DNA from: Candidatus Roizmanbacteria bacterium RIFCSPHIGHO2_02_FULL_37_13b
Lineage (GTDB): Bacteria; Patescibacteriota; Microgenomatia; UBA1406; HO2-37-13b
NCBI GenBank assembly: GCA_001789395.1
Contig: MFZK01000004.1
Coordinates: 17,145 to 55,943 of the forward strand
Length of the DNA: 38,799 nt
Direction: 5' to 3'
The translations under genes were made by a program, and so were the position numbers. Below are positions 1 to 38,799 of the stretch, in pieces. How positions within the stretch are numbered: the stretch's first letter is position 1; each line of letters begins with the position of its first letter. The notes beneath the pieces are model-generated. The model had not been told where the DNA came from, ran no database searches, and saw nothing but the letters and a program-made list of their open reading frames with translations.

Positions 1-766
1 AATGAGTCCCGACGTCATAAATATGATGTCGTTTCGGGCTTTTTTGAGGAATGGCAAAACATTTTTCCAATTCAGGTAGGATAAATTTTAAAAGTCCGGT
101 ATTTTTTAAGAACGTAATTCCTTCTGCAGGATGAGGAGAGCCAAGTATTTTCAAAAATTCCATTGAAATCCTTTCCCAGGAAATATTTTGAATAAGATTG
201 GCATTCTTTTGTATTGATTTTCTTGTTTCATCTTCCAAAAAGAACCCTAAAGTACAAGCAATCCTAATTGACCGGATCAGGCGGAGTGCATCTTCAGCAA
301 ATCTATTATCAGGATCGCCAACAGTTCTTATTATTTTATTTGACAGATCGGCTTGTCCATCGTGAGGATCAATAATTTTACTCCCGTCAAATGCGATCGA
401 ATTTATAGTAAAGTCACGACGTTTCAAATCATCTTCAATTGTGTCGGACCATTCAATTTTTTGTGGGTGACGGAAATCTGCATAATTCGATTCTTTGCGA
501 AATGGAGTGATTTCGAAGATTAATTTTTGACTATTTAAATTAATTGGCACAGACACAGTTCCATAATCATTGTTATAAAAACTGTCAGAAAATATTTTTT
601 GGATTTCTTCTGGGTTGGCATTGGTTGTGAAGTCCCAATTGTTGGTATTTCTACCCAAAATCAAATCTCTGACAGCACCACCAACCACATAAATCTCAAA
701 TCCTGCTTTTTTAAAAACAGTCAGAAAATCAAAAACTTCTTTTGGTAGAATGAGTTTTGTCTTCAT
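1..766 (-). CDS. cca: CCA tRNA nucleotidyltransferase / poly(A) polymerase family, 3' part outside window
   Basis: Absent from the ORF track because it runs off the left edge. I translated the minus strand from the ATG at 766 and the frame stays open to base 2. The N-terminus has the class II nucleotidyltransferase signature GGAVRDLILGR, then NNWDFTTNANPEEI, where the usual metal-binding DxD appears as WDF. RRDFTINSIAF and EDALRLIRSIRIA follow, and the visible end YDVGTH matches the start of the HD-type region. The family adds or repairs the 3' CCA of tRNAs. That is needed here, since the tRNA-Gln gene in this window does not encode CCA. It is divergent from recJ with only 14 bases between start codons. 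A TAAAAT box 6 bases before the ATG suggests a leaderless transcript. Family assignment is firm; CCA-adding versus poly(A) activity is not separable by eye. Confidence 0.9.
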   Translation of the reverse strand, partial: MKTKLILPKEVFDFLTVFKKAGFEIYVVGGAVRDLILGRNTNNWDFTTNANPEEIQKIFSDSFYNNDYGTVSVPINLNSQKLIFEITPFRKESNYADFRHPQKIEWSDTIEDDLKRRDFTINSIAFDGSKIIDPHDGQADLSNKIIRTVGDPDNRFAEDALRLIRSIRIACTLGFFLEDETRKSIQKNANLIQNISWERISMEFLKILGSPHPAEGITFLKNTGLLKFILPELEKCFAIPQKSPKRHHIYDVGTH

Positions 767-780
767 AATGCTATTTTACT

Positions 781-2478
781 ATGAAACTAGATATCAAACG
801 TACAATTAAAAAAGAAACTAATATCACGACAATCGTTGATTATCTACTTCAAGATCGCAAAATTCCTGACATTAAATCATTTATCAATCCGCAATTACCG
901 GAAAATATACATCTGTCATCTTTTTTTAAAAATAGTAAAGAATACCAAAGTAGTTTTGGGAAAATTATCAAGCTGTTGAAGGAAATACAAAAAAAAGAAA
1001 AAACCATTGTTGTTTATACCGATTATGATGCTGATGGTATCACTGGTGGTGCAATTTTATGGGAGACGTTACATCTTTTGGGTTTTAAAGTGATGCCCTA
1101 TGTACCGGATCGTAAAACAGAAGGATATGGATTTTCAAAAAAGGGTATCGATAACATAAAAAAACAGTTTGACCCCGCGCTTATTATAAGCGTTGATCAT
1201 GGCATTGTCGCTCATGAGCAAATTGCTTATGCCAAATCTATTGGTATGCCAGTTATCGTCACTGATCATCATCAAAAACTTGATAAAAAACATGATGATG
1301 CTTTGGCTGTTTTTCATACCGATAAACTCTCAGGTAGTGGGGTTGCATATTTTTTTTCTAAAGAAATTTTTAACAAGCTTAAACAATTTAACCATCGAAC
1401 AATAGAACAATTAAACAATAATTTTTTGACTGATTACTTGGGTTTGGCTTCAATCGGCACTATTGCAGATTTAGTGCCATTAGTTGGACCGTCACGAAGT
1501 ATTGTCAAATACGGACTGGAACAATTATCAAAGACAAAACGCTTAGGGATCAGTCATTTACTAAAAGAAACAAAGATTGATGGTAAAGATTTAAGCCCTT
1601 ATGAGGTCGGTTTTATCATTGCGCCCAGAATCAATGCCTTTGGGAGATTGACACATGCGATAGATGCTTTGCGGTTATTGTGTACTGTTAACGTTGAAAA
1701 AGCGGTCGCTTTGGCCAAGAAAGCAGGAGAAACTAATAAACAAAGGCAAGAGTTAGTCACGGAGGCGATAAAAGAAGCAGAAAAAATGGTCTCTTCGACT
1801 TCGCTTGGGGCAAGTAATCAGAAATTAATCATTTTGTATTCGGATCATTGGGAAGAGGGAATAATTGGTTTAATTGCTTCGAAAATTGTCGAGAAATTTT
1901 ATCGTCCGGCAGTGATCATGACAAAGTCTGACGGTTTTTACAAAGGATCGGCCAGGTCGATATCTGGTTTTGATATCACTGCTTTTTTACGATCGTTATC
2001 GAAGTATTTAGTCGATATTGGTGGTCATCAAGCAGCGGCCGGATTTACGATTAAAGAATCAGATATTGAAATATTTATTAAGGAAGCACAAAAAAAAGCT
2101 AAAAAACATATTTCAAACAATGATTTAATACCTAGGTTGGAAGTTGATATGGAACTGCTGTTACAGCAAACGTCGTTAAAGCTCGTGCAAGAGCTGCAAC
2201 GATTAGAACCATTTGGCGTAGGAAACAGACGGCCTTTATTTTACTCGATAGGACAAATATCAGATGCACGTCTTTTTGGTTCAAAGAGCAATCATCTTAA
2301 ATTGCAAATAAAATCTAATGATAGTTCTCCGCTTGAAATAATTTTTTTTAATCAAGGAGATCGATTTTCTGAATTATCAATCGATAAAAAAATCGGTATT
2401 GTGTATTCGCTTGAGATAGATAGTTGGGATGGAAGAATGAAGGTGAGAGGAATGGGAAAGTATATTCAATTGCTTTAA
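781..2478 (+). CDS. recJ: Single-stranded-DNA-specific exonuclease RecJ
   Basis: 565 aa, normal RecJ length. The DHH phosphoesterase core is clear: motif I DYDADGITGG near residues 81-90, SVDHGI near 137, and the name-giving DHH in VTDHHQ near 160. The DHHA1 domain follows with GSARSISGFDI and GGHQAAAGFTI, then a C-terminal OB-like region. RecJ degrades single-stranded DNA 5' to 3' in recombination and mismatch/base repair, using Mn2+/Mg2+ bound by the Asp/His motifs. The start ATG lies 14 bases from the divergent cca start. The stop overlaps the convergent small gene through a shared TTAA. The protein carries a low-complexity stretch (KQFNHRTIEQLNNN, about residues 201-214) encoded by five copies of an 8-bp repeat; see findings. 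Confidence 0.96.
   Translation: MKLDIKRTIKKETNITTIVDYLLQDRKIPDIKSFINPQLPENIHLSSFFKNSKEYQSSFGKIIKLLKEIQKKEKTIVVYTDYDADGITGGAILWETLHLLGFKVMPYVPDRKTEGYGFSKKGIDNIKKQFDPALIISVDHGIVAHEQIAYAKSIGMPVIVTDHHQKLDKKHDDALAVFHTDKLSGSGVAYFFSKEIFNKLKQFNHRTIEQLNNNFLTDYLGLASIGTIADLVPLVGPSRSIVKYGLEQLSKTKRLGISHLLKETKIDGKDLSPYEVGFIIAPRINAFGRLTHAIDALRLLCTVNVEKAVALAKKAGETNKQRQELVTEAIKEAEKMVSSTSLGASNQKLIILYSDHWEEGIIGLIASKIVEKFYRPAVIMTKSDGFYKGSARSISGFDITAFLRSLSKYLVDIGGHQAAAGFTIKESDIEIFIKEAQKKAKKHISNNDLIPRLEVDMELLLQQTSLKLVQELQRLEPFGVGNRRPLFYSIGQISDARLFGSKSNHLKLQIKSNDSSPLEIIFFNQGDRFSELSIDKKIGIVYSLEIDSWDGRMKVRGMGKYIQLL
1382..1421 (+). repeat. 8-bp degenerate tandem repeat inside recJ
   Basis: Five consecutive octamers in exact register: AACAATTT, AACCATCG, AACAATAG, AACAATTA, AACAATAA. 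The period is not a multiple of three, so successive copies are read in different frames and encode a Gln/Asn-rich linker between conserved RecJ blocks. A related octamer array lies between purC and purE. Confidence 0.85.
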
Positions 2479-2992
2479 CTATATCGTCCCGGACCGCGGT
2501 ATATCACTTGTTTTTTACCAGCTCTTTGTGCTTTGATAACTAGACGAGCGTGTGCAGATCTATTATCCTCAGGAGGACTTGGTCTTCTACTAGCTGCTTC
2601 ATCACTTCTAGCTGACCAATGTTCTACTTCTTTAGCAAAACTGGTAAACCAACGTCTTTCAGCCCGTTTTGACCAGTTTGGTGGTGGTGGTGATAAAGGT
2701 GCTATTTGATCAAGGCGTGTTTGGATAGCCGGCTCAGAAATTGCACTACGTAATACATCTAAACTCTGTCTGACTCCATCTGGACCAAGTGTAGGTGCAT
2801 TATTTGCTAATGACACTACGTTTTCAACCAGCGCGGCAGGAAGAACATCATCGTGAATTGCACCGGTGGGATCAAAATTGCATCTATAGGAAGTCCTAAA
2901 GCGCTCAGTACAGGTTTAAGATGCGGAAACTCAGCAAAAACATCAGGATGTGACGTTGTATTTGATGGATCAGGTTTTAATGTTTCTGCCAT
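2475..2992 (-). pseudogene. Small hypothetical gene broken by a single-base frameshift
   Basis: The ORF track shows only the C-terminal 113 aa from a GTG at 2816. The reading frame continues upstream of that GTG (DPTGAIHDDVLPAALVENV), while a second frame from the ATG at 2992 encodes MAETLKPDPS to GLPIDA. Adding one base in the A/T run near 2874-2879 fuses them into one ~172-aa protein (IDA-N-FDPTG). The ATG is preceded by a promoter and structured leader, so 2992 is the natural start. The product is hydrophilic and Pro/Arg-rich in its second half (PLSPPPPNWSKRAERRW), with no signal peptide or membrane segment. I recognise no family. Its base composition is less AT-biased than the neighbours, which may indicate acquisition. 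Sequencing error, pseudogenisation and programmed frameshifting are all possible. Confidence 0.7.
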
Positions 2993-3105
2993 ATAAATCT
3001 TTTAAAAAACCCCGAGAATTCCCGGGGTTCTAAATAGATCCGCCCTAAAAAAAGCGGATCTTAAACAATAATTTTAGATTGCTTACAAGCTCTAATCATA
3101 AGTAC
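2993..3105 (-). promoter_or_regulatory. Structured 5' leader with terminator before the small hypothetical gene
   Basis: On the minus strand, between the predicted start site (about 3105) and the ATG at 2992, three hairpins follow one another. The first is TTAGA-GCTTGTAAGC-AATCTAA. The second is an 8-bp perfect stem AGATCCGC/GCGGATCT (3036-3061). The third is AACCCCG/CGGGGTT (3008-3029) followed by six T, the form of an intrinsic terminator, ending about 11 bases before the start codon. A terminator between promoter and start codon suggests conditional attenuation. It matches no riboswitch class I know. Confidence 0.55.
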
Positions 3106-3111
3106 CTAAAT

Positions 3112-3140
3112 AAAATATCATAAATGGCATCTCTTGTCAA
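3112..3140 (-). promoter_or_regulatory. Sigma-70-type promoter of the small hypothetical gene
   Basis: Minus strand TTGACA, 17-bp spacer, TATTTT. Its -35 hexamer overlaps the -35 of the divergent aspS promoter by five bases. Confidence 0.65.
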
Positions 3141-3162
3141 TAATAAGTTTAAAAGCTATAAT
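3134..3162 (+). promoter_or_regulatory. aspS promoter (leaderless)
   Basis: TTGTCA at 3134-3139, 17-bp spacer, TATAAT at 3157-3162. The aspS ATG at 3170 lies 7 bases past the -10, so transcription should begin at or next to the start codon. Confidence 0.75.
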
Positions 3163-3169
3163 CTTGTCA

Positions 3170-4561
3170 ATGAAAACTAATTTTATTGTTGATGAAGTAA
3201 AAAAAGTCGGTTCTGAGGTAGAGCTCTTTGGTTGGGCTGAGACAGTCCGCGATCACAAAAAAGTAATTTTTATAGATCTTCGGGATCGATCGGGTGTTGT
3301 CCAACTTGTAGGAAATGAATCTTTAAGAGGAATATCTTGTGAGGATGTTCTCTATATTAAAGGTTTGGTGAAGAAAAGACCGGATCATATGATTAACCAA
3401 AAGATACCTACAGGGGAGGTGGAAGTAGAAGTTAAAGAATTTAAAATTCTATCCAAATCCGAAGGACTGCCGATTCCGATTGACACTGATGGCTATGAAA
3501 TTGATGAAGAAATCAGATTGCAATATCGATATTTGGATCTACGTCGAAAGCGGATGCTCAGCAATCTTATAATTCGTCATAAAGCAATCAAATTTATCCG
3601 TGATTTTTTAAATGAGCGGGATTTTTTGGAAATTGAGACACCGATTTTGACCAAAACCACACCGGAGGGAGCCCGTGATTTTATTGTTCCCTCCCGACTC
3701 CAAAAAGGCAGTTTTTATGCTCTGCCACAATCACCACAGCAGTATAAGCAACTTTTAATGGTTGCCGGTATTGAGCGATATTTTCAAATTGCCAGGTGCT
3801 TCAGGGATGAGGACCCAAGGGCTGATCGTGCTTATGGAGAATTCACCCAGCTGGATTTGGAAATGTCTTTTGTCACTCAAGAAGATATTTTGGTTTTAAC
3901 CGAGGAGCTATTCACAAAATTGGTAAAAGAAATTTTTCCAAATAAAAAAATGACCAAGTCTCCATGGCCGCGTCTTTCCCACAGCCAGGCCCAAGAAAAA
4001 TATCAGTCAGACAAACCGGATTTAAGGCAAGATAAAAAAGATAAAGACGAGTTAGCGTTCGTTTGGGTTATAGATTATCCACTTTTTACCGAGCAATCTG
4101 AGAGTGACTATTTTCATGGTTCGGGGAAAGCTAAATACGCACCCTCCCATCATATGTTTACCGCACCGCATCCTGATGATATTGGACTTTTAGACACTTC
4201 ACCGGAAAAGGTAAGGGGTTTGCAACATGATTTGGTGTTAAACGGATTTGAAGTCGGTGGAGGAAGCATAAGAATTCATGATTCGAAAATACAAGAAAAG
4301 ATTTTTGAGCTTATAGGATTTAGTGATGCGCAAAAAGGACAATTTAATCATATGTTGACCGCTTTTAAATATGGCGTACCCCCACATGGAGGGATTGCTC
4401 CTGGTATCGACAGGTTTTTAATGTCAGTACTTAGTGAGTCATCAGTTCGCGAGTTGATTCCTTTCCCCGCATCATCCGGTGGTAAAACCGCGGTGATGCA
4501 GGCACCTTCGCTAGCCAGTCCTAATCAACTTGATGAGTTAGGAATAAAAATTGTTAAATGA
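3170..4561 (+). CDS. aspS: Aspartyl-tRNA synthetase, bacterial type lacking the GAD insertion
   Basis: I place the start at ATG 3170 (MKTNFIVDEVKK), not 3134 as in the track, because 3134-3162 is the promoter. The result is about 463 aa. The N-terminal OB fold binds the anticodon (FGWAETVRDHKKVIFIDLRD). Class II motif 2 is visible as FRDEDPRADRAYGEFTQLD and motif 3 as GIAPGIDRFLMSV. Signature strings are bacterial (YRYLDLRR, TPEGARDF, SPQQYKQLLM). Bacterial AspRS is normally about 590 aa, with a GAD domain between DKPDLR and the F-WV-DFP block. Here those blocks are separated by only about ten residues, so the domain is missing. It charges tRNA-Asp; specificity for Asp alone versus Asp/Asn cannot be judged. 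The 3' end overlaps the next gene (ATGA). Confidence 0.95.
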   Translation: MKTNFIVDEVKKVGSEVELFGWAETVRDHKKVIFIDLRDRSGVVQLVGNESLRGISCEDVLYIKGLVKKRPDHMINQKIPTGEVEVEVKEFKILSKSEGLPIPIDTDGYEIDEEIRLQYRYLDLRRKRMLSNLIIRHKAIKFIRDFLNERDFLEIETPILTKTTPEGARDFIVPSRLQKGSFYALPQSPQQYKQLLMVAGIERYFQIARCFRDEDPRADRAYGEFTQLDLEMSFVTQEDILVLTEELFTKLVKEIFPNKKMTKSPWPRLSHSQAQEKYQSDKPDLRQDKKDKDELAFVWVIDYPLFTEQSESDYFHGSGKAKYAPSHHMFTAPHPDDIGLLDTSPEKVRGLQHDLVLNGFEVGGGSIRIHDSKIQEKIFELIGFSDAQKGQFNHMLTAFKYGVPPHGGIAPGIDRFLMSVLSESSVRELIPFPASSGGKTAVMQAPSLASPNQLDELGIKIVK

Positions 4562-5469
4562 AATTCAAAACCCAGTTTGTAATTCTGCTTTTTTCATTAC
4601 TTTTTTTATTTTATCCGGGAGATAGTTATTACATTAAATTATTTTTTTTTAATCGGGATTTATTTGCCAACACTAAAAAGAATATTAATTTACCAAGCGG
4701 GAGTTTTCCTTATTCAATCAACCCCAATTTTATTCCTCAAATTACTGCAGAGGGTAGTTATGTCATCGATTCAGACTCTTTTACTCCCATATTTCAAAAG
4801 CAACAATCCAGGCAGTTTCTACCGGCGTCAACTACCAAGATAATCACTGCATTAGTTGCTTTTGATTATTATCGATTAGATAGTATGTTGACTGTTGAAC
4901 GGGTTATAGATGAGGGTCAAAGTATGGGTCTTGTTAAAAATGAGAAAATTACATTTGAAAATCTGCTTTATGGGCTTTTAGTGCATTCAGGAAATGACGC
5001 TGCATATGTCATAGCCGACAATTATCCGGGAGGAGAAAAAGCGTTTATCACTGCCATGAATCATAAATCTAAATTAATTAAAATGCGAAATTCAGTCTTT
5101 AAAAATCCTGCTGGGCTGGATTCTCCTGGGCAATATACAACACCATTTGATTTAGCGCTAGCGGCTAGGCAAATCTTAATTAATAAAACTTTAGCAAAGA
5201 TTGTTTCGACAAAAAGCATTACTGTATCGGACGTTGATTTTAAATATTTCCATAGTTTAAACAATGTCAATAAACTTCTGGGAGAAATTCAAGGAATCGG
5301 AGGGCTTAAAACAGGATATACTTTAGACGCAGGGGAGAATCTGGTTACGTTTTATAAAAAAAATGGTCACGATTATCTAATTGTAATTTTAAAGAGCCTG
5401 GATCGATTTGAGGATACCAAAAGAATTGTCGAATGGATCAATACTAACGTCGGTTATATTAATATATAG
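4558..5469 (+). CDS. D-alanyl-D-alanine carboxypeptidase (peptidase S11, PBP5-like)
   Basis: 303 aa with a hydrophobic N-terminal segment (residues ~7-22) acting as signal or anchor. All three penicillin-binding motifs are present: STTK in the PASTTKIITALVA block, SGN in VHSGNDAAYVIA, and KTG in GGLKTGYTLDAG. The family trims the terminal D-Ala from peptidoglycan stem peptides at the outer face of the membrane. The C-terminal beta domain of classical DacA is absent, as the protein ends soon after the catalytic fold. It overlaps aspS by four bases and is probably cotranscribed and translationally coupled. A very short gap separates it from a convergent gene. Confidence 0.92.
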   Translation: MKFKTQFVILLFSLLFLFYPGDSYYIKLFFFNRDLFANTKKNINLPSGSFPYSINPNFIPQITAEGSYVIDSDSFTPIFQKQQSRQFLPASTTKIITALVAFDYYRLDSMLTVERVIDEGQSMGLVKNEKITFENLLYGLLVHSGNDAAYVIADNYPGGEKAFITAMNHKSKLIKMRNSVFKNPAGLDSPGQYTTPFDLALAARQILINKTLAKIVSTKSITVSDVDFKYFHSLNNVNKLLGEIQGIGGLKTGYTLDAGENLVTFYKKNGHDYLIVILKSLDRFEDTKRIVEWINTNVGYINI

Positions 5470-5473
5470 ATTG

Positions 5474-6529
5474 TTATTCAACGTATTCATTTCTAACTGC
5501 TGAGACATAGGCTGCAAAACCATTTTTCCCTAAAAAAATATAGATAGGTTGAAGATAGTCTTGAATTGAGTCAGGATCAAAATAGCCGAATAATAATTGA
5601 TTTATTGATATTTGATTGTTATTTTTTCCTGAGGAGACGATAATTCCTTTTCCGGATGTCAAGTCGCTAAACGCTTCGTCACCGCTTTTTATAGGATAGA
5701 TACCGAAGTTTTGTTTATCAAAGTCAAAATACTTAATTTGAGACTTGATTACTTTATAGTTTTGATCTTTAAAAATCATAACCACATAATTCTGGCTATT
5801 AAAATATTTCGGTGGTAAAACTGGATTTCCATCAATATTAGATCTAAAGAAATCAACTTCAGCGATATTGGCTTCTTCGGGTGTTTTAACAACAATAAAA
5901 TCATTGATTGTCGGTTCAAATTGAAGATAAATAATTTCTTGTCGACCACGCGCGAGTTCATCGGGATAACGGTTAATTGCTCTAAGAAATTGGCGGGCGT
6001 CCTCAAGAATAGTATCATCATTTGGTAAAGTTGATCCGGAAAAAATCTCTGGGTTATTTTCGTAATTTAATTTGTATTCGAAATTGAAATTACTAATATC
6101 AATTTTTAACTTTTTTTCATCATCTTCAAAACTTATTGAAGTGACGTCGTCTTCAGAACTCGTATATTTGGTGATATTGGTATCAAAATCTAAAGTTTTA
6201 GCTATTAATAGAGATGTTGCAGCATATCCAAAGCGTACCGGCTTTTGAGGCATGAAGAATACCTTAGCTGAATCACTGGCTGAAATAGGTTTTCCTTCGA
6301 TTGTATCCAGAGAAAATGTAGCGTTTTGTGGATAATCAATTTTTGACAATGTTTTTAACTTAGTAATTTTCCCAAAAATTGGATTATAGATAGGAACAGA
6401 AGATCTATTACTAGTAATTGAGGAGAAAAGTGCCATTATTAAAAAATAAAATATGACTAAAAAAAACAATCCAATTGCAACAAAAGGAGCCAGTTTCCTA
6501 AAATAATAATTAACTTCTGTTAATGTCAT
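5474..6529 (-). CDS. Membrane-anchored protein of unknown function
   Basis: 351 aa. One N-terminal transmembrane helix (residues ~14-35, AIGLFFLVIFYFLIMALF) is followed by a long acidic/polar extracytoplasmic region with no cysteines, so I expect an N-in, outside-facing anchor. The C-terminus (SINQLLFGYFDPDSIQDYLQPIYIF to FAAYVSAV) resembles the beta-rich repeat seen in YycH/YycI-like and PepSY-type lipoproteins, where a YLQPVYVF-like strand is typical. That is a resemblance, not an assignment. It is convergent with the carboxypeptidase gene and divergent from gltX. No clear Shine-Dalgarno precedes the ATG. Confidence 0.8.
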   Translation of the reverse strand: MTLTEVNYYFRKLAPFVAIGLFFLVIFYFLIMALFSSITSNRSSVPIYNPIFGKITKLKTLSKIDYPQNATFSLDTIEGKPISASDSAKVFFMPQKPVRFGYAATSLLIAKTLDFDTNITKYTSSEDDVTSISFEDDEKKLKIDISNFNFEYKLNYENNPEIFSGSTLPNDDTILEDARQFLRAINRYPDELARGRQEIIYLQFEPTINDFIVVKTPEEANIAEVDFFRSNIDGNPVLPPKYFNSQNYVVMIFKDQNYKVIKSQIKYFDFDKQNFGIYPIKSGDEAFSDLTSGKGIIVSSGKNNNQISINQLLFGYFDPDSIQDYLQPIYIFLGKNGFAAYVSAVRNEYVE

Positions 6530-6611
6530 ATTTTATTCTTCTTTTGTCTTTTTATAATTGATAATACCGACCCGAAGGGGTGTGTATATATCAATATAGG
6601 CAATTTATCAG

Positions 6612-6617
6612 TATAAT
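6612..6617 (+). promoter_or_regulatory. -10 box of gltX, leaderless start
   Basis: Perfect TATAAT seven bases before the gltX ATG at 6625. No good -35 lies at 17-18 bp. It fixes the gltX start at 6625 rather than 6580. Confidence 0.6.
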
Positions 6618-6624
6618 TCAACAT

Positions 6625-8028
6625 ATGGTTAGGACTAGAATTGCACCATCTCCGACAGGTGACGATCTTCATATTGGTAATCTTTACACTGCATTAATTA
6701 ATTGGGCTTACGCAAAAAAAAACAAAGGCCAGTTTATTGTACGGATAGAAGACACCGATAGAGAAAGATTGGTTAAAGGATCAGAAGAGAAAATTTTAAG
6801 CACCTTAAAGGATTTTGGGTTAACACCCGATGAGAGTCCGGGCGTTATAGGACCTTATAGTCCGTACCGGCAATCGGAAAGATTGGAAATATATAAAAAA
6901 TATGCGGAAGATTTAGTCAAAAAGGGGGTTGCATATTATTGTTATTGTTCAAAAGAAAGACTGGATAAACTTCGCCAAAAACTACAAGCGGAAAAAAAAA
7001 TCCCGAAGTATGATAAATACTGTCTGGGGCATGAAGCATGTAACATGAAACATGAAACACGAGAAAAATATGTTATTCGATTGAATGTTAAAGAAAATAT
7101 AAATATTACTTTTCATGATGAAATTCATGGAGATATAACTTTTAACAGTAATGATATTGATGATCAAGTATTGATCAAATCCGATGGATTCCCGACATAT
7201 CATTTAGCCGTCGTGGTTGATGACTATCTGATGAAAATATCTCATGTGATTCGTGCTGAAGAATGGATTTCAAGTACCCCAAAACATATTCTAATATATG
7301 AAGCAATGGAATGGAAAAAACCAGTTTTTGCTCATTTACCGATACTGCGAAATCCTGACCGGTCAAAGCTTTCTAAGCGTAAAAATCCGGTTTGGGCCAG
7401 TTGGTACTTGAAGGAAGGATTTATACCTGAAGCAGTTTTGAATTATCTGAGCTTGATGGGTTGGAGTCATCCGGAGCAGAAGGAGATTTTTAGTATCGAA
7501 GAATTCTTAGAAGTTTTTGATTTAAAAGATATTCAAGCCGTCGGACCTGTTTTTGATGTTGCTAAATTAAAATGGTTGAATGGCGAATACATTAGAAAAT
7601 ATAAAATTCAAAATTTAAAATTCAAAATTAAAGATTTTTTTGGAGATAAATACTCGGAGAATTTAATTGAAAAAACAATTCCGTTGATTCAAGAACGGAT
7701 AAAAACTTTAAAAGAATATGATGAATATTGTGGGTTTTTTATCGAACGGCCAAATATTGATGTAGGGGCGAATTTTAATTCGCCAGAACAATTTAAAACA
7801 ACAATGCAAAGAATTAACGAAAATATTGAAAAAATACAAGATTGGAAAGCCGAGAAGATCGGTGAGGTAATGCAAAACGTCGCTAAAGATGCAGAAATGA
7901 AAAATAGTGAATTTTTTATGATGCTTCGGGTGGCAATCTCAGGAAAAAAAATCACACCGCCTTTGAATGAATCGATGGAGATTTTAGGCAAACAGGAATG
8001 TTTGGAAAGAATAAAAGTATTATCATAA
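6625..8028 (+). CDS. gltX: Glutamyl-tRNA synthetase
   Basis: About 467 aa from ATG 6625 (MVRTRIAPSPTGDDLHIGN); the track start 6580 lies upstream of the -10 box. Class I synthetase motifs: RIAPSPTG, HIGN (the HIGH element) and KLSKRKN (the KMSKS element). A CYCSKERL segment marks the zinc-binding-like region of the acceptor-binding domain, and the C-terminal helical anticodon-binding region follows. It aminoacylates tRNA-Glu. If no GlnRS exists elsewhere, it could also misacylate the tRNA-Gln in this window for amidation by GatCAB, which cannot be seen here. Two heptamer repeat arrays lie inside the gene (7031-7065 and 7603-7630), encoding poorly conserved linkers. It is followed by purM after a 4-base gap. 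Confidence 0.95.
   Translation: MVRTRIAPSPTGDDLHIGNLYTALINWAYAKKNKGQFIVRIEDTDRERLVKGSEEKILSTLKDFGLTPDESPGVIGPYSPYRQSERLEIYKKYAEDLVKKGVAYYCYCSKERLDKLRQKLQAEKKIPKYDKYCLGHEACNMKHETREKYVIRLNVKENINITFHDEIHGDITFNSNDIDDQVLIKSDGFPTYHLAVVVDDYLMKISHVIRAEEWISSTPKHILIYEAMEWKKPVFAHLPILRNPDRSKLSKRKNPVWASWYLKEGFIPEAVLNYLSLMGWSHPEQKEIFSIEEFLEVFDLKDIQAVGPVFDVAKLKWLNGEYIRKYKIQNLKFKIKDFFGDKYSENLIEKTIPLIQERIKTLKEYDEYCGFFIERPNIDVGANFNSPEQFKTTMQRINENIEKIQDWKAEKIGEVMQNVAKDAEMKNSEFFMMLRVAISGKKITPPLNESMEILGKQECLERIKVLS
7031..7065 (+). repeat. 7-bp tandem repeat, ATGAAAC family, in gltX
   Basis: Consecutive heptamers ATGAAGC, ATGTAAC, ATGAAAC, ATGAAAC, then the degenerate ACGAGAA. They encode the EACNMKHET linker. 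The same family recurs at 14856 and 21680. Confidence 0.85.
7603..7630 (+). repeat. 7-bp tandem repeat, AAAATTN family, in gltX
   Basis: Four heptamers in register (AAAATTC, AAAATTT, AAAATTC, AAAATTA) encoding the Lys/Ile-rich KIQNLKFKIK segment. Confidence 0.75.
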
Positions 8029-8032
8029 AAAT

Positions 8033-9142
8033 ATGACAGACAATATGACCTATTCAAAATCAGGCGTTGACTACAAAGTCATGGATGTTTTGAAAAGACT
8101 GGCGCAAAAAGCAGGAAAAAATACCGCAATAAATTTAACCACACATAATCTTAAAGAAATTGATGCATCTCGAGGTGAATCAGCTTATGTAATTGAATCG
8201 GATGATTGTTATTTTGCTTTTGTTCAGGAGGGACTGGGAACAAAAAACCTGATAGCTGATCAAATGAGTATAATCACCGGTAAATCTTATTATGATCTGA
8301 TTGCTCAAGACACGGTGGCGATGATTGTCAATGATTTAATTACGGTTGGCGCCAAGCCGGTGACCGTTCTAGCTTATTGGGCACCCGGTTCATCCGAGTG
8401 GTTTAATAATAAAAAAAGGATGGAAGATTTAGTCAGCGGTTGGAAAAGCGCTTGTGATCTCTCTGGTGTATCTTGGGGTGGGGGTGAGACCCCGACTTTA
8501 TCAGGCATAATCGAAAAAAATACCATTGATCTTGCCGGCTCTGCGTTTGGGATAATAAAACCAAAATCACGTTTAGTACTTGGTAATAAATTACAAGCCG
8601 GCGATGTAATCGTTGCTTTTGAATCATCTGGCATTCACTCGAATGGAATATCATTGGCCCGCAAAATTGCAGAAAAATTGTCGGATGGTTATACTACCAA
8701 GCTTTCATCAGGACAAACATACGGTGAAGCACTTTTAATCCCGACAACAATTTATGCAAAACTCGTAAATGATCTTTTAGACAATGAGGTAGATATTCAT
8801 TATATGGCCAATATTACCGGTCACGGATGGAGAAAAATAATGCGGGCGACTCAACCTTTTACGTATCGAATAACGAGTTTACCTCCGACACCGGAAATTT
8901 TTACCTTTATTGCAGAGAAAGGACCGGTCACAACCGAAGAAATGTATGCTAACTTCAATATGGGCGCTGGATTTGTGATTTTTGTTCCACAGTCATTAGT
9001 TGCGAAGGTTCAGAAAATATCCTCAAATCGCAACATAAAGACCTATGAAATAGGAAGAGTTGAAAGTGGTGAAAAACAAGTAATCATAGAACCAAATAAA
9101 ATTACCTACAAAGCAGAAAGCTTACAGTTAAAAGCAAGTTAA
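8033..9142 (+). CDS. purM: Phosphoribosylformylglycinamidine cyclo-ligase (AIR synthetase)
   Basis: 369 aa. PurM converts FGAM plus ATP to aminoimidazole ribonucleotide, step five of purine synthesis. Visible family features are the N-terminal MTYSKSGVDYKVMD block, the phosphate-binding EGLGTK (usually GVGTK), AQDTVAMIVNDL, and SSGIHSNGISLAR. The start may be ATG 8033 or the second Met at 8045, which gives the usual MTYKxAGVD-like N-terminus. It sits with gltX (4-base gap) and an EamA transporter (1-base gap) on the opposite strand from the main pur operon. It is the only pathway gene upstream of FAICAR, apart from purK, that is missing from that operon. Confidence 0.93.
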   Translation: MTDNMTYSKSGVDYKVMDVLKRLAQKAGKNTAINLTTHNLKEIDASRGESAYVIESDDCYFAFVQEGLGTKNLIADQMSIITGKSYYDLIAQDTVAMIVNDLITVGAKPVTVLAYWAPGSSEWFNNKKRMEDLVSGWKSACDLSGVSWGGGETPTLSGIIEKNTIDLAGSAFGIIKPKSRLVLGNKLQAGDVIVAFESSGIHSNGISLARKIAEKLSDGYTTKLSSGQTYGEALLIPTTIYAKLVNDLLDNEVDIHYMANITGHGWRKIMRATQPFTYRITSLPPTPEIFTFIAEKGPVTTEEMYANFNMGAGFVIFVPQSLVAKVQKISSNRNIKTYEIGRVESGEKQVIIEPNKITYKAESLQLKAS

Positions 9143-9143
9143 C

Positions 9144-10013
9144 ATGAGCCCCGGAATAATATATGCCATATTGACTTCGATATGTTTTGGTATAACAGGC
9201 GTTGTCGATAAGATTGGAGTATCGCAAGTCAATAATCCTTTGGTATTTTCTCTGCAGAGTACATCTGTTGCAATTATTATAACTACGTTTATTGCAGTCA
9301 TTTTTTTCAATACTTCACTTGCAAAAGAATTAAAGTCGATAAAAAGATCCATATGGTTTTATGTTATTCTTGTCGGTATATTCTCATCAGGCATTTTCGT
9401 CGTTTTTCGTTTTATAGGGTTAATTCAAACTACGGGAACATTTGCTAATTTGACTCAAATAATCACTACATCGCTAACTGCTATTTTTGCTTGGATCTTT
9501 TTGAGAGAAAGATTACCAAAAAAATTCTGGTATTTATTTGTCATTATTCTTATAGCAACATATTTTGTATCCATCGGACATATTAGGTTGGCATCGATTA
9601 GTCAGGGTGATATGTATATAATTTTTGGGACGCTATTTCTTGCTTCAGGAAATATTTTTTCAAAACTGGCAGCTGGACGAGTTCATCCAATAATTCTTTC
9701 AATGGCCCGTTTTTTCTTTGGAGGGATTGTGATATTAGTTGTTAATATATTTTTGTTCGACCAGAATTTAATGACCCAACCTTTTGTAGGATGGGCTTTA
9801 ATAAGTGGTCTATTATGGTCAGGAAATGTCATTTTTTTTCATTTAGCTTTAACACAAATTGGCGTTACGCTAACGACTTCAATATTGATGATTGGTCCTA
9901 TTTATACAATGATTCTTGAATCTGTATTTTTAAGTCAAGTTTTCACTCCAGTTCAGATAGTAGCTGCATTTATTGTAATTTCTTGTGGTTTATTGATAAT
10001 TCGTCTCAAATAA
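9144..10013 (+). CDS. EamA/DMT-family membrane transporter
   Basis: 289 aa, very hydrophobic, with about ten transmembrane segments in two similar halves, typical of EamA drug/metabolite transporters. The first half begins with a short helix containing SICFGITGVVDKIG. The second begins near GDMYIIFGTLFLASGNIFSKLA, and the C-terminus has the common GPIYTMILESVFLSQ-like block. Substrate cannot be read from sequence. Cotranslation with purM (start one base after the purM stop) hints at a link to nucleotide or amino-acid metabolites, but this is weak. The ATG follows directly without a Shine-Dalgarno. Confidence 0.88.
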   Translation: MSPGIIYAILTSICFGITGVVDKIGVSQVNNPLVFSLQSTSVAIIITTFIAVIFFNTSLAKELKSIKRSIWFYVILVGIFSSGIFVVFRFIGLIQTTGTFANLTQIITTSLTAIFAWIFLRERLPKKFWYLFVIILIATYFVSIGHIRLASISQGDMYIIFGTLFLASGNIFSKLAAGRVHPIILSMARFFFGGIVILVVNIFLFDQNLMTQPFVGWALISGLLWSGNVIFFHLALTQIGVTLTTSILMIGPIYTMILESVFLSQVFTPVQIVAAFIVISCGLLIIRLK

Positions 10014-10071
10014 AGAGAAAGATGTAAATTATCTATCTTGCACCATAACAACCTATAATATTGTATAATAT

Positions 10072-10794
10072 ATGTTGATTATGCAGTCAGAGCAATTATA
10101 CCCGTCTTACGCTGGTTTGTCCCGACGTACGTCGGGATCAAAGCAACTTAGAGGGGTATATACTCGAGCAAATTCATTTGCGAGTGGTATTAAAACATCA
10201 ATAATATATTTTATCGCTGGAATCTTTTTAGGATTAATAATGTTACCTTTTATTTTTAAAACCGACAATGCGTATTATTCTCAAAGTAAAGTAATTCTCG
10301 AGATAACTGTGATTCCTTCGCCGACACCGACGCCAACTCCTACTGTCGCCATGCCACAAAGACTAATAATTGATAAATTAGCCATTGATTCATCTATCGA
10401 ATATGTTGGACTTGACGGTAAAGGAGCGATGGGTACACCACAAAATTTTGATAATGTTGCCTGGTATCAAGATGGACCAAAGCCGGCAGAACCAGGGAAT
10501 GCTGTCATCGCGGGTCATTTCGACAAAGTCACCGGGGCTCCGGCTGTTTTTTATAATCTCACATCATTACAAGTGGGTGATCTTATCTCTACAATCGCCG
10601 AAGATGGCAAAGTATATACTTTTGCGGTAACTAATAAAAAAATCTATCCTTATAATCAAGTACCATTGGATGATCTTTTTGGAGAATATAAAAGCAAGCG
10701 GTTAAATCTAATTACTTGTGAGGGAATATTTAATCGAAAAACTCAAAATTATTCAAACAGAACGGTGATTTATAGTGACTTAATCGAGCGATAA
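10072..10794 (+). CDS. Sortase (class F/E-like transpeptidase)
   Basis: 240 aa: short cytoplasmic N-terminus, one transmembrane helix (residues ~44-61, SIIYFIAGIFLGLIMLPFI), a Pro/Thr spacer (PSPTPTPTPT), then the sortase beta barrel starting LIIDKLAIDS. The catalytic His is in VIAGHFD, the Cys in LITCEG, and the Arg in NRTVIYS. Sortases cut a C-terminal LPxTG-like signal and attach proteins to the cell wall or to pilin subunits. No sortase substrate lies next to it, so it is probably a housekeeping enzyme. Two TATAAT boxes (10054, 10064) precede the start; the second Met (10081) is an alternative start. An 18-bp palindrome is embedded in the N-terminal coding region. It is convergent with purC with no gap. 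Confidence 0.92.
   Translation: MLIMQSEQLYPSYAGLSRRTSGSKQLRGVYTRANSFASGIKTSIIYFIAGIFLGLIMLPFIFKTDNAYYSQSKVILEITVIPSPTPTPTPTVAMPQRLIIDKLAIDSSIEYVGLDGKGAMGTPQNFDNVAWYQDGPKPAEPGNAVIAGHFDKVTGAPAVFYNLTSLQVGDLISTIAEDGKVYTFAVTNKKIYPYNQVPLDDLFGEYKSKRLNLITCEGIFNRKTQNYSNRTVIYSDLIER
10120..10137. repeat. 18-bp perfect palindrome within the sortase gene
   Basis: TCCCGACGTACGTCGGGA reads the same on both strands and encodes SRRTSG in the cytoplasmic tail, just before the membrane helix. The related string GTCCCGACGTC with an imperfect inverted copy lies at 6-39 in cca, so this may be a dispersed palindromic element. Confidence 0.7.
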
Positions 10795-11757
10795 TTAGAT
10801 GGATTTCTTTAAATTTTCGCTGATCCTTTTCTCAATTGGATATGTAAATTCGGGGAATTCAGTGCCCGTGATTTTTTCATAGACACCGATGTAACGTTTG
10901 GCAACTGCCAGGTTTAAGTCATCAGGCATTTTAGGAGGTGGTCCGTCACCCCGGTAGCCGTGTTCTACATACCAAAGCCGTAAAAATTCTTTATCAAAAT
11001 TTTCCGGTTCCTCACCACGTTTGATTTTTTCTTCATAGGTATTAGCAATCCAAAATCGCGATGAATCAGGGGTGTGGATTTCGTCCATAAGAGTCAGCTG
11101 TCCATTATGCAATCCAAATTCATACTTGGTATCGACAAGAATTAGTCCCTGTTTGAGACAAAGTTGAGATCCAAATTCAAATAAAGCAAAAGCGGCTTGT
11201 TCCATTAGCTCATATAAATCATGTTTAACTATCCCTTTATCAATAATTTGTTGTCGGGTTAATCTTTCATCATGAGTGCCCGCTTCACCATGAGTAGTTG
11301 GCGTAATTACAGGTTGAGGAAGTTTTTGGTTCTTTTTCATGTCATCAGGGAATCTAATTCCATAGATAACCCGATCTCCTTTTTCATAACTGTACCAGAT
11401 GGACGTGTTGGTGACACCAGTCAGGTAGCCGCGGACAACGATCTCAACTGCAATGCCCTGGCAATTTTTAGTCACCATAACGTTTGGATCGGGAGCAGAA
11501 ATATAATGGTTTTCTACGATCTGTTTTGTTTGCTCAAACCAGAACTGCGAAAGCTGGTTAAGTACTGCACCCTTGAATGGAATATGTCCTAAAATGACAT
11601 CAAAGGCCGATTGTCGATCAGTAGTAATTAAAATTCTTTTATCGTCCTTGAAATAAATATCACGGACCTTCCCCTGTTTTTTTTCACCTAATTCGGGGAT
11701 GTCAATAGATTTTAGTGCAAGAGGAATTGATTTTATGATTTTTTCGTCATTTATCAT
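10795..11757 (-). CDS. purC: SAICAR synthase (phosphoribosylaminoimidazole-succinocarboxamide synthase)
   Basis: 320 aa, longer than the ~240-aa Bacillus form and like the ~300-aa yeast/Bacteroidetes-like type. It joins CAIR and aspartate with ATP. Motifs: GKVRDIY near residue 28, TTDRQSAFDV, GLILVDTKYEFGL and the signature DEIHTPDSSRFW. It is the last gene of the pur operon, 59 bases after purE, in a gap filled by octamer repeats. Its stop abuts the convergent sortase stop. Confidence 0.95.
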   Translation of the reverse strand: MINDEKIIKSIPLALKSIDIPELGEKKQGKVRDIYFKDDKRILITTDRQSAFDVILGHIPFKGAVLNQLSQFWFEQTKQIVENHYISAPDPNVMVTKNCQGIAVEIVVRGYLTGVTNTSIWYSYEKGDRVIYGIRFPDDMKKNQKLPQPVITPTTHGEAGTHDERLTRQQIIDKGIVKHDLYELMEQAAFALFEFGSQLCLKQGLILVDTKYEFGLHNGQLTLMDEIHTPDSSRFWIANTYEEKIKRGEEPENFDKEFLRLWYVEHGYRGDGPPPKMPDDLNLAVAKRYIGVYEKITGTEFPEFTYPIEKRISENLKKSI

Positions 11758-11759
11758 AG

Positions 11760-11816
11760 TTTGATTGTTCTATTATTTAATTGTTACTACAATGTAGTAA
11801 TCGAGTAATTGAGCAA
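11760..11816 (-). repeat. 8-bp degenerate repeat between purE and purC
   Basis: Read on the minus strand, octamers AATTGCTC, AATTACTC, GATTACTA and CATTGTAG lead into AACAATTA, AATAATAG, AACAATCA. The last three match the octamer family inside recJ (AACAATAG, AACAATTA). An ACTACA-ATG-TAGT dyad sits in the middle. Confidence 0.7.
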
Positions 11817-12329
11817 TTATTTTTCATTCAAATATTTCTCATACCCCAATTCATTCAGTTTCTCATTTTTTTCTAATACTTTTTGGGTTTGTTTTACTAA
11901 ATATTCTTTTAATTTATGTGACAAGTCTGTATCGGTAATTGCTAAGACTTTTAAGGCTAGAAGTCCTGCATTTTTAGCGGCATCTATACCAACTGTTGCA
12001 ACCGGCACTCCGGGTGGCATTTGAACTGTCGAAAGTAATGAATCCAATCCTTTTAAAGATTTACTGCTGATAGGGACCCCAATCACAGGGCCGGGGAAAT
12101 GTGCAGCGCAAACTCCGGCGAGGTGTGCTGCACCGCCTGCTCCGGCAATTATTACTTTTATTCCTTTATCATTTGCTGCTTTTAAATATTCTACTGTCTG
12201 ATCGGGTGTACGATGGGCTGAAAGAACATTTATTTCATAACCAATAACAAATTCATCCAGAATTTCTGCTGCAGATCTCATCACTTCCAAGTCCGAATCA
12301 GAACCCAATAGTATCGCAACTTTTGTCAT
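11817..12329 (-). CDS. purE: PurE carboxyaminoimidazole ribonucleotide mutase (class I type)
   Basis: 170 aa. The N-terminal GSDSD, the SAHRTP loop and GAGGAAHLAGVCAAHFPGPVIGVP mark the bacterial class I enzyme, which rearranges N5-CAIR to CAIR. Class I PurE normally works with PurK, which makes N5-CAIR from AIR, ATP and bicarbonate. No purK is in this operon or window. Either PurK is elsewhere, or this PurE uses CO2 and AIR directly like class II enzymes. It overlaps purB by four bases. Confidence 0.95.
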   Translation of the reverse strand: MTKVAILLGSDSDLEVMRSAAEILDEFVIGYEINVLSAHRTPDQTVEYLKAANDKGIKVIIAGAGGAAHLAGVCAAHFPGPVIGVPISSKSLKGLDSLLSTVQMPPGVPVATVGIDAAKNAGLLALKVLAITDTDLSHKLKEYLVKQTQKVLEKNEKLNELGYEKYLNEK

Positions 12330-13729
12330 AATAGTTTAATTTTATCAACTAATTTTTTCGCTCTCTCTGGTGCATCTCCGATATGATTGGAGATGTCTAA
12401 TAATTTTTTTATTTTTTCTATCTTTAAATATTTTAATAAAATATCATTTGTCGTCAATAGTTTATCCATTGGATTTTGAACTCCTTTTTGAATTTGTTCC
12501 CAAGCTTGTAGGGAAATAGTTCTTAATAACTCATGTATCTCTTGTCGATTCGCCCCAGCTTTAACTGCTTCGATAATGATAGATTCGGTAGCTGCAAACG
12601 GACCATATTGTTTCAAATTAAATTTAATTCGTTCCTTATTAATCACCAAACCTTGGACAATTTTTATCGCAGTTTCCAAAATTTCATCAACAGCCAAAAA
12701 TCCTTCAGGAATAAAAATTCGTTTATTTGCCGAGTCATCAAGTGTTCGCTCTAGATGCGATAGTGAAGCGTTTTCGAGTGCTACTGATGGTAATGAATTG
12801 ATATATCGTGCTAGCGAGCAAATTTTTTCACTATTTAAAGGATTTTTTTTGAAAGGCATGGCGCTGGAGCCGACTTGTTTTTTACCAAAAGGTTCACTCC
12901 ATTCTCCAATTGCCGGGGTTTGTAAAATTCGTAAATCTGCAGCAAACTTAGCTATTGATGAAGCAATGCTGGCTAAGATGACCATCACTAAATAATCAAA
13001 TTTTCTAGGGTAGACTTGGCCACTGATTAAGACAGAGTCGATACAAAGAGATTTCATGATTTCTTTTTCAAATTCGCCCACCTCGGAGGAGTCCATCCGG
13101 CCACCTCCGAGGAGGGCCAAATAACTGGCTCCGGTGCCAACGGCACCCTTAAAGCCTTTTGCTTTAATTGTTTTTTTGACAAATTGGAGAATTTCATAGT
13201 CAGTTTGTAAGTCTTGGGCGTAAAGACTTAAACGATAGCCGACCGTCGTCGGCTCTGCCGGCTGCAGATGAGTATAACCTAAGCAGGTGAAATCGATGTT
13301 ATCTTCTATTTGTGCCGCAAAAATTTGCAGCAGATTTAATAGTTTATTTTCTATAATTGTTATAGCTTCTTGGATCCGCATCATGTCTGCATTATCGACA
13401 ATATCCATACTGGTTGCGCCAAGATGGATTTTTCCGCCACCCTTGCTGGCTTTTTCAGCAAATTCAGCTATTGCAGCGACGACATCGTGTTTAGTATCCT
13501 GTTCAATTTCCAAGATTCTATTGATGTCTAAATTATTTTCGTTTTCTTTCAAATCATCTAGCTCTTCCTTAGAGACTAAACCATGTTTGTGTTCACTTTC
13601 AGCAAGTGCAACCCATATTTTTCGCCAGAGTTTATACTTATTTTCTTCACTGAAGATATAACGCATTTTCTCACTGCCATAGCGCCAAGTAAGTGGTGAT
13701 AGATATGTTTTAAAATCAAATGTTTTCAT
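12326..13729 (-). CDS. purB: Adenylosuccinate lyase
   Basis: 467 aa, fumarase/aspartase superfamily. The signature loop SSAMPFKKNPLNSE carries the catalytic Ser, and GATSMDIVDNADMMR and TCLGYTHLQPAEPTT are the other two conserved blocks, the latter with the His. It releases fumarate from SAICAR to give AICAR, and also from adenylosuccinate to give AMP, so it serves both the operon pathway and the AMP branch. It starts two bases after purP1 and overlaps purE by four, indicating tight translational coupling. Confidence 0.95.
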   Translation of the reverse strand: MKTFDFKTYLSPLTWRYGSEKMRYIFSEENKYKLWRKIWVALAESEHKHGLVSKEELDDLKENENNLDINRILEIEQDTKHDVVAAIAEFAEKASKGGGKIHLGATSMDIVDNADMMRIQEAITIIENKLLNLLQIFAAQIEDNIDFTCLGYTHLQPAEPTTVGYRLSLYAQDLQTDYEILQFVKKTIKAKGFKGAVGTGASYLALLGGGRMDSSEVGEFEKEIMKSLCIDSVLISGQVYPRKFDYLVMVILASIASSIAKFAADLRILQTPAIGEWSEPFGKKQVGSSAMPFKKNPLNSEKICSLARYINSLPSVALENASLSHLERTLDDSANKRIFIPEGFLAVDEILETAIKIVQGLVINKERIKFNLKQYGPFAATESIIIEAVKAGANRQEIHELLRTISLQAWEQIQKGVQNPMDKLLTTNDILLKYLKIEKIKKLLDISNHIGDAPERAKKLVDKIKLL

Positions 13730-13731
13730 AC

Positions 13732-14850
13732 TTAAGTAACGATTTTATCCAAACAATTTTCTTTAATTGCCTGCTTAATCTCAACAGCAATTCTTCGGCC
13801 GACGGTCATTGATTTGCCAAATAAATATGAGCCATATGGCGTCGAGGAAATTCCGGGGGAACCAGGAACTCGTGGTGAGACATCAACAACGATAATATCT
13901 TTTTTTGGCGGACCCGGAATAATTATTGATTGCAATGCAAAAGGGCCAACGACTCCGGGCGCCATAATTTTTTTTGATGCTTTCACGAATTTTTCGCGGA
14001 TTTCAAAAACTTTTTCCAGCATTGATTCCAAGACTGTGACAGCGATATGTCCGGCCTCCTCATAGGTAACCGGCATAATTTGTGACAGATTTTGATATAC
14101 ATAAGGAGGCAATTTAGAGAATCCTTCTAGATTCGTTTGGCGTCGGGTATCAGTTCCCAACAACTCCAATCTACCATTCAAAGGAGAATAAAAGAAATTG
14201 AAATTAACTTGAACCCCAAGAACAAATTCCTCAATAACAGATTGTTTTAGTTGGTTCTCTGTAAAGATTTTTTTCTTCAACATTCGTTCTACCTGATTTT
14301 GATAGTCAGAATAATCTCGACTCACAAAAAATGCTCTTTCAAAGCCCCGTTCTTTTTCCAGAACCTTAACCAAACAGAGTCGATCAATATCTGCCGGTTT
14401 TTTGAAGATTTTAGGATATCTAATTCCGGCTTCCTCAAGTAAATCATACTGGCTATATTTTGTGCCTCGTTCTTCAAGGCGTAACATGAAACGATTACCA
14501 AACATCGGTACCTCGAAATTTTTTTCAATCGCGTTATAGTCATTTAAATAGACCTCGAATGATCGGTGGGGTATAAAAATAGCATGCTGAGAAATCATTT
14601 TCTCAATGGTACGGACTAGTAGGATATCTTTAAAATTATCTAATGCTATTATTTCATCGACGCAACCTAAATTTCCATCACTTTTATAATATTTTTCATA
14701 AGGCGTGCCGCGGCCTTTTTGAGTTATCACCAAAGTCTTAAATCCTTCATCTTTTGCTCCTCGGCAGACATCCAGAGCACTGTGACTGCCAAGGACAGCA
14801 ATAGTAGTATTTAATTGGTCAAAATCTTTTAGTTGGGCAGTGATGTTCAT
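13732..14850 (-). CDS. purP: PurP-family ATP-grasp protein, FAICAR synthetase (copy 1)
   Basis: 372 aa. The archaeal PurP layout is visible: the TIAVLGSHSALDVCRGAKDEGF start (substrate-binding domain), IFIPHRSFEVYL, an ATP-grasp region with SVIEEFVLGVQVNFNFFYSP, a conserved ELLGTDTRRQTNLEG, and the C-terminal VVDVSPRVPGSPG with metal ligands. PurP forms FAICAR from AICAR, ATP and formate without folate, replacing the transformylase half of PurH. It is found mostly in archaea, so its presence inside a bacterial pur operon is notable. It is followed by purB after two bases. Which of the two copies makes FAICAR cannot be told from reading. Confidence 0.9.
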   Translation of the reverse strand: MNITAQLKDFDQLNTTIAVLGSHSALDVCRGAKDEGFKTLVITQKGRGTPYEKYYKSDGNLGCVDEIIALDNFKDILLVRTIEKMISQHAIFIPHRSFEVYLNDYNAIEKNFEVPMFGNRFMLRLEERGTKYSQYDLLEEAGIRYPKIFKKPADIDRLCLVKVLEKERGFERAFFVSRDYSDYQNQVERMLKKKIFTENQLKQSVIEEFVLGVQVNFNFFYSPLNGRLELLGTDTRRQTNLEGFSKLPPYVYQNLSQIMPVTYEEAGHIAVTVLESMLEKVFEIREKFVKASKKIMAPGVVGPFALQSIIIPGPPKKDIIVVDVSPRVPGSPGISSTPYGSYLFGKSMTVGRRIAVEIKQAIKENCLDKIVT

Positions 14851-14855
14851 AAATC

Positions 14856-14890
14856 ATGTAACTCGAAACATGTAACGCGAAACCTGAAAC
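14856..14890 (+). repeat. 7-bp tandem repeat, ATGAAAC family, between the purP genes
   Basis: Heptamers ATGTAAC, TCGAAAC, ATGTAAC, GCGAAAC, CTGAAAC in register, same family as in gltX. They are followed directly by a palindromic element. Confidence 0.85.
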
Positions 14891-14893
14891 ATT

Positions 14894-14969
14894 TGTCATT
14901 CCCGCGCAGGCGGGAATCTATAGAATTGTTATAATTTATATAGATTCCGGGTCTTCGCCCGGAATGACA
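14894..14969. repeat. Composite palindromic (REP/MITE-like) element
   Basis: Outer ends TGTCATTCC and GGAATGACA are inverted copies. Inside are the hairpins CCCGC-gcag-GCGGG and TTCCGGG-tcttcg-CCCGGAA, plus ATCTATA/TATAGAT. A relative with the same TTTGTCATTCCCG and ATCTATAGAATT strings is upstream of era. Found between two operon genes, it would fold in the purP mRNA. Confidence 0.8.
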
Positions 14970-14974
14970 TGTTG

Positions 14975-15988
14975 TTAATCCAATATTAATTCTAACTTAT
15001 TTTCGCTGATTGCTTGTTTTATTTCCATCGCGATTCTTCTCCCGGTTGAAACCGGTTTTTCATGATGAAATATTGAATAAGGTGATGTATCAGTGAAAAG
15101 ATTAGTTCCGGCAACGATTCTTGCCGATACTTCAATTGCATAAAAATTCATATCCGGAGTAATAATTGTTTCCAGACAAAATGGTCCAAAAAGACCTTTA
15201 TCACTGATCAATTTTTTTGAAGATGCAACCAGACGTTCTCCCATGTCATAAGCTTCAGGTAGCATTGACTCACGAAGTACAAGCGGGGAATTACCGACGA
15301 CGACATAGGAGGGATCAATATCAATTTCTTGCTGCATAATTGCAGGAATCCGACCTAAGCCATCAGCATTGGTTTCATATCGTCGGTCCATGCTCAAGAT
15401 TTCCAAACTATTTGTTAAAGCTGAATAAAAATAATGGATATATAAAGTCACTCCCAAGATATATTTTTGAATAATATATTTATTGGACTTAAATGTCTTT
15501 ATTTTATTTTCAAATTCTTGCTTTTCTTTAGCCAAGAAATATCCAGCGCCACCGGCCGCTCCAAATGATTTAACAATCACGGGAAATTGTGCTTTTTCAA
15601 TTGAATCGTATTGAGGTGGCATATTGATTTTTGACTCTAGTAGCCACTTTTTCTGTTTGTCTCTGTCTTGTTCCCAGTCAAGCACTGCTTTATTACCAAA
15701 GTAGGCAAGAGTCATATTTTTATTTTTCTCAACTCCAAGATAGGCAACAAATGAACCATGGGGGATTATGATGACATTTTTATCTTTAAGATCTTTTTCA
15801 ACTGTTGGAAAATCGGCAAATGTAGGAATTGTTTTTACTTCATCGATAAAAGAGAACCTCTTATAAAATTTTTCCCGATCAGGAGTCGTAATTAAAAGAG
15901 TATTGAAATTTTCTGCTTTTGCACCATGTAGAATCTGGAGAGCCGAATGACTACCCAAAGTTGCAATCGTATATTTTTGATAGTCCAT
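14975..15988 (-). CDS. PurP-family ATP-grasp protein (copy 2)
   Basis: 337 aa, clearly homologous to the adjacent 372-aa PurP but diverged. Shared blocks: ATLGSHSALQILHGAKAENF, IIIPHGSFVAYLG, YILGVTLYIHYFYS, ILSMDRRYETNADG, and the C-terminal IEVSARIVAGTNL. It is shorter, mainly between the N-terminal and ATP-grasp parts. Archaea often carry two PurP paralogs, one of them of unclear function. Here it could be a second FAICAR synthetase or have drifted to another step, possibly compensating for the missing IMP cyclohydrolase (speculative). Its own extended -10 promoter lies five bases before the ATG, so it can be expressed apart from the upstream operon. Confidence 0.85.
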   Translation of the reverse strand: MDYQKYTIATLGSHSALQILHGAKAENFNTLLITTPDREKFYKRFSFIDEVKTIPTFADFPTVEKDLKDKNVIIIPHGSFVAYLGVEKNKNMTLAYFGNKAVLDWEQDRDKQKKWLLESKINMPPQYDSIEKAQFPVIVKSFGAAGGAGYFLAKEKQEFENKIKTFKSNKYIIQKYILGVTLYIHYFYSALTNSLEILSMDRRYETNADGLGRIPAIMQQEIDIDPSYVVVGNSPLVLRESMLPEAYDMGERLVASSKKLISDKGLFGPFCLETIITPDMNFYAIEVSARIVAGTNLFTDTSPYSIFHHEKPVSTGRRIAMEIKQAISENKLELILD

Positions 15989-15993
15989 GAATA

Positions 15994-15999
15994 ATTATA
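15994..15999 (-). promoter_or_regulatory. Internal leaderless promoter of the second purP
   Basis: Minus strand TGC-TATAAT (extended -10) five bases before the ATG at 15988. It sits in the 130-base gap after purQ, the largest gap in the operon; nothing else is evident in that gap. Confidence 0.6.
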
Positions 16000-16118
16000 G
16001 CAAATTCTGTTAGAATAATCCACTATTAATTATGGCGTAAATTAAAATAGTTATCAACTGAAATAAATTTGAAATAAGAAGCTGTAAGTAAATTATTAAG
16101 ATGTGATTTATTTGATTA

Positions 16119-16889
16119 TTACTTAAAATAATCAACACCATTCTTGAATATCTGCAGTCCTGGACCGTGTTCGGGGAGGTCTTTACCATTTCGTAAATAC
16201 CGTTCCTTAAGTCGTGTCCAATGAGGAAGTTGAGTGAAAAAAAGTGCCCGGTCGGGGTGAGGCATCAGGCCAAATATCCGGCCTGTTTTATCGGTGATAC
16301 CGGCGATATCAGAAAGAGCGCCATTTGGATTGTAGGCAAGTCCATATTCTTTATACATCTCACCCTTAATATATTTGACGGCGACTTGATTATTTTTTTT
16401 CAGATCACTTAATTCCTTATCCGGTAAATAATATTTACCTTCTCCATGGGCAACTGGAAGTGATAGATTTTTAATTTTTTTAAGCCATGGGCTTTTGTTT
16501 ACTACTTTTAAATCGATCCATCGGTTGATGTAACGAGCTGATTCATTAAATGTCAATGCACCGGGAAGTAATCCACAATTTGTTAAAATCTGAAAGCCAT
16601 TGCAGATGCCAATGACTAATTTGTCGCTCTCAATAAAACTATTTAATTGATCCGTTAAATGATTTTTGATTTTGTTTGCATATGCTTTGCCGCTTCCGGT
16701 ATGGTCGCCAAAGGCAAAACCACCGGGTATGCCCAGGATCTGATAATCATCAAGTTTTTTTATTTTGTCGATAATATCATTAATATGAACTATCTCAGCA
16801 TCACCACCGGCGAGTTGAAAGCCATAAGCGGTTTCTTCTTCACAGTTTAATCCGTAACCCGATAGGACTATAATTTTTGGTTTGATCAT
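16119..16889 (-). CDS. purQ: Phosphoribosylformylglycinamidine synthase, glutaminase subunit
   Basis: 256 aa class I glutamine amidotransferase. The nucleophile Cys is in IGICNGFQIL, the oxyanion region in GIPGGFAFGDHTGSG, and the His/Glu pair near MPHPDRALF. It supplies ammonia to PurL for FGAR to FGAM conversion. It is somewhat longer than Bacillus PurQ (~227 aa), mainly because of an insertion in the middle (KVVNKSPWLKKIKNLS region). It starts four bases after purSL. Confidence 0.95.
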   Translation of the reverse strand: MIKPKIIVLSGYGLNCEEETAYGFQLAGGDAEIVHINDIIDKIKKLDDYQILGIPGGFAFGDHTGSGKAYANKIKNHLTDQLNSFIESDKLVIGICNGFQILTNCGLLPGALTFNESARYINRWIDLKVVNKSPWLKKIKNLSLPVAHGEGKYYLPDKELSDLKKNNQVAVKYIKGEMYKEYGLAYNPNGALSDIAGITDKTGRIFGLMPHPDRALFFTQLPHWTRLKERYLRNGKDLPEHGPGLQIFKNGVDYFK

Positions 16890-16893
16890 AATT

Positions 16894-19749
16894 TTAATAA
16901 TCTTTCAATGATGACTTATATGTTTTTAATGCTTTATCGGTTTTTAAATTGACTACCGTTTTGTCGGATAAGTCCCTGATTTTTATAATCTGATTCTCAG
17001 TGACTCGGCCTAAAGATAGGATATTATTACTAAACAGATTTTCAAATGCCTCCTTTTTTTCCGGTGCGATACTGATAAGTATTCTACTCGGGAATTCCGA
17101 CATGAGAATTTTTTTATCAACTTTTATATCAATGCCCAGGATTCCGGCTATAGCGCTTTTACAGACGGCAATTGCCAGGCCACCGCGATGGATGTTGATT
17201 GCTGATACGACATAATTATTTTGGATTGCAGTAAACACAGATCGGTACAGTGCCAATTGTTTTACCGGATCGAAATTATCATGATTTTCTCCTAAAAGAT
17301 ACACCAGATCCCCCGGATTTTTAAAGTCGATCGTGACGGTTTTTCTTACATCGTCAATCACCCCGATAGTTGAAATAAGTAGTGTCGGTGGTACCGAGAT
17401 TTTTACCGGTTTGCCGGTTTTATCAAAACCATTGAAATCATTAAACATACTGTCTTTTCCTGATATGAACGGTGTCCCAAATGCTATAGCCACATCATAG
17501 CACGCCCTAGCAGCCTGTTTTAGCTGATATAGCCTATTCGGATCGTCACCGCTTGACCAGCAAAAATTGTCCAATATAGCCAGATAATCAGGATTGGCTC
17601 CGACTGCAACAGCAGAGGCAATTGCAGAATCAATTGTATAGGTGGCCATATAATAAGTATCAATATCAGATAATTCCGGATTGATTCCATAAGATAATAC
17701 AACACCTTTTTGACTGTCATATAGAGGTTTAATTACGGTAGCAGAAGCATTGACCCGTCCCTTTCCATGAAGAGGGGGCAGTACAGCATTGCTTTGTACT
17801 GTATGATCAAATTGTTGTGATATAAATTCATAAGAGGTGATATTTAATCGCATCAACATTTGTTCTAAAACTGAAGTAAGGCCACTCGAGACCTTTGACC
17901 TTTGACTTTTGACTTTTGACTTTATTTTTACGCTTTTTTGCTTTTTTTTCGGTCGGCCATTATGAAAAAAATTCATATCAATATCCATAACTCGTTGACC
18001 ATTATGTTCAACAATGCATTTGCCTGAATTGGTAAATTCACCTATTACAGTTGCTTCGACACCTCTTCGCTTCATTAAACTATTAAAAGTCAACCATTTT
18101 CCTTGGGGTATAGCCAAAGTCATTCTTTCTTGCGATTCAGATACCCAAATTTGCCAAGCATGTAGTCCATGATATTTGAGAGGGACTTTATCAAGATATA
18201 CATGGCATCCACCGGTCAGTTTAGCCATCTCACCAACAGATGACGATAGTCCACCGGCGCCATTATCTGTTATCGCATGATAAAGATTTTTATCCCTGGC
18301 TTCTTTTATTATGGCGTCAGATAGCTTCTTTTGAGTAATTGGATCACCGATCTGCACTGATGATGATTGACTTTTGACATTTAATTCCTCTGATGAAAAA
18401 GTGGCGCCATGAATTCCGTCAATTCCCACCCGACCACCCACCATTACAATATAGTCTCCTGGAAGCGCTTTTTTTTCAATGGAATTTCGTTGATTAATTT
18501 TTTTAGGAATCAAACCTACTGTGCCAACAAATACTAATGGCTTTCCTCGATATCTTTCATCAAAATAAACAAATCCTAATGGTGTTGGTATTCCTGATGA
18601 ATTACCACCGACATTAACTCCTTCGACTACTCCTTCAAGAATTCTTTTAGCAGGTAATAGTTTCTCGGTTTTATTTTTATTGCGATAATAAATTGTTTGA
18701 TCAGTCGGGTCAGCAAAACAAAAACCATAAACATTGGCTATGGGTTTGGCTCCAAGTCCAAATCCTAACGTATCTCGATTGACGCCGACTATGCCGGTTA
18801 TTGCTCCACCAAAGGGGTCAAGTGCCGATGGAGAATTATGAGTTTCGACCTTATGAGTGATTAAATAATTTTCATCAAATTCAATAGCACCCGAGTTGTC
18901 AACAAAGACCGAGGCGCAGAATGGTTTATTGATTTTTAAAGTTGCTCCCTTAATATACTTTTTGAAAATTCCCTCCTTAATTTCATCCAGTGGATCATTA
19001 AAGATTGTATGTTGACAATGTTCAGACCAAGTCTGAGCAATTGATTCAAGTTCAACATCAGTTGGATTTCTTTTTAACTTTCTAAAATAATCGCGGATAG
19101 CCAGCATCTCTTTTAAATCTAAAGATAAAGGACCACGTCTTTTATTATCACCCTCTTCAATTCCTTCTTTTCCTATTCTTTCCAGTTCTTTTTTTGTGAC
19201 TTCAAGATAAACTTCTTTAACCAGTGTTTTTTTTACAATCGCTACTTTGGGAACCATCCGGGATAGACAGCGATCTTTTTTTATATCTTCAGCCGATTTT
19301 ACGACCACTCGTTGAATTAGTGGATTGTAAAGACTATCAGTAATTTTATTTATATCTTCAGCAGTTAGTTTTCCGGAAAAAAACAAAACCTGTGAAGAAT
19401 AAATATTCTCTCCTGATAAGAATGGCCTTTGGAAAAAATCTTCTAGCGTTTCTTTGGCAGTAGCGCCAACATTATCAGTCACCCCGGGTAGAAGACCGAT
19501 TTCAATACAGAAATCAAAGTCAGAGTCGATGGGTAAACTATTAATGGAATTTTTTTCTAAAATTGGATTAGTTAAAATATTGGCGGCTTTTTCGATTTGT
19601 TCGTTATTTAATATTGAATCGACAAGATATGAGTCGACAATAGTTATCTGTTTGATTTTTCCTTTTAATCCCAGAATTTCAAAATATTTTTTCTTGATAT
19701 CCGCTCGGGTATCTTTGATTTTGTAGGTAATATCAATTCGATTTATCAT
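16894..19749 (-). CDS. purL: Phosphoribosylformylglycinamidine synthase, PurS-PurL fusion
   Basis: 951 aa. Bacillus-type PurL is about 740 aa and PurS about 85 aa. Here about 200 extra N-terminal residues (RIDITYKIKDTRADIKK to KEVYLEVTK) look like PurS-type ferredoxin-like modules fused in front. The catalytic core has TWSEHCQHTIF, KVETHNSPSALDPFGGA, NVGGNSSGIPTPLGF, GGRVGIDGIHGATFSS and GTPFISGKDSM. It makes FGAM from FGAR with ATP and PurQ-derived ammonia. A Lys/Ser-rich linker (about residues 608-620) is encoded by a heptamer array and sits between the two PurM-like halves. It overlaps purD by 17 bases. Confidence 0.93.
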   Translation of the reverse strand: MINRIDITYKIKDTRADIKKKYFEILGLKGKIKQITIVDSYLVDSILNNEQIEKAANILTNPILEKNSINSLPIDSDFDFCIEIGLLPGVTDNVGATAKETLEDFFQRPFLSGENIYSSQVLFFSGKLTAEDINKITDSLYNPLIQRVVVKSAEDIKKDRCLSRMVPKVAIVKKTLVKEVYLEVTKKELERIGKEGIEEGDNKRRGPLSLDLKEMLAIRDYFRKLKRNPTDVELESIAQTWSEHCQHTIFNDPLDEIKEGIFKKYIKGATLKINKPFCASVFVDNSGAIEFDENYLITHKVETHNSPSALDPFGGAITGIVGVNRDTLGFGLGAKPIANVYGFCFADPTDQTIYYRNKNKTEKLLPAKRILEGVVEGVNVGGNSSGIPTPLGFVYFDERYRGKPLVFVGTVGLIPKKINQRNSIEKKALPGDYIVMVGGRVGIDGIHGATFSSEELNVKSQSSSVQIGDPITQKKLSDAIIKEARDKNLYHAITDNGAGGLSSSVGEMAKLTGGCHVYLDKVPLKYHGLHAWQIWVSESQERMTLAIPQGKWLTFNSLMKRRGVEATVIGEFTNSGKCIVEHNGQRVMDIDMNFFHNGRPKKKQKSVKIKSKVKSQRSKVSSGLTSVLEQMLMRLNITSYEFISQQFDHTVQSNAVLPPLHGKGRVNASATVIKPLYDSQKGVVLSYGINPELSDIDTYYMATYTIDSAIASAVAVGANPDYLAILDNFCWSSGDDPNRLYQLKQAARACYDVAIAFGTPFISGKDSMFNDFNGFDKTGKPVKISVPPTLLISTIGVIDDVRKTVTIDFKNPGDLVYLLGENHDNFDPVKQLALYRSVFTAIQNNYVVSAINIHRGGLAIAVCKSAIAGILGIDIKVDKKILMSEFPSRILISIAPEKKEAFENLFSNNILSLGRVTENQIIKIRDLSDKTVVNLKTDKALKTYKSSLKDY
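17891..17925 (+). repeat. 7-bp tandem repeat in purL
   Basis: ACCTTTG, ACCTTTG, ACTTTTG, ACTTTTG, ACTTTAT in register on the plus strand. On the coding strand this is a CAAAAGT/CAAAGGT array encoding the linker KSKVKSQRSKVSS. Confidence 0.8.
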
Positions 19750-21049
19750 ATTTCAATGCTTGCCAACCAATATCATGTCGATAATGCATACCGGGAAAAT
19801 ATATACTTTTTTTGTTAAATGGATATTGTAGAACATGATTATAAATATCATCACACGCCTTTTGAATATTAGTAGAGTAGGACGTAATTCCAAGAACTCG
19901 TCCTCCCGAAGTTAATATATTATTATTTTCGCGTTTAGTTCCAGCATGGAAAATAGTTACATTAGATTTATTGATATTATTAAGACCATTTATTGTTTGG
20001 CCGGTTTTATACGATCCTGGATATCCAGGTGCTGCAATTACAACACATACAGAGGCTCCTGGTTTTGTTTTTACCAAATCACTTTTAAGATTCCCGTTAA
20101 TACAAGCCATCGAGAGTTCATAAAGGTCAGAGTCTAAAAGCAGCATTAAAGGCTCTGTCTCCGGATCACCGAAGCGGACATTATATTCCAAAACCTTTGG
20201 TCCGTTTCTTGTCATCATAAGTCCTGCATAAAGTACACCTTTATAAATAATTTTTTCTTGACGGAGGCCTTGTATTGTAGGTTCAAGAATTGTTTTTTGG
20301 ATGACTTTAAGGTCTTGACTTGTTATAAAAGGAACCGGTGCATAGGCTCCCATACCACCGGTGTTTGGTCCTTTATCATTATCAAAAATACGTTTATGGT
20401 CTTGAGAGGGGACAAGAGGTATGACAGTTTTTCCGTCGGTAAAAGCAATGATTGATACTTCCGGGCCTTCAATTCGGTCTTGTATGATCACTTTATTTCC
20501 TGCCGTACCAAATATTTTTTTATTCATGATGTCGTCAATAGCATCAAATGCATGTCTTTCAGACTCGGGTAAGATAACTCCTTTTCCGGCAGCTAAACCA
20601 TTGGCTTTTATAACACTTTTTTTTACTCCAATTTTCTTAAGTTTTTTTTTCGCTTCATCAGGATTCATAAACGTAAATGATCGGGGGTATGGAATGCCGT
20701 GCCGTTCCATAAAATCACAGGCAAATACTTTGCTACCTTCAAGTTGGGCGCCTTCTTTATTTGGACCAAATATTTTCAAACCCTCCTTTTCAAATTCGTC
20801 GACAATACCGTTTACAAGTGGAATTTCCGGTCCAACAAACGTTAGGTCGATTCTCTTCTCTTTTGCAAAGATGACAAGTTTATCGTTATCAGTTACATCA
20901 ATTGTTACATTATCACCAATATCTCCAGTTCCGCCATTGCCGGGAGCAAAATATATTTTCTCAACAAAAGATGATTGAGCGAATTTCCACCCCAGAGCAT
21001 GTTCTCGTCCTCCGGAACCGATTATCAGAACTGTTTTTTTTAATGACAT
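19733..21049 (-). CDS. purD: Phosphoribosylamine-glycine ligase (GAR synthetase)
   Basis: 438 aa ATP-grasp ligase joining phosphoribosylamine and glycine. Motifs: N-terminal VLIIGSGGREHALGWK, FAPGNGGTG, the ATP-binding KANGLAAGKGVI, GPNTGGMGAYAPVP, and the metal-binding EYNVRFGDPETEPLM. Length and domain order are typical for the stand-alone bacterial enzyme. It lies five bases after purN and overlaps the start of purSL. Confidence 0.96.
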   Translation of the reverse strand: MSLKKTVLIIGSGGREHALGWKFAQSSFVEKIYFAPGNGGTGDIGDNVTIDVTDNDKLVIFAKEKRIDLTFVGPEIPLVNGIVDEFEKEGLKIFGPNKEGAQLEGSKVFACDFMERHGIPYPRSFTFMNPDEAKKKLKKIGVKKSVIKANGLAAGKGVILPESERHAFDAIDDIMNKKIFGTAGNKVIIQDRIEGPEVSIIAFTDGKTVIPLVPSQDHKRIFDNDKGPNTGGMGAYAPVPFITSQDLKVIQKTILEPTIQGLRQEKIIYKGVLYAGLMMTRNGPKVLEYNVRFGDPETEPLMLLLDSDLYELSMACINGNLKSDLVKTKPGASVCVVIAAPGYPGSYKTGQTINGLNNINKSNVTIFHAGTKRENNNILTSGGRVLGITSYSTNIQKACDDIYNHVLQYPFNKKSIYFPGMHYRHDIGWQALKYDKSN

Positions 21050-21054
21050 AATTC

Positions 21055-21657
21055 TTATTTACAAAGTTTTTTTAATACGTTTATATATAATTCGTGTTCT
21101 TTGTGTTTAAGTCGACTGTACAGGCTGTCAACAGTATCGTTAGATTCTATCTTCATGAAAACTCGACCCAAAATTGGGCCAAAATCAAAATCATGCGATA
21201 AAAAATGGACTGTTGAACCGGCGTAAGATGCACCTGAATCTAAGAAATTTTGTATTGCTTTATCTGTAAATTTACCTCTATTCCATAAAGCCTTACTGCC
21301 ATCCGGATTTTTTACTCTACTGGACAATGAGTCGGGGATTAGTCCGGGATGAATATTTAGGATCTTATTTTCAAAACTATCAATAAATGAATCGGGAATT
21401 ATGAGTTTCCAGCCTGCCAAACAGATATAATCAACTTGATATTGTTTTTTAAGGATTGCTACCAAATCAGTATTCTTATCAACGATTTCATAAGGAATTT
21501 CATGTTTTCGTGCTCGCTCAAGTCCAAGCGCATCGGACGAATCAGAAAGAACCACCACAATCTTAGCTTTAAGTTCTCCTTTTTCTATCGCATTAATAAT
21601 CGCCTGTAAATTCGTACCTGTTCCGCCAGTTGATATGAGAACGGCAAGTCTTTTCAT
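21055..21657 (-). CDS. purN: Phosphoribosylglycinamide formyltransferase
   Basis: 200 aa. It transfers a formyl group from 10-formyl-tetrahydrofolate to GAR. The start MKRLAVLISTGGTGTNLQAI holds the phosphate-binding loop. LNIHPGLIPD carries the catalytic Asn and His, and GSTVHFLSHDFDFGPIL the conserved Asp. It implies a folate one-carbon supply, whereas PurP downstream uses free formate. It follows purF after a 46-base gap that contains a heptamer repeat overlapping the purF stop. Confidence 0.95.
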   Translation of the reverse strand: MKRLAVLISTGGTGTNLQAIINAIEKGELKAKIVVVLSDSSDALGLERARKHEIPYEIVDKNTDLVAILKKQYQVDYICLAGWKLIIPDSFIDSFENKILNIHPGLIPDSLSSRVKNPDGSKALWNRGKFTDKAIQNFLDSGASYAGSTVHFLSHDFDFGPILGRVFMKIESNDTVDSLYSRLKHKEHELYINVLKKLCK

Positions 21658-21679
21658 ATATATATAAACCGTTATTAAT

Positions 21680-21707
21680 GTTTCAAGCTTCAGGTTTCAT
21701 GCTTCAT
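21680..21707 (-). repeat. 7-bp tandem repeat, ATGAAAC family, at the purF 3' end
   Basis: Minus-strand heptamers ATGAAGC, ATGAAAC, CTGAAGC, TTGAAAC in register. The first copy contains the purF TGA stop. Confidence 0.85.
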
Positions 21708-23224
21708 GTTGTATATCTCGGATATTCCGAGCCGTCTTTTAAAATAGGGTAAAGTCCGGTGATGCACCCGGCGCAACCACCATTAGCTAAAAAAATTTCT
21801 TTGGGATTTTCTGGCTTAATCAATTTTGATGAGGCTTTTCTGGATTGAATAAATCCTTCAGGGCTAATATAGTTGACAGATGTTGCACCGATAGCTCGCG
21901 CGATTTTTTTGGGATTGCTGTCGAATTGAGCAGCGATTAATTCGTCTCTAGTTCTCATTGATACGCCCAAATGGCATGGATACGCCACTGGTGGAAAGCC
22001 AACCATCCAATGTACCTCTTTAGCACCAAGTTTAAAAATCGCTTGAGTTAATTTTTTGGAGACATTGCCCCGGACAATTGAATCATCTCCGATCACAACA
22101 ATTGCATCTTTCCATACTTGTGGATCTGGTACTAGAGAAAGTTTACCTAATACTTTTTGAGATATAGTTTCAATTTTGTCATCTCTCATGAAAAGACGTT
22201 GCAAACCGTAAGGATCAAAATGATCCCGGAGAATTACCTGAGCGTATGGTAGACGGAGTTCATATGCGTATCCAGTCGCCAAGGCAACTCCTGAGTCTGG
22301 TACTCCAACAACAAAAGAAGCATTGGTTATAGGCATTTCCTTTGCTAAAGCCTCACCACAGCGTTTTCTAAAAAGAGAAAAAGATATCCATTGAGCGGGG
22401 TAGTCAAGATCATTATCATTTTCTCGTGTTGGTGCTTCAGAATTCGGTCTGGAAAAGTATGCCCATTCGAAATCACAGAAGTTGCCTGGTTTTGCCGTGC
22501 CGTTTCTAATTGTAGATAAACCGTTTTCATCAACTTTAACGATTTCACCCCGTTTAAGCCGTCTGATCGCTTTGACATTAATTTTACTAAGAGAGTGAGT
22601 TTCAGAGGCAAATACCCAACCACCATTTAATCTGCCCATAATTAAAGGTCTTATACCCCAACGGTCGCGAAGCGCATATAGAGAATTGTTAACACCAATT
22701 ATCAGACTAAATGCTCCGGTGACTTTGTCAACCGCGCTACAAATTTTTTCATCCCAATTATCTCCCTGACTTTGTGCAAGTAAATTGGTAAATAGATAAG
22801 TATCACTGGCGCCTTCTGGAATTGAAATATCTTTGATGAAATTTTTCATCTTATCGCAAGCTGGGAATTCCCCGTTATGAATTACAGAAACAATATTACC
22901 ATTTGGCGCTTTTGCTTGAATAGGTTGAAGATTGTGATCAATATAGTCACCTGAGGTGCCATAACGCAGATGAACCATAGTCCAAAAACTGGGATGAGTG
23001 AATTTTTCAATAACATCTTTTGTAAATGCATCTTTTAAAAGGCCAGTCCCTGTGAAACGTTTTAATCCATTTTCTGTTTGCATCGCTATCCCAGCGCCGT
23101 GTTGGCCTCGATGTTGTAATCCCGCTGCAGCAAGAAGTGCCAGCGGGAGATTAAGCGTTGGTTTAACAGTATGGATTCCTAAAATACCACATTTGTCCTC
23201 TATTGAATCTTTTAATTGGTTCAT
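21704..23224 (-). CDS. purF: Amidophosphoribosyltransferase
   Basis: 506 aa, first committed enzyme of the pathway (PRPP plus glutamine to phosphoribosylamine). An 11-residue propeptide precedes the N-terminal nucleophile Cys (EDK-CGILGIH). The glutaminase domain has LQHRGQHGAGIA and YGTSGD-like blocks, and the C-terminal PRTase domain has the PRPP loop VIGDDSIVRGNVS. Four cysteines match the [4Fe-4S] ligands of the Bacillus enzyme (NFCDFEWAYF, VAYPCHLG, GGCAGCITG), so the mature enzyme probably carries an oxygen-sensitive cluster. It is the first gene of the operon, directly behind a leader with an intrinsic terminator. Confidence 0.96.
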   Translation of the reverse strand: MNQLKDSIEDKCGILGIHTVKPTLNLPLALLAAAGLQHRGQHGAGIAMQTENGLKRFTGTGLLKDAFTKDVIEKFTHPSFWTMVHLRYGTSGDYIDHNLQPIQAKAPNGNIVSVIHNGEFPACDKMKNFIKDISIPEGASDTYLFTNLLAQSQGDNWDEKICSAVDKVTGAFSLIIGVNNSLYALRDRWGIRPLIMGRLNGGWVFASETHSLSKINVKAIRRLKRGEIVKVDENGLSTIRNGTAKPGNFCDFEWAYFSRPNSEAPTRENDNDLDYPAQWISFSLFRKRCGEALAKEMPITNASFVVGVPDSGVALATGYAYELRLPYAQVILRDHFDPYGLQRLFMRDDKIETISQKVLGKLSLVPDPQVWKDAIVVIGDDSIVRGNVSKKLTQAIFKLGAKEVHWMVGFPPVAYPCHLGVSMRTRDELIAAQFDSNPKKIARAIGATSVNYISPEGFIQSRKASSKLIKPENPKEIFLANGGCAGCITGLYPILKDGSEYPRYTT

Positions 23225-23313
23225 AAAATAAAAAATCCCGCAAAATAATTTGCGGGACTAATATCAAATGCCTGTTTGACTACTTTAGTCACTTTGTTGA
23301 CTTAAATTTCTAA
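23225..23313 (-). promoter_or_regulatory. purF leader with mutually exclusive hairpins and a terminator (attenuator candidate)
   Basis: On the minus strand the ~89-base leader holds hairpin A (AGTCA-acaaag-TGACT) and hairpin B (GACTA-aag-TAGTC). They share bases 23287-23290, so only one can form. Next is a 9-bp perfect stem TCCCGCAAA/TTTGCGGGA (23236-23257) followed by six T. The T-run ends five bases before the purF ATG. Full expression requires read-through or initiation at this site. It does not show the conserved purine-riboswitch core. Confidence 0.65.
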
Positions 23314-23319
23314 TAATAA

Positions 23320-23348
23320 ACTATAGCAAATTATTATTTATCTTACAA
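23320..23348 (-). promoter_or_regulatory. Promoter of the purine operon
   Basis: Minus strand TTGTAA, 17-bp spacer, TATAGT. It is the only good promoter upstream of purF. Confidence 0.65.
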
Positions 23349-23415
23349 TAACATATTATAATTTACATAATATAATTTTGATTTAATCTGATACATTCAA
23401 ACGTTGTTATTATTC

Positions 23416-23445
23416 TTGACAATAGGTGCAATAAATATATATACT
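23416..23445 (+). promoter_or_regulatory. Transketolase promoter
   Basis: TTGACA, 18-bp spacer, TATACT. It predicts a leader of only about 14 bases before the ATG at 23466, with no Shine-Dalgarno in it. Confidence 0.7.
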
Positions 23446-23465
23446 AGGCTGTTCTTCGTTAAATT

Positions 23466-25463
23466 ATGTCACTCATTGATTCAAAAACTGGTAAGGTAAG
23501 AAAAAAATTCACGGTTGAAGAGCTGAAAGAAAAAGCGAATTTGATGCGGGGATATAATTTAATCGCTTTAAATTGCGCTGGATCCGGACATGCTGGGGGA
23601 ACATTGTCAATAATGGATATTGCTGCGGTACTTTATCTTGATATAGCCAGTCACGATCCAAAAAACTACACCTGGGATGATCGTGATCGAATTGTTTGGT
23701 CAGGCGGCCATAAGGCTCCAGCTTTATATGTTAGCCTGGGGATGAGTGGTTATTTCCCGATAGAAGATGTTGTAACTTTGCGAAAATACGAAAGCCCTTT
23801 TCAGGGGCATCCTCACTGGCTATATCTTAATGGAGTAGAGGTGTCGACCGGATCTTTGGGTCAGGGATTAGGGATAGGTGTTGGCATGGCTTTAAGAGCT
23901 AAGATTGATAAAAAAAACAATCGAGTCTATGTCATCACCGGTGACGGTGAATGGGATGAAGGTTCAATGTGGGAGTCGGCAATGGAAGCTAATCATTATT
24001 GTTTGGATAATTTATGTGTCATTGTTGATCGAAATATGTTGCAGATTGACGGTTCTACAGAAATAGTAATGAAACTGAAGTCAATAGAGAAAAAACTAGC
24101 GAGTTTTGGTTTTACAACGATAAGAACAGATGGTCATAATATCAAAAAAATAATCACCGCTTTTGAGCAGGCAAAAAAATCTAAAAGACATCCGACTGCG
24201 ATAATATTTGAAACGACCAAAGGCAAAGGAGCTTCTTTCATGGAAAACAAAGCCGGTTGGCATGGTAAAGCTCCAAATGATGCAGAACTTGCCCAAGCCT
24301 TAAAAGAATTAAAATTGGATAAAGTTTTAAATGTGAAAAAACTGAAAAGTAAAGCATTTAATTTTCAAAAAAAAGCCGATAAGAAAATTGATCAACTCGT
24401 TCCTAAATTCAAAAAGGATTATTTTTGGAACAAGCAAGAAAATATGAAAGTAATCATGGAGCCAACAAGATTTGGTTTCGGAAGGACTCTAGAGAAATGG
24501 GGAGATGATAAACGAATAATATGTCTGGGATTAGATATTTCAACATCTGTAACGATAAGTAAATTTTATGAAAACTTTCCCGCAAGATCAACGCGATTTT
24601 TATCAATGGGAATTCAAGAACAAAGTGCGACTACAGTTGCTGCCGGGTTAGCCAAGGAGGGAAAGTTGCCAATATTGTCTACTTACGGCGTTTTTTGTTC
24701 GCAGCGAAATGCTGACCAGATGAGAACGACAGTTTGTTATAGCAATCTTAATGTTTTTTTTGCCGGAGCCCATGGAGGAATTTCGGTCGGTCCAGATGGA
24801 GCGACACATCAGTCACTTGAAGAAATAAGCGTTGTCGGTATATTACCCAATATGCATTTAGTCGTTCCATGCGATGTCGTCGAGACACAAAAAGCTGCAG
24901 AATATCTTCTCTTTAAAATTAAAGGTCCTAAATACCTTCGCTTCGCTCGGGAAGCAACCCCGATAGTCTCAGATAACAAAACTCCCTTCATATTTGGGAA
25001 GGCGAATGTCATCCGGTACCGAGGAGTAAATAAAGATTTTGCCAAGGCTTTTGAGACTGTATTAGCTTCGAAATATAAGAATGAGAAGGAGGAAGTGGCG
25101 ATAATAGCTTGTGGTCCTGAGGTACCGGAAGCGATGCGTGCTGCCTGGATATTAAAAGAACAATATAATATTGAAACAAGAGTTTTAAATGTTCACACTG
25201 TTAAACCATTAGACAAACAGGCTATTATTCAAGTGGCCAAAGATGTAACTATTATAGTTACTGCTGAGGAGCATCAAAAAGGTGGATTTGGTAGTTTAAT
25301 CGCTGCAGCTATAATGGAGGGTAATTTATCTAAAACCCCAAAATTTGCTATGATTGGTGTCAATGATCGATTTGGGATATCAGGTGAACCTTGGGAATTG
25401 ATTAAAGCATTTGGTTTATCAGCAGAACACATAGCAGCTAAAGTTATAAAATTAAAAAAATAA
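23466..25463 (+). CDS. tkt: Transketolase
   Basis: 665 aa, full-length single-chain transketolase moving two-carbon units in the non-oxidative pentose phosphate pathway. The N-terminal half carries GSGHAGGTLSIMDIAAVLYLD and the thiamine-diphosphate motif GDGEWDEGSMWESAMEAN to VDRN. The middle PYR domain has FLSMGIQEQSATTVAAGLA with the cofactor-activating Glu and GGISVGPDGATHQ. The C-terminal domain follows. It makes ribose 5-phosphate for PRPP, which fits its position divergent from the purine operon. It is probably cotranscribed with the aminotransferase five bases downstream. Confidence 0.95.
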   Translation: MSLIDSKTGKVRKKFTVEELKEKANLMRGYNLIALNCAGSGHAGGTLSIMDIAAVLYLDIASHDPKNYTWDDRDRIVWSGGHKAPALYVSLGMSGYFPIEDVVTLRKYESPFQGHPHWLYLNGVEVSTGSLGQGLGIGVGMALRAKIDKKNNRVYVITGDGEWDEGSMWESAMEANHYCLDNLCVIVDRNMLQIDGSTEIVMKLKSIEKKLASFGFTTIRTDGHNIKKIITAFEQAKKSKRHPTAIIFETTKGKGASFMENKAGWHGKAPNDAELAQALKELKLDKVLNVKKLKSKAFNFQKKADKKIDQLVPKFKKDYFWNKQENMKVIMEPTRFGFGRTLEKWGDDKRIICLGLDISTSVTISKFYENFPARSTRFLSMGIQEQSATTVAAGLAKEGKLPILSTYGVFCSQRNADQMRTTVCYSNLNVFFAGAHGGISVGPDGATHQSLEEISVVGILPNMHLVVPCDVVETQKAAEYLLFKIKGPKYLRFAREATPIVSDNKTPFIFGKANVIRYRGVNKDFAKAFETVLASKYKNEKEEVAIIACGPEVPEAMRAAWILKEQYNIETRVLNVHTVKPLDKQAIIQVAKDVTIIVTAEEHQKGGFGSLIAAAIMEGNLSKTPKFAMIGVNDRFGISGEPWELIKAFGLSAEHIAAKVIKLKK

Positions 25464-25468
25464 AAAAT

Positions 25469-26716
25469 ATGAAACCATTTTCAAAGTCTATAAATAGAAT
25501 TGGGACAGAAACAGCATTTGTTGTTGGACCAGAAATATCATCATGGGTTAAAAAAGGATTTGATATTATCAAGGTTAATATCGGTGAGCCAGGATGTAAT
25601 ATAAAAGAAGCGGCAACCAAAGCAGCAATACAATCTTTTAAACATCACGAAACACACTATATGCCCTCTGCTGGATTAACATCATTACGCACAAAAATAG
25701 CAGAATATATGAGTGCATCAAGAAAAGTTGACTATAGAAAGAATGACATTATTTTATGTCCAGGTGGTAAACCAGTCATTGCTGGGACAATTTTAATTCT
25801 AGTTAATCAGGGGGAAGAGGTTGTCTATCCAACACCCTCTTATCCGATTTATGAATCAATGGTTGATTTTGTTGGTGCTAAGGGGATACCGATTGAGATT
25901 AAAGAAGAAAATGGCTTTAATTTCGATATTAAAGATTTGAGAAAATTGGTTAATAAAAAAACAAAATTATTAATTTTGAATTCTCCATCAAACCCAACAG
26001 GAGGCGTTATAGATAAAGAAGAATTAGAAGAAATTGCCGAGTTGGCAGAGAAATACGATTTCTATATCTTAAGCGATGAAGTCTATTCTCGAATAGTATA
26101 CGGTGACGCTTTTGATAAAATATTCTACAAAGGTAATAAATTACCGATTTCACCAAGTATTGCCTCGCTAAAGAATATGTCACAACGAACAATTATTTTA
26201 GATGGATTTTCAAAAACCTATGCAATGACAGGATTGCGTTTAGGATATGTCTGTTGTAGTAATAATGACTTCATGAAACAGTTTTTAACCTACGCTATTA
26301 ATTTTTGGTCATGTCTACCACAACCGTTGATGGCAGCCGCGGAAGCAGTATTAAGCAAGGATCAAAGCGAAGCACAACATGAGATTGAACTCTATGAAAA
26401 AAAACATGATATAGCCGTTAAAATGCTCAATGAAATTGATGGTGTTAGCTGTCATAATTCATCAGGTGCGTTTTATCTTTTTCCCAATGTCACTAAAGCA
26501 TGTAAAAAACTTGGGTTCAAAGACGCCGAAGCAATGAGAAAGTATCTTCTAACTTATGATAAAAAAAATAAAAAGGGTGTAGCAGTTTTATCAAGAATTC
26601 ATTTCGGAAGACGATTGGCATCAGAAAAAGAGGAGTATATAAGGATCTCGACTGCAGGGAAAATGGATGATATTAAAGAAGGTATAAGACGCATTAAAAT
26701 AGCGATCGAAAAATGA
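25469..26716 (+). CDS. Pyridoxal-phosphate aminotransferase, class I (aspartate/aromatic-like)
   Basis: 415 aa fold-type I aminotransferase. Visible are the PLP-phosphate loop region PGGKPVIAG, YPTPSYPIYESM, the NSPSNPTGG block with the conserved Asn, SDEVYSRIVY with the Asp and Tyr that contact the ring, and FSKTYAMTGLRLGY with the Schiff-base Lys. The substrate Arg is probably RIS near the C-terminus (YIRISTAG). It is closest in style to AspAT/aromatic aminotransferases. It includes a mid-sized insertion before the C-terminal domain (RKYLLTYDKKNKKG). Exact amino-acid specificity is not decidable. Confidence 0.88.
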   Translation: MKPFSKSINRIGTETAFVVGPEISSWVKKGFDIIKVNIGEPGCNIKEAATKAAIQSFKHHETHYMPSAGLTSLRTKIAEYMSASRKVDYRKNDIILCPGGKPVIAGTILILVNQGEEVVYPTPSYPIYESMVDFVGAKGIPIEIKEENGFNFDIKDLRKLVNKKTKLLILNSPSNPTGGVIDKEELEEIAELAEKYDFYILSDEVYSRIVYGDAFDKIFYKGNKLPISPSIASLKNMSQRTIILDGFSKTYAMTGLRLGYVCCSNNDFMKQFLTYAINFWSCLPQPLMAAAEAVLSKDQSEAQHEIELYEKKHDIAVKMLNEIDGVSCHNSSGAFYLFPNVTKACKKLGFKDAEAMRKYLLTYDKKNKKGVAVLSRIHFGRRLASEKEEYIRISTAGKMDDIKEGIRRIKIAIEK

Positions 26717-26742
26717 CATAACTAATACTTTTTTTTGAATGT

Positions 26743-27516
26743 TCATTCTATTACTTCGGAAAGTTTTCTATAAAATTCTTCTGGATTATCGTTCATGACA
26801 AAATGGCCACTATTACGGATTTCGACAGTTGAAACTTTCGGTATTTTATCTAAAATCGCCATTTTTTTATTTTCACTGCCATAAAAATAATATTTATTCG
26901 TTTTCATTGCTAAGAATTTTTTCAACAATGTTCCACTTTCGCGTCCATTAACTAATGATTGAGCACTTTTATAAAATGCAATAGGGCTAGCTTTTTGACT
27001 CCAGGTTGCCCAAAGTCTAGAGCCAACATTAGGAGATCTTATAAAAGTATCTCGTAATTCTTGAAATGTTTTACTCTCAAATATTTCAAAAGAAACGCTG
27101 GTTGTTTTTTTACTTATTAAACCACAGTCTTCCATGATTAAATTTCCTTCAACATTAATAAAAGTTCTCAATTTATTAATGATGAAATCAGTTAACATTA
27201 TTCCAATTGCTCCGCCCATACTGTGTGCAACAATATGAATTTGTTCTATTTCATATTTGTCGAGTAATTTTTTTAACACATTAGCTTGATTAATCAAGGT
27301 ATAGGAAAAATCAAGCGGTTTTGAAGAAGAGCCAAATCCCATTAAATCGGGAACAAGAATAGAATATTTACTAAAATAATCATAATTCCAAATATCATCG
27401 AATGATTCTTTGATACAACCAAGTCCATGTATTAAAAAAATTAAGTCCATCGACGTATGTCGGTATTTGGTGCTCAATCTATATTTTTTATCTCCTAAGT
27501 ATATTATTTGATCCAT
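26743..27516 (-). CDS. Alpha/beta-hydrolase fold protein
   Basis: I use ATG 27516 (MDQIIYLGDKKYRLS), not the track start 27639, which would run across the SAM riboswitch promoter region. An extended -10 (TGC-TATACT) ends six bases before this ATG. About 257 aa. Oxyanion loop HGLG near residue 29, nucleophile elbow VAHSMGGA, and the catalytic His in NSGHFVMND near the C-terminus. It is a cytoplasmic esterase/lipase-like or C-C hydrolase-like enzyme; the substrate is unknown. It is divergent from the riboswitch-controlled fusion gene, with promoters about 30 bases apart. Confidence 0.85.
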   Translation of the reverse strand: MDQIIYLGDKKYRLSTKYRHTSMDLIFLIHGLGCIKESFDDIWNYDYFSKYSILVPDLMGFGSSSKPLDFSYTLINQANVLKKLLDKYEIEQIHIVAHSMGGAIGIMLTDFIINKLRTFINVEGNLIMEDCGLISKKTTSVSFEIFESKTFQELRDTFIRSPNVGSRLWATWSQKASPIAFYKSAQSLVNGRESGTLLKKFLAMKTNKYYFYGSENKKMAILDKIPKVSTVEIRNSGHFVMNDNPEEFYRKLSEVIE

Positions 27517-27547
27517 ATTTGAAGTATAGCACAAGCTAAACAAGAGA

Positions 27548-27575
27548 TTGACAAAGTTCATTATTTGTCTATAAT
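27548..27575 (+). promoter_or_regulatory. Promoter of the SAM riboswitch transcript
   Basis: TTGACA, 16-bp spacer, TATAAT, both hexamers perfect. The predicted start near 27582 lies just before the riboswitch. Confidence 0.8.
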
Positions 27576-27587
27576 TAATCTCAATTA

Positions 27588-27700
27588 GGAAGCATAAAGA
27601 GAGGTGACGAGGGCACTGGCCCAACGACTCACCCAGCAACCGAGTCTTTCAAAAAAAAGAATACGGTGCTAAACCCAGCCCATATGGGACGGATGTGTTC
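27588..27700 (+). ncRNA. SAM riboswitch (SAM-I clan)
   Basis: Conserved SAM-I strings occur in order: AAAGAGAGGTGACGAGGG, CACTGGCCC, CAGCAACC, and CGGTGCTAAACCC. P2 forms by GGTGA (27603-27607) with TCACC (27629-27633). P3 is ACCG/CGGT, closed around an A8 loop. P4 is the perfect CCCATATGGG (27679-27688). P1 is short and imperfect (AGCAT region with ATGTGTTC). Segment 27599-27605 (GAGAGGT) is complementary to the terminator 5' arm (ACCTCTC). This suggests an antiterminator that forms without SAM, and termination when SAM holds P1/P2 closed. Confidence 0.88.
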
Positions 27701-27722
27701 GCCAGCCGGCGGAAAAAAAGTT

Positions 27723-27749
27723 AAACCTCTCATATCGAGAGGTTTTTTT
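27723..27749 (+). terminator. Riboswitch-controlled intrinsic terminator
   Basis: Stem AAACCTCTC/GAGAGGTTT with loop ATATC and a run of seven T, ending 11 bases before the start codon of the regulated gene. Confidence 0.88.
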
Positions 27750-27760
27750 GTGGGTAATTT

Positions 27761-29101
27761 ATGAACAATATTGCTCAAATTGAACAAATGGAGGGAGAAA
27801 GATTAAACGACTGGTATGAACCCGAAAGTTTTCAATCACTAAAGTTACGACGCGATTGTGTTGCAAATTTAGGGACAATCTCGCGAGTAATTGTTGTAGG
27901 TTCTTCCGGTGCAGGTAAATCAATTATTCAAAGGGCTGTGATTGATGCGTCAGAAAAGGATAGTTTTCTTGCTGGAAGAATTTGTATACCGCGACGAGTG
28001 GTTACTCGTGATCCTCGTCCTGATGATGACAATATGCTAACTTATTGTTCGAGCGAAGAACTGGAGTTACGAACGAGAAAGGGAGAATTTGGTTTATATG
28101 GTGTAAAACTTATGGAGAATGGTAGAGAAGAATTATTTGGTTTAGAAAAGCCAGAAGATGGAGCGTTTCCAATCTTCTTTGCAAATAATGCAGTAATTAG
28201 AAATAGAGAAAGTATTGGGCCTCCATCGGTTTTTGATGGCGCTTTAATTGTTGGTATTTATGCTCCCGATAGTGTTCGAGAAGAGAGACTGCGCAGACGA
28301 TCTCCACATTTATTTACGGAGCGACCCGATGAGATAGCATTTAGATTGTCTGATGTTGAAAGCTCCAGAATTATAATTCCTCAGGCTCATGTAATTGTCA
28401 AGAATTTTGGAAGATATGAATCTAGAGTAGTACAAGATTTTATAAATTTTTTAAAGCTTGTTGAATTAAGTAAAGGAGAGCAATTGTTGACCGAGTTAGC
28501 TGGGGTAAATACAAAAAACAGATATATTATTTTAAGACACGGAGAAAGTGAAGCTAATAAGCAAGGAGTAATTGTCAGTTCTTTGGATAATGGATTGAAT
28601 GATTATGGGTGTACTTCTGAGGGAATTGAAGATGTTTCACGTGCAGCTCGTTATGCCCAAGAGAAAGGAATACACGTTGATCACATCTTTACTTCTCCAT
28701 TTCTAAGATGCACGGATTCAGCTCGTGTATTTGCAGAAGTAAGTAGTTTTATAGGAGAAATATCAGTAAGAGATGAATTACGTGAACGATATTTTGGCAT
28801 ATTTGAAGGAACGAGTAGTTGTAATTACCAGATTGTTTATAATACCGATCAACAAAATAGACTTGGGAGTAAAGAACTATTTGGGGCTGAAACGCCAACA
28901 GATGTATTAGATAGAGTTACACGATTAATTACTGAACTTGAAGAAACAAATGAGGGAAAAACATTTTTACTCGTAACACATGCTGATGTCGGAGAAATTG
29001 CACAGGCTGGTTTTAAAGGTCTACCTCCGCAAACGCATAGACTATTTATGCCAAAAATTAGAAATGGTACACTGAGAGAAATAGCAACGATGGGGACATA
29101 A
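27761..29101 (+). CDS. Bifunctional fusion: P-loop GMK/PhnN-like kinase plus histidine phosphatase, SAM-regulated
   Basis: 446 aa. The N-terminal ~230 residues are a P-loop NMP-kinase-type domain. They contain Walker A GSSGAGKS (~47-54), VVTRDPRPDDDN as in guanylate kinase or ribose-1,5-bisphosphate kinase PhnN, and a lid-like RERLRRRSP. The C-terminal ~190 residues are a phosphoglycerate-mutase-like histidine phosphatase. Its catalytic core is intact: RHGESEAN, SPFLRC, RERYFGIFEG and VTHAD. No membrane segment. A kinase and an opposing phosphatase in one chain is the PFK-2/FBPase-2 architecture, but the kinase belongs to another family. It is the only gene behind the SAM riboswitch, since era follows convergently. 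Substrate unknown; a nucleotide or (phospho)ribosyl compound is my best guess. Confidence 0.8.
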   Translation: MNNIAQIEQMEGERLNDWYEPESFQSLKLRRDCVANLGTISRVIVVGSSGAGKSIIQRAVIDASEKDSFLAGRICIPRRVVTRDPRPDDDNMLTYCSSEELELRTRKGEFGLYGVKLMENGREELFGLEKPEDGAFPIFFANNAVIRNRESIGPPSVFDGALIVGIYAPDSVREERLRRRSPHLFTERPDEIAFRLSDVESSRIIIPQAHVIVKNFGRYESRVVQDFINFLKLVELSKGEQLLTELAGVNTKNRYIILRHGESEANKQGVIVSSLDNGLNDYGCTSEGIEDVSRAARYAQEKGIHVDHIFTSPFLRCTDSARVFAEVSSFIGEISVRDELRERYFGIFEGTSSCNYQIVYNTDQQNRLGSKELFGAETPTDVLDRVTRLITELEETNEGKTFLLVTHADVGEIAQAGFKGLPPQTHRLFMPKIRNGTLREIATMGT

Positions 29102-29965
29102 TTAAGTTAGTGTATTAACCCAATGTTTATCTGTTTCTACATGAAGATCAAGATAGATTTTTTTACTTGTCGCAAGTTCAAGCTCACGCCTGGCCATGCT
29201 ACCTATCTCCTTTATCCGACGACCATTCTTACCAATGAGTATCTTTTTATATCTATCATCCGTTGTAAGAACCCGGGCTTTAATATAGGTCAGTTGTTTG
29301 TTTCTTTCAGTTATTTCATCGATGACAACAGTAGTGGTGTAAGGTACTTCTTTTCTTGTTCGAAGGAATACTTTTTCCCGGATAAGTTCAGATATAAAAG
29401 TCTTACTATCCATATTTAATGCCGGGTAAACATATTCATCTTTGTTGATAATTTTTTCTCTTTCAGGAAGATATTCAAAAATCTTATCCAAAAGCGGTTT
29501 GATATGTTTACTATTCAATGCTGAAATATAAAAAAAATCCTTAAATTCATCTTTCAAAAATTCATATTGAGGTAAAAAAGTCGGATCTTTAATTTCAATT
29601 TTATTGACAACTAAAATTTTCGGTTTATTGACTTTTCTCATTAATCCCAAAATCTTAGCTTCTTCAAAATCGCGTCTTCTGGTATGATCGACAATATAAA
29701 GAAAAACATCTATTTCGTCATTAAACATCGATAATGTTTTTTTATTGATTTTTTTGGCTAGCGGATCTTTAGCCTTATTAAATATTCCCGGAGTGTCGAC
29801 AAAAATGATTTGTCCCCGTTCATCTTCAAAAAGCGCGTTAATCGGAAAACGAGTCGTTTGGGGTTTAGGAGATGTAATCGCCACTTTTTGACCAACGATA
29901 TTATTAACAAGAGTTGATTTACCGACATTTGGTCGGCCGATTAGCGCAACTGTACCTGCTTTCAT
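29102..29965 (-). CDS. era: GTPase Era
   Basis: 287 aa. The GTPase domain has G1 GRPNVGKSTL, G3 DTPG and G4 NKIE, with a PQTTRFPI switch region. The C-terminal KH domain (KILIGKNGRRIKEIG) binds the 3' end of 16S rRNA during 30S assembly. An extended -10 (TGA-TACAAT) ends seven bases before the ATG, so the message looks leaderless. The stop abuts the convergent SAM-regulated fusion gene. Length and order are normal. Confidence 0.95.
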   Translation of the reverse strand: MKAGTVALIGRPNVGKSTLVNNIVGQKVAITSPKPQTTRFPINALFEDERGQIIFVDTPGIFNKAKDPLAKKINKKTLSMFNDEIDVFLYIVDHTRRRDFEEAKILGLMRKVNKPKILVVNKIEIKDPTFLPQYEFLKDEFKDFFYISALNSKHIKPLLDKIFEYLPEREKIINKDEYVYPALNMDSKTFISELIREKVFLRTRKEVPYTTTVVIDEITERNKQLTYIKARVLTTDDRYKKILIGKNGRRIKEIGSMARRELELATSKKIYLDLHVETDKHWVNTLT

Positions 29966-29993
29966 AATTTTTATTGTATCATATTTATAGAAG

Positions 29994-30094
29994 TGTCATG
30001 CTGAACTCGTTTCAGCATCCAATTTGTCATTCCCGTGAAAGCTGAAATCTATAGAATTCTGCAGATCCTGAACTAAATTCAGGATGACTATGAC
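29994..30094. repeat. Composite palindromic element upstream of era and the sigma factor
   Basis: Contains TGTCATGCTGAA-ctcgt-TTCAGCAT, then TTTGTCATTCCCG with ATCTATAGAATT as in the element between the purP genes, then ATCCTGAA-ctaaa-TTCAGGAT and a terminal TATGACA. It occupies most of the era/sigma intergenic space. Confidence 0.75.
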
Positions 30095-30103
30095 AAAATA
30101 ATC

Positions 30104-30619
30104 ATGAATAAAAAAATATCAGACGGTGAGATTATCAGAGATATTCAACAAGGTCAAATTGATCATTACTCATATTTAGTTCACCGTTATATCGGCAAAC
30201 TTAATTTATATGTTAAGCAATTCATTAAAAAAGCAGAAGATCGGGATGATATAATCCAAACAACATTTATAAATTACTATAAAGTCATTGATTGTATAGA
30301 TTCAAGCCGTCCGATTTGGCCATATTTGATGACTATCGCAAAACATGAAGTTAATCATTTTTTAAGACAACAATATAAAAAAGTTGCATTGACTGATGAT
30401 ATTTCAGACGAAATGGGAGAGTATAATATTGAGGAAAAAGATGTAATTGAGCAAACAATTGCCAAGTTAAACGAGAAAGACAAAAGAGTAATCAGATTAT
30501 TATATCAAGGTTACACATATAAAGAAATTGCCGAAGTTTTACAAAAACCTTTAAACACGATTAAAACATTAATTCGACGATTAAGAATTAAATTAATAAG
30601 AAAAAATGACAAAACTTGA
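30104..30619 (+). CDS. ECF-like RNA polymerase sigma factor
   Basis: 171 aa. Region 2 is visible (YLVHRYIGKLNLYVKQF to DRDDIIQTTFINYYK, containing the conserved DxxQ-type core contact). Region 4 is a C-terminal helix-turn-helix (LNEKDKRVIRLLYQGYTYKEIAEVL then TIKTLIRRLRIKL). Length and two-domain layout fit ECF sigma-70 factors. The stop overlaps the following membrane-protein gene, the usual arrangement of an ECF sigma and its anti-sigma. No copy of a matching target promoter could be recognised in the window. Confidence 0.85.
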   Translation: MNKKISDGEIIRDIQQGQIDHYSYLVHRYIGKLNLYVKQFIKKAEDRDDIIQTTFINYYKVIDCIDSSRPIWPYLMTIAKHEVNHFLRQQYKKVALTDDISDEMGEYNIEEKDVIEQTIAKLNEKDKRVIRLLYQGYTYKEIAEVLQKPLNTIKTLIRRLRIKLIRKNDKT

Positions 30620-30989
30620 AGATAATATCATAAAAAAAATCTATCGATTTGAGACTAAGCGATCATTATCTTTTCTATTAATTAGAATTTCAGCTATTAT
30701 TGTTGGCTTAATTTTAATTTGGATATCTTTTTCAAAATCCTGGCAACAGGTTATCGAATGGCAAGTAATGGATTTGTTATCTTATCTTAACTATGACTTG
30801 ATTCCATTTATTGACCGGGTAAAAATGATGCTAATTGGTTTTTATCTGGAAAGCCCAAAGGAAGCAATGATTTTTTTTCTAATCTGGTTTTTTATCGTTT
30901 CTATCATTGTGTCCGGTTTAATCAAGAATAGAAAAAAAATATTTAATTGCTTCAGATGCCTGTTTGTTTACTGGACAAAAAAATGCTGA
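30606..30989 (+). CDS. Small membrane protein, possible anti-sigma factor
   Basis: 127 aa overlapping the sigma gene by 14 bases. It has a short cytoplasmic N-terminus (KLEDNIIKKIYRFETKRS), a transmembrane helix at ~20-42, a loop of about 40 residues, a second helix at ~84-104, and a basic tail. The overlap with an ECF gene and the topology suggest a membrane anti-sigma partner. It has no zinc-binding HxxxCxxC motif and no recognisable anti-sigma domain, so the role rests on context alone. Confidence 0.6.
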   Translation: MTKLEDNIIKKIYRFETKRSLSFLLIRISAIIVGLILIWISFSKSWQQVIEWQVMDLLSYLNYDLIPFIDRVKMMLIGFYLESPKEAMIFFLIWFFIVSIIVSGLIKNRKKIFNCFRCLFVYWTKKC

Positions 30990-30990
30990 A

Positions 30991-31033
30991 ACCAAGTTTG
31001 ACTTGGTGAAACCGAGTCAGACTCGGTGAAACC
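30991..31033 (+). repeat. Tandem 20-bp hairpin repeat with compensatory changes
   Basis: Two copies of a 20-mer, ACCAAGTTTGACTTGGTGAA and ACCGAGTCAGACTCGGTGAA, then a third ACC and T6. Each forms a perfect 7-bp stem with a 3-base loop. The A-T to G-C change is matched on both arms, so the stem is conserved, not the primary sequence. Confidence 0.75.
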
Positions 31034-31064
31034 TTTTTTCTGATTTCCTACTACCTATCTATAG

Positions 31065-31469
31065 ATGTTAGGACCAGTTATAAACGTTGGTGTCTTGTTG
31101 GTTTTTTTATTTTCAGTCAGTCCTGTTTCAGCATATGAGAATCAGTTCTTTTTAAAGAACTATTTTGTGAAAGTAGCCCCAACTATTAGAGCAACGGGGA
31201 TGAAAATAAAAAAATGGGGGAAAGCGACGATAGCCGGTGAGATTAAATTAATCACCGGAAATGCGTTAACCATAAGTAAGGGTGAAAGAGATTATCTGGT
31301 GCATGTATTAACAACAACCAGATCGCTATGTCGCTTTGGAACACCGGCAAAGATAACTGACTTCTCTATCGGTGATAGGGTCAATATTGTTGGTGATTAT
31401 ATAAATAAAGACAAAACCGAGATCGTGGCAATGTGGATAAGAGATAAATCTATATCTAAAATAAAGTGA
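31065..31469 (+). CDS. Small secreted protein with OB-like domain
   Basis: 134 aa. An N-terminal signal peptide (VGVLLVFLFSVSPVSAYE) has a probable cleavage after VSA. The mature part contains GKATIAGEIKLITGNALTISKGE and FSIGDRVNIVGDYINKDKTEIVAMWIRD. This is the alternating pattern of small beta-barrel (DUF5666/OB-like) domains that many CPR and other bacteria secrete. No catalytic residues are evident. It follows the sigma/membrane pair by 75 bases with the hairpin repeat between, so it may be a target of, or cotranscribed with, that pair. Confidence 0.75.
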   Translation: MLGPVINVGVLLVFLFSVSPVSAYENQFFLKNYFVKVAPTIRATGMKIKKWGKATIAGEIKLITGNALTISKGERDYLVHVLTTTRSLCRFGTPAKITDFSIGDRVNIVGDYINKDKTEIVAMWIRDKSISKIK

Positions 31470-31484
31470 TGTTCTTTTGGGATT

Positions 31485-31516
31485 AAAAGCGGTCGTGTCA
31501 AAGCGACCGCTTTTTT
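31485..31516 (+). terminator. Intrinsic terminator after the secreted-protein gene
   Basis: Eleven-base-pair stem AAAAGCGGTCG/CGACCGCTTTT with loop TGTCAAAG and a T-run. Confidence 0.88.
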
Positions 31517-31552
31517 ATATGGCCGATTTTTGATAAAATAGCACTGTAATCA

Positions 31553-31623
31553 TGCCCGGTCGTCCAATGGTAGGACGGAGGACTTTGGATCCTCTAATCA
31601 TGGTTCGAATCCATGCTGGGCAG
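31553..31623 (+). tRNA. tRNA-Gln (anticodon TTG)
   Basis: The full cloverleaf closes. Acceptor TGCCCGG/CTGGGCA (one G-U), D stem GTCC/GGAC, anticodon stem GAGGA/TCCTC with loop CTTTGGA, 4-base variable loop TAAT, T stem CATGG/CCATG with loop TTCGAAT, discriminator G. Length is 71 nt with no encoded CCA. Anticodon TTG at 31585-31587 reads CAA/CAG. The GIY-like antisense ORF in the track is a shadow. Confidence 0.95.
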
Positions 31624-31706
31624 CTCGAGGCAAAGCGTTGCCGAGATACAATTTTCAGCAGAAAATTGTATAAGAGACCGCTCAGGCGACGAGACACAAG
31701 AAGCGT
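31624..31706 (+). other. Structured element L, directly after tRNA-Gln
   Basis: It contains CTCGAGGCAA-agcg-TTGCCGAG, a perfect 10-bp hairpin TACAATTTTC-AGCA-GAAAATTGTA, and CGTTGCC pairing with GGCGACG around it. It is related to element R on the far side of the IS: CAGCTYGAGGYAA at the start, CGTYGCCGA, and ACGAGA to GAAGCGT at the end. Function unknown. Confidence 0.55.
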
Positions 31707-32583
31707 CCACAAAACGGTTGATGATCTTTAGAAAAGGATTGGTATATCAATCCCTGGTTTTTTAGTCATTTCTACCCCTGTTTTACCATTAAGACGACGG
31801 AATCTACCGCGACAATCTGTATACTTAGTTAACCTCCGTTTCAAAACATATCCGTTAATCCAAAGCTTTGTGTGTTTTATCGTTTGAAAAGATCGAAGAG
31901 CAAAAAATCTTGATTCAAAATGACCATTTAAGCCTTCAATAAGATTAGTAGTAATTGGTGCTTGATGAATATTTCGATAAGCTGTTAACTCTTGTTTGTA
32001 TTTTTCGATATTAGTTAGCACTGATAAACAAACGGGATCTTGTTGGTAATCCCGATACAAACACCAAAGCCAGTGATTTAAATTCTGATCTGATATTTTG
32101 TTCCTGAGTACTGATTCAATTCTTTTCATAAAGGGTTTGTAAGTATTATCTGATCTTATCTTTAAGTTACGTCTGATATTTTCTTTAAAATACTTGCCGT
32201 CAAACAAAAACACATGAGAAAATCGATTACAGAAGTTAAAGGTAAATTGATTGTTATTCGGTAATTTCCTTAATTCTTGATGGCATATTTTCCATGCTAA
32301 TGATTTACTAATGCGATACTTTCTAGCTATTTTCCGGAATGATAATCCATCCAGATGATCGTTAAGTAATACTTTATTATCCGTAAAGCATGGATTAAAA
32401 GAAAAATATCTTTGACAGTATTTATAAAACAAGCGTATTACTTTTTTTCGATAGCCATAACAGATAACATAATTTGTGGTTTTACAGTTGGGGCATTTGT
32501 ACTTTTTCATACGCCCCATTTTGTATCACTTTATGTTATGACTACAAGTAGAAGTATCGTTTTCACCAACCGAATTGTGGACG
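31704..32583 (-). mobile_element. Decayed insertion sequence
   Basis: 21-bp imperfect terminal inverted repeats, 18 of 21 identical: CGTCCACAAAACGGTTGATGA at the left end and CGTCCACAATTCGGTTGGTGA as the complement of the right end. They enclose one transposase gene. I see no direct target-site duplication. Confidence 0.75.
31728..32519 (-). CDS. Transposase with internal deletion, probably inactive
   Basis: 263 aa. An N-terminal zinc-ribbon-like segment starts CPNCKTTNYVICYG; its second half has only one Cys (KYCQRYF). A helix-turn-helix follows (GLSFRKIARKYRISKSLAWK), then the first catalytic Asp of a DDE domain in LFDGKYF. The text jumps almost directly to a C-terminal block, TTNLIEGLNGHFESRFFALR, which carries the likely Glu. 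The region expected to hold the second Asp (~100 residues) seems deleted in frame. The C-terminus resembles IS256/MULE-like enzymes. The family is uncertain. The gene fills the IS and would need help in trans to move. Confidence 0.75.
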   Translation of the reverse strand: MGRMKKYKCPNCKTTNYVICYGYRKKVIRLFYKYCQRYFSFNPCFTDNKVLLNDHLDGLSFRKIARKYRISKSLAWKICHQELRKLPNNNQFTFNFCNRFSHVFLFDGKYFKENIRRNLKIRSDNTYKPFMKRIESVLRNKISDQNLNHWLWCLYRDYQQDPVCLSVLTNIEKYKQELTAYRNIHQAPITTNLIEGLNGHFESRFFALRSFQTIKHTKLWINGYVLKRRLTKYTDCRGRFRRLNGKTGVEMTKKPGIDIPILF

Positions 32584-32588
32584 GTACC

Positions 32589-32678
32589 CAGCTTGAGGTA
32601 ATACGTCGCCGAAGATCCCGTGAGTAGCAACGAACGGGAACGAGATAGAAGCGTAACAAAAACGACAGTTACGTATTA
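32589..32678 (+). other. Structured element R, after the IS
   Basis: It is paralogous to element L. A long-range stem TAATACGT (32599-32606) with ACGTATTA (32671-32678) encloses CCCGT to ACGGG and CGTAAC to GTTACG helices. It includes the shared GAAGCGT block. No ORF runs through it. The rest of the gap to 32770 shows nothing I can name. Confidence 0.5.
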
Positions 32679-32773
32679 AAAATAGAGCGATTTTAGCCTC
32701 AGAATTTTATATCAGTCCATATCAGATAGAAATTGGATTCGAATCTCTTATTAAATTTCTCTGTGTGTGTATC

Positions 32774-32802
32774 TTGACTTTGGTATGGCTTTAATATATG
32801 AT
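32774..32802 (+). promoter_or_regulatory. padR operon promoter
   Basis: TTGACT, 17-bp spacer, TATGAT. The -10 covers the track start codon 32798, so translation must begin downstream, at 32813. Confidence 0.65.
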
Positions 32803-32827
32803 TATTTCATATATGTCTATTACATAT
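32794..32827 (+). promoter_or_regulatory. Two overlapping palindromic operators
   Basis: ATATATGA-ttatt-TCATATAT (32794-32814) and ATATGT-ctatt-ACATAT (32811-32827), both with 5-bp spacers. They cover the -10 and start site, and they contain the ATGT/ACAT half-sites typical of PadR. Autoregulation by the downstream PadR is the natural reading. Confidence 0.65.
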
Positions 32828-33193
32828 AATGATTCTTTGCAACCAAAAGTTTTCGGTACGGTTCAACGTTTTATAGAACCCTGCATTCTCCTTCTTCTTT
32901 CAAGAGGCACGTCTCACGGCTATGGTTTACTGGAAGATTTGGAAAAGCACTGCGGAGAAAAAGTTGATATTGGTAACTTATATAGAACCTTACGAAAAAT
33001 GGAAACAAATGGTTGGGTAAAATCTGAGTGGGGTGTAAACAAAACTGGTCGTGATAGAAGAGTCTATACCATTACAAAAAGCGGACTCGCTTTTTTGGAA
33101 AGAGCAGCCGTCTCGCTTACTCAAACTGACAGTCTTATTCACAGGTTTTTTGAGGGATACAAGAAAACTTTTCAGAAGGGAACATCTTTATGA
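32813..33193 (+). CDS. PadR-family transcriptional regulator
   Basis: About 126 aa from ATG 32813 (MSITYNDSLQPKVF). A winged helix-turn-helix is visible: FIEPCILLLLSRGTSHGYGLLEDLEKHCG, then DIGNLYRTLRKMETNGWVKSEW with the PadR recognition helix (LYRTLRKLExxGWV), and a wing at GRDRRVYTITKSGLAFLE. A short C-terminal helix serves dimerisation. The start chosen here is leaderless, since the -10 lies at 32797-32802. It overlaps the DsrE-like gene by four bases and heads an operon ending with the Met-rich membrane protein. It probably responds to a small ligand or a metal/redox cue and represses itself. Confidence 0.9.
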   Translation: MSITYNDSLQPKVFGTVQRFIEPCILLLLSRGTSHGYGLLEDLEKHCGEKVDIGNLYRTLRKMETNGWVKSEWGVNKTGRDRRVYTITKSGLAFLERAAVSLTQTDSLIHRFFEGYKKTFQKGTSL

Positions 33194-33513
33194 AACTTTC
33201 TATTATTTTATCGTCCAATAACGCAGAAAAAAACTGGAATGCTTTGAGGTTTGGTAATCTAGCTCTTAACAATAGTGACAACGTTAGTATCTTTCTTATC
33301 GGTGAAGGTGTGGAATATCTTAAATTTGGGAATGAAAAGTTTGACATTCAAAAACAGGTTGATGCATTTCTTGAGTCAGGCAAGGGAGAAATCCTAGCTT
33401 GTAAAACGTGTATGGTATTACGACACCAAAAAGGTGACAAAACCTGTCCTGTAAGCGGAATGAAAGATCTGTATAACCTAATAAAAGAAAGCGATAAAGT
33501 GGTTACTTTTTAA
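33190..33513 (+). CDS. DsrE/DsrF-like small protein
   Basis: 107 aa, DsrE/YchN-like alpha/beta fold. It starts MKLSIILSSNNAEKNWNALRFG, has the DNVSIFLIGEGVEYL strand-helix, and a cysteine cluster ACKTCMVLRHQKGDKTCPVSGM. Proteins of this family carry persulfides or take part in sulfur relay. The Cys at the ACKTC position matches the reactive site of DsrE-like domains. It is translationally coupled to padR. Together with a Met-rich partner this points to sulfur, redox or metal stress, but no partner for a full sulfur relay is present. Confidence 0.8.
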   Translation: MKLSIILSSNNAEKNWNALRFGNLALNNSDNVSIFLIGEGVEYLKFGNEKFDIQKQVDAFLESGKGEILACKTCMVLRHQKGDKTCPVSGMKDLYNLIKESDKVVTF

Positions 33514-33517
33514 GCTT

Positions 33518-34187
33518 ATGAAAAAGATACTGTTTAGTCTAAGTATATTACTTATTTTAGTTTCTGTTTTTACTTCTTCTGTTTTAGCTCAAGGGATAAT
33601 GAACCGGGATAATACTTCCAGTGTAACTCCTTCCTCAGTGTCTTCAACTGCACAGGATGAAGACAAAGGAAAACAAATATGAGAACAACTACAAATCAAA
33701 ACAAGTAGATTGTGAGAACTTAAAAGATGACGATTATGAAGTTTTAGGCGAATACTTTATGGGACAATCTATCGGTAACACTGAAAGACATGCTGTTATG
33801 AACCAAATGATGCAGAATATGATGGGTCAAAACAGTGAAGAGCAAATGCATATAGTTCTTGGTAAAAGATCAAGCGATTGTAATGCAAATGCTTCGTTTC
33901 CTCAAGGATATGGTTTACCAATGATGGGATGGATGATGGGAGGAGGTGGAAATCCTATGATGGGCTATGCTGGTTGGGGCGGTTTTGGTTTCGGGTGGAT
34001 TTTTATGATTATTTTTTGGATTCTTATTATTTTAGGGGTTGTTGCTTTAGTCCGTTACTTAAGAGGAACCAAACAAAACAGCATATATAAAGACAAGATA
34101 TCTTTGGATATTTTGAAAGAACGATATGCTAAAGGAGAAATTAATAAAAAGGAATTTGAAGACAAGAAAAAAGACTTGAGTTCATAA
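33518..34187 (+). pseudogene. Secreted/membrane Met-rich SHOCT protein split by a frameshift
   Basis: A 54-aa ORF (33518-33682) begins with a signal peptide (MKKILFSLSILLILVSVF to SSVLA) and ends DEDKGKQI-stop. The second ORF (33657-34187) continues the same type of protein in another frame: YENNYKSKQVDCENLKDDDYEVLGEYFMGQ, a Met-rich middle (MMGWMMGGGGNPMM), one transmembrane helix (WIFMIIFWILIILGVVALV) and a SHOCT tail (LDILKERYAKGEINKKEFEDKK). One extra base near 33670-33677 would join them into ~222 aa, as in relatives with GK-Q-I-Y before the DC motif. The Met-rich stretch and paired Cys suggest copper or other metal binding. Sequencing error, frameshift mutation and programmed slippage are all possible. 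Confidence 0.7.
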
Positions 34188-34280
34188 AAGATTTAATGTG
34201 CATTAGAAAAACTAGGTATCGTATATTGGTTATCAGCGATCATAAATAAGTTCGATCTTTGTTCAGGGCTCGTAGCATAG

Positions 34281-34721
34281 TTAAATCCAAAGTTTAATTT
34301 TCAATACAATTAAGAAAATTGCGAGGATTATACGAATAATTATTACTAACCACAGTGGAAGATTGACCCATCCATAAAAAGGTAATGCGATACTTGGAGT
34401 GTCGTCAAAGCAATTGTCGAAAACTAAAGCTCCAAAAATCATATCCCAAGGAACTAATAAAAAAATTATCCAATAGGTTGTTACTAAAGTAATCCCTCCA
34501 CTCATATATGCAATAACAGAAGGCAATATTAGTGGTAAAAAAATCAAAAAAATAATGCCAATTATTTTCCATTCCCATTTTTTATAAATATTTTTTTTAT
34601 ATGAGGAAGAATAAGACAATTTCCTCTTCTCTTTAAACACTAGTCTATTGAATAGACCATCAATTGTAGCTAAGGAGATTAGATATAAAATACTAAGAAT
34701 TATAAAGATTGTTCCACTCAT
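34281..34721 (-). CDS. Hypothetical integral membrane protein
   Basis: 146 aa with four likely transmembrane helices (residues ~4-24, ~52-72, ~76-96, ~122-144) and a basic cytoplasmic loop (FKEKRKLSYSSSYKKNIYKK) after the first. No recognised family. An acidic patch DNCFDDTP lies between helices three and four. It stands alone between the PadR operon and the YkgJ-type gene. The 93-base gap on its left shows no feature. The start is the ATG at 34721. Confidence 0.7.
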   Translation of the reverse strand: MSGTIFIILSILYLISLATIDGLFNRLVFKEKRKLSYSSSYKKNIYKKWEWKIIGIIFLIFLPLILPSVIAYMSGGITLVTTYWIIFLLVPWDMIFGALVFDNCFDDTPSIALPFYGWVNLPLWLVIIIRIILAIFLIVLKIKLWI

Positions 34722-34785
34722 CTTTTAGAATTATACCCGAAAGCTTTAAGGGTAAAATGTTCCTAGACCCGCACACTCAGTAAAG

Positions 34786-34791
34786 TAGAAT
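34786..34791 (+). promoter_or_regulatory. -10 box of the YkgJ-type gene, leaderless
   Basis: TAGAAT six bases before the ATG at 34798. No convincing -35. Confidence 0.45.
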
Positions 34792-34797
34792 ATTATT

Positions 34798-35169
34798 ATG
34801 ATCGACAAATGTTTTCAATGTGGTATTTGTTGTCGTTTGTTTTTAGTGAATTTATCTGAAGAAGAATACCGATCGGGTAAATACAGAACTCAGTTTGAAG
34901 AGTTTGGTTTGATTGATGATTTCCATAAGGCGACTCTCTATGGAGCGAACACTCTCAAACAAAAAGAAAATGGCGAATGCATCTATCTCAAGGAAAATAC
35001 ATGTAGTATTCATAAAACCAGACCTCAAGTTTGTAGAGAGTTTTTCTGTACTTCTAAGTTAAAAAAGTTTAGATATATGATTGAACAGATTGAAAAAAAG
35101 AGAACTATTTTGGAAAAAGAGAAAGAAGAGACGTGGGAAAAAAAGAAGTTCCCAAAATATAAATACTAA
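34798..35169 (+). CDS. YkgJ-family cysteine cluster protein
   Basis: 123 aa. The N-terminal CFQCGICCRLF and downstream GECIYLKENTCSIHKTRPQVCREFFC make the family pattern CxxCxxCC and CxxC-like ligands, proposed to bind Zn or Fe-S. The C-terminus is a charged helix (EQIEKKRTILEKEKEETWEKKK). Function in the family is not settled; a metal-chelating role is assumed. The start ATG follows a -10 box directly. The 3' end overlaps the msrB stop on the other strand. Confidence 0.88.
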   Translation: MIDKCFQCGICCRLFLVNLSEEEYRSGKYRTQFEEFGLIDDFHKATLYGANTLKQKENGECIYLKENTCSIHKTRPQVCREFFCTSKLKKFRYMIEQIEKKRTILEKEKEETWEKKKFPKYKY

Positions 35170-35555
35170 TAGTGTTTGATTTCTGGCAATTCTTTTCCTT
35201 TAGGAACAAAACGGATTGATAAAGAATTGACGCAATGTCTTGTATTTTTATTTGTTAAATGTTCTCCTTGAAAGACATGTCCTAAATGAGCTCCACAATT
35301 TCTGCATTGAATCTCTATTCTTTGCCCGTCTGAATCAGGTAGTCGTTTAACCGCGTTTTGGAAATCTTCATCAAATGCCGGCCAACCGCATTTAGCGTCA
35401 AATTTGGCTTTTGATGAAAATAATGGAGCATAACAGCGTCGGCAGATAAATTTACCATCCTTGTAGAAATTATCATACTCGCCGGAAAATGGCGCTTCGG
35501 TGTCTTTATCTTCAATAATTCCTTTTTCTTTTCTCGTTAAGTCATTATATGGCAT
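35166..35555 (-). CDS. msrB: Peptide methionine-R-sulfoxide reductase
   Basis: 129 aa. It reduces the R-epimer of methionine sulfoxide in proteins. Two zinc CxxC pairs (ICRRC and QCRNC) frame the fold. The catalytic Cys is in RHCVNSLSIRF, the CGWPAFDEDF motif holds the recycling Cys candidate, and the His of HLGHVF is present. No signal peptide, so cytoplasmic. The S-epimer partner MsrA is not in the window. Confidence 0.95.
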   Translation of the reverse strand: MPYNDLTRKEKGIIEDKDTEAPFSGEYDNFYKDGKFICRRCYAPLFSSKAKFDAKCGWPAFDEDFQNAVKRLPDSDGQRIEIQCRNCGAHLGHVFQGEHLTNKNTRHCVNSLSIRFVPKGKELPEIKHY

Positions 35556-35588
35556 AGATATTAGCTTAATTATATATATTATTAGTTG

Positions 35589-35840
35589 ATGACCTATTTT
35601 GTCTATATACTTCTGTGTTCTGATAATACCTATTACACCGGTTGCACCAATAATTTGGATAGAAGATTAAAGGAGCATAACAATTCTAAAAAAGGTGCTC
35701 ACTATACTAAAATTAGAAGACCGGTAAAACTAGTTTACAAAAAAGAATTTAAAATACTTAAAAATGCTCGGCGACGGGAAAAAGAGATAAAAAATTGGAC
35801 AAGAGAAAGAAAAAAAGCATTATTAAAAGAGTTTGAATAG
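35589..35840 (+). CDS. GIY-YIG domain protein (UPF0213-like)
   Basis: 83 aa from ATG 35589; the track uses a TTG three bases earlier. The single GIY-YIG nuclease domain appears as YFVYILLCSDNTYYTGCTNNLDRRLKEHN, with Tyr, Arg and the downstream Glu in RREKEIKNW. Short UPF0213/YhbQ-like members are widespread; a DNA-repair or restriction role is unproven. An A/T-rich TATATT upstream may be the -10. It is 12 bases upstream of the Rieske gene. Confidence 0.9.
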   Translation: MTYFVYILLCSDNTYYTGCTNNLDRRLKEHNNSKKGAHYTKIRRPVKLVYKKEFKILKNARRREKEIKNWTRERKKALLKEFE

Positions 35841-35852
35841 TATAATTTCTTT

Positions 35853-36086
35853 ATGCAAACAGATGAAGGCAAAGTAATTGATAAAGACGGTGCAAAAATT
35901 GCTGTCTATAAAGATGAGACAGGGAAAGAACATCTTTTATCAGCAGTCTGTACTCATGCTGGCTGCATTGTTTCATGGAATAGTAATGATAAAACATGGG
36001 ATTGTCCGTGTCACGGATCGCGATTTGACAAAATGGGAAAGGTAATCGCTGGACCAGCAATAACTGATCTTGAAAAAGGAAAATGA
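35853..36086 (+). CDS. Small stand-alone Rieske [2Fe-2S] protein
   Basis: 77 aa. Cluster ligands are complete: CTHAGC (Cys, His) and CPCHGSRF (Cys, His), spaced by about 16 residues. The N-terminus is DEGKVIDKDGAKIAVYKDETGK. The domain is usually fused to a C-terminal oxidoreductase or used as a ferredoxin in dioxygenases; here it stands alone and ends soon after the cluster. It would be a small soluble electron carrier. No reductase gene is beside it. The stop lies inside an inverted repeat. Confidence 0.88.
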   Translation: MQTDEGKVIDKDGAKIAVYKDETGKEHLLSAVCTHAGCIVSWNSNDKTWDCPCHGSRFDKMGKVIAGPAITDLEKGK

Positions 36087-36109
36087 TGTTGATTGTTTAA
36101 TCAATCATT
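36082..36109 (+). terminator. Inverted repeat at the Rieske 3' end
   Basis: AATGA-tg-TTGATT-gttt-AATCAA-TCATT, overlapping the stop codon. No T-run follows, so it may be a weak terminator or an operator. Confidence 0.4.
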
Positions 36110-36144
36110 CTAAAGCTATCATTCTTGGAGTTTGATCTTCTTGA

Positions 36145-36150
36145 TATAAT
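36145..36150 (+). promoter_or_regulatory. -10 box of the HAD gene, leaderless
   Basis: TATAAT seven bases before ATG 36158. The track start 36125 (TTG) lies upstream of it. Confidence 0.5.
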
Positions 36151-36157
36151 TCATCCT

Positions 36158-36850
36158 ATGAAAGCCGCTTTTTTCGATATTGATGGGACACTTGTTTCAG
36201 GTTTTTCGGGTGTATCATTTTTTGAATTTTTAGCAAATAAAAACAAGTTTAGAAAGAAAAATAGAGATGGTTTAGTAAAAGCTGTTAAGCAATATAAAGT
36301 TAGTAAAATCACATATGAGCAACTTGCAGTAATATGGGGACAAGAAATTGCTTCCGGGTTGAAAGGACAAAAGCGAACAGAAATTTATGGGTTATCAAGT
36401 GAATTTTGGCAATATGTGAAACCAAAATTTGCTGTTTGGGCAAAAAAACTTATTTCGTTATTTAATAGCCATCAATTTAACACGATTGCAATTTCCGGGT
36501 CGCCGATTGAATTGCTGAATCTCTACAAAGAAAAATTGGATTTTCAAAATGTTTATGCGACAACTGTTGAAACAAAAAATGATATATATACAGGAAAGTT
36601 AATTATAAATTTAGTTTTGGGAAAAGAAAAATAAATGATAGTTAACAATGTTGTTATAAAGGACCACATTGATCTGAAAGAGTCTTTTGGATTTGGAGAT
36701 AATGAGCACGACAGAGCATTTTTGGACAAAGTTGGGCATCCAATAGTAATAAGTTCTGAAAGTAGTCTAAAACACTTTGCAAAAAAACAAGGATGGCCGA
36801 TATTCAATTTTAGTGACGATGTCTTTGAAAAAGTAAAAGCTTTACTTTAG
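36158..36850 (+). pseudogene. HAD-superfamily phosphatase (IB type) with an in-frame stop
   Basis: Read from ATG 36158. The first part has motif I FFDIDGTLVSGFSG and motif II SGSP (AISGSPIELL) and stops at TAA 36632-36634. The same frame continues from ATG 36635 with motif III/IV GFGDNEHDRAFLDKVGHPIVIS and ends at 36850. One in-frame TAA therefore separates two halves of one ~230-aa serine-phosphatase-like HAD protein (subfamily IB with DxDGT and GDxxxD). The stop is followed at once by ATG, so reinitiation could make a second polypeptide. Neither half should fold as an active enzyme alone. A nonsense mutation is the simplest view; substrate unknown. Confidence 0.8.
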
Positions 36851-36914
36851 AATTTAAATATTCCGTCGACAGGATATTATTTAATTTAAGGATTAAAATA
36901 ATTTCATTATAGAA

Positions 36915-37748
36915 ATGAATAAAAAAGATAAAGAGATAAAAAGACCAAAGCTACTAACATTCATTATCATTTTGACAATTCTTGGAGGAATAATTGGGAT
37001 TATTAGGTCTGTTCCTATTTTTAGTTTATACAATGCTGTCAAACAGGGTGGGATTACAGTGAGCGATAAAGTTACTATCCAGCAAGTTCAGTCAAATACA
37101 CCCGCATTTGAAAGCAAATTGCAGAAAGGTGATGTTATTCTCTCCGTTGATGGCAAAATTATTACTGATAGTTCAGAATTTGTAGAGATTTCGGATGCCA
37201 ATCAAGGAAAACAAATAACAATACTGATAAGTAGAAACGGACGAAACCAAACGATCAAATTGACTCCTAGAGTAGATCATCCAGCAAACGAAGGTAGAAT
37301 TGGTATTGTATTGTCAAATAGCAGCATCGAGAAAAAATCATTATATAAGTTAGTGCCTTTGGTTATTATAAGAGCTTATTCAGGCAGAGAAGAAAGATAT
37401 AGCTTATTCTTCGGCTCCCAAGTTTATCAGGATAAAGAGTTGCACCGATTAAAAAGTCTTATTTTTGGTATTATTTGGATTATTATTGGTGTAGCGCTTT
37501 GGAATTGGAAGAAATGGGCAATTTATATATGTGTGATATCGACTGCATTTTCAGTTTTATCATCTATTCCTTATCTGGTAAATCCAGCCAATTATCAACC
37601 TTATCAGTCACAATCGATATTTTTAGCAGTTTATGTTGCTAAAGCAAATATACCCAATATATTTGACACAATTTTTGTGATATTAGAATTATTGATTGAT
37701 TTAACTTTCACGTTTTACATATTCCGAAAGCGAAATTTATTTAAGTAG
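36915..37748 (+). CDS. PDZ-domain membrane protein
   Basis: 277 aa. An N-terminal transmembrane helix (residues ~13-32) is followed by an extracytoplasmic PDZ domain (VTIQQVQSNTPAFESKLQKGDVILSVDGKII to ITILISRNGRNQTIKLTP). The rest is a membrane region with about three further helices (FGIIWIIIGVALW, AIYICVISTAFSVLSSI, FDTIFVILELLIDLTFTFYIF). The PDZ resembles those of RseP/DegP proteases, but there is no HExxH or serine-protease triad, so it is not a complete site-2 protease. I cannot assign a function; a scaffold or regulator of envelope proteolysis is possible. Confidence 0.8.
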   Translation: MNKKDKEIKRPKLLTFIIILTILGGIIGIIRSVPIFSLYNAVKQGGITVSDKVTIQQVQSNTPAFESKLQKGDVILSVDGKIITDSSEFVEISDANQGKQITILISRNGRNQTIKLTPRVDHPANEGRIGIVLSNSSIEKKSLYKLVPLVIIRAYSGREERYSLFFGSQVYQDKELHRLKSLIFGIIWIIIGVALWNWKKWAIYICVISTAFSVLSSIPYLVNPANYQPYQSQSIFLAVYVAKANIPNIFDTIFVILELLIDLTFTFYIFRKRNLFK

Positions 37749-37879
37749 TATTTACTGAGCAATCACTATTACTTTTGGTCCCATTTACTTTAATCTTGTA
37801 TATCATTTAAGTGGTTCATAGTATTTATGGTTTTTACAACCATGTTATATAATTACTCAACAAAGTTATTTTTAGAAGT

Positions 37880-38383
37880 ATGGTGGATATAAAAGAAAGG
37901 ATTAAATATAAACGGCCTTCCTGGGATGATTACTTTATGGATGTTGCTCATGCTATCTCAAAACGGTCGACGTGCGACCGGGGTAGGAGCGGTTGTGTCA
38001 TCGCTAAAGATCAACAGGTTTTGGCGACGGGTTATGTCGGATCTCCCGTAGGATTTCCCCATTGCGATGAAGTGGGGCATAAAATGAAGAAGCTTACTCA
38101 TGAAGATGGGACAGTCACAAGCCATTGTGTTCGTACTGTCCATGCCGAGCAGAATGCGGTGACTCAGGCAGCCAAACGGGGGATAGCTCTTGATGGTTCG
38201 ACTGTCTACTGTAGGATGACGCCTTGCAGAGTATGTACGATGCTATTAATAAATTGCGGAATCAGACGTATTGCGTGTGAGCGGAAATATCATGATGGTG
38301 TTGAGTCTGAAAAAATGTTAAAAACAGCCGGAATTAAAATAACGTATAAATTTAATGAACGTCAAAAATATAAAAAGCAATAA
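37880..38383 (+). CDS. dCMP deaminase-family protein (ComEB-like)
   Basis: 167 aa cytidine/deoxycytidylate deaminase family. The zinc-binding and catalytic HAEQNAV and MTPCRVCTMLL (PCxxC) are intact. The N-terminus RPSWDDYFMDVAHAISKRSTC matches the dCMP deaminase type. A second CxxC-like region with His (GFPHCDEVGHKM) is typical of the zinc-rich subgroup. It converts dCMP to dUMP for dTTP synthesis. A TATAAT at 37848 predicts a leader of about 20-25 bases. It is probably cotranscribed with the CsaA-like gene two bases downstream. Confidence 0.92.
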   Translation: MVDIKERIKYKRPSWDDYFMDVAHAISKRSTCDRGRSGCVIAKDQQVLATGYVGSPVGFPHCDEVGHKMKKLTHEDGTVTSHCVRTVHAEQNAVTQAAKRGIALDGSTVYCRMTPCRVCTMLLINCGIRRIACERKYHDGVESEKMLKTAGIKITYKFNERQKYKKQ

Positions 38384-38385
38384 AT

Positions 38386-38733
38386 ATGATTACTTTCGAA
38401 GATTTTCAAAAAGTTGATATCAGAGTCGGGAAAATTATTAAAGTTGAAGATTATCCCGAAGCAAGAAAACCATCGTATAAATTAAAAATAGATTTTGGAC
38501 CTGAGATCGGAATAAAAAAATCAGTCGGTCAATTTCCAGCAAACTATACAAAAGAAGAATTGCATGGAAAGCCGGTTGCTTGTGTCATCAACTTTCCTCC
38601 TCGTCAGATTGGTCCTGCTCTATCTGAAGTTTTGACACTTGGCTTTCCGGACGAGCAAGGAAATCCTATTTTAGTGATTCCGTCAAAAGAAGTCCCTTTA
38701 GGAGGAAGACTGAATAAGTTACGATACATATGA
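38386..38733 (+). CDS. tRNA-binding domain protein, CsaA-like
   Basis: 115 aa, one OB-fold tRNA-binding domain as in CsaA or the C-terminus of MetRS. Visible are FEDFQKVDIRVGKIIKVEDYPEARKPSYKLKIDFG, then GKPVACVINFPPRQIGPALSEVLTLGF and VPLGGRLN. CsaA proteins bind tRNA and have been described as chaperone-like; the actual role is uncertain. Length matches the stand-alone family. It starts two bases after the deaminase stop. Confidence 0.93.
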   Translation: MITFEDFQKVDIRVGKIIKVEDYPEARKPSYKLKIDFGPEIGIKKSVGQFPANYTKEELHGKPVACVINFPPRQIGPALSEVLTLGFPDEQGNPILVIPSKEVPLGGRLNKLRYI

Positions 38734-38753
38734 GACTCTGAGGGTATATATTT

Positions 38754-38799
38754 ATGCGGGGAAAAGTAGGAGTTTCAACAAGATATCAGCACGTCTTCT
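38754..38799 (+). CDS. Possible gene start, truncated by the window end
   Basis: An ATG at 38754 opens a frame to the window edge (15 codons, MRGKVGVSTRYQHVF). An in-frame stop lies just upstream and an A/T-rich TATATATTT precedes it. Too short to identify; it may not be a gene. Confidence 0.3.
   Translation, partial: MRGKVGVSTRYQHVF

Follow-up and report, generated by a model that had tools for sequence, protein, structure and literature searches.

The purine operon of Candidatus Roizmanbacteria bacterium RIFCSPHIGHO2_02_FULL_37_13b is headed by purF, and the short leader before this gene ends in an intrinsic terminator that adjoins its start codon. This attenuator anatomy is real, recurrent and associated with purF among Microgenomates. 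We give about even chances to the reading that it attenuates transcription of the purine operon in the manner of E. coli pyrBI, with regulation itself deduced.

In the window (the whole 38,799-nucleotide stretch analyzed), purF (21704–23224, minus strand) encodes amidophosphoribosyltransferase with an N-terminal propeptide before Cys12, a residue invariant in the alignment. Its product matches TIGR01134 at E 1.7e-70, under the curated cut-off, and the residues invariant among close relatives are present. The gene lacks a Shine–Dalgarno site and opens a ten-gene operon, purF-purN-purD-purL-purQ-purP-purP-purB-purE-purC, whose remaining members occupy 10795–21657 on the minus strand. The two adjacent PurP family genes inside this bacterial operon (DUF1246/DUF1297; 13732–14850 and 14975–15988, minus strand) are of archaeal type. 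The genome, about 93% complete, contains no TIGR01743 match for a PurR of the B. subtilis type.

Two elements of the original prediction, a promoter and a strong terminator whose T-run ends five bases before the purF ATG, are borne out. The predicted sigma-70-like promoter (23320–23348, minus strand) combines a −35 element TTGTAA (23348–23343), a 17-nt spacer and an extended −10 element TGC-TATAGT (23325–23320), a 9/12 match; with 13 matches of this class found versus 9.3 in shuffles, such matches are not rarer than chance. A 57-nt leader (23260–23316, minus strand) separates it from the terminator hairpin AGUCCCGCAAA-UUAU-UUUGCGGGAUU (23234–23259, minus strand; −15.9 kcal/mol), which has 11 stem pairs, five of them G-C, and the loop UUAU. 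The U-tract UUUUUUAUUUU (23225–23235, minus strand) consists of UUUUUU at 23235–23230, an A and UUUU, followed directly by the purF ATG at 23224–23222. Leader and terminator together fold far better than dinucleotide shuffles (z = −5.4, 0 of 200 as good). The hairpin sequence is present in a single copy in the 1.16-Mb genome, and a reading of it as a DNA operator palindrome was set aside.

Terminators in this position recur before purF across the class. Under one rule applied to all sets, a gene was positive when a terminator ended 0–15 nt before its in-frame start. The purF set covered 130 genomes of the class, from Roizmanbacteria, Gottesmanbacteria and other Microgenomates, and 17 of them were positive, versus 1 of 395 genes other than purF in 400 kb of sequence from seven relatives (Fisher 3e-10) and 5 of 1063 genes of the window's own genome (Fisher 3e-13). 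Start-proximal terminators are thus about 30–60 fold enriched at purF over other genes; the single positive among the 395 reads as carA. Other purF genes have the terminator 20–75 nt before the start or within the ORF, and about 80% of those in the class are without such a terminator; many of the latter that were inspected are leaderless or operon-internal. The window's own genus is represented by one genome in the comparison, and G003 and G005, the members of its family that are closest among those having a near purF, have no terminator at this gene. A scan of the genome collection with the window's PurF alone gave no match; named Roizmanbacteria and Gottesmanbacteria relatives came from the alignment.

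The relatives' purF leaders are about 30–115 nt long, and many have a promoter 40–120 nt before the hairpin that is comparable to or stronger than that of the window, several reading TTGACA-17-TATAAT. Nearly all keep the U-tract. Hairpins and leaders differ in sequence between families, so what recurs is a position rather than a sequence. Hairpin conservation among relatives had been named as the test that could refute the original prediction, and its outcome is divided: the terminator and its position recur, and the small leader hairpins do not. The proposed covariation analysis gave no support: leader sequences of different families are too dissimilar to compare, and within genus g16 the two helices persist with hardly any variation and no compensatory change.

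The two small, mutually exclusive hairpins described in the original prediction are present in the predicted fold (about 23307–23282 and 23280–23263, minus strand), and an alternative stem, TGACTA-AAG-TAGTCA, would exclude the first. Both are weak, however, and coexist in the minimum-energy fold, and the leader without its terminator folds only slightly better than shuffles (z = −1.9, 7 of 200 dinucleotide shuffles as good). They may act as RNA polymerase pause hairpins. As a switch they were rejected: neither pairs with the terminator, and their sequence is not conserved between families. The best duplex between the window leader and the 5′ arm of the terminator reaches −3.6 kcal/mol versus −4.6 for shuffled leaders, and in 16 of the 18 purF leaders searched such duplexes are no stronger than those of shuffles. 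In the remaining two (L003 and L172) the leader pairs with this arm to some extent, and antiterminators are possible. The absence of a general antiterminator argues against a riboswitch or a trp-type switch and leaves either occlusion by a ribosome or an unregulated terminator. Of the attenuator-like leader with regulated read-through that had been proposed, the anatomy stands, recurring at purF far above background, and the hairpin switch does not.

The same genome provides positive controls. Across 1.07 Mb scanned, 162 terminator-like sites were found, 46 of them intergenic and 10 ending 9–23 nt before a start codon; besides purF, these start-proximal terminators precede a SAM riboswitch gene, a cysK-like gene and trpE. 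The presence of known attenuator types among the 10 sites indicates that this position is where the attenuators of this genome sit. The cysK-like gene (33044–34009, minus strand, contig C20; loci L045 and L077) has the leader peptide MIKGIYLTVNENCCCTSR, ending in NENCCCTSR* with three Cys codons, and trpE (5204–6574, minus strand, contig C19; locus L044) has MFKKKSNNFLWRASPFWEANYY with two Trp codons. Both show strong antiterminators (−17.4 and −15.0 kcal/mol, versus about −5 and −4 in shuffles) and are likely classical, ribosome-controlled amino-acid attenuators. At the edge of contig C19 (locus L044, about 1–90) a further site precedes a DAHP synthase-like gene whose leader peptide contains YWFYF and which is probably of the same kind; the names cysK, trpE and DAHP synthase are readings of the protein sequences rather than database results. 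Since what look like classical attenuators are found in this genome, ribosome–polymerase coupling probably operates in the organism.

Other leaders were recorded alongside these. A SAM riboswitch (RF00162, 48.7 bits; window 27591–27699, plus strand) has its own terminator just before gene 27761–29101, whose product joins nucleoside-kinase-like and histidine-phosphatase-like parts, an unusual S-box target. An AdoCbl-II riboswitch match (42.1 bits; L019:174–249, minus strand) lies near the purF contig of a relative. In the window's own genome, terminators 12–15 nt before rplC (ribosomal protein L3; contig C14, 49504–49520, plus strand) and argG (argininosuccinate synthase; contig C13, gene 31922–33541, minus strand) are further possible attenuators. 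Among 30 carA loci, the terminator ends about 10–28 nt before the start in six (L331, L337, L338, L344, L346 and L351), and in L346 a leader ORF (uORF) spans it and overlaps the carA start. Six further loci (L326, L327, L330, L332, L333 and L339) have a hairpin CTGTCC-GATG-GGACAG-TTTTTTT in the first codons (LSDGTVF), one of them as a shifted variant.

A ribosome can suppress terminators near or inside a translated ORF; in amino-acid attenuators more than 20 bp separate the leader ORF from the terminator, and the pyrBI terminator lies within its leader gene (PMC4824070). In 24 purF leaders, uORFs of at least 8 codons including the stop and starting with ATG were scored when they ended within a set limit before the hairpin, in it or beyond it. 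With a limit of 20 nt, taken from PMC4824070, 19 of the 24 leaders qualify versus 10.2 expected (P 2e-4), and with a stricter limit of 8 nt 15 qualify versus 9.0 (P 0.011). Allowing GTG and TTG starts gives P 0.003 at 20 nt and 0.05 at 8 nt. These values come from a test devised after the leaders had been seen, which relies on promoter predictions and on shuffles of single bases. The purF leader peptides contain no run of regulatory codons. The 24 leaders, with a mean composition of A 0.36, T 0.34 and purines 0.51, show no general purine-rich pause tract; the A-rich leaders of g16 and of the window (A 0.42) are exceptions with no statistical weight.

The window leader contains no ATG uORF. A candidate leader ORF of 23 amino acids, MTKVVKQAFDISPANYFAGFFIL, begins at a GTG (23221–23292, minus strand), spans the terminator and ends in a TGA that overlaps the purF ATG (ATGA), an arrangement resembling L007 (TAATG) and the carA leader L346. 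A GTG uORF of this kind arises by chance in about 60–70% of shuffles if GTG and TTG are admitted as start codons, and analogy with relatives is what suggests that it may be a leader ORF.

Translation through the terminator can be read most directly in g16. In seven genomes of this genus the terminator lies within a purF-specific leader ORF: TTTCTCAG...CCCGCNCAGAGCGGG behind an ATG occurs in the seven purF leaders and nowhere else in 83 genomes of the order, and the leader ATGAGRAA...TTTCTCAG...CCCGCNCAGAGCGGGTTTTTTT is found only before purF, in 7 of the 83, one copy each. Two of the seven, L088 and L090, have a leader ORF that stands apart from purF, with a restart for purF about 130 nt further on. 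In the other five (L010, L013, L015, L089 and L092) the leader ORF runs in frame into purF, where the terminator encodes the segment ..TR(P/T/S)ERVFLK.. of the PurF propeptide. These five genes have no ATG, GTG or TTG between the terminator and Cys1, and indels there measure +9 or −9 nt, so the frame is kept; from the reading frames, purF in these five genomes is translated through the terminator. The N-terminal propeptide of PurF is self-removed in this enzyme family, and this would account for the gene accommodating a terminator without harm to the mature protein.

On the favored, pyrBI-like reading, RNA polymerase would start about 85 nt upstream of purF and make a short leader. With no ribosome close behind, the hairpin at 23259–23234 would form and most transcripts would end just before purF. 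A ribosome started in the leader and following closely would cover or melt the hairpin, allowing read-through into purF and the rest of the operon; tight coupling over the leader is likewise required to avoid termination at pyrBI (PMC5021804). Such close following would be expected of a slowed polymerase, as for instance under a shortage of purine nucleotides. A leader ORF whose stop falls on the purF start codon would in addition bring a ribosome to this gene, which has no Shine–Dalgarno site of its own. We infer the regulated read-through, the ribosome as antiterminator, the purine signal and the use of the window's GTG uORF. Sensing of purines, perhaps as purine NTPs, is proposed by analogy; as the leaders are not purine-rich overall, the NTP-sensing step draws no support from sequence.

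A leaky terminator outside ribosome control, which holds expression at a low basal level or yields to a protein antiterminator or elongation factor, is a somewhat unlikely but serious alternative. It would fit the conservation of position rather than leader sequence, the window's want of an ATG uORF and leaders free of purine-rich tracts. Neither the excess of uORFs reaching the terminator nor the g16 purF frames running through it would be expected, however, and the version with a protein factor is opposed by the relatives' leaders, in which no conserved protein-binding site is visible.

Control of translation initiation, with the hairpin blocking or positioning the ribosome and termination secondary, is improbable. 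The hairpin stops 9 nt short of the AUG of a gene with no Shine–Dalgarno site, as this explanation would have it, but nearly all relatives retain the U-tract typical of terminators, and the g16 hairpin sits within the coding region, beyond the start codon.

That the hairpin is an ordinary or fortuitous terminator, or a stop for upstream or antisense transcription, is very unlikely. The upstream neighbor of purF is a divergent transketolase gene, and an antisense transcript of this gene could end at the hairpin; nor are terminator-like sites rare across the region (3 found versus 2.5 expected). Against this stands the enrichment at purF starts over other genes. With the upstream neighbor divergent and no gene on the purF strand for 3.5 kb upstream, the terminator can act only on purF's own transcript and is not an end-of-gene terminator.

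Least probable of all is a switch between alternative RNA folds, in a riboswitch or an attenuator of the amino-acid type, for which the small upstream hairpins, one with an alternative partner, and the possible antiterminators of L003 and L172 could be cited, but which is disfavored by leaders that differ between families, by the want of a general antiterminator or regulatory codon run, and by Rfam, where no family reaches its gathering score in the window leader or the relatives' purF leaders.

More broadly, it is conceivable, though we propose it tentatively, that Microgenomates control nucleotide synthesis by start-proximal terminators read through polymerase–ribosome coupling, with a purine counterpart of pyrBI on purF (where in one genus the terminator is written into the code for the propeptide) and a comparable layout on carA. 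In these tiny, uncultivated and probably host-dependent bacteria, terminators of unrelated sequence, placed in many genera on or within the beginning of the committed purine gene, point to coupled transcription–translation control over dedicated sensors.

Among known systems, riboswitches for purines, PRPP or ppGpp share conditional termination at purine genes. The purF leader differs in being too short and not conserved, with no aptamer seen and no Rfam match, in agreement with the original prediction that it resembles none of them. The best sub-threshold Rfam match, Trp_leader (E 0.19, 19 bits versus 41 required), was taken as chance. A literature search for attenuation of purF or in Patescibacteria found no paper, and one for ribosome-mediated attenuation of purine biosynthesis returned only an unrelated review; in the papers that could be searched, pyrBI-like control was not described for purines.

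With the leader-peptide attenuators of trp, his and cys operons, the purF leader shares a promoter, a short leader, a terminator just before the first gene and, on the favored reading, involvement of the ribosome. It differs from them in having no regulatory codon run and no antiterminator, and in a uORF stop that mostly lies less than 20 nt from the hairpin or beyond it.

The nearest counterpart is the pyrL leader of E. coli pyrBI. Unlike pyrBI, the operon here makes purines rather than pyrimidines, the leader ORFs span about 9–40 codons, mostly 12–25, versus 44 in pyrL, and in g16 the leader ORF is joined in frame to the N-terminal propeptide of the enzyme. The leaders show no U-rich or purine-rich pause tract with any consistency, and because a nucleotide-sensitive pause tract was looked for and did not appear, membership in the pyrBI type is not claimed. 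Like pyrBI, the purF leader heads a nucleotide-synthesis operon and has an intrinsic terminator between the promoter and the first gene and no general antiterminator. A terminator inside or against a leader ORF, and a leader ORF that ends at or near the start of the structural gene, would be further likenesses, suggested by the uORFs of the class and the fused ORFs of g16; in the window they would depend on a GTG ORF that may be due to chance.
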